A DNA stretch of 64,000 nucleotides. Source: Chiridota heheva (lineage: Eukaryota; Echinodermata; Holothuroidea; Apodida; Chiridotidae). Shown piece by piece: positions 1-64,000 of this stretch. Location: positions 809,001-873,000 of the forward strand of contig JAIGNY010000581.1 of NCBI GenBank assembly GCA_020152595.1, written 5' to 3'. Positions within the stretch are counted from its first letter, which is position 1. Each line of letters opens with the position of its first letter. The position numbers and the translations under genes were made by a program. The notes beneath the pieces were generated by a model. The model was not told where the DNA came from. It worked only from the letters and a program-made list of their open reading frames with translations, and did not search any database.

Positions 1-210
1 CGGGCACTGCATTGTGTCCTTGAGCAAGGCACTTTACTCTACTTGTTTCAGTCCACTCAGCTGTAAAATGAGTACCAGCACTGCTGGGGAGTTAACCTGC
101 GATGGACTGGCATCCTGTCCATGGGGAGTCATGTACTCTTATCCACTTGCGCCATGGAAACCTGGAATAAGCACCAGCCCTATGAGCCTAATGGCTTGGA
201 TGGATTTAGC
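1..210 (+). mobile_element. tRNA-derived SINE, family S1, 5'-truncated by window edge
   Basis: This copy shares the body seen at 41520-41797, 45187-45451 and 63687-63965 (and reversed at 25071-25323). The shared blocks include TGTCCTTGAGCAAGGCAC, CCACTCAGCTGTAAAATGAG and GCGATGGACTGGCATCC, ending near GGATGGATTTAGC. The tRNA-like head seen in the complete copies is missing because the window starts inside the element. The short open frame here is an accident of the repeat. Confidence 0.85.
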
Positions 211-1885
211 TTTAGTTACTCAAAACCTAAAAGCAATTTATTATTGTTTTCGATAATTTTATTACAATTGTTTAATTTACAAAATGATTAAAAAATTATA
301 CATTGGAGTAGTGTTGTTCAGTGGTATAATCTGTGCTTTTAATCATGTGCTAGGTCGTAGTTCGAGACAGAAACAGTGTGTTTGACATTCAAACAGCAGT
401 TCTGTTCCAAGAGGGGTTGTACCAAGTTCCTGCAAAGAAAATTATGTGAAAAAAACATACAAACAACAAATGCCATCTTAATATAAATAAAATCTAAACA
501 TTTTGACAAATTCGCCGATTGTTTTTTTAATTGTTTTTATTAATAAAGCATGCTTATAACTTTAAGCTCTCTTCAAAATCAATTTTATTATATCACATAT
601 TTCAATTTAGGCCTAGGCTTACTGCACAAGCGACATGACTCTACAACTAGTTGTCAACAAACCTCTTTTCTTCTTTCCTTTGATTCATCTTTTGTAGATA
701 ACCAACACGGTCTATCAAGCGAACAACTTCTCTTTGGCCGCTTTGCAGGTATCTGTGAATCTGCCATCTTGAGGATACCTTTGGCAACAAAACCATATGA
801 CTGTTACTGTTGTGTTATAGTGTTACTGTGTTGAATGAACAACCAATGACTATAAATCATGCTGAAAATGTGAAATTAGAATTTCATAAGCATCTTAGTT
901 GTGCATCCTGTCGAAGCAATCCTGTCGAAACATTTTCAAAAGCAACTGAATACCTACTTCCAGAATTACCATAAAAATAATGCAAGGTTCAAAACATAGT
1001 CCTAAGTTGCGACCAAAGTCATCAAGATTATTAAAATCTTATTCTCACACAAACTCAACACCAGCAGGTACCTGTTTAGTGTTTATTATGTCTTTCACGA
1101 ATGTCACCTAGTTGTACTACGTAGCCTACTGAGATCCGTGTTACTGAAATTGTTTACGACCACCAGTAAGGGTAGCACGAAACTAATTATATGCCCCATT
1201 GAAGCCTATGATGAAAGAGTCAATCGGGGTCCTTTTTGTACAAGAATCTTATAGATTTGGGATCTTTTGTGATGTTTTCCAAAAAGTACCATCTAATATC
1301 TCTTGAATAAGAATACTTTCATTAGGGGGTCAAAAGAGGTTTTGACCTTCTTTTTTTCTCCTTTTTTTTAGGCTGAAGTGAAGAGGTGTTATACACCCTC
1401 ACCAAATCACTCAAATTTTGGTCCATGGTAAAATAGTTCCCCATGAAACTTTTACTAAAACAAATCTCGTCAAGTTTGAAAATACATAGTCAAGACCTAT
1501 CGTTTCTCTACCATTCTTAAAATTGTCAACTTCTCAGCTTCCTGTTCTATAAAATAGGACTTTTCGAAAATATTTTTTATTAACCTTTTCTCTTTTTGGA
1601 TGCGGACTTATACCTTATTAGCTCTGTGCTACCTCTCAGACGGTAGGAAATCAAAACAAAGTTAAACAAATTGTAGTCCACGAAAATTAAAAGATTGAAA
1701 TACATAATCTTATTCGTAAAAAATGATACACTAATAATGTCATATTTAGGTATTTATGAAAGTTAAAAATAATAATAATAATTTCTATTGTTATTTATTT
1801 TCTCATTTAAATGTAAAAAAGATTAAAATAGTATTTTAAAATTACGAATTTAATCACTTTAATTTGCATTTGGCTACTTTTCAAG
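211..1885. other. A+T-rich 5' flank of VPS35L, no gene seen
   Basis: About 1.7 kb without a convincing coding exon, RNA gene or clear transposon terminus. It contains T-rich and A-rich runs and no obvious TATA box close to the VPS35L start. It must hold the VPS35L promoter and 5' UTR if transcription starts nearby, but I cannot place a transcription start. Confidence 0.5.
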
Positions 1886-1892
1886 ATGGCGA
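1882..1892 (+). promoter_or_regulatory. YY1-like motif overlapping the VPS35L start codon
   Basis: The sequence CAAGATGGCGA contains the initiation codon and closely matches the known YY1 consensus (AAGATGGCGGC). In animals such sites often sit just downstream of the transcription start of TATA-less housekeeping promoters, sometimes containing the start ATG. Here the match is seen directly; the promoter role is inferred. Confidence 0.5.
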
Positions 1893-1902
1893 CTTACAGC
1901 TG
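1886..1902 (+). CDS. VPS35L: VPS35L exon 1 (coding part)
   Basis: ATG plus four codons and two bases (M-A-T-Y-S-W with the Trp codon split), followed by donor GTAAGA at 1903. Joined to exon 2 it gives MATYSWHPKARNYEAE, which aligns with the vertebrate start MAVFPWHSRNRNYKAE. This alignment and the phase match are why I chose this start over an in-frame ATG at 4165, which lies in the intron 1 polypyrimidine region. Confidence 0.88.
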
Positions 1903-2344
1903 GTAAGAAAAAAAAATAGGTCTTTCGAAATAATGCTATACTATTTCCTCCTCTAAAGTACCGGCAGGCCTTAAATTTATGATACGAGTAGAGTTTGATA
2001 TGAAAATGTATTCTCTACATTGTTACAAAACTTGAATTGCTTAATATTTGACTTTTGGAAGAGTTTTGTTTTCTGCGTTCCTACAGTGTAGACACTCGTA
2101 ACGTTAGGCCTAATGTGAATTATTTCACATAACGGTAGGCTTGGTCTATATAAAGATACAGATGAGGGGCGGGTCATTGATTTCGCATAGTTAAGTGTAA
2201 TACCTGTATTGAGTGAGCTTTTAGTAGAGACTGCTGACCCCATTTATTGAAGTGTTTTAAGGAATACTTCAGTTTGCTAGTCAATCCTAAAGATTTTTCT
2301 CTTTTATTTCTATCATCTTCCTTTTCCCAAGCTGCCACCCCAAG

Positions 2345-2600
2345 GGAAGAAGGCACTTCCATATATGTGAGGTATACATGTGCCGCCCGAGCAATTGCCT
2401 TTTTCAGAATTTTTGTAGTACAGGTATCAAAAATCCAATCTCTCATACTGCTGGTCTCAAAAAAAAATGCATATTTTCATACTGCAGGTATCAAAAATCA
2501 ATTATTTTTGTACTGCAGGTATCAAAAATCAATTATTTTTATACTGGAGGTATCAAAACCATAAACTCATACTGCAGTTACCAAACAATCTCTTCTACTG
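2345..2600 (+). repeat. Dispersed repeat R2 with ~36-bp tandem units, copy 1
   Basis: TACTGCAGGTATCAAAAATC units repeat at about 2412, 2478, 2509 and 2543 with spacer AATTATTTTTxTA. The left part (TTCCATATATGTGAGGTAT, ACATGTG, GAGCA..TGCCTTTTT) matches, reversed, the sequence around the long (TA)n tract at 63060-63560. Confidence 0.75.
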
Positions 2601-3049
2601 CAGTCCAATTTTGAAATTCTGGGTGGCACATACCTACCACTTTATTATGGAAGTTCCTCCCTCCCTCCCCCTTCCCCACCCCGACTGCGACCTTCACATT
2701 AGAAATTACAGAATGTTGCTGAGCCATGAATGAGCATGGTTTTTGACCGGGCCGGATAATTTTTGTGTGTTCTGGTATAAAATTTTGAATCAGTTGAAAG
2801 CTACCTTAGCTAGATAAAATACACCAATTTATGAGTTGTGTTTTGGGATTTATATTGCAGAATCCATTGCATTTAAATAAAAACACCATCTGGCACCTTG
2901 GAAGTACAATCTTAGAGCATGGTACCATGATATTGTATATCTTCATATCTTGTCTATTTTTTGATTAAAATGTATAACTGCAGGCATCACTGTGATTGTG
3001 ACAAAGCCTCCAACAAATGGGGAATAATATATTTAAATTCACCTTCAGT

Positions 3050-3645
3050 TTCTAGGACTCAGAGGTTGCGCTATAATTTTTTGTCTGGTATTTCGTTACG
3101 ACAAGCCCTTGATTTTCGGCATATTTTGTCAATTTGCCGTCGTATTTACAGGGCACTGCGTAATGTACAGGGCACTGTGTGCTAGCAAAGCTTGCAAGTA
3201 TTGTTAACACGCACACACACTTGGTGTACGCCTGCCTTGCTAAAGTGAATGAAAGTAGAATCCTAGCTAATGATATCGTTGACAATTGACAGCCTGCATT
3301 CAAAACTTTCATGCACAGTGTATGTACGTACACTGACTAGGTCCCTATATGTGTTTACGTACAGTATTTGTACGGACATGTTGAATCATTTGGCCGTTAG
3401 TCTTCATAATTGTGTCATTGTTCTTTTATTTCTGAGTAATTCAAAATCATTTTTGTGTGAAATAAAACTTTCACTCTCATCAGAGAGGTAAGATTTTCAT
3501 GATATTCATTTAAGTTAATGAAAACTCTGGAGTAAAATTTAACATGCTATATCTAAATTTTATGACGCAGGTACAACATGTGTCGTTAAAAATTTCAGCC
3601 ATTGTGTACTATGCGACTAATTTGTCTTTAACGTAAACCCTGCTA
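3050..3645 (+). repeat. Dispersed repeat R1, + copy in VPS35L intron 1
   Basis: Inverted partner of 7860-8790. Shared blocks include CAAGCCCTTGATTTTCGGC, GGACATGTTGAATCATT, TTACTxAGAAATAAAAGAACA (reversed) and CATGCTATATCTAAAT. A ~315-bp segment in the partner is absent here, between GAATG and AAAGTAGAATCC. Probable old transposon; no termini recognised. Confidence 0.75.
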
Positions 3646-4208
3646 GGACTGTAACTTAGCCTCCAACAAAGGGAGGGGGGCGATATCTCTAAGGAACAAG
3701 GAAACTTATAAGAAGAAATACCAAGTCTTAACGTTACAAGTATGTCAGAAGAATATTAAATAAGAATAAGACACTTGACTTCTGCTTTTAAAATTTTATG
3801 ACCTGTTTAGCTTCAAAAGTGTGTTGGATTCTGTAATTTAATATTCCCTATTTTTATGCGGTATCCAGGGTCATCCAAAGGTATTTAAATGTGCTGAAAA
3901 TGTTTATGTGTATCTCAATTCCTGTATAACTTTGTGCAGGAAACGTAAGAATGGAATAAGCCTCCCCAAAAAACGCCAACTATAATATCATATTTTTATC
4001 AGTGAAAAATATATTTCAAAAAGATGAATAAAATTGGATTATACAAATTAAAGAACAAGTAATTTAGGTTCACGAACAATGATAACATTTACTGAAAGTA
4101 CAAGTTGTTCTTTATATAGTTTGAAAGACTACTGCACAAGTGTACATTCAATTATTAACATTAGATGACAAGATGTTCATTCATGTTACATTTATTCATC
4201 AAATCCAG

Positions 4209-4299
4209 GCATCCGAAAGCAAGAAACTATGAAGCAGAGAAGAAGAAACTGATTCTTCAAAGGGAGGAAACGACCAACCATCCTCTTAGACCAATTGTT
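4209..4299 (+). CDS. VPS35L: VPS35L exon 2 (N-terminal belt, HPLRPIV motif)
   Basis: Acceptor AG at 4207-4208 and donor GTAAGT at 4300. Encodes residues 6-36. The basic/acidic stretch ends in NHPLRPIV, the counterpart of the vertebrate HPLKPITV. In structural work on Retriever this Pro-Leu motif of the VPS35L N-terminal extension contacts VPS29; retention of P-L suggests the contact is conserved. Confidence 0.92.
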
Positions 4300-4651
4300 G
4301 TAAGTTATTCTAAGTTTCAATTATTCCAGTTCTTGGTTCCTTTCTAAGGTATTGAGATGAAAAGGAAGGATAATAGTTTGACTGATTGTTTCACTGATTG
4401 TCCTAATTGTTTACTCAGGATCAAAGAACAAGTCACAGAATGGATGCTGGTCACAGGATGCAAAAAAAAAGAGCTTATATTCTTATGTATTTTTCTCCTC
4501 CATCAAGCCTTACCTATCAATTCTTAAACTAAATGATGTTTATACCATTTTCTTCAAAGTGAAAATTTGTAAATGTCAGTATTTATGAAGGTTTTTAACT
4601 TCTTTTTACTGCTACGTATTCAAGCAGCTTCTCCCTCGATTATTTTCAAAG

Positions 4652-4870
4652 GTTTCGGAGGCAAAAGTGAGAAAGTTAGGCTCATCAGCATCTTCGAAAA
4701 AGGAACCTGATGCCTCTAAGAAAACCAACTTGCTAGATCCGTTGTCGTCAGCGATGGAAGGAGCAGATCCTCTCTCTCTGTTTGCTGCAGCAGCTACCAA
4801 GAGTTCATCTCATCCCCTTGGAGGGATGAATTCTCTCTCTGGGGGTGGGGCGAGTGTTGGAAATGATAGT
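4652..4870 (+). CDS. VPS35L: VPS35L exon 3 (Ser/Ala-rich linker)
   Basis: Acceptor AG at 4650-4651, donor GTAAGT at 4871; residues 37-109, phase 0 at both ends. Contains the conserved block DPLSSAMEGADPLSLFAAA (vertebrate DPLSSVLDGTDPLSMFAA) between Ser/Lys-rich and Gly/Ser-rich segments. This is the flexible N-terminal region that wraps round the solenoid in Retriever. Confidence 0.93.
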
Positions 4871-5154
4871 GTAAGTTTTTGTCCAGGAAAAACAATTGAA
4901 GACGCATTTTCAATTATTGATTTAAAGAAATTTAAGTACATACGTAATTTCTTGACTTGAAGGAGGCTTGTCATATTTATGAATCTTTTGAATTATATTA
5001 TATTGAAGCTGACAGTTCCTATTTACTGTAGATATATTTTATTCCTTGAAAAATGATTAATATAATCCAGTGTTTTGGAATACACTCCCAATGGCCATCA
5101 AAACAACTCAAAATATAATTTTAGCACTTTGTAGAGAGCATACCTCAACCCCCA

Positions 5155-5375
5155 GTTCATTCCTTATCCTCTCCCCTCTCCCACCCCCCTTTCTTTACTT
5201 TTTACCCTTTTTTTACCCATGCACTTCCTCTCTCGATCCCAACTTTCTGGCTTTTAGTTCCCATATATCTCTCAATCTCCCCCTGATTTCTTTCTTTCTA
5301 CTTCGATCTAACCTCTCAGACACAATTTGACCCTCGCTGTTGTGGTGCCGTTAAGCACTCTTCAAGCAAACAAGC
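5155..5375 (+). mobile_element. LINE-A 3' fragment
   Basis: Pyrimidine-rich stretch followed by CTCTCAGACACAATTTGACC and TTGTGGTGCCGTTAAGC, the 3' UTR of the LINE seen at 12540-13587 and elsewhere. Ends in a CAAGCAAACAAGC-type tail. Coding part is absent (5' truncation). Confidence 0.75.
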
Positions 5376-5429
5376 TAACAATATAATCTACCTCAAAACT
5401 CCTAGGCCACGGTCAGAAAAATACAAAAA

Positions 5430-5575
5430 AAGTCACTCGCCAGTCATCATTTATACAACTTGGCGAGTAAATTAAAATACATTATGTGTATCATACCATT
5501 ATAAATGAAGAGATACCATTATAGTGTATAATGCTATTTCTACTCGCCACAATTTTTGCAAGGCGAGTGGTTTTA
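5430..5575. mobile_element. Foldback / MITE-like element with CTCGCC hairpins
   Basis: Ends carry inverted copies: AGTCACTCGCC at 5431-5441 and GGCGAGTGGTT at 5562-5572. Each end also forms its own small hairpin (ACTCGCCA...TTGGCGAGT at 5435-5469 and ACTCGCCA...AGGCGAGT at 5542-5568). The middle is A+T-rich and near-palindromic. No coding capacity; a small non-autonomous element is the likely identity. Confidence 0.5.
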
Positions 5576-6779
5576 CCAACTCTTCCCTAGGCCCACCAAA
5601 TTTTATCCCTGAAGAATTATTTTCACGTTTGATCTGTATTGCATTCTAAACACTTCAGGATTATACCTTCTGAATGTCCTCTTATGTGGTCATATCATTG
5701 TTTTCAGTTTTATTGAGGCTATAAAGTATTAATTGTTAATTAATTCAGGCAAGATTCACATTCAACCATTTTCCTTTAATGCAAGAAACAATTGTTTTGA
5801 GAGTCAGTTAAATTGATTGTTTGGATTTCCTTTCAGGGGATGAATTCATTGTTCAGCACATTCGTTTGGAAAGTTTCAACTAAGTCTTGGTAGATCTCAA
5901 CCTAAAACAGCCCACCCTCAATTTCCACTCTTCTGCTGTTCTAATATATCCCAAATTTTAATCACTTCTTCCTTAGGCAGTTACAAAACCCCACACCAAT
6001 TATAATGAAAATCCAACCATCACTTTAGAACTGATGACAAACGAACAACAAAAAGACAAACATAAGCAAAGACATAACCTCCGTCCAACTTTGTTGTCGG
6101 ATGTAATCCTTGCTTCATGTGATATAATTAAAAATAACAAATCTTCTTACTAAGTTGCATGCCACATCAAGCAATCATATTTCATATTAATGATTATTAA
6201 AAATTATTGCTACTACTATGAGAACCGCCATTTTGATTTTAAATTTAAATTTGATTTATTGGTGAGCATGCGAAGCATATTGCGAACCTATGTAATGGCA
6301 ATTACATCTGTCAGGCCATCCACAGTTTTTCCTGAGATTTCCTCAGAAATGTCAAAAAAAAAAAAAAAAAAATCCTCAGAAAATGTTAAAGTTTCTTCAG
6401 AGTTCCTCAGAAATTTTTAAAGTTTCTTCAGATATCCCCATGGAAGGCTAGAATTTCCTTACAAAATGTTAAAAGTTTTTTAGAGACACTTAAGACAGGT
6501 TGAAGACTAGTTTCCTTGAAAAGTTTGCAAAACATTTGATATTTCCTTAGAAGATAACTGTAAGACGATATAATTTTCCAAAATTCTTCAAAAGATCCTC
6601 AACTGTCTCTCGTAACACTGGAGGTTTAAAACCCTTAAAATTCTTCAAAATATTTGTGCACCAACCGCTGTATCATACATAATTATTAAACTCTGCCTTT
6701 ATTATTGTGGTCATTTGCATGCAGTTACTACAGTATATGAACTGACAAGACTTTTATACTTAGTATGCTCAGTCAGGGA

Positions 6780-7325
6780 GTGTGACAGGATGTGATTGCA
6801 TATGGTCACAGGGAGGGTCATGTGGGTCATATGGTGGAATGTTATGTGGGACATATGGTGGAATGCCATGTGGGAGATATGGTGGAATGCCATGTGGGAC
6901 AAGGGATGGGGTGGGATGTCATGTGGGACATGGGGTGGGATGCCGGGACACGGGATGTCATGTAGGACATGGGATGGGATGCCACGAATTACACAGTGTG
7001 AAATGGGTTGGGATGCCATGTGTGACAGAGGGTAGGAGGCCATGTGGGACATAGGGTAGGAGGCAATGAGGACATAGGATGTGATGCATGTGGGACATAA
7101 AGTGGGATGTCATTGGTACATGAGGAGGGATACCATGTGGAACATATGGTGGGGCAACTGGTGGGATGCCATGCGGGACATCAGTTGGGAAGCCACTGAT
7201 GCAGGACATAAGGTAGGATGCCATGGGGGACATGGGATGCCATGTGGGACATAAGATGCCATGTGGGACATAAGATGCCATGTGGGACATAAGATTCCAT
7301 GTGGGACATAGTGTGAGATGCCATT
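6780..7325. repeat. Degenerate ~24-bp minisatellite
   Basis: Tandem variants of GGGATGCCATGTGGGACATA, about 20 copies, with clean adjacent copies near 7225-7300 and more diverged ones before. The open frames here (Gly/Met/Cys-rich on +, Ser-His-Met-rich on -) follow from the repeat and are not treated as genes. Confidence 0.85.
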
Positions 7326-7404
7326 TTTATAATTGGGTGGGTCATATTCTTCTCAAGTTTTCTAGCTTATGAGAGAGAGAGAGAGAGAGTTGAACACACA
7401 ATTA

Positions 7405-7655
7405 CAATGACGGGGTCGTCGCCTGCGTATTCGGTTATGATAGTACAAATGCTATCACGAAACGCTTAATACGACCCGGACGAGAACACAGGTACGACGT
7501 ACGGACAGACATAACATCGACAACCAAGTCAATGTCCACGGCCTTTGATAACCAGTTGTGGTGCACTGGCTTGTCTACCCACCCCAGGATTGAACCCGGG
7601 GCCTCGTGGTCTGTAGACAGGTATGATAACCGCTACACCACAGTAGGTAGATAAA
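7405..7655 (-). mobile_element. SINE-like element, family S2, with tRNA-like head
   Basis: On the - strand from about 7655 down to 7565 is a tRNA-like sequence: A box TGGTGTAGCGG, B box GGTTCAATCC, and flanks TCTACCT and GGGTAGA that could pair as a 7-bp acceptor-like stem. The T-arm pairing is imperfect, so this is a tRNA-derived element rather than a working tRNA gene. The body (AACCAGTTGTGG.GCACTGG and flanking sequence) recurs at about 41140-41240. Confidence 0.55.
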
Positions 7656-7859
7656 ATTGTTTTCCTTTTGTAAGTGTCAAGGACATTTTGTGCACAAATT
7701 AAATTATTAAAACATACTTGTTAAAACTTCACATTTTTTTGAATTAAAACTTTAAAAAATTGTATAATGAAATGCATTATAATTCTTATGTCCTTGGTGT
7801 CAATGTGAGTGAAGTACACTTTTTGTATGTTATGACTTGTTATATTCATTTTACATGTA

Positions 7860-8790
7860 GGCAGTGTTCGCATTAATGACAAATTTGTCGTATATTACGC
7901 TATGGCTGAAATTTCTTACGACACAGGTTGTGCCTGCGTCGTAAGATTTAGATATAGCATGTGAAATTTCACGTCAGAGTTTTTCATTAACATCAATGAA
8001 ATTCATGAACATCTAACCTCTCTGATGCGATTGAAAGTTTTATTTCACACAAAAATGATTTTGGATTACTTAGAAATAAAAGAACAATGACACAACTACG
8101 AGACTAACAGCCGAATGATTCAACATGTCCGTACAAGTACTGTACATAAACACATATAGGCTAGTACATAGGCCCTATACATGATGTACATACAGTGTAC
8201 GTGAAAGTGTTGATGTTGTTTTGAATGCAGGCTGTTAATTGTCAACGATATTATTAGCTAGGATTCTACTTTCCTCCTGTATTGTGTTGATCATGTATCT
8301 GTGAAGTGATCACAATCTGTAAGTTACTATACTGTAAAGAAGTTGGCGTGTTCCAGATCTGAATAGTATATTATTGTTGACAATTGGTAAAATGTTGACT
8401 AAAACCTCATGAAAGTTTGGATACGATAAACAAAAGTATTTTTCTATTTTATTTTGGATTGTTAACCCAAATTTCATGATTCAACAATCAATATTATACC
8501 AGAATTGGGTATGAACTTTAAAAAAAAAAAAATGTTGATGATAATAATAGTCCGATTATTTAATTTGTTTGTATTTTAAGCACAATTTTCATTCACTTTA
8601 GCGAGGCAGGCCTACACAAGCGTGTGTGTGTGTTAACAATATACTTGCAAGCTTTACTAGCGTGCAGTGCCCTGAACATTCTGCAGTGTCCTGTACATAC
8701 GACAGCAAATTTACAAAACACGCCGAAAATCAAGGGCTTGTTGTAACCAAATACGCCATACAAAAAATTGTAATGCAACCTGTGCATATA
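7860..8790 (-). repeat. Dispersed repeat R1, - copy with 315-bp insertion
   Basis: Reverse complement of 3050-3645 in two blocks (7860-8272 and 8590-8790). The intervening 8273-8589 is extra DNA with no recognised ends; the empty site is in the other copy. Confidence 0.75.
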
Positions 8791-8971
8791 GGCCTACTTC
8801 ATAAATATATAATTAGTCTGAAAATTTCTTTAACTTATAGCTAAGAATATTTGGGATCTCATCATGGCATAAAGCGTTTGATTCCTATCTTGGTATTTCT
8901 TGTTTATTTTGTGTTCTTTTTTTTTTGTGTGTTCTTTGTTTTTGTGTTCCTCAATAATCATCAGCTTTCTC

Positions 8972-9195
8972 CGCAAGAACAACCTCTTCCACCACATTTA
9001 ATTCCCCCCCCCCCCCTTTCTCTTTTTACACCTAACCTTACCTTTTTTTTTTTTTTCCCTTCTTTTTTTCTCTTTCTGTTTTTCTCCCTTACAAACCTTT
9101 CTTTCCTCACTATCCTAAATCTTACACCATAATTTATTAACTTGGCACATTTGACTCTGACTGTCGCGGTGCCGTTAAACATCAATAAACCATCT
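8972..9195 (+). mobile_element. LINE-A 3' fragment
   Basis: Pyrimidine-rich tract with long C and T runs, then TTTGACTCTGACTGTCGCGGTGCCGTTAAAC-like 3' UTR sequence and an ATCAATAAACC tail. Same family as 12540-13587; diverged. Confidence 0.65.
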
Positions 9196-9372
9196 TTATT
9201 TATTTTTTGCAATTAAAATACCACTGTATTATATGTTTTATATTATAGACTTAAAGAAAATTTCACGTTATTTCTGCTGTATACAAATTTCTTTGTATAG
9301 TACCATGCTAAGAATTATTTACATGAGAATTATCGATTGTCATAAATATTTCATCCATATTACTGGTTACAG

Positions 9373-9489
9373 ACTGACACTGACAGCATTCAGGATGATG
9401 ATCCTTATGATGGGTTTGAACCCTGGTCCAGCAAACGCGCAAACATCTTGGCCAAGTATACAACCTCGGAGAAGCTGTCTATCACTACT
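9373..9489 (+). CDS. VPS35L: VPS35L exon 4
   Basis: Acceptor TTACAG to 9372, donor GTAAGA at 9490; residues 110-148, phase 0. Encodes an acidic start (TDTDSIQDDDPYDG) then FEPWSSKRANILAKYTTSEK, matching the vertebrate [20 protein letters not shown] block. Confidence 0.95.
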
Positions 9490-10231
9490 GTAAGACTTCT
9501 TGTTGATCAACATATATTGACCCATATATCTTTAAATGTGTAGGCCTTGAAATCAAGAGGCTGCATACTGATCAATCCTTTATCACTTTTGATCAAATTT
9601 TCTTGCTATTTGCATGACATTGTAATGCTTAAGATTCAGAAAGTGAAATCCTTCTGAGCCGATGAGGGCCAGTGCTTAACCCTGGTTTCCATGATGCAGG
9701 CGGACGAGAGAACTTGACCCCTCAGGACAGGTTATCTGTCTGTTGCAGACTTACTACCCAGCAAGTTAGTACTTGTATTATAGCTGTGTCGTATGTAGCA
9801 ATTGGAAATATAATTTCACAACATGTTATCAAGAGTGGAAATCAAAGCCAGTACCATAGGTGTACAAGTCAGACGTTCTAACACTTAGCTACCAGGCTTG
9901 CCTATTAAAAATTTAACTACTCAGTAAAAGAACTACTTTTTGACATAACAGATTTTATTAACCTTAACTAACCCAAAACATCATGAATTTTAAAATACTG
10001 ATGACAGTTCCTACACATTGTCTGGCAATTGTGATGATGCTAGCTGTAGCCCTCATCAACTTCACATAGCGGAAGCCCCCTATATATTAGAAGTAGTAGG
10101 AGTGGTAAAACTTTATATGTAATTTCTTGACGAGAAAATATTTTAACTGAAGAGTAGGATAGTAATTTGATATATTTATTGCAATAGAGTGCAGATGCTG
10201 TCATCTACATAATCTCTTTCGTGCGTTTCAG
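9490..10231 (+). other. VPS35L intron 4
   Basis: 742 bp. A possible tRNA-derived SINE remnant on the - strand lies near 9640-9900 (B-box-like GCTTTGATTTCC and A-box-like TAGCTAAGTG read in reverse), too diverged for a firm call. Nothing else recognised. Confidence 0.35.
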
Positions 10232-10345
10232 AGCTTCCTATCGGCTGCAGATCGTGAAAAGGTCGTGGTGAAAGCCCAGGTTGCTCAGGGAACAATGACA
10301 GATAAAATGAAGAATCGATTGGAGCAACTTGATGACTTTGAAGAG
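10232..10345 (+). CDS. VPS35L: VPS35L exon 5
   Basis: Acceptor TTTCAG to 10231, donor GTGAAA at 10346; residues 149-186. Ends in MKNRLEQLDDFEE, matching vertebrate VRTRLEELDDFEE, with the exon boundary directly after the Glu pair. Confidence 0.94.
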
Positions 10346-11487
10346 GTGAAACTTTTTGCTCTTCATTATTTCTTTTGTAATATTCTCAAGTCTCATGCAA
10401 TTGAAAGATGTTTCATAATTGCATTAAGAGGGGGTGGGGGTGTAATGGTTGGGGAGGGGGTTAAGATATGATCTTTCTACCCTTGATGCTCATTGTTTAA
10501 ATCTCAATGGACATGTATTTTGTTTTATTTCCCATGGAAGAGAGCATTTCTGAGTAAAACAGTATTTGAATAATGAATCAAGAATTTTCAGGTTCTGAGT
10601 CATGGCTCATCAAAGTCTGAGGATTTTATTTTGGTGTATGCAAAACTTGTGATGTATGAACTGGAAAACAGTTAAAAAAAATTGTATGTACAGTGATTCT
10701 TATGAAAATGAAAATCTTTTAAGAATTATATTCTTTCATCTCAAGTCTGAAAATGAAGATTCACACTAACTAACAATTTTGATTGGAGGTGCATGGGACC
10801 AAGCTGCAAAACCTCTTTGTCTGGAACAGCTATTCTTTTCAAAATTTAGGGTAAATTCTTTTAAAACAATGGATGAATGTAAGTAAATAGAGAGATTTAC
10901 ATATTATGACCTTAAAAATGGTGTAAAAAATGCCTAACTATTAACCAATTTTGATAGGACAGTTTGCTCTTGTAATGATGTGTGGTGGATTTTAAACCAA
11001 TTGATTTTATGGCTACTGTATAGTACATCTAACTTTTAAACTTTTTCTTTGTTTTGCTGAGAAGCTGACATTCCTAGGGTATAGTGATTGCACATAAGTC
11101 AGGATTATTTGTTCTATATTACTTCAGAATTTCTCATTGTTTTAATTGAATGCAATGACAAGACAGATATGATTACATCTTGCTGTCCATATTACCCTTT
11201 ACCTGAATTATTTTGTTGATAACTCCAGGGTGGTAATTGCACATAAAGTCAGATTTTTTTCTGGTCCTTTTTCTCTATCACTTTGATGAAGATGGGTTCT
11301 TAGGTTTTCTCATTTTTTTCCTTCTTTTAATTTTGATGCAGTGACAAGGAAGATATTTGTCAGGATATTTCTTTCCATTCCTGATTTACCATAAATATTA
11401 GTAACATTTGCTTTTGTTGTAAAAGTATAGCTGAATTATAAAAAAAGAAAAGAATAAATCTTGGTGTGATTTGTTTTACTATGGCAG
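10346..11487 (+). other. VPS35L intron 5
   Basis: 1142 bp, A+T-rich. Two adjacent diverged copies of a ~160-bp segment (about 11060-11215 and 11222-11400) share AGGGT.TAGTGATTGCACATAA-like starts and GATGCAGTGACAAG-like middles. No coding or RNA gene seen. Confidence 0.45.
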
Positions 11488-11616
11488 GGATCAGTGAAGG
11501 AGATGTTAAATCTGAGCCAGCAGGAGTATGTAGGCAGGATTGATGAACTGAACCAGGCCCTCATCTTATCCTGGGAACAGGACCAGAAGGTCAAGTCACT
11601 CAAGATAGCTATACAG
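11488..11616 (+). CDS. VPS35L: VPS35L exon 6
   Basis: Acceptor GGCAG to 11487, donor GTAGGT at 11617; residues 187-229. Contains [19 protein letters not shown] and [15 protein letters not shown], close to the vertebrate LNLTQQDYVNRIEELNQSL and SDQKVKALKIVIQ. Beginning of the helical solenoid. Confidence 0.95.
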
Positions 11617-11666
11617 GTAGGTCAAAGCATGTCAACAATGGAGAAGTAGGATACAATATTAATTAA

Positions 11667-12101
11667 CCTCTCTGAGTGCGGAAATAGGCCACGCCCACCA
11701 TAGCAACGTGGTAACTAGATGGGGCAAACAAATGTCAAATCTGCAATCATGCATGACCAATGCATTGACACTTAGATGTGGCCCACCAGAAGCTTTGATC
11801 CATTTATGGCACTTCTTTGGATCTTTAGAGTTTTAAGCAAAAGGAATACAAAAAATTATGTTTGTTTACCGTTCTGCATAACAGGAATCTGATTTACAAA
11901 GCCAATTCAACATCTTGTCGTCACTCAGTCTGTGTGTGCAGAAATTGATTTTGTGCAGTATTTTGCATTGACTGCATGAGCACGCGTCGCTTGCTAGATG
12001 TACTGTACCAGTACCGCATAGGATTTTTTCCCCACTTGTTGCTAGGCAGATAAGTGCAGTGATTGGTTGAAAAAAGCTGTCAATCAACTAACTCAGAGAG
12101 G
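11667..12101. mobile_element. MITE with TTAA target duplication, family M1
   Basis: Flanked by TTAA at 11663-11666 and 12102-12105. Terminal inverted repeats CCTCTCTGAGT at the left and ACTCAGAGAGG at the right are exact over 11 bp. 435 bp, no transposase. TTAA duplications are typical of piggyBac-type elements; assignment to that superfamily is inference. Confidence 0.75.
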
Positions 12102-12539
12102 TTAATACAGTGGTAAACAATAATGTTGCTACATGTCAAGATAAATAATCATATCAAACAGAAGTACAAGCCTCTAGATACCCCAACTTGTCCATCCTCT
12201 TTGACAGTTGTAAAACCCTGCCCTCTCAACCTCCACTAAGTTGACATCAACCCCTCTACTGTCGCCACCTTCTCATGGCCTTCTTTTGCCCCGTGGGTCA
12301 CTCGTACCCCTTCTTTCTATCTCATGCCCATATTGTGCTACTCACAGCGCCCTCACTCAATATTTCTTAAATAGTGTACTCACTGTGTCACGCTTAAACC
12401 ATTCCTGAAATGAACTTTGTATGTATGTACATACGTACAGTGTATGTATAATTGTACACTGTATGTACAGTGATGCATGAATTTTTGGTGGCCTTGAGAG
12501 GTTTGATCTTCCAACGTGGAAAATCAGAACATCGCTGAT

Positions 12540-13587
12540 ATAAGAGCGTGAATCTTTCATGTGGGTCTCTTCACTCCAGTTACGACAAGGCCCAAACACA
12601 ACCAAACCTCTTCATCAACCTTCACAACCAATTTAAATGCCACCTCTCCAAGTATACCTCCATTTACACCGATGGTTCAGCTTCAGTCATCCATGACATA
12701 ACTCTCAGAAGCAGACTCCTCGACAATTCGTCCACACAATTCGTCCACCTTTTGAGCTAAGGCCAAGGCTATCATACTCACCATCAATTTCATTTCAGTC
12801 TCTCCCCTCAACCGCTCTGCCATCTTTTTGTACCCCAAATCTGTCCTTGTTTCCCTACATATAAACCTTAGCTTAAATGGCAAAACCACACCAGCCACAG
12901 AATCCTTTGTAAACTCCTAGAAAACATCTTTTTCTTCTGGATACCCAGTCACGTGGGCATCCCTGGCAATGAAGAAAGCGACGTGGCTGCCAAGCAATCT
13001 CTCATTATCCCCCTATACCACTTTCCCAAAACCATGCTGACATCAAACCACTTATCATTTCCCATGTCTTTCTCCACTAACAAACAAATTGGAACACCCA
13101 CACTGAAAACAAACTTCCTTACATTCAGCCTTCCATTCCCACCAACCCCACTTTCCACAACCTTTCTCATAGAAACCAGGTCTGCATTACTCACCGCACA
13201 ATAAGTCACACCCACCTTACATCTCAGCTCCTCACCAACTCCCCTTCCTCCCCCAACCTCTCTGCAATTCCCTTACAATCAAACACATCCTCATTGAATT
13301 GACTGTTCTCTCTTCACCAAACCCAGAGCTTCCCTCGATCCCTTCAACTCTGTTACCGAAATCTTCTGCAAAAACTCCACAGAAAAAATAATCTCCTTCC
13401 TACGTCATATCTGCTACTATAACTATATGTAACTTATCTTGTCCTAACCTTCTCCAGACTTACATGTATACCTACTTACTGCACTCTACTCAACTTCTCC
13501 ATTCTCTTTGCACCTCTGACATAATCTATTCTCTCAGGCACAATTTGACCATTGTTGTCATGGTGACGTTAAACCTCAACAAACAAG
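12540..13587 (+). mobile_element. LINE-A, longest copy, decayed RNase H region and 3' UTR
   Basis: Decayed non-LTR retrotransposon 3' part. In shifting frames one can read an RNase H start (IYTDGSA near 12660), a middle (AIILTINFISVSPLNRSAIF near 12765-12825) and the RNase H end (WIPSHVGIPGNEESDVAAKQ, about 12938-12995). This is followed by the C-terminal SHTHLTSQLL region and the 3' UTR with TCTCAGGCACAATTTGACC and GGTGACGTTAAACCTCAAC, ending in CAACAAACAAGC. RNase H downstream of reverse transcriptase fits the R1/I-type LINE group. Several frameshifts and stops make it inactive. Confidence 0.85.
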
Positions 13588-14144
13588 CGTCCAAGGGTCA
13601 GCGAACTTGTCACGCGAAGATTTTTTTTTTTTTTTTTTAAGTGACAGATTATTGGACAAAAAAGAGGTGTACCTACAAAATGTATAGATCAGCATGTTTA
13701 ATACAAGTCACAAACCTTCACAACACAGAAGATAGAATGCTGATTGTCTGGGTAGGGATTTCAATGTAGTGTTCTAACGATAATCAGTTTACCTATCATA
13801 TCGGGCCGATTATGGCTGATTGGCAGCATTTCTTTTTTTGTTCACTAGCACTGCCCACAGCATGTTTATCACAACTAGTACTGTCATAAAAAATAATTGA
13901 AAATCAGATCGGATCAGGCCGATTATGACAAAATATGATTGGTAAACGGCAGAACCCATTACAGTGTAATCATTGGAACACTAATTTAATGCTCTGTCAT
14001 TGATTCAGTACCAGCATCAAACTTGCATCACTGAAAGAACATGCTGAATTCTAGTTTTCTGGAATTTTCATCAGATTCATGCAATAAGATTCTTCCACTT
14101 TTTCATTTACATGATTGTATTTCTCATTTGATCTTTTTTCTCAG

Positions 14145-14229
14145 TGTGCCAAACTGCTCGTTGACACCAATGTAATCCTCTTCTACCCCAGCAAGTTTGT
14201 CCTCATCACCGACATCTTGGATACATTTG
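14145..14229 (+). CDS. VPS35L: VPS35L exon 7
   Basis: Acceptor TTTTCTCAG to 14144, donor GTAAGG at 14230; residues 230-257 plus the first base of Gly258. Encodes [20 protein letters not shown] and ITDILDTF, near-identical to the vertebrate [29 protein letters not shown]. Confidence 0.96.
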
Positions 14230-14616
14230 GTAAGGTACACCATGAAGGCGTGAAATGAATAAGTTTGATTGTAAATGAATGACAGGTAACAGGAGAAGAA
14301 CACAGCTCATATTTTCACAAATTTAGTATAGAGTAAAGATAGCTGAAGGTCTGATAAGCCAAAACTATAAAAAAAAAAATCAATTTTCCAAATTCAAAAA
14401 ATGGATATGCTTGGACTTTTAATACCCTTTTAAATAATATATAAATTGCTGCTTGTTCATATATGTAAAGTACCTTTATTTTACCTATGTATATTTTATC
14501 ATGTAACATACTATTAAAATATCACTAAGCTTATCTATTAAGTTTAGAAAAGAATGTTCGAGGACTTAAGATTATTCAGACCCCACATTTATATTGAAAT
14601 CCTTCTTGCTTTCCAG

Positions 14617-14791
14617 GTAACTTGGTGTTCGAGAGAATTAGAAGGAAGTCCTCGTACCTCCCATCCAGCAGTAGCACCCCTCAGATGCTGTCAGAGGAAT
14701 TCACCCCGGAGCAGGTTCCAGACTCGGCCAAGGAGACGTGCAGAAACTGGTTCTTCAAGATTGCTTCTATCCGGGAACTCATTCCAAGAAT
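14617..14791 (+). CDS. VPS35L: VPS35L exon 8
   Basis: Acceptor TTTCCAG to 14616, donor GTATCT at 14792 (weaker than the other donors but required by phase); residues 258-315. Contains a serine-rich surface loop (SSYLPSSSST) that is longer than the vertebrate equivalent, then PDSAKETCRNWFFKIASIRE and LIPR, the most conserved block of this region. Confidence 0.94.
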
Positions 14792-15142
14792 GTATCTTTT
14801 GCCATATATGATATTTGTATAACACTGCATGGTTGTGTACAGTGTTCACCTTTCAGTGGGGTGGCACTGGTTTGATCCTGGAAAATCATACTGGAAAATT
14901 TAAAGATAGAACCTGCTGCATCTTTGTCTGGCAATTGGTATTAAGAGGACAGAGTTAGAATATAGTTGGGGACATGTTGCACCATTATTGGCTCTACCGG
15001 GAGGTAAGAACAGTCTTGGTTTAGGAAGACGGTTGGCTTCTTTGCAAAGTGTCCTTCGGGAGGGACAGTGCAACTGTTAACCATTGCATATCGCATAGGC
15101 AACTTAAAAGAAACATTACATAGCAACAAAGAGTATGTCTAA

Positions 15143-15536
15143 AGGCAGTTACACACCGAACGCAACGCGGCGAGCGATTTTTTAAACAAGATTGAATCAA
15201 ACAAAGGAAAAGAAACATTTGGACCTGTTTTTTTCAGAGAAGCATCATCATTGCATGGCTATTCAGATGATAACTGAAAATTGATTGATAGTTCCTTTCT
15301 ACGCCCATTAAAGCAAAATTTGCGTCGAGACAGAAAATCGCGCCCCACTAAATTGAATTTCTCCACAGTTTGAACAAAAAAGCATTTCTAACAAATTTTC
15401 CAGTATTATCAGAAAGCCTCAATTGTAAACTTCGTAAACGTGTGTAAGCAAAAAGTCAAAGCATTTTATAATATTTGTTTCCTGTATGATTATCTAAAAA
15501 ATTGCTCGCTGCGTCGCGTACGGTGTGTTACGGCCT
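15143..15536. mobile_element. PIF/Harbinger-like MITE with TAA target duplication
   Basis: Terminal inverted repeats of about 42 bp. The left end reads AGGCAGTTACACACCGAACG then CAACGCGGCGAGCGATTTTTT. The right end in reverse reads AGGCCGTAACACACCGTACG then CGACGCAGCGAGCAATTTTTT. TAA flanks both ends (15140-15142 and 15537-15539). A 3-bp TWA duplication and a GC-rich GACGCG-type terminus fit Harbinger-derived MITEs. No transposase inside. Confidence 0.8.
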
Positions 15537-16039
15537 TAAACCTTCAAAATATAAGTAAAATGTGTTTCTTATAATACAACTTTATACCATTATTGAAATA
15601 ATTGAAAAGTTGAAGATTTGTTGATGATTTTATAAACTTGGTTTGATTAATTGTGACTGAAAATATTCTTGTTAAATTTTTGTGTTAAATAAGAAATAAT
15701 GAAAAATAATCATCTAAGAAATGTATAGTAAACATACTTCACCAAACTCTATATTGCAAATTACTGCTATACTAGGATTTTCCCTAAAATGGAAACAAAC
15801 GTATTACTAACCTACAAAGGAAAGTTCAAACCAAACCATTCATCTCAAGCGCTTCATTAGTAATATTCATTGTAGAAGGGATAAGAAGGTAATTAGAAAG
15901 TTGTCATTTCATTATACTTGGCAGATACTCTGTTCTAAATACTGTAGTTACCAGCAAATGATTTTGATTAGTGAAATTGTTTTCTTATCGATGTTTTACA
16001 ATCTTTTTACAATATCCTCCTTAATACATTGTTCCTCAG

Positions 16040-16087
16040 CTTTGTAGAAGCAGCCATATTGAGATGCTACAGCTTCTTAACAACCAG
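16040..16087 (+). CDS. VPS35L: VPS35L exon 9
   Basis: Acceptor CCTCAG to 16039, donor GTTTGT at 16088; 48 nt completing residue 316 (Ile, split) and coding FVEAAILRCYSFLTT plus two bases of Ser332. Aligns with the vertebrate FYVEASILKCNKFLSKT. Both splice phases agree with neighbours. Confidence 0.92.
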
Positions 16088-16404
16088 GTTTGTTTTACAG
16101 TTTTGAACCAATCACTGGATTATAGTTAGAAGATATACCAAGTTTACCAAGTTTATTTTTTATTTTTTTTTTATAAAGAATTAATTATTGCAAACACATT
16201 TGAGGTACATTGAACGTCTTGAAGGACAATGTAAAAGGACCTTTCATGATAATTCAACAATTTGTGATTTTTTTATAGAATAAATTGAGGGGGCAAATTC
16301 TTTCGTAAATCAATGTTTTAGGTTTAAAGATCGTTAATAATTTTCGCATGAACATCTTGTAACAGTATTATCTTTCACTGGCTTAATTCAAAAGGGTCTT
16401 AGTT

Positions 16405-17440
16405 TAAAGGAGGCAGAAAGCTCAGTCAGCTGAGCTTACGACTGAGATGCTGGAGGTTCCAGGTTTGATTTTCCGTAGATACTGTGTGCAGAATGATGTG
16501 CGTGCATCAAGTGAGAGATTTATCTTCTGCATCACACCTTCTTCCCCTCCCGACCTTTGGAAAAAGAGGCCAATGGTTGGGTGGGGCTCGCCTTCCTTCG
16601 GAGGGAAAATAAAGTCGTGACAGGACTGACACAGCTGCTAAGCTTGCCCTCACCCTTCCTCCTATCCCTTTTCCCAAAACCCTTTCTGACATCAAACCGC
16701 TTATCACTTCCCTTGTTCGTGGCCGCTGGCAAACCTCATGGGACTCCCAAATTGGTAACAAACTCCACGTCATCCAGCCCACCATTCCGATCAAACCCAC
16801 TACTCACAACCTATCCCGTGTCGACAACGTCCACATTACCCGCTTTAGAATAAGTCACACCCACCTCACTCACTCTTAATTCCTTACTGACTCCCCCCCA
16901 CCCCTCTGCAACAATTGCCATTGCACCCTCACAGTCCATCACATTCTCCTTGCTTTCTCCCTGTACAACCTTCCCAGAGCTTCCCTCGCTGCCCACAACT
17001 CAGTAGCCGAGCTCTTCCAAAAAAAAAAAACCTTTTGTATAAAATTATCTCCTTCCTTCATCATGCTTCTCTCTACAACCATATTTAGTCCTCCTTCCCA
17101 ACCCCTTCTCTTTCTACATTATTTTTCCACCCATACACCTCTCTCGATCGCAGCTTTCTGGCTTTTAGTTCTTGTGTTTCTCTCAATCTCCCCCTGTTTA
17201 CTCTCCTTCCTACCTCTGGAATGATCTAACCTCTCAGGCACAATTTGACCCTTGCTGGTGTGGTGCCATTAAACTCTCATCAAACAAACGAACAAACATA
17301 AAGCCGCCGGTCCCAATGGTGGGAGATTCACTTCCTGTCTGATTCTCATAACACTTCTTAAAAAAGAGTGAGGTGTGAACCTGGTGTTCATCCACTTTCC
17401 GTCCTGACAAAATTCCTTGGGTCCACACCGAAAACAAGTC
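16405..17440 (+). mobile_element. Possible SINE (family S3) split by a LINE-A insertion
   Basis: 16405-16525 begins with a tRNA-like head (A-box-like AAGCTCAGTCAG, B-box-like GGTTTGATTTTCC). 17300-17440 resembles the tail of the element at 22015-22310 (GGTCCCxAxxG.GGGAG then TGTTCATCCACTTTCCGTCC). LINE-A occupies the middle (about 16545-17300). Read together this looks like one SINE interrupted by the LINE; the join is inference. Confidence 0.45.
16545..17300 (+). mobile_element. LINE-A 3' copy
   Basis: Carries remnants of the ORF2 C-terminus (HTHLTHS-like region in decayed frames), the shared CTTCCTTCATCATGCTTCTC and CATTATTTTTCCACCCATAC blocks, TCTCAGGCACAATTTGACC and GGTGCCATTAAACTCTCATC, ending CAAACAAACGAACAAAC. 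Same orientation as VPS35L. The ORFs here are remnants only. Confidence 0.8.
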
Positions 17441-17571
17441 GTTGTGACTTACGTGTGCATTTCTCTGGCATGTGCCTAAAAGTGTAGAACTATTATCCTT
17501 TTAAGAATTACATGAAATCTTCACATTGTGAGTCAAAAATCATTCATTTCTTTCTTTCTTTCTTTCTCTAG

Positions 17572-17665
17572 TGAATATTCACAAGCCCTGAACAGACTAA
17601 CCAATCAGATCAGAGGTATTGGGGATCCCCTTGTGGCAGTGTTTGCAAGGGCTTACTTATGCAGG
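17572..17665 (+). CDS. VPS35L: VPS35L exon 10
   Basis: Acceptor TTTCTCTAG to 17571 after a (TTTC)n tract, donor GTAAGC at 17666; residues 332-363. Encodes [20 protein letters not shown] and [11 protein letters not shown], matching the vertebrate [20 protein letters not shown], a hallmark of the family. Confidence 0.96.
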
Positions 17666-17980
17666 GTAAGCATGATTTTCTGTCAAATATCCAATCAAGT
17701 TAAATTTCATGTCACTTAAATTCTTTTTGATTCTTTTGTGTAAGTTTTGGCTGTGTACCTAGGTATGATGCAGGAATGTTTAACATATCACTTAGGCATG
17801 TGTATTAGACATTCTTAATTAGAACAGAAATAATTCTCTGATTTTGTCCCAACCATTTTTGCCACAAATGTATAGAAGGTTCTTCTGCTGCTCGGTCAAA
17901 CTATTTTGTGACCGCACAGCCCGCATGAAATTATTGCCCGTATGAATGATATTCTTGGGTGTTTTAAACATAATATACAG

Positions 17981-17985
<5 letters not shown>

Positions 17986-18038
<53 letters not shown>

Positions 18039-18167
18039 CACACATACATACATACATACAATACATACATACATACATACATACACACATACATACATAC
18101 ATACATACATACATACATACATACATACATACATGCATACATACATACATACATACAGACAGACAGA

Positions 18168-18254
<87 letters not shown>

Positions 18255-18314
18255 CTCGTTATTCAAATGTAGCATTGGCAACATAGTCTTTTTTGAATAT
18301 ATATATATATATAT

Positions 18315-18370
<56 letters not shown>

Positions 18371-18385
18371 TATGTATAATATATA
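17986..18385. repeat. Compound microsatellite (TA)n-(CATA)n-(GACA)n-(TA)n
   Basis: (TA)n at about 17986-18035, (CATA)n at about 18040-18155, a short (GACA)n at 18155-18170, (TA)n at 18172-18252, unique spacer, then more (TA)n to about 18385. Long open frames of Tyr-Ile or Met-Tyr-Val-Cys repeats on both strands are products of the repeat. Confidence 0.95.
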
Positions 18386-18411
18386 TCTTTTGTTCTTTAA
18401 GTGTAACATGG

Positions 18412-18742
18412 CAGGGGTCAAAGTTTAAATTTTTCGCCACTGTTTCACGGAACAGTACTTTCTCAAATAATATTGTTCCAGTTCAGGTTTCACTGTTCCA
18501 ACTTTTTTGCTGATAACAGGACAAATTCCTTCTTAAAAGTGGGCTTAATATACTTACTGGCAGAAATTATTTTAATGATAATCTTGTTTGACAACATTTT
18601 TTTCAGCAGAAATCAAGTTGTTGTTCATTCATGCTTTTGAAAAAAACACTGTTCCACCAAAACACTGATGTTTGAAAATTCACTGTTTCTGCCTAAAAAG
18701 CACTGATCTCGGAATAGCGGAACAGTGGCAAATTGACCCCTG
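18412..18742. mobile_element. hAT-like MITE flanked by CATGG
   Basis: Begins CAGGGGTCAAAG and ends TTGACCCCTG. Inverted similarity continues inward (GCCACTGTT.CxCGGAAxAG on both ends). A 5-bp direct repeat CATGG flanks it (18407-18411 and 18743-18747). CAGGGGTC...GACCCCTG termini suggest hAT, although hAT normally gives 8-bp duplications. A partial copy of its right half is at about 40630-40722. Confidence 0.65.
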
Positions 18743-19044
18743 CATGGTAATATAGCCTAGCCCTGGTGTGATGTGGTGTATTAAAAATACTGAATATGTG
18801 ACAATGTGCACAAGCACACTTAAGGAGCAATCACTGTATTTTCCTTTTTGCACTTTGGGAATTTCTATGAAACCATTTTGAATTATTTGCCGATGTGGGA
18901 AAAATAGTATGACCACCTTCTTCATACAAAAATGATGCTCAGAGAAATTAATTAAGTTTGATTAAACTTTCAATTCAATGAAGAAATTAGATAAGTAATA
19001 AATTACTTGCTGGTGATGCAATATCTATATATGGACACAAAAGT

Positions 19045-19494
19045 CTGTGTCTTGACGGTATATGTATGGTCTACTGTATGGCTGTGAATGCTGGACAAAT
19101 TACCAGTGACATCAAGAAAAGATTAGATGCTACGGAAATGTGGTTCAGTAGGAGAATGTTGAAAATATCTTGGACAGAAAGGAAAACAAATGATGATGTC
19201 CTGATAGCTTCAGGCATGGACAGGTCCCTCTTCAATGCCATCAGAAGGAGACGGATGGAATCTTTTGCAGTGGGCATGTTTATCGGGAGGGTGGGTTGGA
19301 ACAGCTTGCCATATATGGGAAAATTGAGGGCAAAGGAAGCAGAGGATGGCAGCAAGTTAAATATGTCCAAAGCATAAACAACTGGGCAACCAACAACAGC
19401 CTAAGTAAAGATAAGTTGATGCATTTTGCTCTAAACAGAAGTGACTGGAGGGCCATGATCGCCAATGTCTATTCCAGACTCGGCACCTAGAGGG
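19045..19494 (+). pseudogene. Non-LTR retrotransposon ORF2 C-terminus (LINE-B), frameshifted
   Basis: Reads as the C-terminal region that follows reverse transcriptase in several animal LINEs: ...TSDIKKRLDATEMWFSRRML, KISWTERKTNDDVLIASG, then after a frameshift near 19296 YGKIEGKGSRGWQQVK and INNWATNN...RSDWRAMIANV, ending SRLGT-stop at 19490. A second shift near 19098 separates it from the upstream LYGCECWT-like motif. Different family from LINE-A. Inactive fragment. Confidence 0.8.
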
Positions 19495-19735
19495 AGAGGG
19501 GAGAGGGAGAGGGTAATGACTTAAATAGTAGCATAGAACAATCTAGGAGTCAAACATATTAAGCTTCTCTTAAGCTTCTCAAAAGGAAAATAGAACCTGT
19601 TTTCTCCAATGAAATTATGTTGTTGTTTTTTTGTCTAAAATACCTGAATATGACTGTCTTGGACTGCCATCAACGTGGCACATCACTTTAGGGCCGTAGC
19701 ACCCACCACGGCAGCACATCATTGCCGTGGCACTA

Positions 19736-20092
19736 TTTCGATCATTCTCCTTGCTTGCCTCCTGTACAACCTTCCCAGAGCTTCTCTCGCTGCCCACAAC
19801 TCAGTAGCCGAGCTCTTCCAAAAGAACCTCCGCATAAAATTATCTCCTTCCTTCATCATGCTTTCCTGTACAACCATATTTAGTCCTCCTTCCCCACCCC
19901 CTCTCTCTCTACATTATTTTTCTACCCATACACCTCTCTAGATCGCAGCTTTCTGGCTTTTAGTTCTCGTGTTTCTCTCAATCTTCCCCTGTTTATTCTA
20001 CTTCCTACCTCTGGAATGATCTAACCTCTCAGGCACAATTTGACCCTTGCTGTTGTGGTGCCATTAAACTCTCATCAAACAAACAAACAATA
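19736..20092 (+). mobile_element. LINE-A 3' fragment
   Basis: Shares CTTCCCAGAGCTTCTCTCGC, CATCATGCTTTCCTGTACAA, TCTCAGGCACAATTTGACC and GTGGTGCCATTAAACTCTC with the other copies, ending in CAAACAAACAAACAA. + orientation. Confidence 0.85.
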
Positions 20093-20275
20093 AATTGTTT
20101 TGATTGATTTACTTATAATCTTTGCTTTGTCCACCTATCGTGCCTACAGCGATCAAGCCTGCAGTGAAACTTTTCAATAGGCCACTACAGACTTGCACTT
20201 CTTTCATTTATTGAAATATCTTGGAACTTTGGTCTGTCATACAGTATCTCAGAAACTTAAAAGGATTAAACTTAA

Positions 20276-20844
20276 AAGGATTAGTTTAGGAGTCACGCAA
20301 GTTTCTCTTACAACAAAGAGGACTTTAAAAGAAACCAAATGGTGAAGAAAGCATTCTAAAATCTTATTCCGTTAAGGTAATATTCAAGTTCAAAGCTCTT
20401 GTCTTATCCGAGTAGAAATGACTGATGTAGTAAGTCTAGTATGGAAGGTTGGTTCCCTCATCCTCACATTCTTTACAATTGTTAAAGTATTTTAAAGAAA
20501 ATTCATCTAAAATTTTTCCTATTTGAATTATTTTTGCTGAAACTTTCTTCAGGTTATAAATTATATTTACCCTTTAAGGATTCTGGTTTACTACTTACCT
20601 GACATATCCAATGGTTTTTAAGCCCCAAATCGCAGAACAAAATATGATAGAATATATATGAGGAATCTGAGGCTGTGACATCACAACTAGTCTGTTTTCA
20701 GTCGTTTCAACACAAATGATACCACAATTTACACTCAGATATCTCCATAATGGAAAAAGATTTTTAATGCTTTCTTCTCCATTTTGTTTCTTTTAAAGTC
20801 CTCTTTCATATACAATGGAGTTGTTTGACCCCTGAACTAATCCT
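20276..20844. mobile_element. MITE with TTAA duplication, family M2
   Basis: TTAA at 20272-20275 and 20845-20848. Inverted termini extend about 90 bp: the left end AGGATTAGTTTAGGAGTCAC and the right end, reversed, AGGATTAGTTCAGGGGTCAA, with GAGGACTTTAAAAGAAAC then AAATGG.GAAGAAAGCATT on both arms. A shorter, internally rearranged relative is at about 25523-25768. Confidence 0.8.
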
Positions 20845-21464
20845 TTAAGTGCACTTTTGACAAAACTTTTTTTTTTTGCGAATTTGAATTTCTTTTAATT
20901 TTGATTAAGTACCACCTTCAAAGAGGGATTTCATTACATGACTAATTCAACTGGACTCCATTTTGTAGGGCAGCAGCATTGTTGCGTTTCACGCATCTTC
21001 ACACAGCTCAGTTGCATCACATGTACAACAAACATACTACATGCTAACCTATCAGTACCAGTTCAGCGAATTTTACTAATTGTAATTTTTTGTTCACTTC
21101 CAACTTTAATTCATATTTTTTTAATTTTATATTTTCACTGGGTATACGATAATGTTAATGCCAGCTGATTGTTTGTTATACTCGGACAAAGCCTACATAC
21201 CTGATATAAAGTGCTCACTGCAAATTCTAGCGTGAATTGTAGGTTGAAGCTGTCCCATTGTACAGCAGAAACCTACTTCGAACTTTGAGCAAGATCAGAT
21301 GGAAATTTTTTAAATGGTATTTTTACTCCCCCGCACACATCTATAGGTGCAACCAATGACACAGCAAGATTCCGACATAATTATCTTACAAAAATAATCT
21401 CATATAACAACATGCAAAAGTATGTAAGTCTGATTAAGTGTACAGCAGACAACAGTGGTGTTGC

Positions 21465-21512
21465 TCGACAAAATGGCGATGTAAACAAAGTCATGTGACC
21501 TCGTGACGTCAG
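21465..21512. promoter_or_regulatory. Cluster of promoter-type motifs in intron 10
   Basis: Within ~45 bp: CAAAATGGCGATG (YY1-like, about 21469-21481), TCATGTGACC (M-box/USF-TFE type E-box, 21491-21500) and a full CRE palindrome TGACGTCA (21504-21511). The motifs are seen; a regulatory role (internal promoter or enhancer) is inference and chance or transposon origin is possible. Confidence 0.3.
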
Positions 21513-21677
21513 CTGAAGCACCCTTATATTGAAGACTCTTGTCACTAATCTGTTAGACTACACTTTTTCATTCCTTACTTTATAATCTATAAGATTTTGA
21601 AGATTTAATATTCTTTCTCAGTAGTGTTCCATGTACCTTCATCAAATCTTGAAGTGTTTCATATTTTTTCATACCAG

Positions 21678-21755
21678 GTTGGTATTACTGTAGCCCCTGA
21701 GGTGAGGTCGCACCATATCAACAGCTTCTATGACTTCTTGTTGACCTATACACAG
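21678..21755 (+). CDS. VPS35L: VPS35L exon 11
   Basis: Acceptor ATACCAG to 21677, donor GTGAGA at 21756; residues 364-389, phase 0. VGITVAPEVRSHHINSFYDF LLTYTQ (vertebrate [26 protein letters not shown]). Confidence 0.94.
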
Positions 21756-22014
21756 GTGAGATTTGCATTTGTTGTTCTGCTCCTTAAAATTTTAAACAGT
21801 CAGACCCGACCTGATAAATAAGCAGATTGGGTCTGACTTTTCCTCTTTATTTTCTTCATTCTAAAAACCACAAGTAATTAGGATCCTGAAGTCCCGGGCT
21901 TAAGGCTTGGTAAGATCAGGTCTAACTCTATTTTACCACAGCTATGCAGACAGATATGCCGAACATTAAAGTGGAAGCATTTCGTCTGTAGCTTCTGTAG
22001 CTCCTACTCCTCAT

Positions 22015-22310
22015 TCAGCTGTTGAGAGAAGTGACAGTAGTTGAATGGCGCACACAATTCTTTGGAGGGGACGTTAAACTGTTGGTCCCGACAGCAGGAG
22101 TATCACCCCTGCCTGGTTCTCTGAACACTATTCGAGAAAAAAAAGCATGCAAACTCGGTGTTCATTCACTTCCCATCCTGGCCCAATCATGTCAAAGTTC
22201 ATGAGCGCCGATTCGTTGTCAGCCGGAGAACTTGACTGGAGGCGCTGTGGTTTCTATGGAATGGCGCGGTATAAAAGCCTATTGTATGTATGTATGTATG
22301 ATGAGCTTCA
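22015..22310 (+). mobile_element. SINE-like element, family S3 (3' part)
   Basis: Contains GGGGACGTTAAACTGTTGG and TGTTCATTCACTTCCCATCC and ends in a short (TATG)n run at 22284-22302, a common SINE tail type. Related sequence is at 17300-17440. No tRNA head recognised here. Confidence 0.5.
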
Positions 22311-22603
22311 TTGCGACACCTTTATTGCGAAACTAATTATTGCCCTGCTCTGTCTTCGTACTGTTGAGCATTAGATGAGGAAGGAGCAGGTCTCATTTTA
22401 AAAGTCTTTAGTATGAACCGACAAAGGTTTAAACCTGGGTCTTCGCCTTTCCAGCCTAAATGTAGGATGTTCTACCACAGAATCGAATCATCACATCATT
22501 TATTGCTGTTACAGTTTCGAACCCCAGCACAGTCTGGTTTCTCCTGTTTCTTACCTTATAGCTTTAAAGAGTATTTCATTGGTTCTCTATTTAATCCTTC
22601 CAG

Positions 22604-22726
22604 CTGCAATCAGATACCGTTCAGAACGTTCTTGCCACTCAGAGACTGGACATGACCAGTTACTTGAACCTGTACACGCCGGCTCTCGACTGGATCCTTC
22701 AGTGCATCGCGTACAAAGCATCCGAG
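22604..22726 (+). CDS. VPS35L: VPS35L exon 12
   Basis: Acceptor CTTCCAG to 22603, donor GTAAGA at 22727; residues 390-430, phase 0. LQSDTVQNVLATQRLDMTSY then LNLYTPALDWILQCIAYKAS E, matching the vertebrate [40 protein letters not shown]. Confidence 0.95.
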
Positions 22727-23225
22727 GTAAGAACAAACAACTAGATCCATGGTAAGTGTGATAGTTTGCAGAGGGTAGTTGGACGGAGGTTATGTTTTTG
22801 CCTGCATTTGTCTATTTTCATCAACATATCTCAAGAACTGATGATTGGATTTTGATTAAAATTGGTGTGTGGTTTTGTAACTGCTTAAGGACGAAATTTG
22901 AAATTTGGGATATACTGAAACAGGGGAAGGGCAGAAATTGAGGGGTGGGATGTTTTAGGCTGAGATCTGTCAAGACTTTAAGGAAAATCAAATCAAGTGG
23001 TTTCTGGTACAAAGAAAATCAAAACAATTGTGTTTTTTTGTATGATAGGAAAATGATGGAATATTATTCCTGCCTAAATTGCACTCAAACAATGAATGCT
23101 TAGCCTTAATGAAAATGAAAACAATGATATGACCTTGGAAGGACTCAATCAGAAGATTGATAATCCTGAAGTGTTGAGAATGCAAATGAGATCAAAAGTA
23201 ACAAAGAGATTCTTTGGGGATTGAA

Positions 23226-23293
23226 GTAGATATATCGGGGATGGGGAAGATATATCGGGGATGGGAAAGTTATATCGGGGATGGGGAATGAAC
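23226..23293. repeat. Three tandem copies of a ~22-bp unit
   Basis: TATATCGGGGATGGGGAAG repeated three times with single-base changes (23229, 23249, 23271 starts approximately). Lies in intron 12, which otherwise shows nothing to 24040. Confidence 0.75.
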
Positions 23294-24039
23294 TGGGGGC
23301 GGAGATATGCACTCTATAGAGTGCTAAAATCCTAGTTTAATCTGATTTTTATCCATCTTTGTTTATGGCTCCTTCCTACCTAAATACATTGCTTAAACCA
23401 TAAACACCTGTGCAGCTCTAGCTCAACTCCCTCTCTCTGTGAACCCTGATCCAAATGTAGTTGTGAGGATATGGCTTTTTCGGTCACTGCACCTTGTATA
23501 TGGAACATATCCTCCAATCAAATTAAATGTTGTAATTAAAGATTAATCTTGAGATGGAGTGTTTATATACACATTTAATGCATGGGTAAAGGACTTTGGC
23601 ACAAGTGGAATACCCAACTTTAGGAGGGCCATTCGTGAGTGCAAAGTCTTTTAAACAGTGCATTAAATGGGTGTATGAACACAATGCCAAAAGATTAGTT
23701 TTTTTATAAAATTTTTGTGTTAGATTGCTTAAAATGCATGAAAAACAGCTTAAAAGACTGAAAAACAAGAACAGTTTACATGTATTTTTTTTTTGCTTTA
23801 TTAAAATACTCACCTGTTCTAAAAATGAAGTAAACCAAATATTGAAGGTCGTGCATTACCAGAAATTAATGCATGGGTCATAACAATGCAAATACTTTAT
23901 AGAAATTTGATAACACTTTATCAATTAAAAAAAGCACACTCAAATGTGTATCAGTTATCAAGTGATTTGCTCAACATACTTGTTGCTCATTCCTCTGGTG
24001 TGTAAGTCAGATAAACACATGCCTGTGAAATTTTGTAGC

Positions 24040-24615
24040 CATGTTGGCCATGTTTCCTGTCAAAACCCATTTTGACCTTAAACCACTTATCGTTTCTCTT
24101 GTTTGTGATGGCTGGCAAAGTAACTGGGACTCCCAACTGATAACAAACTCCACAACATCCAGCCCACCATTTTTCTTAATCCCACTGTTCACAATCTCTC
24201 CCATCTCTGTCCATTACCCACCTCAGGATTTAGCCACACCTACCTCACGCACGCCCACCTCCGGGTGGACTCACCACACCCCTCTGCAATAACTGTCACT
24301 GCCCCCACACTGTCTATCATATCCTCATTGACTGCCCCCTGTACAACCTACCCAGAGCCTCCTTCACTCCTTTCAATTCCATTGCCGAGCTCTTCTGCAA
24401 AACTCCCCTGGACAAAATTATCTCCTTTCTTCATCATACCTTCTATAACTATATTAAGCCTTCCTCCCCTACCCCCTTCCCCTACCTTCCCTGCTTCCAT
24501 ACATTTGACCTGTTGCACTTCTTCTACTCCTGTAATCTTTTTCTACCTCTGATCTAACCTCTCGGCACAATTTGACCTCTGATGTCATGGATGCGTTAAA
24601 CCTCCCCAAACAAAG
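24040..24615 (+). mobile_element. LINE-A 3' copy
   Basis: Carries remnants of the ORF2 C-terminus (NSTTSSPPFF, HTYLTHAHL-like in another frame, TVYHILIDCP-like) and the standard 3' UTR (CTCTCGGCACAATTTGACC, GATGCGTTAAACCTCC). Frameshifts and stops; inactive. + orientation. Confidence 0.8.
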
Positions 24616-24715
24616 AAACACACTGCCTACCTGTTTTAAATACCAGATAATGTTTTGTTTGTTTTTTCTTTATATAAATTGATAGTATTTTTTTGGTTTT
24701 GTGTTTTTATTGCAG

Positions 24716-24762
24716 AATACTCTTACTGAAATTCTTGGAAAATGTCGAAAGCAGTGCAACAA
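24716..24762 (+). CDS. VPS35L: VPS35L exon 13
   Basis: Acceptor TTATTGCAG to 24715, donor GTAAGC at 24763; 47 nt for residues 431-445 (NTLTEILGKCRKQCN) and two bases of Asn446. Aligns with the vertebrate LLTEMMERCKKLGN; phase matches exon 14. Confidence 0.92.
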
Positions 24763-25070
24763 GTAAGCTTTTTTAAAGCATTCTTCAATTGTATTTTGTC
24801 TGTTGATGTATAAAGAACATTTTGCTAGAATCCATTTAGTGAAAATCAAAATACAAGCACATATTCATGTAATAATTGGTTGTAAGTTTTCTCATTTAAG
24901 TCCTTTTTGGACTTTTTAACTCTGATGTTTTTAAAATATGTATAAATTTCTAGGTCAAAGGAGAAGTTTTGTACAACGGAATTCAAATTATTTGTCAGGA
25001 AGGCACTTTTTAGGCAAATATCCATTCCTTTTAATTATTGACACGTTTTAAATCACATTTACAAAAGTTA

Positions 25071-25323
25071 AATCCATCCGAGTCATTAGGCTCATACAGC
25101 CAGTGCTTATTCCGAGTTATCATGGCGCAAGTGGATAAGAGTACATGACTCCCCCTAGATGGGATGCCAGTCCATTGCAGATTAACTTTTACAGCTGAGT
25201 GGACTAAAGCAAGGAGAGTATAGTGCCTTGCTCAAGGACACAATGCAGCGCTCACAGCGGGTATTGAACCCGGTATCTTTCAAATAAGAGTATGACTCCT
25301 AAACCACTGAGCCATTGCACCTC
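25071..25323 (-). mobile_element. tRNA-derived SINE, family S1, minus copy
   Basis: Reverse orientation, complete. Head at 25323-25258 has an A box (TGGCTCAGTGG) and a B box (GGGTTCAATACC). The body matches the other S1 copies down to ACTCGGATGGATTT near 25071. The only S1 copy in the window on the - strand. Confidence 0.85.
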
Positions 25324-25522
25324 TAAAATCTAAATTACATTTTACCCTATATTTTTGCAAAGTGCACAGCATTGAAAAGGGGGGTGGAGAGGAAAACTGC
25401 TGTTTAAAGCTTTTAGTTATTTAGTCCCAAATCTTTTTGGCACGATTGTAGCTTCAACGGTGCTAATTGGAAGTGGTTTTCTAGATCTGTTGTTAAACAA
25501 GCTGTCTTCCACATATGTGCAT

Positions 25523-25768
25523 TAAAAGATTAGTTTAGGGGTCACACAAGTTTGTCTTTAAAATGCATTAGCAATTATTAAGAATGTGAGGATGAGGGTG
25601 CCAACCTTTCATAGTAGACTTATTTAATACACCAGTCATTTCTTCACAGATAAGACAAAAAAATCTTGAATATCTCCTAAACAGAATGAGATTTTTGACT
25701 GCTTTCTTTACCATTTTATTTCTTTTTAACCCGTCTTTCATATAAGATAGACTTGCTTGACCCTTAAA
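25523..25768. mobile_element. MITE family M2, short copy
   Basis: Left AGATTAGTTTAGGGGTCACA and right end (reversed TAGTTTAAGGGTCAAGCAAG) correspond to the termini of the 20276-20844 element, and CCATTTTATTTCTTTTTAA corresponds to its right arm. About 245 bp, so the interior is reduced. Confidence 0.65.
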
Positions 25769-26005
25769 CTATGGCCACCCACTTCGCCAGTATTTAGACA
25801 GAATGGTGATGGCAGGATGAGATTGCCAGTGGCCATAACAAATATACATTCTTGATCATTTATTCCTCAAAGTATAAAATTACACAATTCAAATTTCAAT
25901 TGTTAGCTCTTGCTTCTTATTTCAGGCCCTTTTAATACAACATTATATATTTCAATATGATATTCATTATTCTTGCATATTCTAGTACATTTTTTTTTTT
26001 TTTTA

Positions 26006-26328
26006 ATTTCAATTCTCATATTTCATCATTTTACACATGTATTTATACCTGTTATATATATTTTTACTGTATATGACATAATATTATTTTTCTTTCTTTA
26101 CAATTTCAATTCTCCAATTTCATCGTTTTACACATGTATTTATACCTGTTATATTTGTTTTATGAATTTATTTTGTATTTTGTATTTTTAATTTCAATTC
26201 TCATATTTCATCGTTTTACACATGTATATATACCTGTTATATATGTTTTTATATGAATTTTATGTACCTTATGCGAGCAGTGAATTACCCCTTGTGGGTT
26301 TAATCAAGTTTATTCTATTCTATTCCTT
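26006..26328 (+). repeat. Three ~55-bp near-tandem repeats and a LINE-like 3' tail
   Basis: AATTTCAATTCTC..TTTCATC.TTTTACACATGTAT.TATACCTG occurs at about 26006, 26103 and 26190. The segment 26265-26328 (CCTTGTGGGTTTAATCAAG then TTATTCTATTCTATTCC) has a (TATTC)n tail of the kind found on CR1/L2-type LINEs, so the whole may be one diverged LINE 3' end. Confidence 0.5.
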
Positions 26329-26399
26329 TAAGAATACATTTTGTGTATCTAATATCAAGACAAGTATCAAATGGTTATCATCTGGTCTTTCTGTTCTAG

Positions 26400-26511
26400 T
26401 GCTCTGATGCTGAATGCAATCATCTCTGCCTTCAAGCCAGAGTTCATCGCTCACAGGGTCATGGAGTTCCTGGAACTCATCAAGGAATGCGAGGAGGCAG
26501 GATTTCCAAAG
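26400..26511 (+). CDS. VPS35L: VPS35L exon 14
   Basis: Acceptor TGTTCTAG to 26399, donor GTAGGC at 26512; residues 446-483. ALMLNAIISAFKPEFIAHRV then MEFLELIKECEEAGFPK, matching the vertebrate [37 protein letters not shown]. Confidence 0.96.
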
Positions 26512-27039
26512 GTAGGCTCAGCTACTCCAAAATCTAGAGACAGGCAGATGTCACATGACCTAGATTGATTTAAAGGAATATTCCCATGGTTTTTTGTAAA
26601 TTTTATTTGAAAGAGCATACTTTTCAAGCCAATTTATTCAAATCTTACCTACTTATGATTAATACTTATTAATGTATTGAGGTATTGTTGTATTTTCTCT
26701 TGGATGCATGAGGGGGGGGGGGAAGGTGGGGGGGGTGAGGGTAGTGCTTTTTTCTCGTGAGTTAGTGCTTGTATTAAGCATAATTATTCATATTGGTCTA
26801 CATATTTTTCAACATTCACAAAGTTCATTGTTTTTTTTAGTTTGTTTTTTATTGCTTATTATATATTTTTCTAAAGGTGGACTACATTGTAAATGTATTT
26901 GCTTATCTGGTCTTCCTCCACTGTATATAATGCACTTTGTAAAGTTCTTGCTGTATTGATATCTGTTTGTGGAAAATAAAATCTTGAAATAATTAATCTA
27001 AAATGATATCTTTTAATCTTCCTTTGCCAACCCTCATAG

Positions 27040-27156
27040 TACCATCTCTTTTGTTCCCTTGGGACCAACCTGGTGCTCGCTCACCCCATCGAGCAACATC
27101 GCAGGAGCATCTTGAATGAAGTGTGGAGGTTGGTCATGAAGCTCAAATCACCCGCG
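27040..27156 (+). CDS. VPS35L: VPS35L exon 15
   Basis: Acceptor CCTCATAG to 27039, donor GTACGT at 27157; residues 484-522. YHLFCSLGTNLVLAHPIEQH then RRSILNEVWRLVMKLKSPA, matching the vertebrate HLLFRSLGLNLALADPPES and ILNEAWKVITKLKNPQ. Confidence 0.95.
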
Positions 27157-27424
27157 GTACGTCCTGGTATTTTCATTGGTCGTGAGGTCAAGTTTAAAGG
27201 AGCACTAAACCAAAAAGTGAACAGGCATTTTTAGTGGGTCCCCCAAAAATTGAATGCTTATCCAGCAAGTAACGGTCTCTGTCTCTGGTTAATATGAATA
27301 TTCATGTGACCTTTGTCCTCACGTTGTCTGTGGGCTATGGAGGCATGAAGTTTATATCGATCTGTTGTGGATAATATATCTTAAAAAGTCACAACAACAA
27401 CAAAACAAGGACCCTCACTTTTCA

Positions 27425-27990
27425 GTCTAGTATGAATTTTCATGTTCATTTATATGGTAGAGTAATACTAAAGAAAGAGATTGGTATAGAAACCATGTTG
27501 ATATCTTATTCCGTTTGGAGCTATTGCATTTCAAAGATTTGAAAAGTGCGTTGAAAAGTCCCCTTGCAGTGTAAAGTCTGATGTCATTATTGCAGATTTA
27601 AGATAATTCTTTGTGTATTTTTATAAAACGAAAATGCATTTTTCTCTCATTTAGAGTGAAAGTTTCATGCACAAATAGGAAAAGCATATTCTTGCAAAAT
27701 GCATGTTACACGTATACCCTGTCTCAACAATTATACAAAAAGTGTTTCCAATGATTCAGAAACAGGCGATTATTTTTTTTTTAGATACATAAACATTAAT
27801 TTTGGATCTGCAGTTATGACATCACATTTGACACTGCAAGGTCACTTTCCAACACACTCACGCAATCTTTGAAATGCTATAACTCCTAAACATAAAAGAT
27901 ATCAGTGTGATTTTTACACCAAACTGTTTCATTAATAATTCTCTATCACATATAGGAAAATAAAAATCAACAGGAATATTACTTCAAGCC
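27425..27990. mobile_element. Large foldback element related to family M3
   Basis: Two arms of roughly 190 bp are inverted copies: GATATCTTATTCCGTTTGGA ... TTTCAAAGATT ... TGATGTCAT at 27508-27590 is mirrored by ATGACATCA ... AATCTTTGAAATGCTATAA ... GATATC at 27816-27905. The outer parts pair more loosely. Internal blocks resemble 49929-50447 and 20276-20844, so these foldbacks are probably one broad superfamily. No coding capacity. Confidence 0.6.
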
Positions 27991-28847
27991 AGCAAAAGCT
28001 CAGAGCTCAGCTTTTTTCATGCATTTGTTTTTATGGCACTATGCAATCTTTCAGCAGTGTATGTGATACTGGTTTCATCCTACTCTGGGATGCCTCATGG
28101 CTTCCAGTCTGGTATATCAACATATTCTAAGAATCTTCAGGATGGGAGGTGTAACTTATCTCCAAAAAGGTCAGCTGAACTGGCTTATTTAATTGTGTGT
28201 TTTTTTTTGTTCCTTTCAATATCACCACATCACAGTGATTAAGTGACAGATAGTTGAGGATCTCAAGATTTTGAAAGGATCCATTTCTGTTCTCTTTGTG
28301 TCTCATGTAGAGCTGTGAAACGTTTAGGGATTTTAGTAAATGTGTACAGGCCAAAATTAGCGAGCATGTATCGTTTACATGCGTTTAGTACCATAATTTT
28401 CGGAACTATACTAAAATTGCTCCAAATTTAGGATGCTAAGTAAAAAAAATTAGGCAACCAGTATTGCAAAAGTATTGACTCCATTGCCCAAATAGATGCT
28501 GAAAGTTTACTGTGCATTTGTGATTCTCACATTTGAAAAGGATTACGCTAATCGAGTTTACAGTTTGTAAAAAGTCATTGATTGTAATTTTTTAGCCGAA
28601 TGTGTGTGTGATTTGAATCATGAATGATTATATTGATTTTCAACGGCAAGACTGACTATAAAAACCGATTACTCGCAATGAAATATTTAGTAAACGTTTA
28701 CAAGGATTTGTGAGCATGTAGCATGTACACGCTAAACAGTCACAGCTCTAGTTTCGTGTGCATAGTTTGATGAAGAGACTATAACAAACATGATTTGAAA
28801 GTACAAAAGAGCTCATTTATTACGGATGTTTTTGTTTATTTACACAG

Positions 28848-28901
28848 GATTACATCAGTTGTGCCGAAATATGGATTGAGTATCCTTGTATGCATTTTAC
28901 G
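28848..28901 (+). CDS. VPS35L: VPS35L exon 16
   Basis: Acceptor TTTACACAG to 28847, donor GTAAGA at 28902; 54 nt, residues 523-540, DYISCAEIWIEYPCMHFT (vertebrate DYINCAEVWVEYTCKHFT). LINE-A sequence starts only ~8 bp after the exon end, so an insertion came close to the donor without removing GTAAGA. Confidence 0.95.
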
Positions 28902-28909
28902 GTAAGAAA

Positions 28910-29165
28910 TTTGTTGATTCCTTCCTTCATCATGCTTCCCTCTACAACCATATTCAGTCCTCCTTCCCACCCCCTCTCTCTCTACATTATTTTTCCACCC
29001 ATACACCTCCTCTCTCGATCCCAGCTCTCTGGCTTTTAGTTCTCGTGTTTCTCTCAATCTCCCCCTGTTTACCCTCCTTCCTACCTCTGGAATGATCTAA
29101 CCTCTCAGGCACAATTTGACCCTTGCTGTTGTGGTGCCGTTAAACTCTCATCAAACAAACAAACA
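28910..29165 (+). mobile_element. LINE-A 3' fragment next to exon 16 donor
   Basis: Starts at about 28915 with CCTTCCTTCATCATGCTTCC, continues with CATTATTTTTCCACCCATAC, TCTCAGGCACAATTTGACC, GTGGTGCCGTTAAACTCTC and ends in CAAACAAACAAACAA. + orientation. Confidence 0.85.
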
Positions 29166-29334
29166 ATTTATGTCTTAGTATATTGTAGCAATGTGAAACT
29201 AAAAGATGGTGGAAGTTTCTATTCCAAGAAAATCTGAGTAGTTGTTTTTTTTTTTTTTTTTTTTTAACCTAGGGAGGATTACTTTGTCATCTTTCTCATG
29301 TTAAGATTGTTGGTTTTCATGTCAATACTGTCAT

Positions 29335-29744
29335 TAAGTCTAAACCTCGCAAAACATTTTGTGTCTTAAGCCTCAACAAAATCTCAAATCAGTCGGGGTC
29401 TATATTGCTTACAACAGAGACCACAATCCAGCACAAGCAATTAGCAATTACACCAGGGATCTCACACCCTTCAACTCACTTTCCATGGTCATAATCTGAC
29501 ATTGATAGTAAACAAATTTCACTGCAGCTGCACTGACTTTCAAACTCAACACAAGAACAAAACTATTTCCCTGTGGTCAATGTGTCTGGCTTGAAGTAAT
29601 AATTTACAAATAGGATGGTATTTAACAGTGAAGGTTTTGTTTGTTTATTGATGAGTGATTTTAAGTGATGTTTTGTTCAACCTTGTAGGCTTTGAGGATT
29701 TTGGACTAAAAATCAATTGCAACAGATTTTCATCATGGGTCTTC
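29335..29744 (+). repeat. Duplicated segment D1, copy in VPS35L intron 16
   Basis: Direct match to 62277-62658, running from AAGTCTAAACCT through CTGACATTGATAGTAAACAA and GTCTGGCTTGAAGTAATAAT to ATTGCAACAGATTTTCATCA. About 85-90% alike by eye, with one ~30-bp length difference. No termini recognised, so transposon or segmental duplication is open. Confidence 0.8.
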
Positions 29745-30129
29745 TGTGCATTATTTCTCTGCTTTTTTGTTTATACTTTGTATTGTTTTCTCAACAATGA
29801 TCAACAAAAGTGAACAATACGAAATTGGTTTTAGGGAATTCTAAAAGTCTAGTAATTCTTAGAAAGGTTCAAACAGATACAATTTTCAAGATTTTGTAGT
29901 AAGTACAAATTTTATGACACAATACTAAGTCTAATTTTGCCCAAAAGATTTATTCTATTTCTAATTGTTTTTAAATTTCAACTCTTGATAACTTTTAGTA
30001 CATTCTTTAATCATGAGCAATGCCAAGGCTAAACAAATCTTAAGTCACAGTAAAATGATTTTGTTAAAGGATGAAAAAAAAAAATTAGATGTGGAAAAAG
30101 AATTAAAGATAATAGTCCCTGAAAATTCA

Positions 30130-30290
30130 AAAAGTGTAGCATTAGTTTGGCAAGCTAGATGTCCCAAGTTCAATCCCTCATTGTGTTTTCATTAACCTTA
30201 GCTTCACCACTAGTTTATCAAATTGCCGTGGACGTCTCTGTATAGCTTTTGCTATTAAGAAAGGGATATCAAATGCTTTATCTACCTACC
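30130..30290 (+). mobile_element. Possible decayed tRNA-derived SINE
   Basis: TAGTTTGGCAAGCTAGATG with a B-box-like AAGTTCAATCCC about 30 bp downstream and a terminal CTACCTACCTACC run near 30280. Diverged, single copy in the window. Confidence 0.35.
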
Positions 30291-30900
30291 TACCATAACT
30301 TCAGAGCTGGAAAATAGAGTTGCACCATTTTCTAGGCCCAAGGTTTCTTCGTAATAAGCGCCCATGCTCCGGCGCCACGTACAATGTGCTATTTGAACTG
30401 CATTTTATAAACTGGTTCTATACTAGTCTCACAATAACCACCAAACAAAAAATTTGTGAAAATAAGGAAATAACATAACAAAACTTATTTTAAAAGTCTT
30501 CAAATTAAGAAAATAAATTATGTTATCAGTCAAACAATGTTGGGTAAGCAATTAATACGTCAAATATGGTATTATTTTTTTAAATGAAAAATGATTTCTT
30601 GAGTTAAGTAACAGTATATGTGGTAAGTATGTGCTTTAAAATGTCCCTGGGTAATTGTGCAATGAATAATACATTAAATTGCGAAAGAGGGAAGCACATA
30701 AAGATGCATTTACTACATTAATATTATTTCTGTCCCGATTTATCGTGGGAAGATTTTCGACACCTTTATTCAGAACAGTGGAAAATTTGATAATTAATTC
30801 CAACCCTGCATAACACATGAAAATGTATTATTCTACAATATGTTGCCACTTTTAAAAGCCTTATTCATCAGAGGGTCTATTTTTGTTCACATTTATACAG

Positions 30901-30981
30901 CAAAAGGAGGTGAACACCATACTGGCAGATATCATCAAGCACATGACCCCGGACAGGGCATTTGAAAATCATTATTCAGAG
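30901..30981 (+). CDS. VPS35L: VPS35L exon 17
   Basis: Acceptor TTTATACAG to 30900, donor GTAAGA at 30982; residues 541-567. [20 protein letters not shown] then FENHYSE, matching the vertebrate [27 protein letters not shown]. The 53-bp minisatellite begins only ~35 bp into the following intron. Confidence 0.96.
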
Positions 30982-31016
30982 GTAAGACCAACAAAGCAAA
31001 CATCTTTCTGTCTTGT

Positions 31017-34000
31017 AAAAACAGCACATATGACTCTAGTGCCGTTATAACCTCAACAAACAAACACATACAAACAGCACATATGACTCTAGTGCCATTA
31101 TAACCTCAACAAACAAACAAACACATAAAAACAGCACATATGACTCTAGTGCCGTTATAACCTCAACAAACAAACACATAAAACAGCACATATGACTCTA
31201 GTGCCGTCATAACCTTAACAAACAAACAAACACATAAAAACAGCACATATGACTCTAGTGCCGTTATAACCTCAACAAACAAACACATAAAACAGCACAT
31301 ATGACTCTAGTGCCGTTATAACCTCAACAAACAAACATAACCTTAACAAACAAACAAACACATAAAAACAGCACATATGACTCTAGTGCCGTTATAACCT
31401 CAACAAACAAACACATAAAACAGCACATATGACTCTAGTGCCGTCATAACCTTAACAAACACATAAAAACAGCACATGACTCTAGTGCCGTTATAACCTC
31501 AACAAACAAACAAACACATAAAAACAGCACATATGACTCTAGTGCCGTTATAACCTCAACAAACAAACAAATAAAAACAGCACATATGACTCTAGTGCCA
31601 TTATAACCTCAACAAACAAACAAACAAATAAAAACAGCACATATGACTCTAGTGCCGTTATAACCTCAACAAACAAACACATAAAAACAGCACATATGAC
31701 TCTAGTGCCGTTATAACCTCAACAAACAAACACATAAAAACAGAACATATGATTAGTGCCATTATAACCTCAACAAACAAACAAACAAATAAAAACAGCA
31801 CATATGACTCTAGTGCCGTTATAACCTTAACAAACAAACACATAAAAACAGCACATATGACTCTAGTGCCGTTATAACCTCAATAAACAAACACATAAAA
31901 CAGCACATATGACTCTAGTGCCGTCATAACCTTAACAAACAAACAAACACATAAAAACAGCACATATGACTCTAGTGCCGTTATAACCTTAACAAACAAA
32001 CACATAAAACAGCACATATGACTCTAGTGCCGTTATAACCTCAACAAACAAACACATAAAAACAGCACATATGACTCTAGTGCCGTCATAACCTCAACAA
32101 ACAAACACATAAAAACACAGCACATATGACTCTAGTGCCGTTATAACCTCAACAAACAAACACATAAAAACAGCACATATGACTCTAGTGCCGTCATAAC
32201 CTAACAAACAAACAAACACATAAAAACAGCACATATGATTCTAGTGCTGTTATAACCTTAACAAACAAACAAATAAAAACAGCACATATGACTCTAGTGC
32301 CGTTATAACCTCAACAAACAAACACATAAAACAGCACATATGACTCTAGTGCCGTTATAACCTCAACAAACAAACACATAAAAACAGCACATATGACTCT
32401 AGTGCCGTTATAACCTCAACAAACAAACACATAAAAACAGCACATATGACTCTAGTGCCGTTATAACCTCAACAAACAAACAAACAAACACATAAAAACA
32501 GCACATATGACTCTAGTGCCGTTATAACCTTAACAAACAAACAAATAAAAACAGCACATATGACTCTAGTGCAGTTATAACCTCAACAAACAAACACATA
32601 GAAACAGCACATATGACTCTAGTGCCGCCATAACCTCAACAAACAAACACATAAAAACAGCACATATGACTCTAGTGCCATTATAACCTCAACAAAAAAA
32701 ACACATAAAACAGCACATATGACTCTAGTGCCGTCATAACCTTAACAAACAAACACATAAAACAGCACATATGACTCTAGTGCCGTCATAACCTTAACAA
32801 ACAAACACATAAAACAGCACATATGACTCTAGTGCTGTTATGACCTCAACAAACAAACAAACACATAAAAACAGCAGTATGACTCTAGTGTTGTTATAAC
32901 CTCAACAAACAAACACATAAAAACAGCACATATGACTCTAGTGCCGTCATAACCTCAACAAACAAACAAACACATAAAAACAGCACATATGACTCTAGTG
33001 CCGTTATAACCTCAACAAACAAACACATAAAACAGCACATGACTCTAGTGCCGTCATAACCTTAACAAACAAACAAACACATAAAAACAGCACATATGAC
33101 TCTAGTGCCGTTATAACCTCAACAAACAAACACATAAAACAGCACATATGACTCTAGTGCCGTCATAACCTTAACAAACAAACAAACACATAAAAACAGC
33201 ACATATGACTCTAGTGCCGTTATAACCTTAACAAACAAACACATAAAACAGCACATATGACTCTAGTGCCGTCATAACCTTAACAAACAAACAAACACAT
33301 AAAACAGCACATATGACTCTAGTGCCGTTATAACCTTAACAAACAAACAAACACATAAAACAGCACATATGACTCTAGTGCCGCCATAACCTCAACAAAC
33401 AAACACATAAAAACAGCACATATGACTCTAGTGCCGTTATAACCTCAACAAACAAACAAACACATAAAAACAGCACATATGACTCTAGTGCCGTTATAAC
33501 CTTAACAAACAAACACATAAAACAGCACATATGACTCTAGTGCCGTTATAACCTTAACAAACAAACACATAAAACAGCACATATGACTCTAGTGCCGTCA
33601 TAACCTTAACAAACAAACACATAAAACAGCACATATGACTCTAGTGCCGTCATAACCTTAACAAACAAACAAACACATAAAAACAGCACATGACTCTAGT
33701 GCCGTTATAACCTTAACAAACAAACAAACACATAAAACAGCACATATGACTCTAGTGCCGCCATAACCTCAACAAACAAACACATAAAACAGCACATATG
33801 ACTCTAGTGCCGTTATAACCTAACAAACAAACACATAAAACAGCACATATGACTCTAGTGCCGTCATAACCTTAACAAACAAACAAACACATAAAAACAG
33901 CACATGACTCTAGTGCCGTTATAACCTTAACAAACAAACAAACACATAAAAACAGCACATGACTCTAGTGCCGTTATAACCTTAACAAACAAACAAACAC

Positions 34001-37000
34001 ATAAAACAGCACATATGACTCTAGTGCCGTCATAACCTTAACAAACAAACAAACACATAAAAACAGCACATATGACTCTAGTGCCGTTATAACCTCAACA
34101 AACAAACACATAAAAACAGAACATATGACTCTAGTGCCGTCATAACCTTAACAAACAAACAAACACATAAAAACAGCACATATGACTCTAGTGCCGTTAT
34201 AGCCTCAACAAACAAACACATAAAACAGAACATATGATTAGTGCCGTCATAACCTTAACAAACAAACAAACACATAAAAACAGAACATATGATTAGTGCC
34301 ATTATAACCTCAACAAACAAACAAACAAATAAAAACAGCACATATGACTCTAGTGCCGTTATAACCTCAACAAACAAACACTTAAAAACAGCACATATGA
34401 CTCTAGTGCCGTCATAACCTTAACAAACAAACAAACACATAAAAACAGCACATATGACTCTAGTGCCGTCATAACCTTAACAAACAAACAAACACATAAA
34501 AACAGAACATATGATTAGTGCCATTATAACCTCAACAAACAAACAAACAAATAAAAACAGCACATATGACTCTAGTGCCGTTATAACCTCAACAAACAAA
34601 CACTTAAAAACAGCACATATGACTCTAGTGTTGTTATAACCTCAACAAACAAACACATAAAAACAGAACATATGACTCTAGTGCCGTTATAACCTCAACA
34701 AACAAACAAACACATAAAACAGCACATATGACTCTAGTGCCGTTATAACCTCAACAAACAAACACATAAAACAGCACATATGACTCTAGTGCCGTCATAA
34801 CCTTAACAAACAAACAAACACATAAAAACAGCACATATGACTCTAGTGCCGTCATAACCTTAACAAACAAACAAACACATAAAAACAGAACATATGATTA
34901 GTGCCATTATAACCTCAACAAACAAACAAACAAATAAAAACAGCACATATGACTCTAGTGCCGTTATAACCTCAACAAACAAACACTTAAAAACAGCACA
35001 TATGACTCTAGTGCCGTCATAACCTTAACAAACAAACACATAAAAACAGCACATATGACTCTAGTGCCGTCATAACCTTAACAAACAAACAAACACATAA
35101 AAACAGAACATATGATTAGTGCCATTATAACCTCAACAAACAAACAAACAAATAAAAACAGCACATATGACTCTAGTGCCGTTATAACCTCAACAAACAA
35201 ACACTTAAAAACAGCACATATGACTCTAGTGCCGTTATAACCTTAACAAACAAACAAACAAATAAAAACAGCACATATGACTCTAGTGCCGTTATAACCT
35301 CAACAAACAAACACATAAAACAGCACATATGACTCTAGTGCCGTTATAACCTCAACAAACAAACACATAAAAACAGCACATATGACTCTAGTGCTGTTAT
35401 AACCTCAACAAACAAACACATAAAAACAGCACATATGACTCTAGTGCCGTTATAACCTCAACAAACAAACACATAAAAACAGAACATATGATTAGTGCCA
35501 TTATAACCTCAACAAACAAACAAACAAATAAAAACAGCACATATGACTCTAGTGCCGTTATAACCTCAACAAACAAACACATAAAAACAGAACATATGAT
35601 TAGTGCCATTATAACCTCAACAAACAAACAAACAAATAAAAACATCACATATGACTCTAGTGTTGTTATAACCTTAACAAACAAACACATAAAAACAGCA
35701 CATATGACTCTAGTGCCGTCATAACCTTAACAAACAAACACATCAAAACAGCACATATGACTCTAGTGCCATCATAACCTCAACAAACAAACACTTAAAA
35801 ACATCACATATGACTCTAGTGCCGTTATAACCTCAACAAACAAACACATAAAAACAGCACATATGACTCTAGTGCCATCATAACCTCAACAAACAAACAC
35901 TTAAAAACATCACATATGACTCTAGTGTTGTTATAACCTTAACAAACAAACACATCAAAACAGCACATATGACTCTAGTGCCATCATAACCTCAACAAAC
36001 AAACACATAGAAACAGCACATATGACTCTAGTGCCGCCATTACCTCAACAAACAAACACATAAAAACAGCACATATGACTCTAGTGCCATCATAACCTCA
36101 ACAAACAAACACATAAAACAGCACATATGACTCTAGTGCCGTCATAACCTCAACAAACAAACACATCAAAACAGCACATATGACTCTAGTGCCATCATAA
36201 CCTCAACAAACAAACACATAGAAACAGCACATATGACTCTAGTGCCGTCATAACCTCAACAAACAAACACATCAAAACAGCACATATGACTCTAGTGCCG
36301 TCATAACCTTAACAAACAAACAAACACATAAAAACAGCACATATGACTCTAGTGCCGTTATAACCTCAACAAACAAACACATAAAAACAGCACATATGAC
36401 TCTAGTGCCATCATAACCTTAACAAACAAACACATCAAAACAGCAGCACATATGACTCTAGTGCCGTCATAACCTCAACAAACAAACAAATAAAACAGCA
36501 CATATGACTCTAGTGCCGTCATAACCTCAACAAACAAACACATAAAAACAGCACATATGACTCTAGTGCCGTTATAACCTCAACAAACAAACAAACAAAC
36601 ACATAAAAACAGCACATATGACTCTAGTGCCGTTATAACCTCAACAAACAAACACATAAAAACAGCACATATGACTCTAGTGCCGTCATAACCTTAACAA
36701 ACAAACAAACACATAAAAACAGCACATATGACTCTAGTGCCGTTATAACCTCAACAAACAAACACATAAAAACAGCACATATGACTCTAGTGCCATCATA
36801 ACCTTAACAAACAAACACATCAAAACAGCACATATGACTCTAGTGCCGTCATAACCTCAACAAACAAACACATAGAAACAGCACATATGACTCTAGTGCC
36901 GTCATAACCTTAACAAACAAACACATCAAAACAGCACATATGACTCTAGTGCCGTCATAACCTTAACAAACAAACAAACACATAAAAACAGCACATATGA

Positions 37001-37950
37001 CTCTAGTGCCGTCATAACCTCAACAAACAAACACATCAAAACAGCACATATGACTCTAGTGCCGTCATAACCTTAACAAACAAACAAACACATAGAAACA
37101 GCACATATGACTCTAGTGCCGTTATAACCTCAACAAACAAACACATAAAAACAGCACATATGACTCTAGTGCCATCATAACCTTAACAAACAAACACATC
37201 AAAACAGCACATATGACTCTAGTGCCGTCATAACCTCAACAAACAAACACATAGAAACAGCACATATGACTCTAGTGCCGTCATAACCTCAACAAACAAA
37301 CACATCAAAACAGCACATATGACTCTAGTGCCGTCATAACCTTAACAAACAAACAAACACATAAAAACAGCACATATGACTCTAGTGCCGTTATAACCTC
37401 AACAAACAAACACATAAAAACAGCACATATGACTCTAGTGCCATCATAACCTTAACAAACAAACACATCAAAACAGCACATATGACTCTAGTGCCGTCAT
37501 AACCTCAACAAACAAACACATAGAAACAGCACATATGACTCTAGTGCCGTCATAACCTCAACAAACAAACACTTAAAAACATCACATATGACTCTAGTGT
37601 TGTTATAACCTTAACAAACAAACACATCAAAACAGCACATATGACTCTAGTGCCATCATAACCTCAACAAACAAACACATAAAAACAGCAGTATGACTCT
37701 AGTGCCGTTATAACCTCAACAAACAAACACATAAAACAGCACATATGACTCTAGTGCCGTCATAACCTCAACAAACAAACACATCAAAACAGCACATATG
37801 ACTCTAGTGCCGTCATAACCTCAACAAACAAACACATAAAACATCACATATGACTCTAGTGCCGCCATTACCTCAACAAACAAACACATAAAAACAGCAC
37901 ATATGACTCTAGTGCCGTTATAACCTCAACAAACAGGCACATAAAACAGC
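31017..37950 (+). repeat. 6.9-kb minisatellite, ~53-bp unit, VPS35L intron 17
   Basis: About 128 tandem copies of a unit containing CAGCACATATGACTCTAGTG, CCGTTATAACCTCAACAAAC and AAACACATAAAAA. Length varies in 4-bp steps from extra AAAC blocks (about 52, 53, 57 and 61 bp). Point variants are GTTATAACC/GTCATAACC, CTCAAC/CTTAAC, ACATAAAA/ACATCAAAA/ACATAGAAA. The ACATC and ACATAG variants cluster after about 35.7 kb, and a short GATTAGTGCC variant lies mainly at 34.2-35.6 kb, which indicates regional block amplification. The GTGCCGTTAxAACCTCAACAAACAAAC part resembles the LINE-A 3' terminus. Confidence 0.97.
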
Positions 37951-38599
37951 AAAACTATCAGTTATGTTGAGTTTTTTAAATATTTTTTAAATAAAATGCT
38001 AAGATGAACATTAATAGCTCATGAGGTACGATCAGGTCAAACACAAGTATTGGCAACAAGGCACTGTAAGAGATATCCTCATGGGCCAATCAGTGGTTCA
38101 CAGCAGCTTAGAAATGGAATAAAAAAATCCTCTGCTACATAATGGAGCTGCGAGAAGATGATGATGCACCCAAGGCTTGAATGACTGGGCCCCTTTGTCT
38201 TGTATCTCTCCAACAACACAGTCTGGGAGACTTTACCAAGCTACAGTGTGGATCAAACTCCTGTCAGTGGAATAGGGTCTTGAGACAGGTTCAGTGAGTG
38301 CATGACTCGGCATAGACAGACTGGAATGGAGTTCATTTGTTTGTACAAATCCTTTGAGGAATTTTGTTTATTTTATGTATTTTTCCTCTAAAAACTTCAA
38401 ATATTTTTCCATGTAATTTTAAAGGTTTCAACTTCTAAATATTAATCTGATGATTGAAGCCTTTTAAGAAGGAGCTTAGTCACATATATAATATTTGCAT
38501 TACATGAACGGATGCATACTTTTTCCATTCCCTAGTTTCTGCAATGTCATGCATTGTGCATACGCATGTTCCTTACTAGTTACAAGGGAAATTGAACGG

Positions 38600-39990
38600 G
38601 ACCTGGTGGGGTCAACCTAGCTGAGAAGGTTACCATTTTTCAAGTGTATTATTATGCCTAGCATGGTTCCCAATATAAGAATATGGATGTCTGCCGAGTT
38701 CTGCCTGGTGGGTGTGGTAATAGGGTAATGCTGGAATGGAACCCCCAAAATAAGTTAGATCAGCTGAGAAGGTTACTGAATAAAACTTAGTGTGAAATGT
38801 TCAGCATAATACCATAAATGACTATTGCCAGAAATTCTATGCAGTAGGATACCCCTGCCAGATGGCAATTGGACAGCCCCCAAAAAATGAGCTACATCAG
38901 CTAAAATTACCGAATGAAACTTACTGCAAACTGTTCAGCGTAATCCCATGAGGCATAAATGACTATTGCCAGAAATTTTATGCCATGGGGTATCCCCACC
39001 AGAAGCCCCTAATAGGCCAAAACCCCAAAATTGAGCTAGATCGGCTTAGAAGGTTACCAAATGAATATTACTGCAAATTGTTCAGCATAATCCTGTGAGT
39101 CATAAATGACTATTGCCAGAAATTTTATGCAGTGGGCTACCCCTGGCAGACGGTAATTGGCCAGCCCCCAAAAATGAGCTAGATCAGCTGAGAAGGTTAC
39201 CGAATGAAACTTACTTCAAAATGTTCAGCATAATCCCGTGAATCATGAAGACTATTGCCAGAAATTTTATGCGAAGCCCCTAATAGGCCAAAACCCCAAA
39301 ATAGAGCTAGATCATCTGATTGAGTAACCAAATGAAATGTACTGTAGAGTGTTCAGAATAATCCCACGAGTCATAAATGACTATTGCCATTCTCCAAGAT
39401 TGCTCTATACATGGGGTTCTCCATACACAGGTACACAAGTCTGCAAGTGTGGCCATCACCAGCAAGTGTGCATAAGAAACTCATTGGCACTTCGGGATCT
39501 TTAGGCAATGGCAGCTTTCATCCAAAGGCAGTAATACCCTCGCTAGAAGGCCCTAACTGGCCAGCCCCAAAATTGAGCTAGATCAGCTGATTGAGTAACC
39601 AAATAACTAATAACTTTCCGTCTTATTGCCAGAAATTTTCAGTGGTGAGGTACCCATGCCCTGCTAGAAGGTTCAAATTCGCCATTCTCAGAAAATCAGC
39701 TGATTGAGTTAGTGAATAAATGTTCTGTAATATGTTCAGATTAATCCTCATGTATCATTAATTACTCTTGACCACTTGACAGAAGTTTTATGCGGCGGTT
39801 GGAATGAGGAGAAGGGTCATCCTCGCCAATATGTCCAAATGGCTCATCTCCACGGTTAGGCTAGATCATTTGAGTCGCTGAACATCTGAATGAAATGTAC
39901 TGCAGAATGTTCGGCACACCCACACGATGGGCCATATGTCTTTATGTACCATGAATGACTTTTGCTAGAAACATGGTGGCGAGACATGCA
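38600..39990. repeat. Degenerate ~140-bp tandem repeat
   Basis: GAGCTAGATCAGCTGAGAAG-type blocks recur at about 38613, 38754, 38888, 39034, 39176, 39304, 39575, 39700 and 39858, each followed by GAATGAAACTTACTxCAAA and TAAATGACTATTGCCAGAAA. Roughly nine diverged copies, period near 140 bp with one enlarged spacing. No frame stays open through it. Confidence 0.85.
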
Positions 39991-40629
39991 TTGATCCGAA
40001 AAAGAAAAAAAAAAATAGGTCCACACTTGAAGTTCATCTTAATGAGGTCATGCATCCCATTACATTAATATCCCGAAATGATCATGCATGCATATCATTG
40101 TTTCTAGTTATTTGTGACATATGGAGCACTTTTCAAGCAAACATCTTTTTAAATGAAATAACCAATTTATGATGGCACTTCAATCCTGGCATTAATTCAA
40201 GCACTCTCAAGCATGCCCACGAAACTTTTAAATATATTCTTCAATTGGCGGACGACAAGGGTATAATGCCATAAATATTACGTCATGGGAAACATAATTT
40301 CCCCCGACAGATATAGCCCCATATTCAATACTGATAGTAGATAAATCCCCAGGTAAGCTTAGCCCAGGGTCCTAGTAACTGTTATTTTGACAGCTACGTG
40401 GTAAGCATGAGAGGAAACTGTTCCCCAGGTAGTACATACTGAAATGCTTTCCACGTGGAGTGTTTACTGACATACTTTCAGCTGCCCATCTATGATTGAT
40501 TGCGCCGGCAATTGCGGGAAAAGAGTTTTTATACTTCAAAAGAATATTTGGAGAGTTTTTACTCTAAGAACACATTTTATGAGCAGAAAAATATATTGCA
40601 GGATGTTGATGCTATATGTTTGAGAAAGA

Positions 40630-40722
40630 AAACAGTGTTCCACGGAATAGTAATATATGAACATTCACTGCCCTGCTTAAAAAGAACTGTTCTCGGAACA
40701 GCAGGAATTACAACCCCTTGTA
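40630..40722 (+). mobile_element. Truncated right half of the hAT-like MITE
   Basis: Shares TGTTCCAC.xAAxA, TTCACTGxxCTGCxTAAAAAG and CTCGGAAxAGC with 18640-18730 of the element at 18412-18742. The terminal CAGGGGTC-type end is degraded (CAACCCCTTG at about 40711-40720). Confidence 0.5.
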
Positions 40723-40897
40723 AGTTGACCACCCAAGCTCCCGTCTAAAAGTTCAAGTATTAACAGAGAAAATCAGATGTGATGAAACAAAGACGAGAAC
40801 TCGAGGAATCTTTAATTTTACAACCAATCTTGTAATAGGGATACATACATTCTATGCACAAAACTGATCAATGCTGTTTGTTTACATTTCTATATAG

Positions 40898-40960
40898 CTG
40901 CAATCTGTCATCTCCAAGATACTGTCACATATGCACAACTTCTCCACCCTCTTCTCAATG
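40898..40960 (+). CDS. VPS35L: VPS35L exon 18 (last exon found)
   Basis: Acceptor CTATATAG to 40897, donor GTAAGT at 40961; residues 568-588, LQSVISKILSHMHNFSTLFSM, matching the vertebrate LQLIIKKVIAHFHDFSVLFSV. It ends in phase 0; the next vertebrate segment begins EKFLPFLDMF, which I did not find downstream. Confidence 0.93.
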
Positions 40961-41519
40961 GTAAGTGCATTTATCATTGGTGTATCTATAACTGTTAGTT
41001 TGCATTTGTCTATTTGGGGAGCCTACTACAAGTTTTTATTCCAATGTCATATCTATAGGACAAGAATTACAAAATGTATGCTTGACATAATGACCCAAAC
41101 TGGTTACCATTAGGTTTAGGTTTTAGGTTTACCAAGGGTTATAATGTCCCGACAGAACTACCATTGGAGCATGTACATCAAGATGGCCACGGCCATTTAT
41201 TAACCAGTTGTGGAGCACTGGTTGGAGACCCAGGAACTGCAGAATATGCAGGGGGTGGGGCTGGGTGAGCTGGACACCAAGATAAAATTATGACATGTTT
41301 CTGCCATTGACAGTTTTACCAAAGAAAAAGTGGCGCTCTAGCATTGATGGTCATGCTTAGTTTGTTATGGTGTTATCCATTCTGTGACACTTTTGGTATA
41401 TGCAGATATGAAATCTTTAAATAGGTACAAATGATATCAAAGTCTCGATAGTAAAATCACTTTCTAAGGGTGTCCTAATGTCATTGTAATTTTTAAAATG
41501 TTATTGCATTCAACACACA

Positions 41520-41797
41520 GAGGTGCAATGGCTCAATGATTAAGGAGTCATGCTCGTATTTGAAAGATACTGGGTTTAATTCCAGCTGTGAGCATTGCAT
41601 TGTGTCCTTGAGCAAGGCACTTTACTCTACTTGCTTCAGTCCACTCAGCTGTAAAATGAGTACCAGCACTGCTGGGGAGTTAACCTGCGATGGACTGGTG
41701 TCCTGTCTAGGCAGGAGTCATGTACTCTAATCCGCTTGCGCCATTGAAACCCGGGATAAGCACTGGCCCTATGATCCTAATGGCTCGAATGGATTTG
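41520..41797 (+). mobile_element. tRNA-derived SINE, family S1, full-length
   Basis: Begins GAGGTGCAATGGCTCAATGA (degraded A box), B box region GGGTTTAATTCC, then the S1 body ending AATGGCTCGAATGGATTTG. + orientation. Confidence 0.88.
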
Positions 41798-42242
41798 AAT
41801 TTTTCAACATATTAGCATGGATGGCATTTGCATGTTATCAACTAATTTCAAGCCTTATAAGCAATTCAGTATTGAAACAAGAACAGTTGGAAAACAGTTA
41901 CAGTTGGTAAGCGATGAAGTGATGCGAATATCAATGAAAAACATGTCGGTTGGAAAGAAGAGAAAGCAACCATTGTTGTTTGATGTGCGGCATCAGAGAA
42001 GAATGTGAAGGTCAACAGGTGAGGTGAGTGACCCCCTTTAATTTTCTGTCAGATAGAAATTTATCATATAAAGTAAGAATATTACCTCAGTCAGTGATAG
42101 ATTTGCTGAGTCTCTGATCATGTGACCAGCTTAAAGGTTGTTTAGAGACATTATCCTAGAGGAAGCTATACGTGTAAATATTTTTGTGTGTGAAATGTAC
42201 AATTACTGTAAGCTGTATGTTGTATGGAATAATACTTAGACT

Positions 42243-42312
42243 TCACCTCTCAGGCTCAATTTGACCCTCGCTGTCGTGGTGCCATTAAGCCTTTATCAAA
42301 CAAACAAACAAA
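42243..42312 (+). mobile_element. LINE-A 3' terminus only (~70 bp)
   Basis: CACCTCTCAGGCTCAATTTG, then CGTGGTGCCATTAAGCC and a CAAACAAACAAACAAA tail. Extremely 5'-truncated insertion. Confidence 0.75.
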
Positions 42313-42837
42313 TAATTTATTGGAAACTTGTCTACTTTTTTTTTTTTTTTTTAAGTTATAGCATAATGTTGAAGAAAGTTTAGGTTTAATTAAGCAAAGA
42401 AAGTAAAGTTGCTAAACAAAAGCATCTATTAAGAAAGACATAAATCCTAATCATAACTTTAATCACACAGAGTTATTATTTTACTCAAAATTGAATACAT
42501 CATGAAAACCCATCTGAGTGTATAATGTACCCTCTTTGTATTTGTGTAATCTTGTTTTTGTGGTTACCTTTTTCTTTTTATGTACAGAGAAACATTTGGT
42601 ATTAACTGAAGTTGTTTAATAATGATAATAATAATAAGTAAAACTTATATAGCGCTAAATCAACAGGGCCGCTTAGAACGCTTAACAGTAAATTCTAAAT
42701 ATGAAGTGAAATAAAATAAAACATACAGTAAGATAGCATAAAAGATAAAAGCCAAATATAACACTAAAACATCAAACTAAAGACAAAATAAGTAAGATAC
42801 ATGACTACGAATAAAAAGCAAGCGTGAAGTAATAATT

Positions 42838-43215
42838 TTTTTATCTTTTCTCGTTATTTCCCTTTAACCATGAATTTCTCTCATTCTCCCCCTGTTTCCT
42901 TTCCATCCTACCTCTAGAATGATCTGACCTCTCAGGCACAATTTGACTTTCGTTGTCGTAGTGCCATTAAGCCCTCATCAAACAAGCAAACATTAACCAT
43001 ACACTTATTTATGTAAGAGATATTTTCCCCCTTTTGACCCATCTTTATCTTTTCTCGTTATATCCCTTTAACCATGAATTTCTCTCATTCTCCCCCTGTT
43101 TCTTTTCCATCCTACCTCTAGAATGATCTGACCTCTCAGGCACAATTTGACCCTCATTGTTGTGGTGCCGTTAAGCCCTCATCAAACAAACAAACATTAA
43201 CCATACAGTTATTTA
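42838..43215 (+). mobile_element. LINE-A 3' fragment in tandem duplicate
   Basis: Two direct copies (about 42838-43012 and 43038-43215) share TTTATCTTTTCTCGTTAT, ACCATGAATTTCTCTCATTC, CTCTAGAATGATCTGACC, the LINE 3' end and also the non-LINE flank CATTAACCATACACTTATTT. Because the flank is duplicated too, this is a tandem duplication after a single insertion rather than two insertions. Confidence 0.8.
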
Positions 43216-43504
43216 CCAGCTTATATCTTAGCAGCATTATTATTCAGTGATTACTCCTCCTAGTGATATACTTATTCATTTATGCAAATTATCTCTACTT
43301 TGCCTATTTTATACCTTATATGGATCATAATGATACCTTTAACAATGTACTTACTCACTTTTAAAGAAACATACTTGTGGTTGAACTATCCTTCACTGCC
43401 CATCCCATCCTCACTTTCTTCCTTTGTTAATGTTTTCACTTGGTTTTATAATGCAATAATGTTTCACTTGGTTTTATAATTCTGTTAAGTAAAGTTGCAT
43501 GTGT

Positions 43505-43910
43505 TTGTAACATGCTGAAAAGTTTCTCTTTAAGCCTACCCACACCTGACACCTGAGTTAATCCTGAAAACTCAGGTATGGCAATTACCAACCCGACTTC
43601 CTGTTCAGTGTGTTGTGATTCTACTCCAAACAATGATTGTTTATCTGCCATTCCCATGCACACCACAGCCAAATAGCCCAAGGCTATTTGTGTTAATGAG
43701 ATTACACAAAACCAGAGCTGAGTAATCAGGGCATTTTTGTGATTGAAATCACTCATCTGTGTTAGGTGTCTTAGTGGGAGATATTGTTTGCACACTGGTG
43801 ATAAAAATAGTTGTGTATTGTATGCAGGCTGAGGTGATGTGGTCATTAACTGTGAATGATTGACAGACCGTTTCTCCTCAGGAAAGATATTGCTTCATGA
43901 TTTGGAGATT
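43505..43910. repeat. Duplicated segment D2, copy 1
   Basis: Direct match (about 85%) to 47728-48115, including GGTATGGCAATTACCAACCC, TGTTTATCTGCCATTCCCAT and GAAAGATATTGCTTCATG. A 136-codon frame on the - strand in this copy is broken by a stop in the other copy, so I do not call a gene. The two copies bracket the LRR gene. Confidence 0.8.
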
Positions 43911-44305
43911 TGAGTTAAAAACATGATTTAAAGTTTTGAATTTAATTTGTGTTTGCTTTTTTGTTATTAAAGTGTAATATTCCATGTTGCTCCCCACCCT
44001 AGCCTCCATCCTGACAATGTGGAGTTATGGAGCCTACATATACATGCACAGTTTTTTTAATCAAATAAATTTAATGAACATAGTAATTTTAAATGGAATG
44101 CAGTTACTTTAAACTTTCTTGCAAAATGTGAATACTTGGTTAAGTAGTAAGCTCTGCAAGTGCAATAACAATTAGTTATTTGCAATACCCAGTTATTTAA
44201 GTCAGTCTCTAAAATGATGTTTTATAAAGCAGTCATTTTCAAATAGGTAAACATCAGTTAGCAGTGAGTATTTTACTCTGTACATAAAAGGGATAATTAT
44301 GTAGT

Positions 44306-45010
44306 CAAGAATCTTATTTGACAGAGAATAATAAAAGGTGGAAATAGTATAGATGTGTTCCAAAAGATAATTCCTAGAATAGAATTAGCCTCAGATAACT
44401 TAAAATCTTACAAACCCACCATCCACAACCTCTCTCGTGTCGACAACACTCATATTACCCATCTTAGAATAGGTAACACCCACCTCACTCACTCCCACCT
44501 GCTTATTGGCTCTCCCCAAACCCCTCTGCAACGATTGCCATTGCACCCTCACAATCCATCACGTTCTCCTTGCTTGTCCCCTGTACAACCTTCTCAGAGC
44601 TTCCCTCGCTCCCCACAACTCAGTTGCTGACTTCTTCCAGAAAAAACCCTCTGGATAAAATGATCTCCTTCATCATGCTTCCCTCTACAACCATATTTAG
44701 TCCTCCTCTCCCACCCCTCTTTCTGCTTTGTTTTTTCACCCAAGTACCTCTCTCTCAATCCCAGCTTCCTGACTTTTAGTTCTCGTGTTTCTCTCAAATT
44801 CCCCCTGTTTTCTTCCTTCCTACCACTAGAATGAGTACTCTTCTCAGGCACAATTTGACCCTCATTGTCGTGATGCCATTAAGCCCTCATCAAACAAGCA
44901 AACGAACAAACAAGAATCTTATTTGACAGAGAGTAATAAAATTTGCAAATAGTATAGATGTGTTTCAAAAGCTTATTCCTAGAATGGAATTAGCCTGGGA
45001 TAACTTAAAA
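44306..45010 (+). mobile_element. LINE-A copy between ~100-bp direct repeats
   Basis: LINE-A occupies about 44408-44910 with ORF2 C-terminal remnants (NLSRVDNTHITHLRIGNTHL, THSHLL) and the usual 3' UTR. The sequence CAAGAATCTTATTTGACAGA through GATAACTTAAAA occurs on both sides (44306-44407 and 44911-45010), about 90% alike. This is either an unusually long target duplication or an older tandem duplication with the LINE at the junction. Confidence 0.8.
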
Positions 45011-45186
45011 GTCCTAGTGTATTTTGATGCATGGTTTAACATGGGAAGAAAATTTTCAAAAAAGACTTTCAAAAATAGTTCAGCAAATTTAGATAAAGAT
45101 TAAAATATAATTGTAAGAATGTAAATGTTGCCATCTTACGAAGAAAGATGGATTTTCTCCACTAGTAGCTTTTGATATCTCCTAAT

Positions 45187-45451
45187 GAGGTGCAGTGGTT
45201 AAGAAGTCAAGCTTGTATTCAAAAGGTACCGGTTTGATTCCCGTCACGAGCGCTGCATTGTGTCCATGAGCAAGACACTTCTACTTGCTTTAGTCCACTC
45301 AGCTGTCAAAATGAGTACCAGCACTGCTGGGGAGTTAATTTGCGATGGACTGGCATCCCGTCCAGGGGAAGTCATGTACTCTCATCCACTTGTGCCATTG
45401 AAACCGGGGATGAGCACCGGCTCTATAAGCCTAATGGCTCGACGAATTAGC
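45187..45451 (+). mobile_element. tRNA-derived SINE, family S1, A box deleted
   Basis: Body as in the other copies, but the head reads GAGGTGCAGTGGTTAAGAAG: the CTCAGTGG segment between two TGG repeats has been lost, removing the A box. B box GGTTTGATTCC remains. Should be transcriptionally dead. Confidence 0.85.
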
Positions 45452-45854
45452 TTTTTTTATCTCCCAAACTGAACGTGAAATTAGTGTAGATTCTTCACAG
45501 CTCACCAGCATATAATGCGAACATGTCTGCCGACTGAAATAGTATTTTTATCCATGTTATTCATCAGGCCAAGATGATACCTAATACTGATACCTGATAC
45601 TGACACATCACTTACATATTCATGAATATAAAAAAAGTCCTTTCTATTTTGTGATTTATATCCAGCTGTTGAACATCTCTGGATTCCTGTCCCGTCTTTC
45701 ATGCAGACTTCTAGGTCTCATTTCTAGAACAACATTTACTGTCGCACGAGGAAACGTATTTCCAATTGTTTTAGTTTTTGCCGATTGTGTGGGTAATTTC
45801 TTGGGTCCGTTTTAATTATTTTCATGCATTCGTCTTTGGAAACGTTACGTGTCG

Positions 45855-46985
45855 CTACATTGCAATGATCTTTTTTCTTTGGATTTTGGATTCAAGAGAA
45901 CTGTAGCTTGAACTGGAGGATAAGTCATGATTGTTCATTATATCCAAACTCTCCTCATTGGTCAATTTAGTCTGCTTCTTGAATAAATTAATTCTTATTC
46001 CAATGTCGATTACCAGAAGCACACACAAGAGAACTATTGCGGAAATGACAAAAGGTAAAAAGGATCCAAAAGAAGAATCAGTTGGTCCAGTTGATTGCAA
46101 GTAGTCCGAGGACAAAGAGCATTCAATTGTTGTGGAATCGTCCACATTTTGTGTAGTAAGTGTTTCTAGGGTTGTGCTGGCTTCTTCATTGTAAGTTGCT
46201 AGTTCTTTTGGCGCTTCATCGGTGCAGTTGTAGCAGTACTCGTTGAAGCTTGGATGGTTAGTTATTTGCTGACAGGGTGAGCCTTGACAAGCACATGCTG
46301 GCAAAGCATCATTGTTTTCACACGTGATGCATATCTTAAAAAAGTCCACCAGGTAATGAAAGTTTTTAGTGGTATCACATTGTATTGGGTTGTCCAATAC
46401 AGTAACGTAGACATTCTTATTGAAATCAAATAATCCTCTCACAATTTGTGTCAAATTATTTCCTTCAAGATTTAGTATTTTTAATTTTGACAGCCTGTGG
46501 AATTGTTTTGGACGTAAAGATTCAATGTGGTTGTTATTCAAGTAGAGTTCTTCTAGCTCTGTTATAGTTCGGAATGTGTGTTTTTCTATTTCTCGGATGA
46601 AATTGTTTTCTAAGTGAAGGATTTGTAGGTCAGAACTGCCCTCAAATGTTTCTTTAGAAAGTCTTGATAATTCATTATAGCTTAGATAAAGTATTTGTAT
46701 AGAAACACTTTCAATTAAGACTGAAGAGAACTTGTTGTGTGACAAGTCAAGCCATTTGAGGCATGGTAGATTCTCTGTGTAGTTGACCACATGGGCAGGA
46801 TCCATCTCAATATGTGAGGCATTGAATCCAATAATACGCTCACCTTTAGCAAAACAAAATGATAGATTCAAATAGCTGCAGTCTGTTTCCCTCTCATGGC
46901 TTGCATCACAGTCATACTTCTTGCCCAACACCACAACAGGCAAAATTGTAGCTAAAATTGCTGCAGATGTGAGTATGGCATTCAT
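45855..46985 (-). CDS. Single-exon LRR type I transmembrane protein, 376 aa
   Basis: Intact frame on the - strand, start 46985, stop 45855. Residues 1-21 form a signal peptide (MNAILTSAAILATILPVVVL). A cysteine-bearing N-cap follows (Cys26, 36, 44). About five leucine-rich repeats span residues 74-200 with LxxLxLxxN signatures (LKWLDLSHNKF, IQILYLSYNEL, LQILHLENNFI, LEELYLNNNHI, LKILNLEGNNL). A Cys-rich C-cap follows (Cys203, 219, 222, 231, 233, 238, 251, 254), then a Thr/Ser-rich stalk, one membrane helix (about 308-330, FLPFVISAIVLLCVLLVIDI) and a 46-residue Ser-rich cytoplasmic tail without a TIR domain. Potential N-glycosylation sites at Asn40, 55, 68, 177 and 253. The LRR ectodomain suggests cell-surface recognition or adhesion; ligand and subfamily are unknown. 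If VPS35L continues beyond the window, this gene is nested antisense in its intron 18. Confidence 0.85.
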   Translation of the reverse strand: MNAILTSAAILATILPVVVLGKKYDCDASHERETDCSYLNLSFCFAKGERIIGFNASHIEMDPAHVVNYTENLPCLKWLDLSHNKFSSVLIESVSIQILYLSYNELSRLSKETFEGSSDLQILHLENNFIREIEKHTFRTITELEELYLNNNHIESLRPKQFHRLSKLKILNLEGNNLTQIVRGLFDFNKNVYVTVLDNPIQCDTTKNFHYLVDFFKICITCENNDALPACACQGSPCQQITNHPSFNEYCYNCTDEAPKELATYNEEASTTLETLTTQNVDDSTTIECSLSSDYLQSTGPTDSSFGSFLPFVISAIVLLCVLLVIDIGIRINLFKKQTKLTNEESLDIMNNHDLSSSSSYSSLESKIQRKKIIAM

Positions 46986-47720
46986 ACTTTTTGGAAGTCT
47001 GTGTGCTCTTAACTTGTATTCTTAAATCCCAAACAAAAGTTTTGATGAATATCACGCTCTGTATAAATGCCCTATGAACATCCTTTCAGGGTGTCTTTCC
47101 TAAAAATGATGAATTTGCCGTGCTCTTCTAAATGGAAAACCGAATGAAAGCTGACAACAGATGATGTGAATGGGTTACATATAATGTGTTTAAATTACAT
47201 GCTCAGCACTTTTCCTTTTATTAAAAAAACAAATTTGAAAGAAAATTGACATCCAAAAATAAATTTTAATTTCATTTTTAAGTCTTTTGTCCTGTGTTAT
47301 TTCAAAGGAGACACATGGGTTTGAATGCTTGTTTTTATGTTAATGAGATGATGAAATATTTTCCCATATCATAAATATACTTTCAGCTTCAAAAAGTGTA
47401 TTTCTGTTCAACAATTTTCTTTTAACATTTGCTTTTTATAAACTAATTTCAAATATTATGTTTGTGTTTTGTGATACAACTCTTATGTCATTTAATTCAT
47501 TTCTATGAGTAACTGGATTTTTTAAATTTCATAATATTTCTCCCAAAATGTAAACACTTGACATGCTATACATTTGAGATTAGAGAATTGTTTGATGTGA
47601 AAAAGTCTCCTAAAGAGAAGTTATGATATATCCAGATAATCATATTTGTTTCATCTATGAGGGTTTTTACTTTTGGAACATCTTACTTTACTGATATCTA
47701 AAGAAAATTCATGTGTGTCA
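46986..47720. other. 5' flank of the LRR gene, duplicated at 51150-51900
   Basis: Non-coding, A+T-rich. Matches 51150-51900 in blocks such as CAGATGATGTGAA, TTTCAAAGGAGA and TTATAAA..GATTTCAAATATTATGTTT. This shows that the broken LRR copy was duplicated with its upstream region. The promoter should be here, but no clear TATA or initiator stands out. Confidence 0.6.
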
Positions 47721-47727
47721 AGGTCTC

Positions 47728-48115
47728 CATGCCGAAAAGATTTTCTTTGAGCCTACTCGCACCCAACACCTGATTTAATCCTGAAAACTCAGGTATGGCA
47801 ATTACCAACCCGACTTCCTGTTCAGTTTATTGTGTTTCCACTCCAAACATTGATTGTTTATCTGCCATTCCCATGCACACCACAGTCAAGTAGCCTAAGC
47901 TTATTTGTGTGCATAAGATTACAGAAGCCAGTGCTGAGTAATCAGGGCACTTTTGTGATTGAAATCACTTATCTGTGTTGAGTGTCTTAGTGGGAGAAAT
48001 TTGTTTGCAAACACTGGTGATGAAAATAGTTTTGTATTATATGACTGAGGTGATGTGTGCATTAACTGTTAATGATTGACGGACCATTTCTCCTAAGGAA
48101 AGATATTGCTTCATG
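47728..48115. repeat. Duplicated segment D2, copy 2
   Basis: Partner of 43505-43910; same orientation, about 3.8 kb apart, on the other side of the LRR gene. It interrupts the first D3 copy relative to the second. Confidence 0.8.
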
Positions 48116-48744
48116 CCATTTAAAGCATTAAATACAACAATAGTCACATTGTATGCAAACCAAATAATTGTTTTGCTTTTGATTAAGCCTTTCCAAATAC
48201 ATATAACTGCTCTCCATTCCCTTTTAATGGGGTACATCACAGTCATGATCCATCCTGCCCAGAACTGCACAAATCACAACAAGATTTAAAACCACTGCAA
48301 ATATAGGAAAGGCATGTATTAGTATTCTTTCCAGTTGGCTTTTCAATAGCTAATCAGTTGCTTCATTTTCTTTTCATCTAAATATGATAGTCAAACGAAT
48401 GTTGATTTCATTTTTCTAAGTATAAGATAGCTTGAATAAATCTAAACTGTAACTAATTCAGAAAAATACAGATTCCTCTTTCATTTATTACTGTTGTTGA
48501 CTGCAGAGCAAAAGGATCAGAAAAATAAAAGCACCAAAAAACCTATAACAACATCATTGCCTTAAGAGGTCTTAATTTGTCCAGATAATCATAAATGTTT
48601 TCATCTGGTGGGGTATACTTTTGGAACATCATACCTAACTGATATAAGAAATTTCACACCTGCCAAGTTCTATTTAAAGCGTTAAATACAACGATAGTTG
48701 CACCTTGCGGAACACAATTGGTTTATTCTATAACTGCTCTCCAT

Positions 48745-48891
48745 TTTTAATGCTGAGTTCTTCCAGAAAAATCCTCCGGATAAAATTATCTCCTTCCTTC
48801 ATCATGCTTCCCTTTACAACCATATTTAATTTGATCCCCATTGTCGTGGTGTAGTTAAGCCCTCATCAAACAAACAAACAAACTTTTAATG
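48745..48891 (+). mobile_element. LINE-A fragment with TTTTAATG target duplication
   Basis: 131-bp insert (48753-48883) starting CTGAGTTCTTCCAG and ending CATCAAACAAACAAACAAAC, with TTTTAATG on both sides (48745-48752 and 48884-48891). The D3 paralogue at about 48216-48233 has the empty site (CTCCATTCCCTTTTAATGGGG). The insert lacks part of the usual 3' UTR (internal deletion) but keeps the terminus. Confidence 0.88.
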
Positions 48892-49199
48892 GGGTATGTC
48901 AGTCATGCCTCACCCTGCCCAGAACTGCAGAAATTACAACAAGACTTAAAACTGATGCTAATATATGAAAGGCATGCATACTGTACTGTATTAATGTCCT
49001 TAGTTGTTGACTTTCAAAAACTAATTAATTGACATTGTCTTATCCTCTAAAGATGAATATCAAATGATAGTCAAGCAGCTGCTGATATAATTTCTTTTAT
49101 TTTTAGATATTAGGTAGACTAATCATCCTGTACATAATAAACCAGAAAGTAGCAGATTTCTCTTCATTTGATTTAATTCACTGATTTTGGTTTAATAGT

Positions 49200-49650
49200 G
49201 AAAGTTGAAGTACATGAAAGTAACACAAAAACACCCTAGTAAAAACATTGAAGGGAGGAAATGTTTATTAATAAAATTATAATTCATGTGGTAATTGATT
49301 GGTTTTAAAAGGAAGGTAATTCTGACCCTTTACACTTCGTAAATTTTCTCCTTTCAGAATCAAGATGTACAAAGTTCTTAGAAATTTACATATTAAAATC
49401 AACATTGAAAAGAACAAGCAAGTACTAAATTTAATGGAGGAAGTGTTTGTTTGAAAAGCATAATTTTTGTGAAAATTTGTGTTTGTATGAATGGATATTT
49501 CTCATTGATGGAGATGTTTCAAACTTTTCCCACATCATATAATTCCTTTCAGTTTCAAGGGTGCAAAGAGCCTATTTTTATGTTGCCACTTTCAACATTC
49601 ACTTCCAACATTGCAATGGGTGAAGAAAAAAGGTCAAATATTTTTGTCCA
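49200..49650 (+). repeat. Duplicated segment D4, copy with a single 39-bp-type unit
   Basis: Matches the flanks of the large array: 49200-49488 resembles 52485-52764 and 49529-49650 resembles 62083-62240. Shared blocks include AAATTTTCTCC.TTCAG, AATGGAGGAAGT.TTTGT, CCTTTCAGTTTC and TGCAAAGAGCCTAT. At 49489-49528 lies one unit (GAATGG.xxxxxxTCATTGATG then GAGATGTTTCAAACTTTT) where the other copy has about 239. Confidence 0.8.
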
Positions 49651-49928
49651 AGATTGTAGGTGAGAATCATAACAATGGTTTTAATGCTTGTAGTGTCAGG
49701 ACTGGAAACAGGACCCTACACTTTCCTCAAATTTTAGTTTAATAATGATTGATAGTAACCCTTGTCGGACAGTAAGGCTTACTCGTACTTCTGCCAATTT
49801 CAGTCGAATGAGAATAACACTAAATATGTATACATATCAAAGACTTTTTAGACCATGCATTAAACATTAATGTATATTATTTATCAGTTCTCTGAACTGC
49901 AGTGAACCTTCTGTTTGGCCCATTTTAA

Positions 49929-50447
49929 AGGAAAATTCCCATGGTTGTTTGTAAAATTTTATTTGAAAGTGTATACTTTTAGAGCTAATTTGGTACAAAA
50001 ATTAGGTTGATATCATATTCCATTCAGAAGATGTGGACTTTTAAAGATTTCCCAATTGCATTTTAAAGTTTTTGTACAATATGATGAATTTATATTTAAT
50101 GATGTCATAGAGGCAATTCCATTGCAAATGTTTATTTATTTCTTTGAAGTAGGGTATATTTGGCAATGTATATAAATACCTTACTTTCATCAATTTATTT
50201 TCCTAGCAGGTTTTACTAATAAAAAAAAGGATGATAGATTTTAATAAAATACATAAACTTTGTAAGAGAATGTGTTGCTGTGAAGTTATACTGAGCCTTT
50301 TCCTATACGTTTATTGGCATTTTTTGTGAACCTTAAAATGTGAACATCTTCTGGTAGGAATAACATATTAACATGATTTGTGTACTCATTTGTTTATAAA
50401 TTATTCTTTTTCTTATGAAAGACGACAAAAAACATGGGAATATTCCT
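49929..50447. mobile_element. MITE with TTAA duplication, family M3
   Basis: TTAA at 49925-49928 and 50448-50451. Termini AGGAAAATTCCCATGGTTGT and, reversed from the right, AGGAATATTCCCATGTTTTT. About 519 bp, no coding capacity. Its right end abuts the truncated LRR pseudogene. A left-end fragment (AAAGGAATATTCCCATGG) is at 26570-26660 in intron 14. Confidence 0.8.
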
Positions 50448-51146
50448 TTAAGCATGGTAGATTCTCTGTGTAGTTGACTGCATGTGCTGAATTCATCTCA
50501 ATATGTGAGGCATCAAATCCAATTATACGCTCACCTTTAGCAAAATAAAATGGTAGATTCAAGTAGCTGCAGTCAGTTTCCCTCTCATGGGTTGCATCAC
50601 AATCATACAGTACTTCTTGCCCAACACCACTAGAGAGGAAAATATCATGATGAAATAACCCTTTTGAGAGGAATGGTCCATCAATCATTCATGGGCATTG
50701 CACAAATTTCTCCATACATATAAAGCATAATTTATATTTAGGGTCAGCCAGGGACTAATCTGTTCCACTTCACTGCAAAGCAGTAATGTGGTTTTAGCCC
50801 CTGATGAATGACCTATTGTGTACAGTATTACAGTAGCTGGTTGCTAGCAAGTGAACTGAGAAGAGGCTCTCAGTTGGAAGGTGTAGATTACCTGTGTTGT
50901 ATATGGTGTAACAGTAGCTGGTTGCTAGTTAATAAACTGTGAAGAGACTGTAAAGAGGCTCTCAATTGGAAGGTATTGATTACCTCTATGTTGTGTGTGG
51001 TGTAACAATAGCTGTTTGCTAGTAAGTGAACTGTGAAGATCTCGCAGGTTGAAAGGTGTGGATTACCCCTGATTTTAAGAAAACCTAGGGATAAAAATTC
51101 TTAATGTAGCTCAAATTTGTGCAAATCATGTAAGTATGACATTCAT
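50446..51146 (-). pseudogene. Broken second copy of the LRR membrane gene
   Basis: The start is preserved near 51146 (ATGAATGTCATACTTAC, M-N-V-I-L, compared with M-N-A-I-L in 45855-46985). It is separated by ~500 bp of inserted repeat from the homologue of residues 20-77 at about 50636-50446 (ATHERETDCSYLNLPFYFAK, GERIIGFDASHIEMNSAHAV, NYTENLPCLK). A 5-bp insertion (CAGTA) shifts the frame just before the first Cys, Cys44 is replaced by Tyr, and all LRRs, the stalk and the membrane helix are gone at the MITE boundary. Non-functional. Confidence 0.85.
50640..51115. repeat. Inserted repeat D5 inside the LRR pseudogene
   Basis: Matches about 52080-52480 (CCATCAATCATTCATGGG, ATTTATATTTAGG.TCAGCCA, GACTAATCTG, AACAGTAGCTG.TTGCTA, AAAATTCTTAATGTAG). 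It lies between the signal-peptide codons and the mature-domain codons of the pseudogene, where the intact gene has no intron. Internally it repeats a ~110-bp GTAACAGTAGCTGGTTGCTA unit three times. Confidence 0.75.
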
Positions 51147-51149
51147 ACT

Positions 51150-51900
51150 TTTTGAAAGTCTTGTGCGCTTCTAAATAAATTCACAGTCTGTATCTTCAAT
51201 ATCAAACTAAAGTTGCTGTGATGATTATTACATTCTGAATAAACATCTGAAGGTGTCTTTATCAAAATTGATCAATTTGCCAAGCTCTTCTAAACGTGAA
51301 AACTAAGTGAAATTTGGGAACAGATGATGTGAAATTGTTTTATATACTAAATACAATATAAGGTGTTCAGATCACATGATCATCACTTTTGCTTTTATGA
51401 TATTAAAAGAGGAAGAAACAAATTTTTAAAGAAAATTAACAGCCAAATTTATGGACTTTTTGAAAAGTGTAATATTCTGTGTTTCAAAGGAGATCGACTC
51501 ACAGTTTTGAATGAATGTTTGTAAGTTCAAGTGATGGTGAATTTTTCTCCCATATCATAAATTTACTTTCAGTTTCAAAAAGTTTAAAAGTGATATTTCT
51601 CTTCAACAATTTTATTTTTACATTTTCTTTTTTATAAATTGATTTCAAATATTATGTTTATGTTTTGTGATACAACTTTATGTTATCTAATGCATTAAAG
51701 TTTAATAGTTTATATTTACATATACAACAGAATATATTATACTTTATTTTTTACATATGCTTCTTATAAATTGATTTTGAAATTGATTTGTTTATGTTTT
51801 GCGACATAACTGTTTGTTTGTTCATTTTTTTGACTAAGTACATTTTTCAAATCCATTCTAATTCTCTTAAACGCTGGACAATGCTGTTCATTTGAGGACC
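51150..51900. repeat. Duplicated LRR upstream region
   Basis: Counterpart of 46990-47680, directly upstream of the pseudogene start. A+T-rich, no genes. Confidence 0.65.
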
Positions 51901-52079
51901 TTTTTGATGTGAAAATGCCTTCTCTAATTCTCTGAGAATTACAGTGGAGTGATAGTGTAGCGACTTGATGTTATTTGTTCAGGTATTAGAAAGAATAACT
52001 ATTCACTGTACCTAGTTCAGAAAGTTGCTAATTCATTTTTATTTGATTTTATTTCTCTGTTTTGACTTAATTAACATAT

Positions 52080-52480
52080 CATGAGGAAATAAACATCTTT
52101 ATGAGGAATAGTCCATCAATCATTCATGGGTATTGCACAAAGTCCTCCCAACGTATGATTTATATTTAGGCTCAGCCAAGGACTAATCTGATTCACTTTA
52201 CTGCATAGCAGTTATGTGGCTTGAGCTCCAGATGAATGACCCATTGTGTACAGTGTAACAGTAGCTGCTTGCTAACAAGTGAACTGTGAATAGACTATGA
52301 AGATGATGTCAGTTTGAAGGTTAAGATTATCCTTGTGTTGTTTATGGTGTAACAATAGCTGGTTGCTAGTCAATGAATTGTGAAAGTCTCTCAGTTTGAA
52401 TGGTGTGGATAACCCCTGATTCTAAGAAAATTGAGGGTGTCGGGTTGGAGGGGTCTAAGGGCCAAAAATTCTTAATGTAG
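52080..52480. repeat. Repeat D5, second copy
   Basis: Partner of 50640-51115. Leads into the D4 copy (52485-52764) that precedes the 39-bp array. Confidence 0.7.
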
Positions 52481-52764
52481 TAAAAGTGGAAGAAATATAA
52501 ATCAACAAGAAAATACCCAAGTAAAAATTTGAGGGAGGAAACATTTGTTGATAATCATCATAGATTTAATGGCTTGGTTGTATAAGAAAGATGATTCAGA
52601 CCCTTGTCACATTGTAAATTTTCTCCCTTCAGTTTCAATGTGTACAAAGTTTGTAGAAATTCACAAATTAAAATTCATGTTTAAAAGGACAAACTAGTAC
52701 CAAAATTAATGGAGGAAGTTTTTGTCTAAAATAGAATAATTTATGTGAAAATTGTGTATTCGTA

Positions 52765-55700
52765 TGAGTGGATGTGTATTATTTATGTTGATGATTCAAA
52801 CTTTGAGTGGATGTGTATCATTTATGTTGATGAATCAAACTTTTGAGTGGATGTGTATTATTTATGGAGATGATTCAAACATTGAGTGGATGTGTATTAT
52901 TTACAGAGATGATACAAACTTTGACTGGATGTGTATTATTTACAGAGTTGATTCAAACTTTGAGTGGATGTGTATTATTTACAGAGTTGATTCAAACTTT
53001 GAGTGGATGTGTATTGTTTACAGAGTTGATTCAAACTTTGAGTGGATGTGTATTATTTACAGAGTTGATTCAAACTTTGAGTGGATGTGTATTATTTACA
53101 GAGATGATTCAAACTTTGAGTGGATGTGTATTATTTACAGAGATGATTCAAACTTTGAGTGGATGTGTATTATTTACAGAGTTGATTCAAACTTTGAGTG
53201 GATGTGTATTATTTACAGAGATTATTCAAACTTTGAGTGGATGTGTATTATTTACAGAGATGATTCAAACTTTGAGTGGATGTGTATTATTTACAGAGAT
53301 GATTCAAACTTTGAGTGGATGTGTGTTATTTACAGAGTTGATTCAAACTTTGAGTGGATGTGTGTTATTTACAGAGATGATTCAAACTTTGAGTGGATGT
53401 GTATTATTTACAGAGATGATTCAAACTTTGAGAGGATGTGTATTATTTACAGAGATTATTCAAACTTTGAGTGGATGTGTATTATTTACAGAGATGATTC
53501 AAACTTTGAGTGGATGTGTATTATTTACAGAGATGATTCAAACTTTGAGTGGATGTGTATTATTTACATTGATGATTCATACTTTGAGAGGATGTGTATT
53601 ATTTACAGAGATAAATCAAACTTTGAGTGGATGTGTATTATTTATGTTGATGAATCAAACTTTGAGTGGATGTGTATTATTTACAGAGATGAATCAAACT
53701 TTGAGTGGATGTGTATTAATTTACAGAGATTATTCAAACTTTGAGTGGATGTGTATTATTTATGTTGATGAATCAAACTTTGAGTGGATGTGTATTATTT
53801 ATGTTGATGAATCAAACTTTGAGTGGATGTGTATTATTTACAGAGATGATTCAAACTTTGAGTGGATGTGTATTATTTACAGAGATGATTCAAACTTTGA
53901 GTGGATGTGTATTATTTACAGAGATTATTCAAACTTTGAGTGGATGTGTGTTATTTACAGAGATGATTCAAACTTTGAGTGGATGTGTATTATTTACAGA
54001 GTTGATTCAAACTTTGAGTGGATGTGTATTATTTACAGAGATGATTCAAACTTTGAGTGGATGTGTATCATTTATGTTGATGAATCAAACTTTGAGTGGA
54101 TGTGTATTATTTACATTGATGATTCATACTTTGAGAGGATGTGTATTATTTACAGAGATGAATCAAACTTTGAGTGGATGTGTATTATTTACATTGATGA
54201 TTCATACTTTGAGAGGATGTGTATTATTTACAGAGATAAATCAAACTTTGAGTGGATGTGTATTATTTATGTTGATGAATCAAACTTTGAGTGGATGTGT
54301 ATTATTTATGTTGATGAATCAAACTTTGAGTGGATGTGTATAATTTACAGAGATGAATCAAACTTTGAGTGGATGTGTATTATTTATGTTGATGAATCAA
54401 ACTTTGAGTGGATGTGTATAATTTACAGAGATGAATCAAACTTTGAGTGGATGTGTATTATTTATGTTGATGAATCAAACTTTGAGTGGATGTGTATTAT
54501 TTATGTTGATGAATCAAACTTTGAGTGGATGTGTATTATTTATGTTGATGAATCAAACTTTGAGTGGATGTGTATTATTTACATTGATGATTCATACTTT
54601 GAGAGGATGTGTATTATTTACAGAGATAAATCAAACTTTGAGTGGATGTGTATTATTTACAGAGATGAATCAAACTTTGAGAGGATGTGTATTATTTATG
54701 TTGATGAATCAAACTTTGAGTGGATGTGTATTATTTACAGAGATGATTCAAACTTTGAGTGGATGTGTATTATTTACAGAGATGATTCAAACTTTGAGTG
54801 GATGTGTATAATTTATGTTGATGAATCATACTTTGAGAGGATGTGTATAATTTACAGAGATGAATCAAACTTTGAGTGGATGTGTATTATTTACAGAGAT
54901 GAATCAAACTTTGAGTGGATGTGTATTATTTACAGAGATGATTCAAACTTTGAGTGGATGTGTATTATTTATGTTGATGAATCATACTTTGAGAGGTTGT
55001 GTATTATTTACAGAGATGATTCAAACTTTGAGTGGATGTGTATTATTTATGTTGATGAATCATACTTTGAGAGGATGTGTATTATTTACAGAGATGATTC
55101 AAACTTTGAGTGGATGTGTATTATTTATGTTGATGAATCATACTTTGAGAGGATGTGTATTATTTACAGAGATGAATCAAACTTTGAGTGGATGTGTATT
55201 ATTTACAGAGATGAATCAAACTTTGAGTGGATGTGTATTATTTACAGAGATGATTCAAACTTTGAGTGGATGTGTATTATTTATGTTGATGAATCATACT
55301 TTGAGAGGATGTGTATTATTTACATTGATGAATCATACTTTGAGTGGATGTGTATTATTTACAGAGATGATTCAAACTTTGAGTGGATGTGTATAATTTA
55401 TGTTGATGAATCATACTTTGAGAGGATGTGTATAATTTACAGAGATGAATCAAACTTTGAGTGGATGTGTATTATTTACAGAGATGAATCAAACTTTGAG
55501 TGGATGTGTATTATTTACAGAGATGATTCAAACTTTGAGTGGATGTGTATAATTTATGTTGATGAATCATACTTTGAGAGGATGTGTATAATTTACAGAG
55601 ATGAATCAAACTTTGAGTGGATGTGTATTATTTACAGAGATAAATCAAACTTTGAGTGGATGTGTATTATTTACATTGATGATTCATACTTTGAGAGGAT

Positions 55701-58700
55701 GTGTATTATTTACAGAGATGAATCATACTTTGAGAGGATGTGTATTATTTACAGAGATAAATCAAACTTTGAGTGGATGTGTATTATTTACATTGATGAT
55801 TCATACTTTGAGAGGATGTGTATTATTTACAGAGATGAATCATACTTTGAGAGGATGTGTATTATTTACAGAGATAAATCAAACTTTGAGTGGATGTGTA
55901 TTATTTACATTGATGATTCATACTTTGAGTGGATGTGTATTATTTACATTGATGATTCATACTTTGAGAGGATGTGTATTATTTACATTGATGATTCATA
56001 CTTTGAGAGAATGTGTATAATTTACAGACATAAATCAAACTTTGAGTGGATGTGTATAATTTACATTGATGATTCATACTTTGAGAGGATGTGTATTATT
56101 TACAGAGTTGATTCAAACTTTGAGTGGATGTGTATTATTTACATTGATGATTCATACTTTGAGTGGATGTGTATTATTTACATTGATGATTCATACTTTG
56201 AGAGGATGTGTATTATTTACAGAGATGAATCATACTTTGAGAGGATGTGTATAATTTACAGAGATAAATCAAACTTTGAGTGGATGTGTATAATTTACAT
56301 TGATGATTCATACTTTGAGAGGATGTGTATTATTTACAGAGTTGATTCAAACTTTGAGTGGATGTGTATTATTTACATTGATGATTCATACTTTGAGAGG
56401 ATGTGTATTATTTACAGAGTTGATTCATACTTTGAGAGGATGTGTATTATTTACAGAGTTGATTCAAACTTTGAGAGGATGTGTATTATTTACATTGATG
56501 ATTCATACTTTGAGAGGATGTGTATTATTTACATTGATGATTCATACTTTGAGAGGATGTGTATTATTTACAGAGTTGATTCAAACTTTGAGAGGATGTG
56601 TATTATTTACAGAGATGAATCAAACTTTGAGTGGATGTGTATTATTTACAGAGATGATTCAAACTTTGAGTGGATGTGTATTATTTACATTGATGATTCA
56701 TACTTTGAGAGGATGTGTATTATTTACAGAGATGATTCAAACTTTGAGTGGATGTGTATTATTTACATTGATGATTCATACTTTGAGAGGATGTGTATTA
56801 TTTACAGAGATAAATCAAACTTTGAGTGGATGTGTATTATTTATGTTGATGAATCATACTTTGAGAGGATGTGTATAATTTATGTTGATGAATCAAACTT
56901 TGAGTGGATGTGTATTATTTACAGAGATGATTCAAACTTTGAGTGGATGTGTATTATTTACAGAGATGAATCAAACTTTTTTGAGTGGATGTGTATTATT
57001 TATGTTGATGAATCAAACTTTGAGTGGATGTGTATTATTTACAGAGATGAATCAAACTTTGAGTGGATGTGTATTATTTACAGAGATGATTCAAACTTTG
57101 AGTGGATGTGTATAATTTATGTTGATGAATCATACTTTGAGAGGATGTGTATTATTTACAGAGATGATTCAAACTTTGAGTGGATGTGTATAATTTATGT
57201 TGATGAATCATACTTTGAGAGGATGTGTATTATTTACAGAGATGATTCAAACTTTGAGTGGATGTGTATTATTTACAGAGATGATTCAAACTTTGAGTGG
57301 ATGTGTATAATTTATGTTGATGAATCATACTTTGAGAGGATGTGTATAATTTACAGAGATGAATCAAACTTTGAGTGGATGTGTATTATTTACAGAGATG
57401 AATCAAACTTTGTGTGGATGTGTATTATTTATGTTGATGAATCAAACTTTGAGTGGATGTGTATTATTTACATTGATGATTCATACTTTGAGAGGATGTG
57501 TATTATTTACAGAGATGAATCAAACTTTGAGTGGATGTGTATTATTTATGTTGATGAATCATACTTTGAGAGGATGTGTATAATTTACAGAGATGAATCA
57601 AACTTTGAGTGGATGTGTATTATTTACAGAGATGAATCAAACTTTGAGTGGATGTGTATTATTTATGTTGATGAATCATACTTTGAGAGGATGTGTATAA
57701 TTTACAGAGATGAATCAAACTTTGAGTGGATGTGTATTATTTACATTGATGATTCATACTTTGAGAGGATGTGTATTATTTACAGAGATAAATCAAACTT
57801 TGAGTGGATGTGTATTATTTATGTTGATGAATCATACTTTGAGAGGATGTGTATTATTTACAGAGATGATTCAAACTTTGAGTGGATGTGTATTATTTAC
57901 AGAGATGAATCAAACTTTGAGTGGATGTGTATAATTTATGTTGATGAATCAAACTTTGAGAGGATGTGTATAATTTATGTTGATGAATCATACTTTGAGA
58001 GGATGTGTATAATTTACAGAGATGAATCAAACTTTGAGTGGATGTGTATTATTTACAGAGATAAATCAAACTTTGAGTGGATGTGTATTATTTATGTTGA
58101 TGAATCATACTTTGAGAGGATGTGTATTATTTACATTGATGATTCATACTTTGAGAGGATGTGTATTATTTACAGAGATAAATCAAACTTTGAGTGGATG
58201 TGTATTATTTATGTTGATGAATCATACTTTGAGAGGATGTGTATTATTTACATTGATGATTCATACTTTGAGAGGATGTGTATTATTTACAGAGATAAAT
58301 CAAACTTTGAGTGGATGTGTATTATTTATGTTGATGAATCATACTTTGAGTGGATGTGTATTATTTACAGAGATGAATCAAACTTTGAGTGGATGTGTAT
58401 TATTTACATTGATGATTCATACTTTGAGAGGATGTGTATTATTTACAGAGATAAATCAAACTTTGAGTGGATGTGTATTATTTATGTTGATGAATCAAAC
58501 TTTGAGAGGATGTGTATTATTTACAGAGATGATTCAAACTTTGAGTGGATGTGTATAATTTACAGAGATGAATCAAACTTTGAGTGGATGTGTATTATTT
58601 ACAGAGATAAATCAAACTTTGAGTGGATGTGTATTATTTATGTTGATGAATCATACTTTGAGAGGATGTATTATTTACATTGATGATTCATACTTTGAGA

Positions 58701-61700
58701 GGATGTGTATTATTTACAGAGATAAATCAAACTTTGAGTGGATGTGTATTATTTATGTTGATGAATCATACTTTGAGAGGATGTGTATTATTTACATTGA
58801 TGATTCATACTTTGAGAGGATGTGTATTATTTACAGAGATAAATCAAACTTTGAGTGGATGTGTATTATTTATGTTGATGAATCATACTTTGAGAGGATG
58901 TATTATTTACATTGATGATTCATACTTTGAGAGGATGTGTATTATTTACAGAGATAAATCAAACTTTGAGTGGATGTGTATTATTTATGTTGATGAATCA
59001 AACTTTGAGTGGATGTGTATTATTTACATTGATGATTCATACTTTGAGAGGATGTGTATTATTTACATTGATGATTCATACTTTGAGAGGATGTGTATTA
59101 TTTACATTGATGATTCATACTTTGAGAGGATGTGTATTATTTACATTGATGATTCATACTTTGAGAGGATGTGTATTATTTACAGAGATAAATCAAACTT
59201 TGAGAGGATGTATAATTTACAGAGATGAATCAAACTTTGAGTGGATGTGTATTATTTACAGAGATAAATCAAACTTTGAGTGGATGTGTATTATTTATGT
59301 TGATGAATCAAACTTTGAGTGGATGTGTATTATTTACAGAGATGATTCAAACTTTGAGTGGATGTGTATTATTTACATTGATGATTCATACTTTGAGCGG
59401 AGGTGTATTATTTACAGAGATGATTCAAACTTTGAGTGGATGTGTATTATTTACAGAGATGATTCAAACTTTGAGTGGATGTGTATAATTTATGTTGATG
59501 AATCATACTTTGAGAGGATGTGTATAATTTACAGAGATGAATCAAACTTTGAGTGGATGTGTATTATTTACAGAGATGAATCAAACTTTGAGTGGATGTG
59601 TATTATTTATGTTGATGAATCATACTTTGAGAGGATGTGTATAATTTACAGAGATGAATCAAACTTTGAGTGGATGTGTATTATTTACATTGATGATTCA
59701 TACTTTGAGAGGATGTGTATTATTTACAGAGATAAATCAAACTTTGAGTGGATGTGTATTATTTATGTTGATGATTCATACTTTGAGAGGATGTGTATAA
59801 TTTACAGAGATGAATCAAACTTTGAGTGGATGTGTATTATTTATGTTGATGAATCATACTTTGAGAGGATGTGTATAATTTACAGAGATGAATCAAACTT
59901 TGAGTGGATGTGTATTATTTACAGAGATGAATCAAACTTTGAGAGGATGTGTATTATTTATGTTGATGATTCATACTTTGAGAGGATGTGTATAATTTAC
60001 AGAGATGAATCAAACTTTGAGTGGATGTGTATTTTTATGTTGATGAATCATACTTTGAGAGGATGTGTATAATTTACAGAGATGAATCAAACTTTGAGTG
60101 GATGTGTATTATTTACAGAGATGAATCAAACTTTGAGTGGATGTGTATTATTTACAGAGATGAATCAAACTTTGAGAGGATGTGTATAATTTACAGAGAT
60201 GAATCAAACTTTGAGTGGATGTGTATTATTTACAGAGATGATTCATACTTTGAGAGGATGTGTATAATTTACAGAGATGAATCAAACTTTGAGTGGATGT
60301 GTATTATTTATGTTGATGAATCATACTTTGAGAGGATGTGTATAATTTACAGAGATGAATCAAACTTTGAGTGGATGTGTATTATTTATGTTGATGAATC
60401 AAACTTTGAGTGGATGTGTATTATTTACAGAGATGAATCAAACTTTGAGTGGATGTGTATAATTTACATTGATGATTCATACTTTGAGAGGATGTGTATT
60501 ATTTACAGAGATGAATCAAACTTTGAGTGGATGTGTATAATTTACAGAGATGAATCAAACTTTGAGTGGATGTGTATTATTTACAGAGATGAATCAAACT
60601 TTGAGTGGATGTGTATTATTTACATTGATGATTCATACTTTGAGAGGATGTGTATTATTTACAGAGATGAATCAAACTTTGAGTGGATGTGTATTATTTA
60701 CATTGATGATTCATACTTTGAGAGGATGTGTATTATTTACAGAGATGAATCAAACTTTGAGTGGATGTGTATTATTTACATTGATGATTCATACTTTGAG
60801 AGGATGTGTATTATTTATGTTGATGAATCAAACTTTGAGAGGATGTGTATTATTTACAGAGATGAATCAAACTTTGAGAGGATGTGTATTATTTACAGAG
60901 ATGAATCAAACTTTGAGAGGATGTGTATTATTTACAGAGATGATTCATACTTTGAGAGGATGTGTATTATTTACAGAGATGAATCAAACTTTGAGTGGAT
61001 GTGTATTATTTACATTGATGATTCATACTTTGAGAGGATGTGTATTATTTACAGAGATGAATCAAACTTTGAGTGGATGTGTATTATTTACATTGATGAA
61101 TCATACTTTGAGAGGATGTGTATTATTTACAGAGATGAATCAAACTTTGAGTGGATGTGTATTATTTACATTGATGATTCATACTTTGAGTAGATGTGTA
61201 TTATTTACAGAGATGATTCAAACTTTGAGTGGATGTGTATTATTTACATTGATGATTCATACTTTGAGAGGATGTGTATTATTTACAGAGATGAATCAAA
61301 CTTTGAGTGGATGTGTATTATTTACATTGATGATTCATACTTTGAGAGGATGTGTATTATTTACAGAGATGAATCAAACTTTGAGTGGATGTGTATTATT
61401 TACAGAGATGAATCAAACTTTGAGTGGATGTGTATTATTTACAGAGATGATTCAAACTTTGAGAGGATGTGTATTATTTATGTTGATGAATCAAACTTTG
61501 AGAGGATGTGTATAATTTACAGAGATGAATCAAACTTTGAGTGGATGTGTATTATTTACAGAGATGATACAAACTTTGAGTGGATGTGTATTATTTACAG
61601 AGATGATACAAACTTTGAGTGGATGTGTATAATTTACAGAGATGATTCAAACTTTGAGTGGATGTGTATTATTTATGTTGATGAATCAAACTTTGAGAGG

Positions 61701-62084
61701 ATGTGTATAATTTACAGAGATGAATCAAACTTTGAGTGGATGTGTATTATTTACAGAGATGAATCAAACTTTGAGTGGATGTGTATTATTTACAGAGATG
61801 ATTCAAACTTTGAGTGGATGTGTATTATTTACAGAGATGAATCAAACTTTGAGTGGATGTGTATTATTTACAGAGATGAATCAAACTTTGAGTGGATGTG
61901 TATTATTTACAGAGATGATACAAACTTTGAGCGGAGGTGTATTATTTACAGAGATGATACAAACTTTGAGTAGATGTGTATTATTTACAGAGATGATACA
62001 AACTTTGAGTGGATGTGTATTATTTACAGAGATGAATCAAACTTTGAGTGGATGTGTATTATTTACAGAGTTGATTCAAACTTT
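52765..62084 (+). repeat. 9.3-kb minisatellite, 39-bp unit, ~239 copies
   Basis: Unit: GAGTGGATGTGTATTATTT followed by ACAGAGATGATTCAAACTTT. Three main variable positions define types: ACAGAGATG/ACAGAGTTG/ACAGAGATAA/TATGTTGATG/ACATTGATG; ATTCAAAC/AATCAAAC/ATTCATAC; GAGTGG/GAGAGG. CATAC is nearly always followed by GAGAGG. Nearly all units are exactly 39 bp, so two + frames stay open for long stretches (one reads FEWMCIIYRDDSN per unit, the other LSGCVLFTEMIQT) and a 1946-codon frame runs 52843-58683 across one 1-bp insertion near 53718. No signal peptide, homologous family or splice context is seen, so I annotate a repeat, not a gene. Confidence 0.96.
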
Positions 62085-62276
62085 TTCCACTTCATAGAAA
62101 TCCTTTCAGTTTCTAACTGTGCAAAGAGCCTATATTTGTGTTGATATTTATGCATACAAAATTACAAGAAAACACCCAAATTACTTTCAAAAAATGCAAT
62201 GGAGGAATTTGCATTGATTAATAAAAACCATCATTCTTGTAAAGACATGTTTTTTATAAGAATGATGTCTCTTAGG
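62085..62276 (+). repeat. Right flank of the array (segment D4)
   Basis: Matches 49529-49650 (CCTTTCAGTTTC, TGCAAAGAGCCTATxTTTxTGTTG, GCAATGG), completing the duplicated segment in which the array expanded. Confidence 0.7.
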
Positions 62277-62658
62277 CATTAAGTCTAAACCTTGCAATAC
62301 ATTTTGTGTTTTAAGCTCTGACAAAATCTAAAATCTGTCAGGGTCTATATTGCTCACAACAGAAACCACAAACCAGCACAAGAAATGAGCAATTACACCA
62401 GGGATTTCCACACTCTTCACCTCACTTTCAATGGTCATAATCTGACATTGATAGTAAACAAATTTCACTGCAGCTGCACTGACCTTTCCTTGTGGTCAAT
62501 GTGTCTGGCTTGAAGTAATAATTTACAAATAGGGTGGTATTTAACAGTTAAGGTTTTGTTTGTTTATTGATGAGTGATTTTAAGTGATGTTTTTGTTCAA
62601 CCTTGTAGGCTTTGAGAATTGTGGACTAAAAATCAATTGCAACAGATTTTCATCATGG
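62277..62658 (+). repeat. Duplicated segment D1, second copy
   Basis: Partner of 29335-29744 in VPS35L intron 16; same orientation. No gene inside; the 101-codon - frame just downstream (62580-62885) has no recognisable features. Confidence 0.8.
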
Positions 62659-63059
62659 GGAGATATTGAGAAGATTTCATATCTGAATGTGATCATGATG
62701 TTAGTTCCTTTCATGTTCAAAAAGCCTAAATAACATAACATAACAAGATGACAAACTAAGAAGGATTTGTCACCCCATAAAAAGACCAAATATTTAGCAG
62801 TAGAATGCAAATTGACTTCTGATAGTTGAAACTTGGAGAAGAAATATGAAGATTTGTATAGAATTTTAGCCGTATTCCTTTCCATACATCATCACTTTTG
62901 AACATGCACAAGTCCATCGTGACCATTGAAAGACTGATCTGCTAAGAAGTTAATGCTCTTTTATCCGGGTACAAAATCTATGCCTTTCCATACCCGCGAG
63001 AGGCACTTCATACTAAAAAAAGTGGTAGGGGTGTGCAGCCCACCAACCGAAAAACATAC

Positions 63060-63560
<501 letters not shown>

Positions 63561-63686
63561 AAGACAATGTAGACATTGCTTGAACTGCATGTATGTGAAA
63601 ATGAAACTTCACGAGAATACTCTCCTTTAAAGATGCTATATTTATACTTCAATATTCCAACAACAACATTTTTAGGAAATTTTTCA

Positions 63687-63965
63687 GAGGTGCAGTGGCT
63701 CAGTGGTTAAGGAGTCATGCTCGTATTTGAGAGGTACCGAGTTCAAATCCTGTCATGGGCGCTGCATTGTGTCCTAAAGCAAGACACTTTAATCTACTTT
63801 CTTCAGTCCACTCAGCTGTAAAATGAGTACCAAAACTGCTGGGGAGTTAATCTGCGATGGACTGGTGTCCCATCCAGGGGGAGTAATGTACTCTCATCAG
63901 CTTTTGCCATGGAAATCAGGGATAGGCACTGGCTCAATGAGTCGAATGGCACGGATGGATTTAGC
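63687..63965 (+). mobile_element. tRNA-derived SINE, family S1, best-preserved copy
   Basis: Starts GAGGTGCAGTGGCTCAGTGG with a perfect A box (TGGCTCAGTGG) and, about 35 bp later, a B box (GAGTTCAAATCC). Body and 3' end as in the other copies (CTGGGGAGTTAATCTGCGA, CACGGATGGATTTAGC). About 279 bp; RNA polymerase III promoter still looks intact. Confidence 0.9.
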
Positions 63966-64000
63966 AAAGACATTGCTTCAACTACGTGTATATGAAAATT

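What the first reader, a model, noticed from the sequence alone, without database searches (positions are those of the whole stretch)
52765..62084. 9.3-kb 39-bp minisatellite whose single-unit ancestor is still present at 49489-49528
The array's left and right flanks (52485-52764 and 62083-62240) are contiguous in a paralogous segment at 49200-49650. There one 40-bp unit, GAATGG...TTTCAAACTTTT, stands in place of ~239. This gives a before/after picture of minisatellite birth: segmental duplication first, then expansion from one unit in one copy only.
Basis: seen in the sequence. Interest (0 to 1): 0.75.

Follow-up and report, generated by a model that had tools for sequence, protein, structure and literature searches.

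The report
Long minisatellite with unexpanded sister copies
A 9.3-kb array of a 39-base repeat grew from one of several old, similar DNA segments lying close together in an animal-like genome, while sister segments still hold a single unit; this is a tidy example of a well-known process rather than a new one.

Summary
52765-62084 is a 239-unit, 39-bp array. Its flanks are contiguous in a paralogous segment at 49196-49585 that carries exactly one unit (49489-49527). Joined flanks plus one unit score 330, against at most 31 in 100 shuffles. The right-hand homology ends at 62143/49585, not 62240/49650. In own-genome searches the array has one place and each flank two.

Two additions. (1) The paralogy belongs to a partial duplication of an LRR-protein gene (45858-46985, -) and its upstream DNA. 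Copy B carries a truncated LRR remnant and the array. (2) The unit is part of an older degenerate motif of about 180 bp with seven recognisable copies. Two of these (47323-47361, 51509-51547) also hold one ungapped 39-bp counterpart. The three clean sites outside the array are all single-unit, which favours expansion over contraction.

The single copy is a sister, not literally the ancestor: both lineages carry private changes. Edge units are closer to it than middle units, a partly non-specific trend. No 5-10 bp direct repeat flanks the founder today. Growth by slippage or unequal exchange of multi-unit blocks is inferred.

An ordinary minisatellite, unusually well polarised within one genome.

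The parts
52766..62084 (+). 39-bp minisatellite, 239 units, consensus GAGTGGATGTGTATTATTTACAGAGATGAATCAAACTTT; G-rich and C-poor on + strand
52478..52765 (+). left flank of the array (copy B), homologous to 49196-49488
   Evidence: 224 identical, 62 mismatched, 9 gap columns
62085..62143 (+). right flank of the array (copy B), homologous to 49528-49585
   Evidence: (50 identical, 8 mismatched, 1 gap)
49489..49527 (+). single 39-bp unit in the paralogous, unexpanded copy A (P2A)
49196..49585 (+). unexpanded paralogous segment (copy A) spanning both flanks and one unit
47323..47361 (+). single-unit counterpart in older motif copy P0A: 24/39 identical to the 49489 unit and 24/39 to the array consensus
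51509..51547 (+). single-unit counterpart in older motif copy P0B: 22/39 identical to the 49489 unit and 22/39 to the array consensus
49224..49392 (+). older ~180-bp motif, copy P1A
52506..52665 (+). older ~180-bp motif, copy P1B
62165..62277 (+). older ~180-bp motif, copy P3B (partial), right of the array
45858..46985 (-). open reading frame for a 376-aa LRR protein (signal peptide and membrane segment judged by eye only); source gene of the duplication
50446..50607 (-). truncated LRR-gene copy in block B: 54 residues at 87% identity, no further match
46947..47501 (+). upstream part of duplicated block A, homologous to 51105-51696

Best explanation
A stretch holding the start of an LRR-protein gene and a few kilobases of upstream DNA was duplicated next to itself. 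The upstream DNA already contained a degenerate motif of about 180 bp in several copies, and in at least two of them one 39-bp segment is still alignable. Later the 39-bp segment of one motif copy in block B was tandemly duplicated. Once two or more units existed, slippage or unequal exchange/conversion, often moving blocks of several units, raised it to 239. The same segment at the other clean sites stayed single. SHOWN: array, paralogy, single-unit state at three other sites, truncated gene copy, block-wise repeats inside the array, no second array found in the held genome. INFERRED: direction (expansion), that it came long after the duplication, slippage/exchange as the engine, absence of function.
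For: Single-unit alignment of joined flanks without a gap at the unit. Two further motif copies with an ungapped 39-bp counterpart (24/39 and 22/39 to the 49489 unit; 0 and 6 of 31,000 overlapping window 39-mers reach those values). P0A-P2A and P0B-P2A score 68 and 63 against maxima of 41 and 44 in 100 shuffles each. At positions 3 and 11 the three single-unit sites agree and no array unit has their base; at 9 and 19 the 49489 unit is the odd one; at 13 and 29 the polarity is unclear. Mean pairwise difference inside the array is 9.7% (largest pair 28.2%), against 21.7% and 13.8% in the flanks and 25.6% between unit consensus and single copy. Sixteen pairs of identical 4-unit strings against a mean of 0.21 (maximum 2) in 200 shuffles of unit order; longest identical block six units at a 50-unit lag. 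Indels of 1 or 2 bases in six units and of 3 bases in one argue against coding. Left flank, gene-proximal block and right flank have two places each in the genome, with all first-look candidates scored.
Against: No allele, individual or related species was available, so direction rests on within-genome paralogues only. Array homogenisation breaks any clock, so a 9.7% mean against 14-22% does not date the expansion, and the largest unit pair (28.2%) exceeds the flank divergence. The edge gradient against the 49489 unit (rho 0.33; 27 of 5000 block permutations; 11 of 3000) is partly non-specific: it also appears against the array consensus (rho 0.21, 5 of 3000) and P0A (0.32, 1 of 3000) but not P0B (0.02, 1099 of 3000), and the single-copy bases at positions 21-22 are rarer at the edges than in the middle. 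P1 copies lack a clean 39-bp counterpart (gaps). Six of the 21 motif-copy pairs, all P0 with P1 or P3, do not exceed their shuffles, and P0B with the collapsed array copy (50 against 49) and that copy with P3B (43 against 42) barely do.
Confidence: 0.8

Rival explanations
1. Contraction: the array existed before the block duplication, both copies inherited it, and copy A collapsed to one unit.
For: Single-unit collapse by slippage or single-strand annealing is possible in any tandem array (general knowledge). A collapsed copy would be expected to resemble edge units, and edge units are the closer ones to the 49489 unit.
Against: The base state of the motif is single: P0A and P0B, one in each block, hold one counterpart. 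The 49489 unit has the P0 bases at positions 3 and 11, where no array unit has them.
Confidence: 0.1
2. Import: a ready-made array moved into copy B by transposition or conversion from another locus.
For: None found; the genome search skips very common words and caps candidates, so a diverged source could be missed.
Against: One place for the array in the held genome; the units are homologous to the base sequence at exactly this register in the paralogue.
Confidence: 0.03
3. The array is a translated or regulatory element kept by selection (39 = 13 codons; one open frame of 1949 residues at 52834-58683).
For: Long open frames on the + strand of the array.
Against: Any 39-bp unit without an in-frame stop gives such frames; six units carry indels of 1 or 2 bases; the neighbouring gene copy is truncated.
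Confidence: 0.03
4. Assembly artefact in length or content.
For: Arrays of this size are easily mis-assembled (general knowledge); no reads were available.
Against: The array lies inside a 2.8-Mb contig with an irregular order of 53 unit types. The one-unit paralogue does not depend on array length.
Confidence: 0.04

Closest known systems
TRIB3 promoter 33-bp VNTR (PMC7425993, passages seen)
   Same: A unit of 30-40 bp that is repeated in one lineage and single-copy in others (great apes and other mammals in that paper)
   Different: 1 to 5 copies, polarised by other species; here 239 units, polarised by paralogous copies in the same genome whose flanks differ by 14-22%
CACNA1C 30-bp 'TRACT' array (PMC13131567, a preprint: abstract, one section and passages seen)
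   Same: Multi-kilobase array (3-30+ kb) of similar unit length with variant units, thought to have grown through tracts of identical units later broken by mutation
   Different: That paper reports tracts of up to 26 identical units in some long-class alleles; here the longest run is three. That its unit is single-copy in chimpanzee is recalled, not seen
Minisatellite copy-number differences between human segmental-duplication paralogues (PMC2812944, passages seen)
   Same: Repeat number differs between paralogues; the authors used mouse and dog as outgroups where they could and concluded that the repeats mostly expanded
   Different: Genic repeats averaging 30-bp units repeated 4 times; here 239 units against one, upstream of a truncated gene copy in an older duplication
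Haber and Louis model of minisatellite origin (1998; seen only as described in PMC6947457)
   Same: Founder duplication of a short stretch, then slippage, gene conversion or unequal exchange
   Different: The 5-10 bp direct repeats flanking the founder are not seen here (longest match run 3 bp at offsets 38-40)

Membership tests
Minisatellite (definition recalled: units of about 10-100 bp in arrays of 0.5 to tens of kb) | Head-to-tail units of tens of bases over kilobases | tested here: met
   239 units of 39 bp, 9.3 kb
Minisatellite (definition recalled: units of about 10-100 bp in arrays of 0.5 to tens of kb) | Interspersed variant units with block-wise turnover | tested here: met
   53 unit types; 16 pairs of identical 4-unit strings against 0.21 expected
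Minisatellite (definition recalled: units of about 10-100 bp in arrays of 0.5 to tens of kb) | Length polymorphism between individuals (VNTR) | not testable with these tools
   one assembly only
Haber-Louis founder model | 5-10 bp direct repeats flanking the founder unit | tested here: inconclusive
   no match run above 3 bp at offsets 38-40 in copy A or in collapsed copy B; flanks have diverged enough to have erased a short repeat
Transposon-derived minisatellite | Unit or flanks are part of a dispersed element | tested here: not met
   left flank, gene-proximal block and right flank each have two places in the genome; dispersed hits begin only at about 49583. The tool skips very common words, so this is not exhaustive
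Coding minisatellite | Frame kept across units | tested here: not met
   six of 239 units have indels of 1 or 2 bases

The most novel reading that the evidence does not exclude
One genome holds a replicated natural experiment: of four clean homologous sites of one 39-bp segment, three stayed single over an old duplication while one grew 239-fold, and the founder duplication did not need flanking short repeats. What decides birth would then be a rare repeat-independent event at the founder rather than sequence predisposition.
Probability: 0.3. Interest if true: 0.45.

Novelty: new member of a known kind. Interest (0 to 1): 0.3.

Why it matters
In the papers seen here, repeat expansions were polarised mainly by comparing species or haplotypes. 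Here the unexpanded state survives in paralogous copies near the array, which gives internal outgroups and lets one ask which changes preceded expansion (positions 3 and 11 of the unit) and whether flanking repeats were needed. The consequence is modest: it illustrates a known process and offers a testable locus, not a new mechanism.

Tried and rejected
Coding or regulatory role of the array: rejected because the frame is not kept and the neighbouring gene copy is truncated. RNA family: no Rfam match in the window at gathering thresholds. Import from elsewhere: no second array found. Transposon origin of unit or flanks: not supported. The edge gradient as proof of the ancestor: weakened by my own controls against the array consensus, P0A and P0B. 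The second large array (53 bp, 31016-37951): its joined flanks with one unit gave no hit outside 30700-38260 in the 104 kb tested, while its left flank alone had two hits left of the window. A genome search with that left flank and first units scored only 40 of 2571 candidates, so the question is open; the right-flank search did not complete. A Pfam scan of seven window reading frames gave LRR families and a weak DUF6549 match for the LRR protein, an RNase H match below its cut-off for one frame, and nothing for the other five. Literature: answered searches listed no paper that I recognised as describing this locus.

Dropped rows and errors of mine: one search lists 240 rows; one dummy single-base row at 52765 was removed before all later unit counts, leaving 239. 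In one search the single unit was taken one base too early, so its identities to that unit and its gradient (rho 0.16) were wrong and are replaced; the unit-type, block and linkage counts do not use that coordinate. P0A and P0B starts were located with typed seed strings taken from the alignment. The motif profile was iterated on its own hits, so its E-values are not independent evidence; the pair scores are the check.
Full report
WHAT WAS CHECKED. The window is G000:C577:809001-873000 of a 1.1-Gb genome in 3744 contigs, name not given; no relatives of it are held. Two reading frames similar to VPS35L and an LRR protein gene make it a eukaryote, probably an animal (inference).

THE ARRAY. Tandem Repeats Finder reports 52765-62084, period 39, 239.0 copies. 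Segmentation against the consensus gives 239 full units from 52766 of 53 distinct sequences, 31 of them seen once. Variation sits at few positions, mainly 4, 15, 21-24, 28, 30 and 34. Neighbouring units are rarely identical: 8% at lag 1, and the longest run of identical units is three, seen twice. Longer blocks recur: 16 pairs of identical 4-unit strings against a mean of 0.21 and a maximum of 2 in 200 shuffles. That fits growth and turnover by blocks. The + strand of the array is G-rich and C-poor (2083 G, 670 C).

THE PARALOGUE. The left flank aligns to 49196-49487 and the right flank (62087-62143) to 49530-49585. Joined flanks with one unit align without a gap in or beside the unit. The single unit is 49489-49527, 29/39 identical to the consensus and 31/39 to the unit at 52845, which also matches it at 8 of 9 polymorphic positions tested, the most of any of the 239 units. 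From about 49584 copy A runs into dispersed DNA: a search with 49190-49700 scored 40 of 228 candidates and gave 42 matches, of which three are copy A itself and the two sides of copy B, and the other 39 lie at query 394-500, that is at or right of 49583.

GENOME-WIDE. The array search gave 69 matches, all in this array. The left flank, the right flank and the gene-proximal block 46950-47620 each gave two places, both in this window, with both candidates scored. The tool skips very common words, so distant relatives could be missed.

THE LARGER DUPLICATION. An open LRR gene lies at 45858-46985 on the minus strand. Its N-terminal part and upstream DNA recur in block B: 46756-46946 with 50447-50643 (87%), 46947-47501 with 51105-51696 (72%), and 49196-49585 with 52478-62143 across the collapsed array (78%). 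The B copy of the gene keeps 54 residues at 87% identity, and no further match follows. Mismatches per aligned base are 9.8% in the shared coding piece, 17.0% upstream (with 87 gap columns), 21.7% in the left flank and 13.8% in the right flank. Genome-wide, all other LRR matches listed are at most 41% identical (108 matches; 109 of 420 candidates scored), so no closer outgroup copy of the block was found.

AN OLDER REPEAT GIVES OUTGROUPS. The flanks contain a degenerate motif of about 180 bp. A profile grown from three seeds over four rounds found seven copies in the array-masked window: P0A 47315-47399, P1A 49224-49392, P2A 49408-49583, P0B 51500-51599, P1B 52506-52665, P2B (the array copy, hit in two halves) and P3B 62165-62277. 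Because the profile was iterated, I checked all 21 pairs directly, each against 100 shuffles. Fifteen exceed their shuffles, among them P2A with P0A (68 against 41), P0B (63 against 44), P1A (74 against 43), P1B (68 against 44) and P3B (56 against 38). Two of the fifteen do so by one point only (P0B with collapsed P2B 50 against 49; collapsed P2B with P3B 43 against 42). Six do not: P0A and P0B each with P1A, P1B and P3B. The unit has an ungapped 39-bp counterpart at P0A (24/39 to the 49489 unit) and P0B (22/39); of 31,000 overlapping 39-mers from 1-31038 the best reaches 23/39 and six reach 22 or more. P0B alone is therefore near the tail of chance and rests on its place in the motif and its 28/39 match to P0A. 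P1 counterparts are a few bases shorter with gaps, so I do not count them.

DIRECTION. Six positions are fixed or nearly so in the array and differ from the 49489 unit. At 3 and 11 the three single-unit sites agree and the array is derived. At 9 and 19 the 49489 unit is derived. At 13 and 29 the polarity is unclear. So the 49489 unit is a sister that keeps the one-unit state. Expansion in copy B alone explains this; contraction needs an array before the duplication, a collapse in copy A, and a collapse that escaped or reversed the two array-derived changes.

EDGE GRADIENT. Units near the ends are closer to the 49489 unit: first ten 9.5, last ten 10.3, units 61-180 11.2 differences; rho 0.33, 27 of 5000 block permutations. 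The controls are mixed: the same trend appears against the array's own consensus (0.21) and P0A (0.32), not P0B (0.02). Per position, 4, 23, 30 and 34 carry the 49489-type base more often in the first and last 20 units than in the middle, while 21-22 carry it less often. I read it as a more diversified middle with older edges, and as weak support only.

FOUNDER. In copy A and in collapsed copy B no match run above 3 bp exists at offsets 38-40, so the 5-10 bp flanking repeats of the Haber-Louis model (as described in PMC6947457, passage seen) are not visible. Divergence could have erased them.

LITERATURE. Seen as passages: PMC6947457, PMC7425993, PMC2812944, PMC3599147, PMC3356730. PMC13131567 (a preprint): abstract, passages and one section. 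Units that are single-copy in other lineages and paralogue differences in minisatellite length are known, so the kind of event is not new.

VERDICT. Real, well polarised for a single genome, and ordinary in kind. On re-checking I lowered the main confidence from 0.82 to 0.80 because the P0B site and two motif pairs are weaker than first stated, and the artefact rival from 0.05 to 0.04 to keep the odds consistent.

Noticed in passing
31016-37951: A second large minisatellite, 53-bp unit, about 128 copies, with the opposite strand skew (C- and A-rich on +). No single-unit paralogue of its joined flanks in 104 kb.
   Followed up: partly
window coordinates -12894 to 68066 (loci L005, L003, window, L004): Further arrays over 300 bp within 104 kb: 27-bp, 19-bp and 32-bp units left of the window, about 145-bp (38742-39272) and 204-bp (42840-43215) inside, 64-bp (67484-68066) to the right. 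The region looks rich in tandem repeats; no genome-wide baseline was made.
   Followed up: no
52766-62084: Bases at position 34 of one unit and position 4 of the next are tightly linked (A-T 146, T-A 70, other combinations 22 of 238 neighbouring pairs), so exchange seems rarely to break inside that short stretch.
   Followed up: no
52766-62084, unit positions 21-24: Four haplotypes: CAGA 144, TGTT 52, CATT 42, TGGA 1 of 239. The single TGGA, the state of the 49489 unit, is in the third unit from the left edge (52845).
   Followed up: partly
4589-4957 and 26353-26565: Reading frames similar to VPS35L (E 0.00014 and 1.1e-9 to PDB 8p0v chain O), so part of the window probably lies in a large-intron gene on the + strand.
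   Followed up: partly
17973-18386 and 63336-63548: Long TA-rich simple repeats.
   Followed up: no
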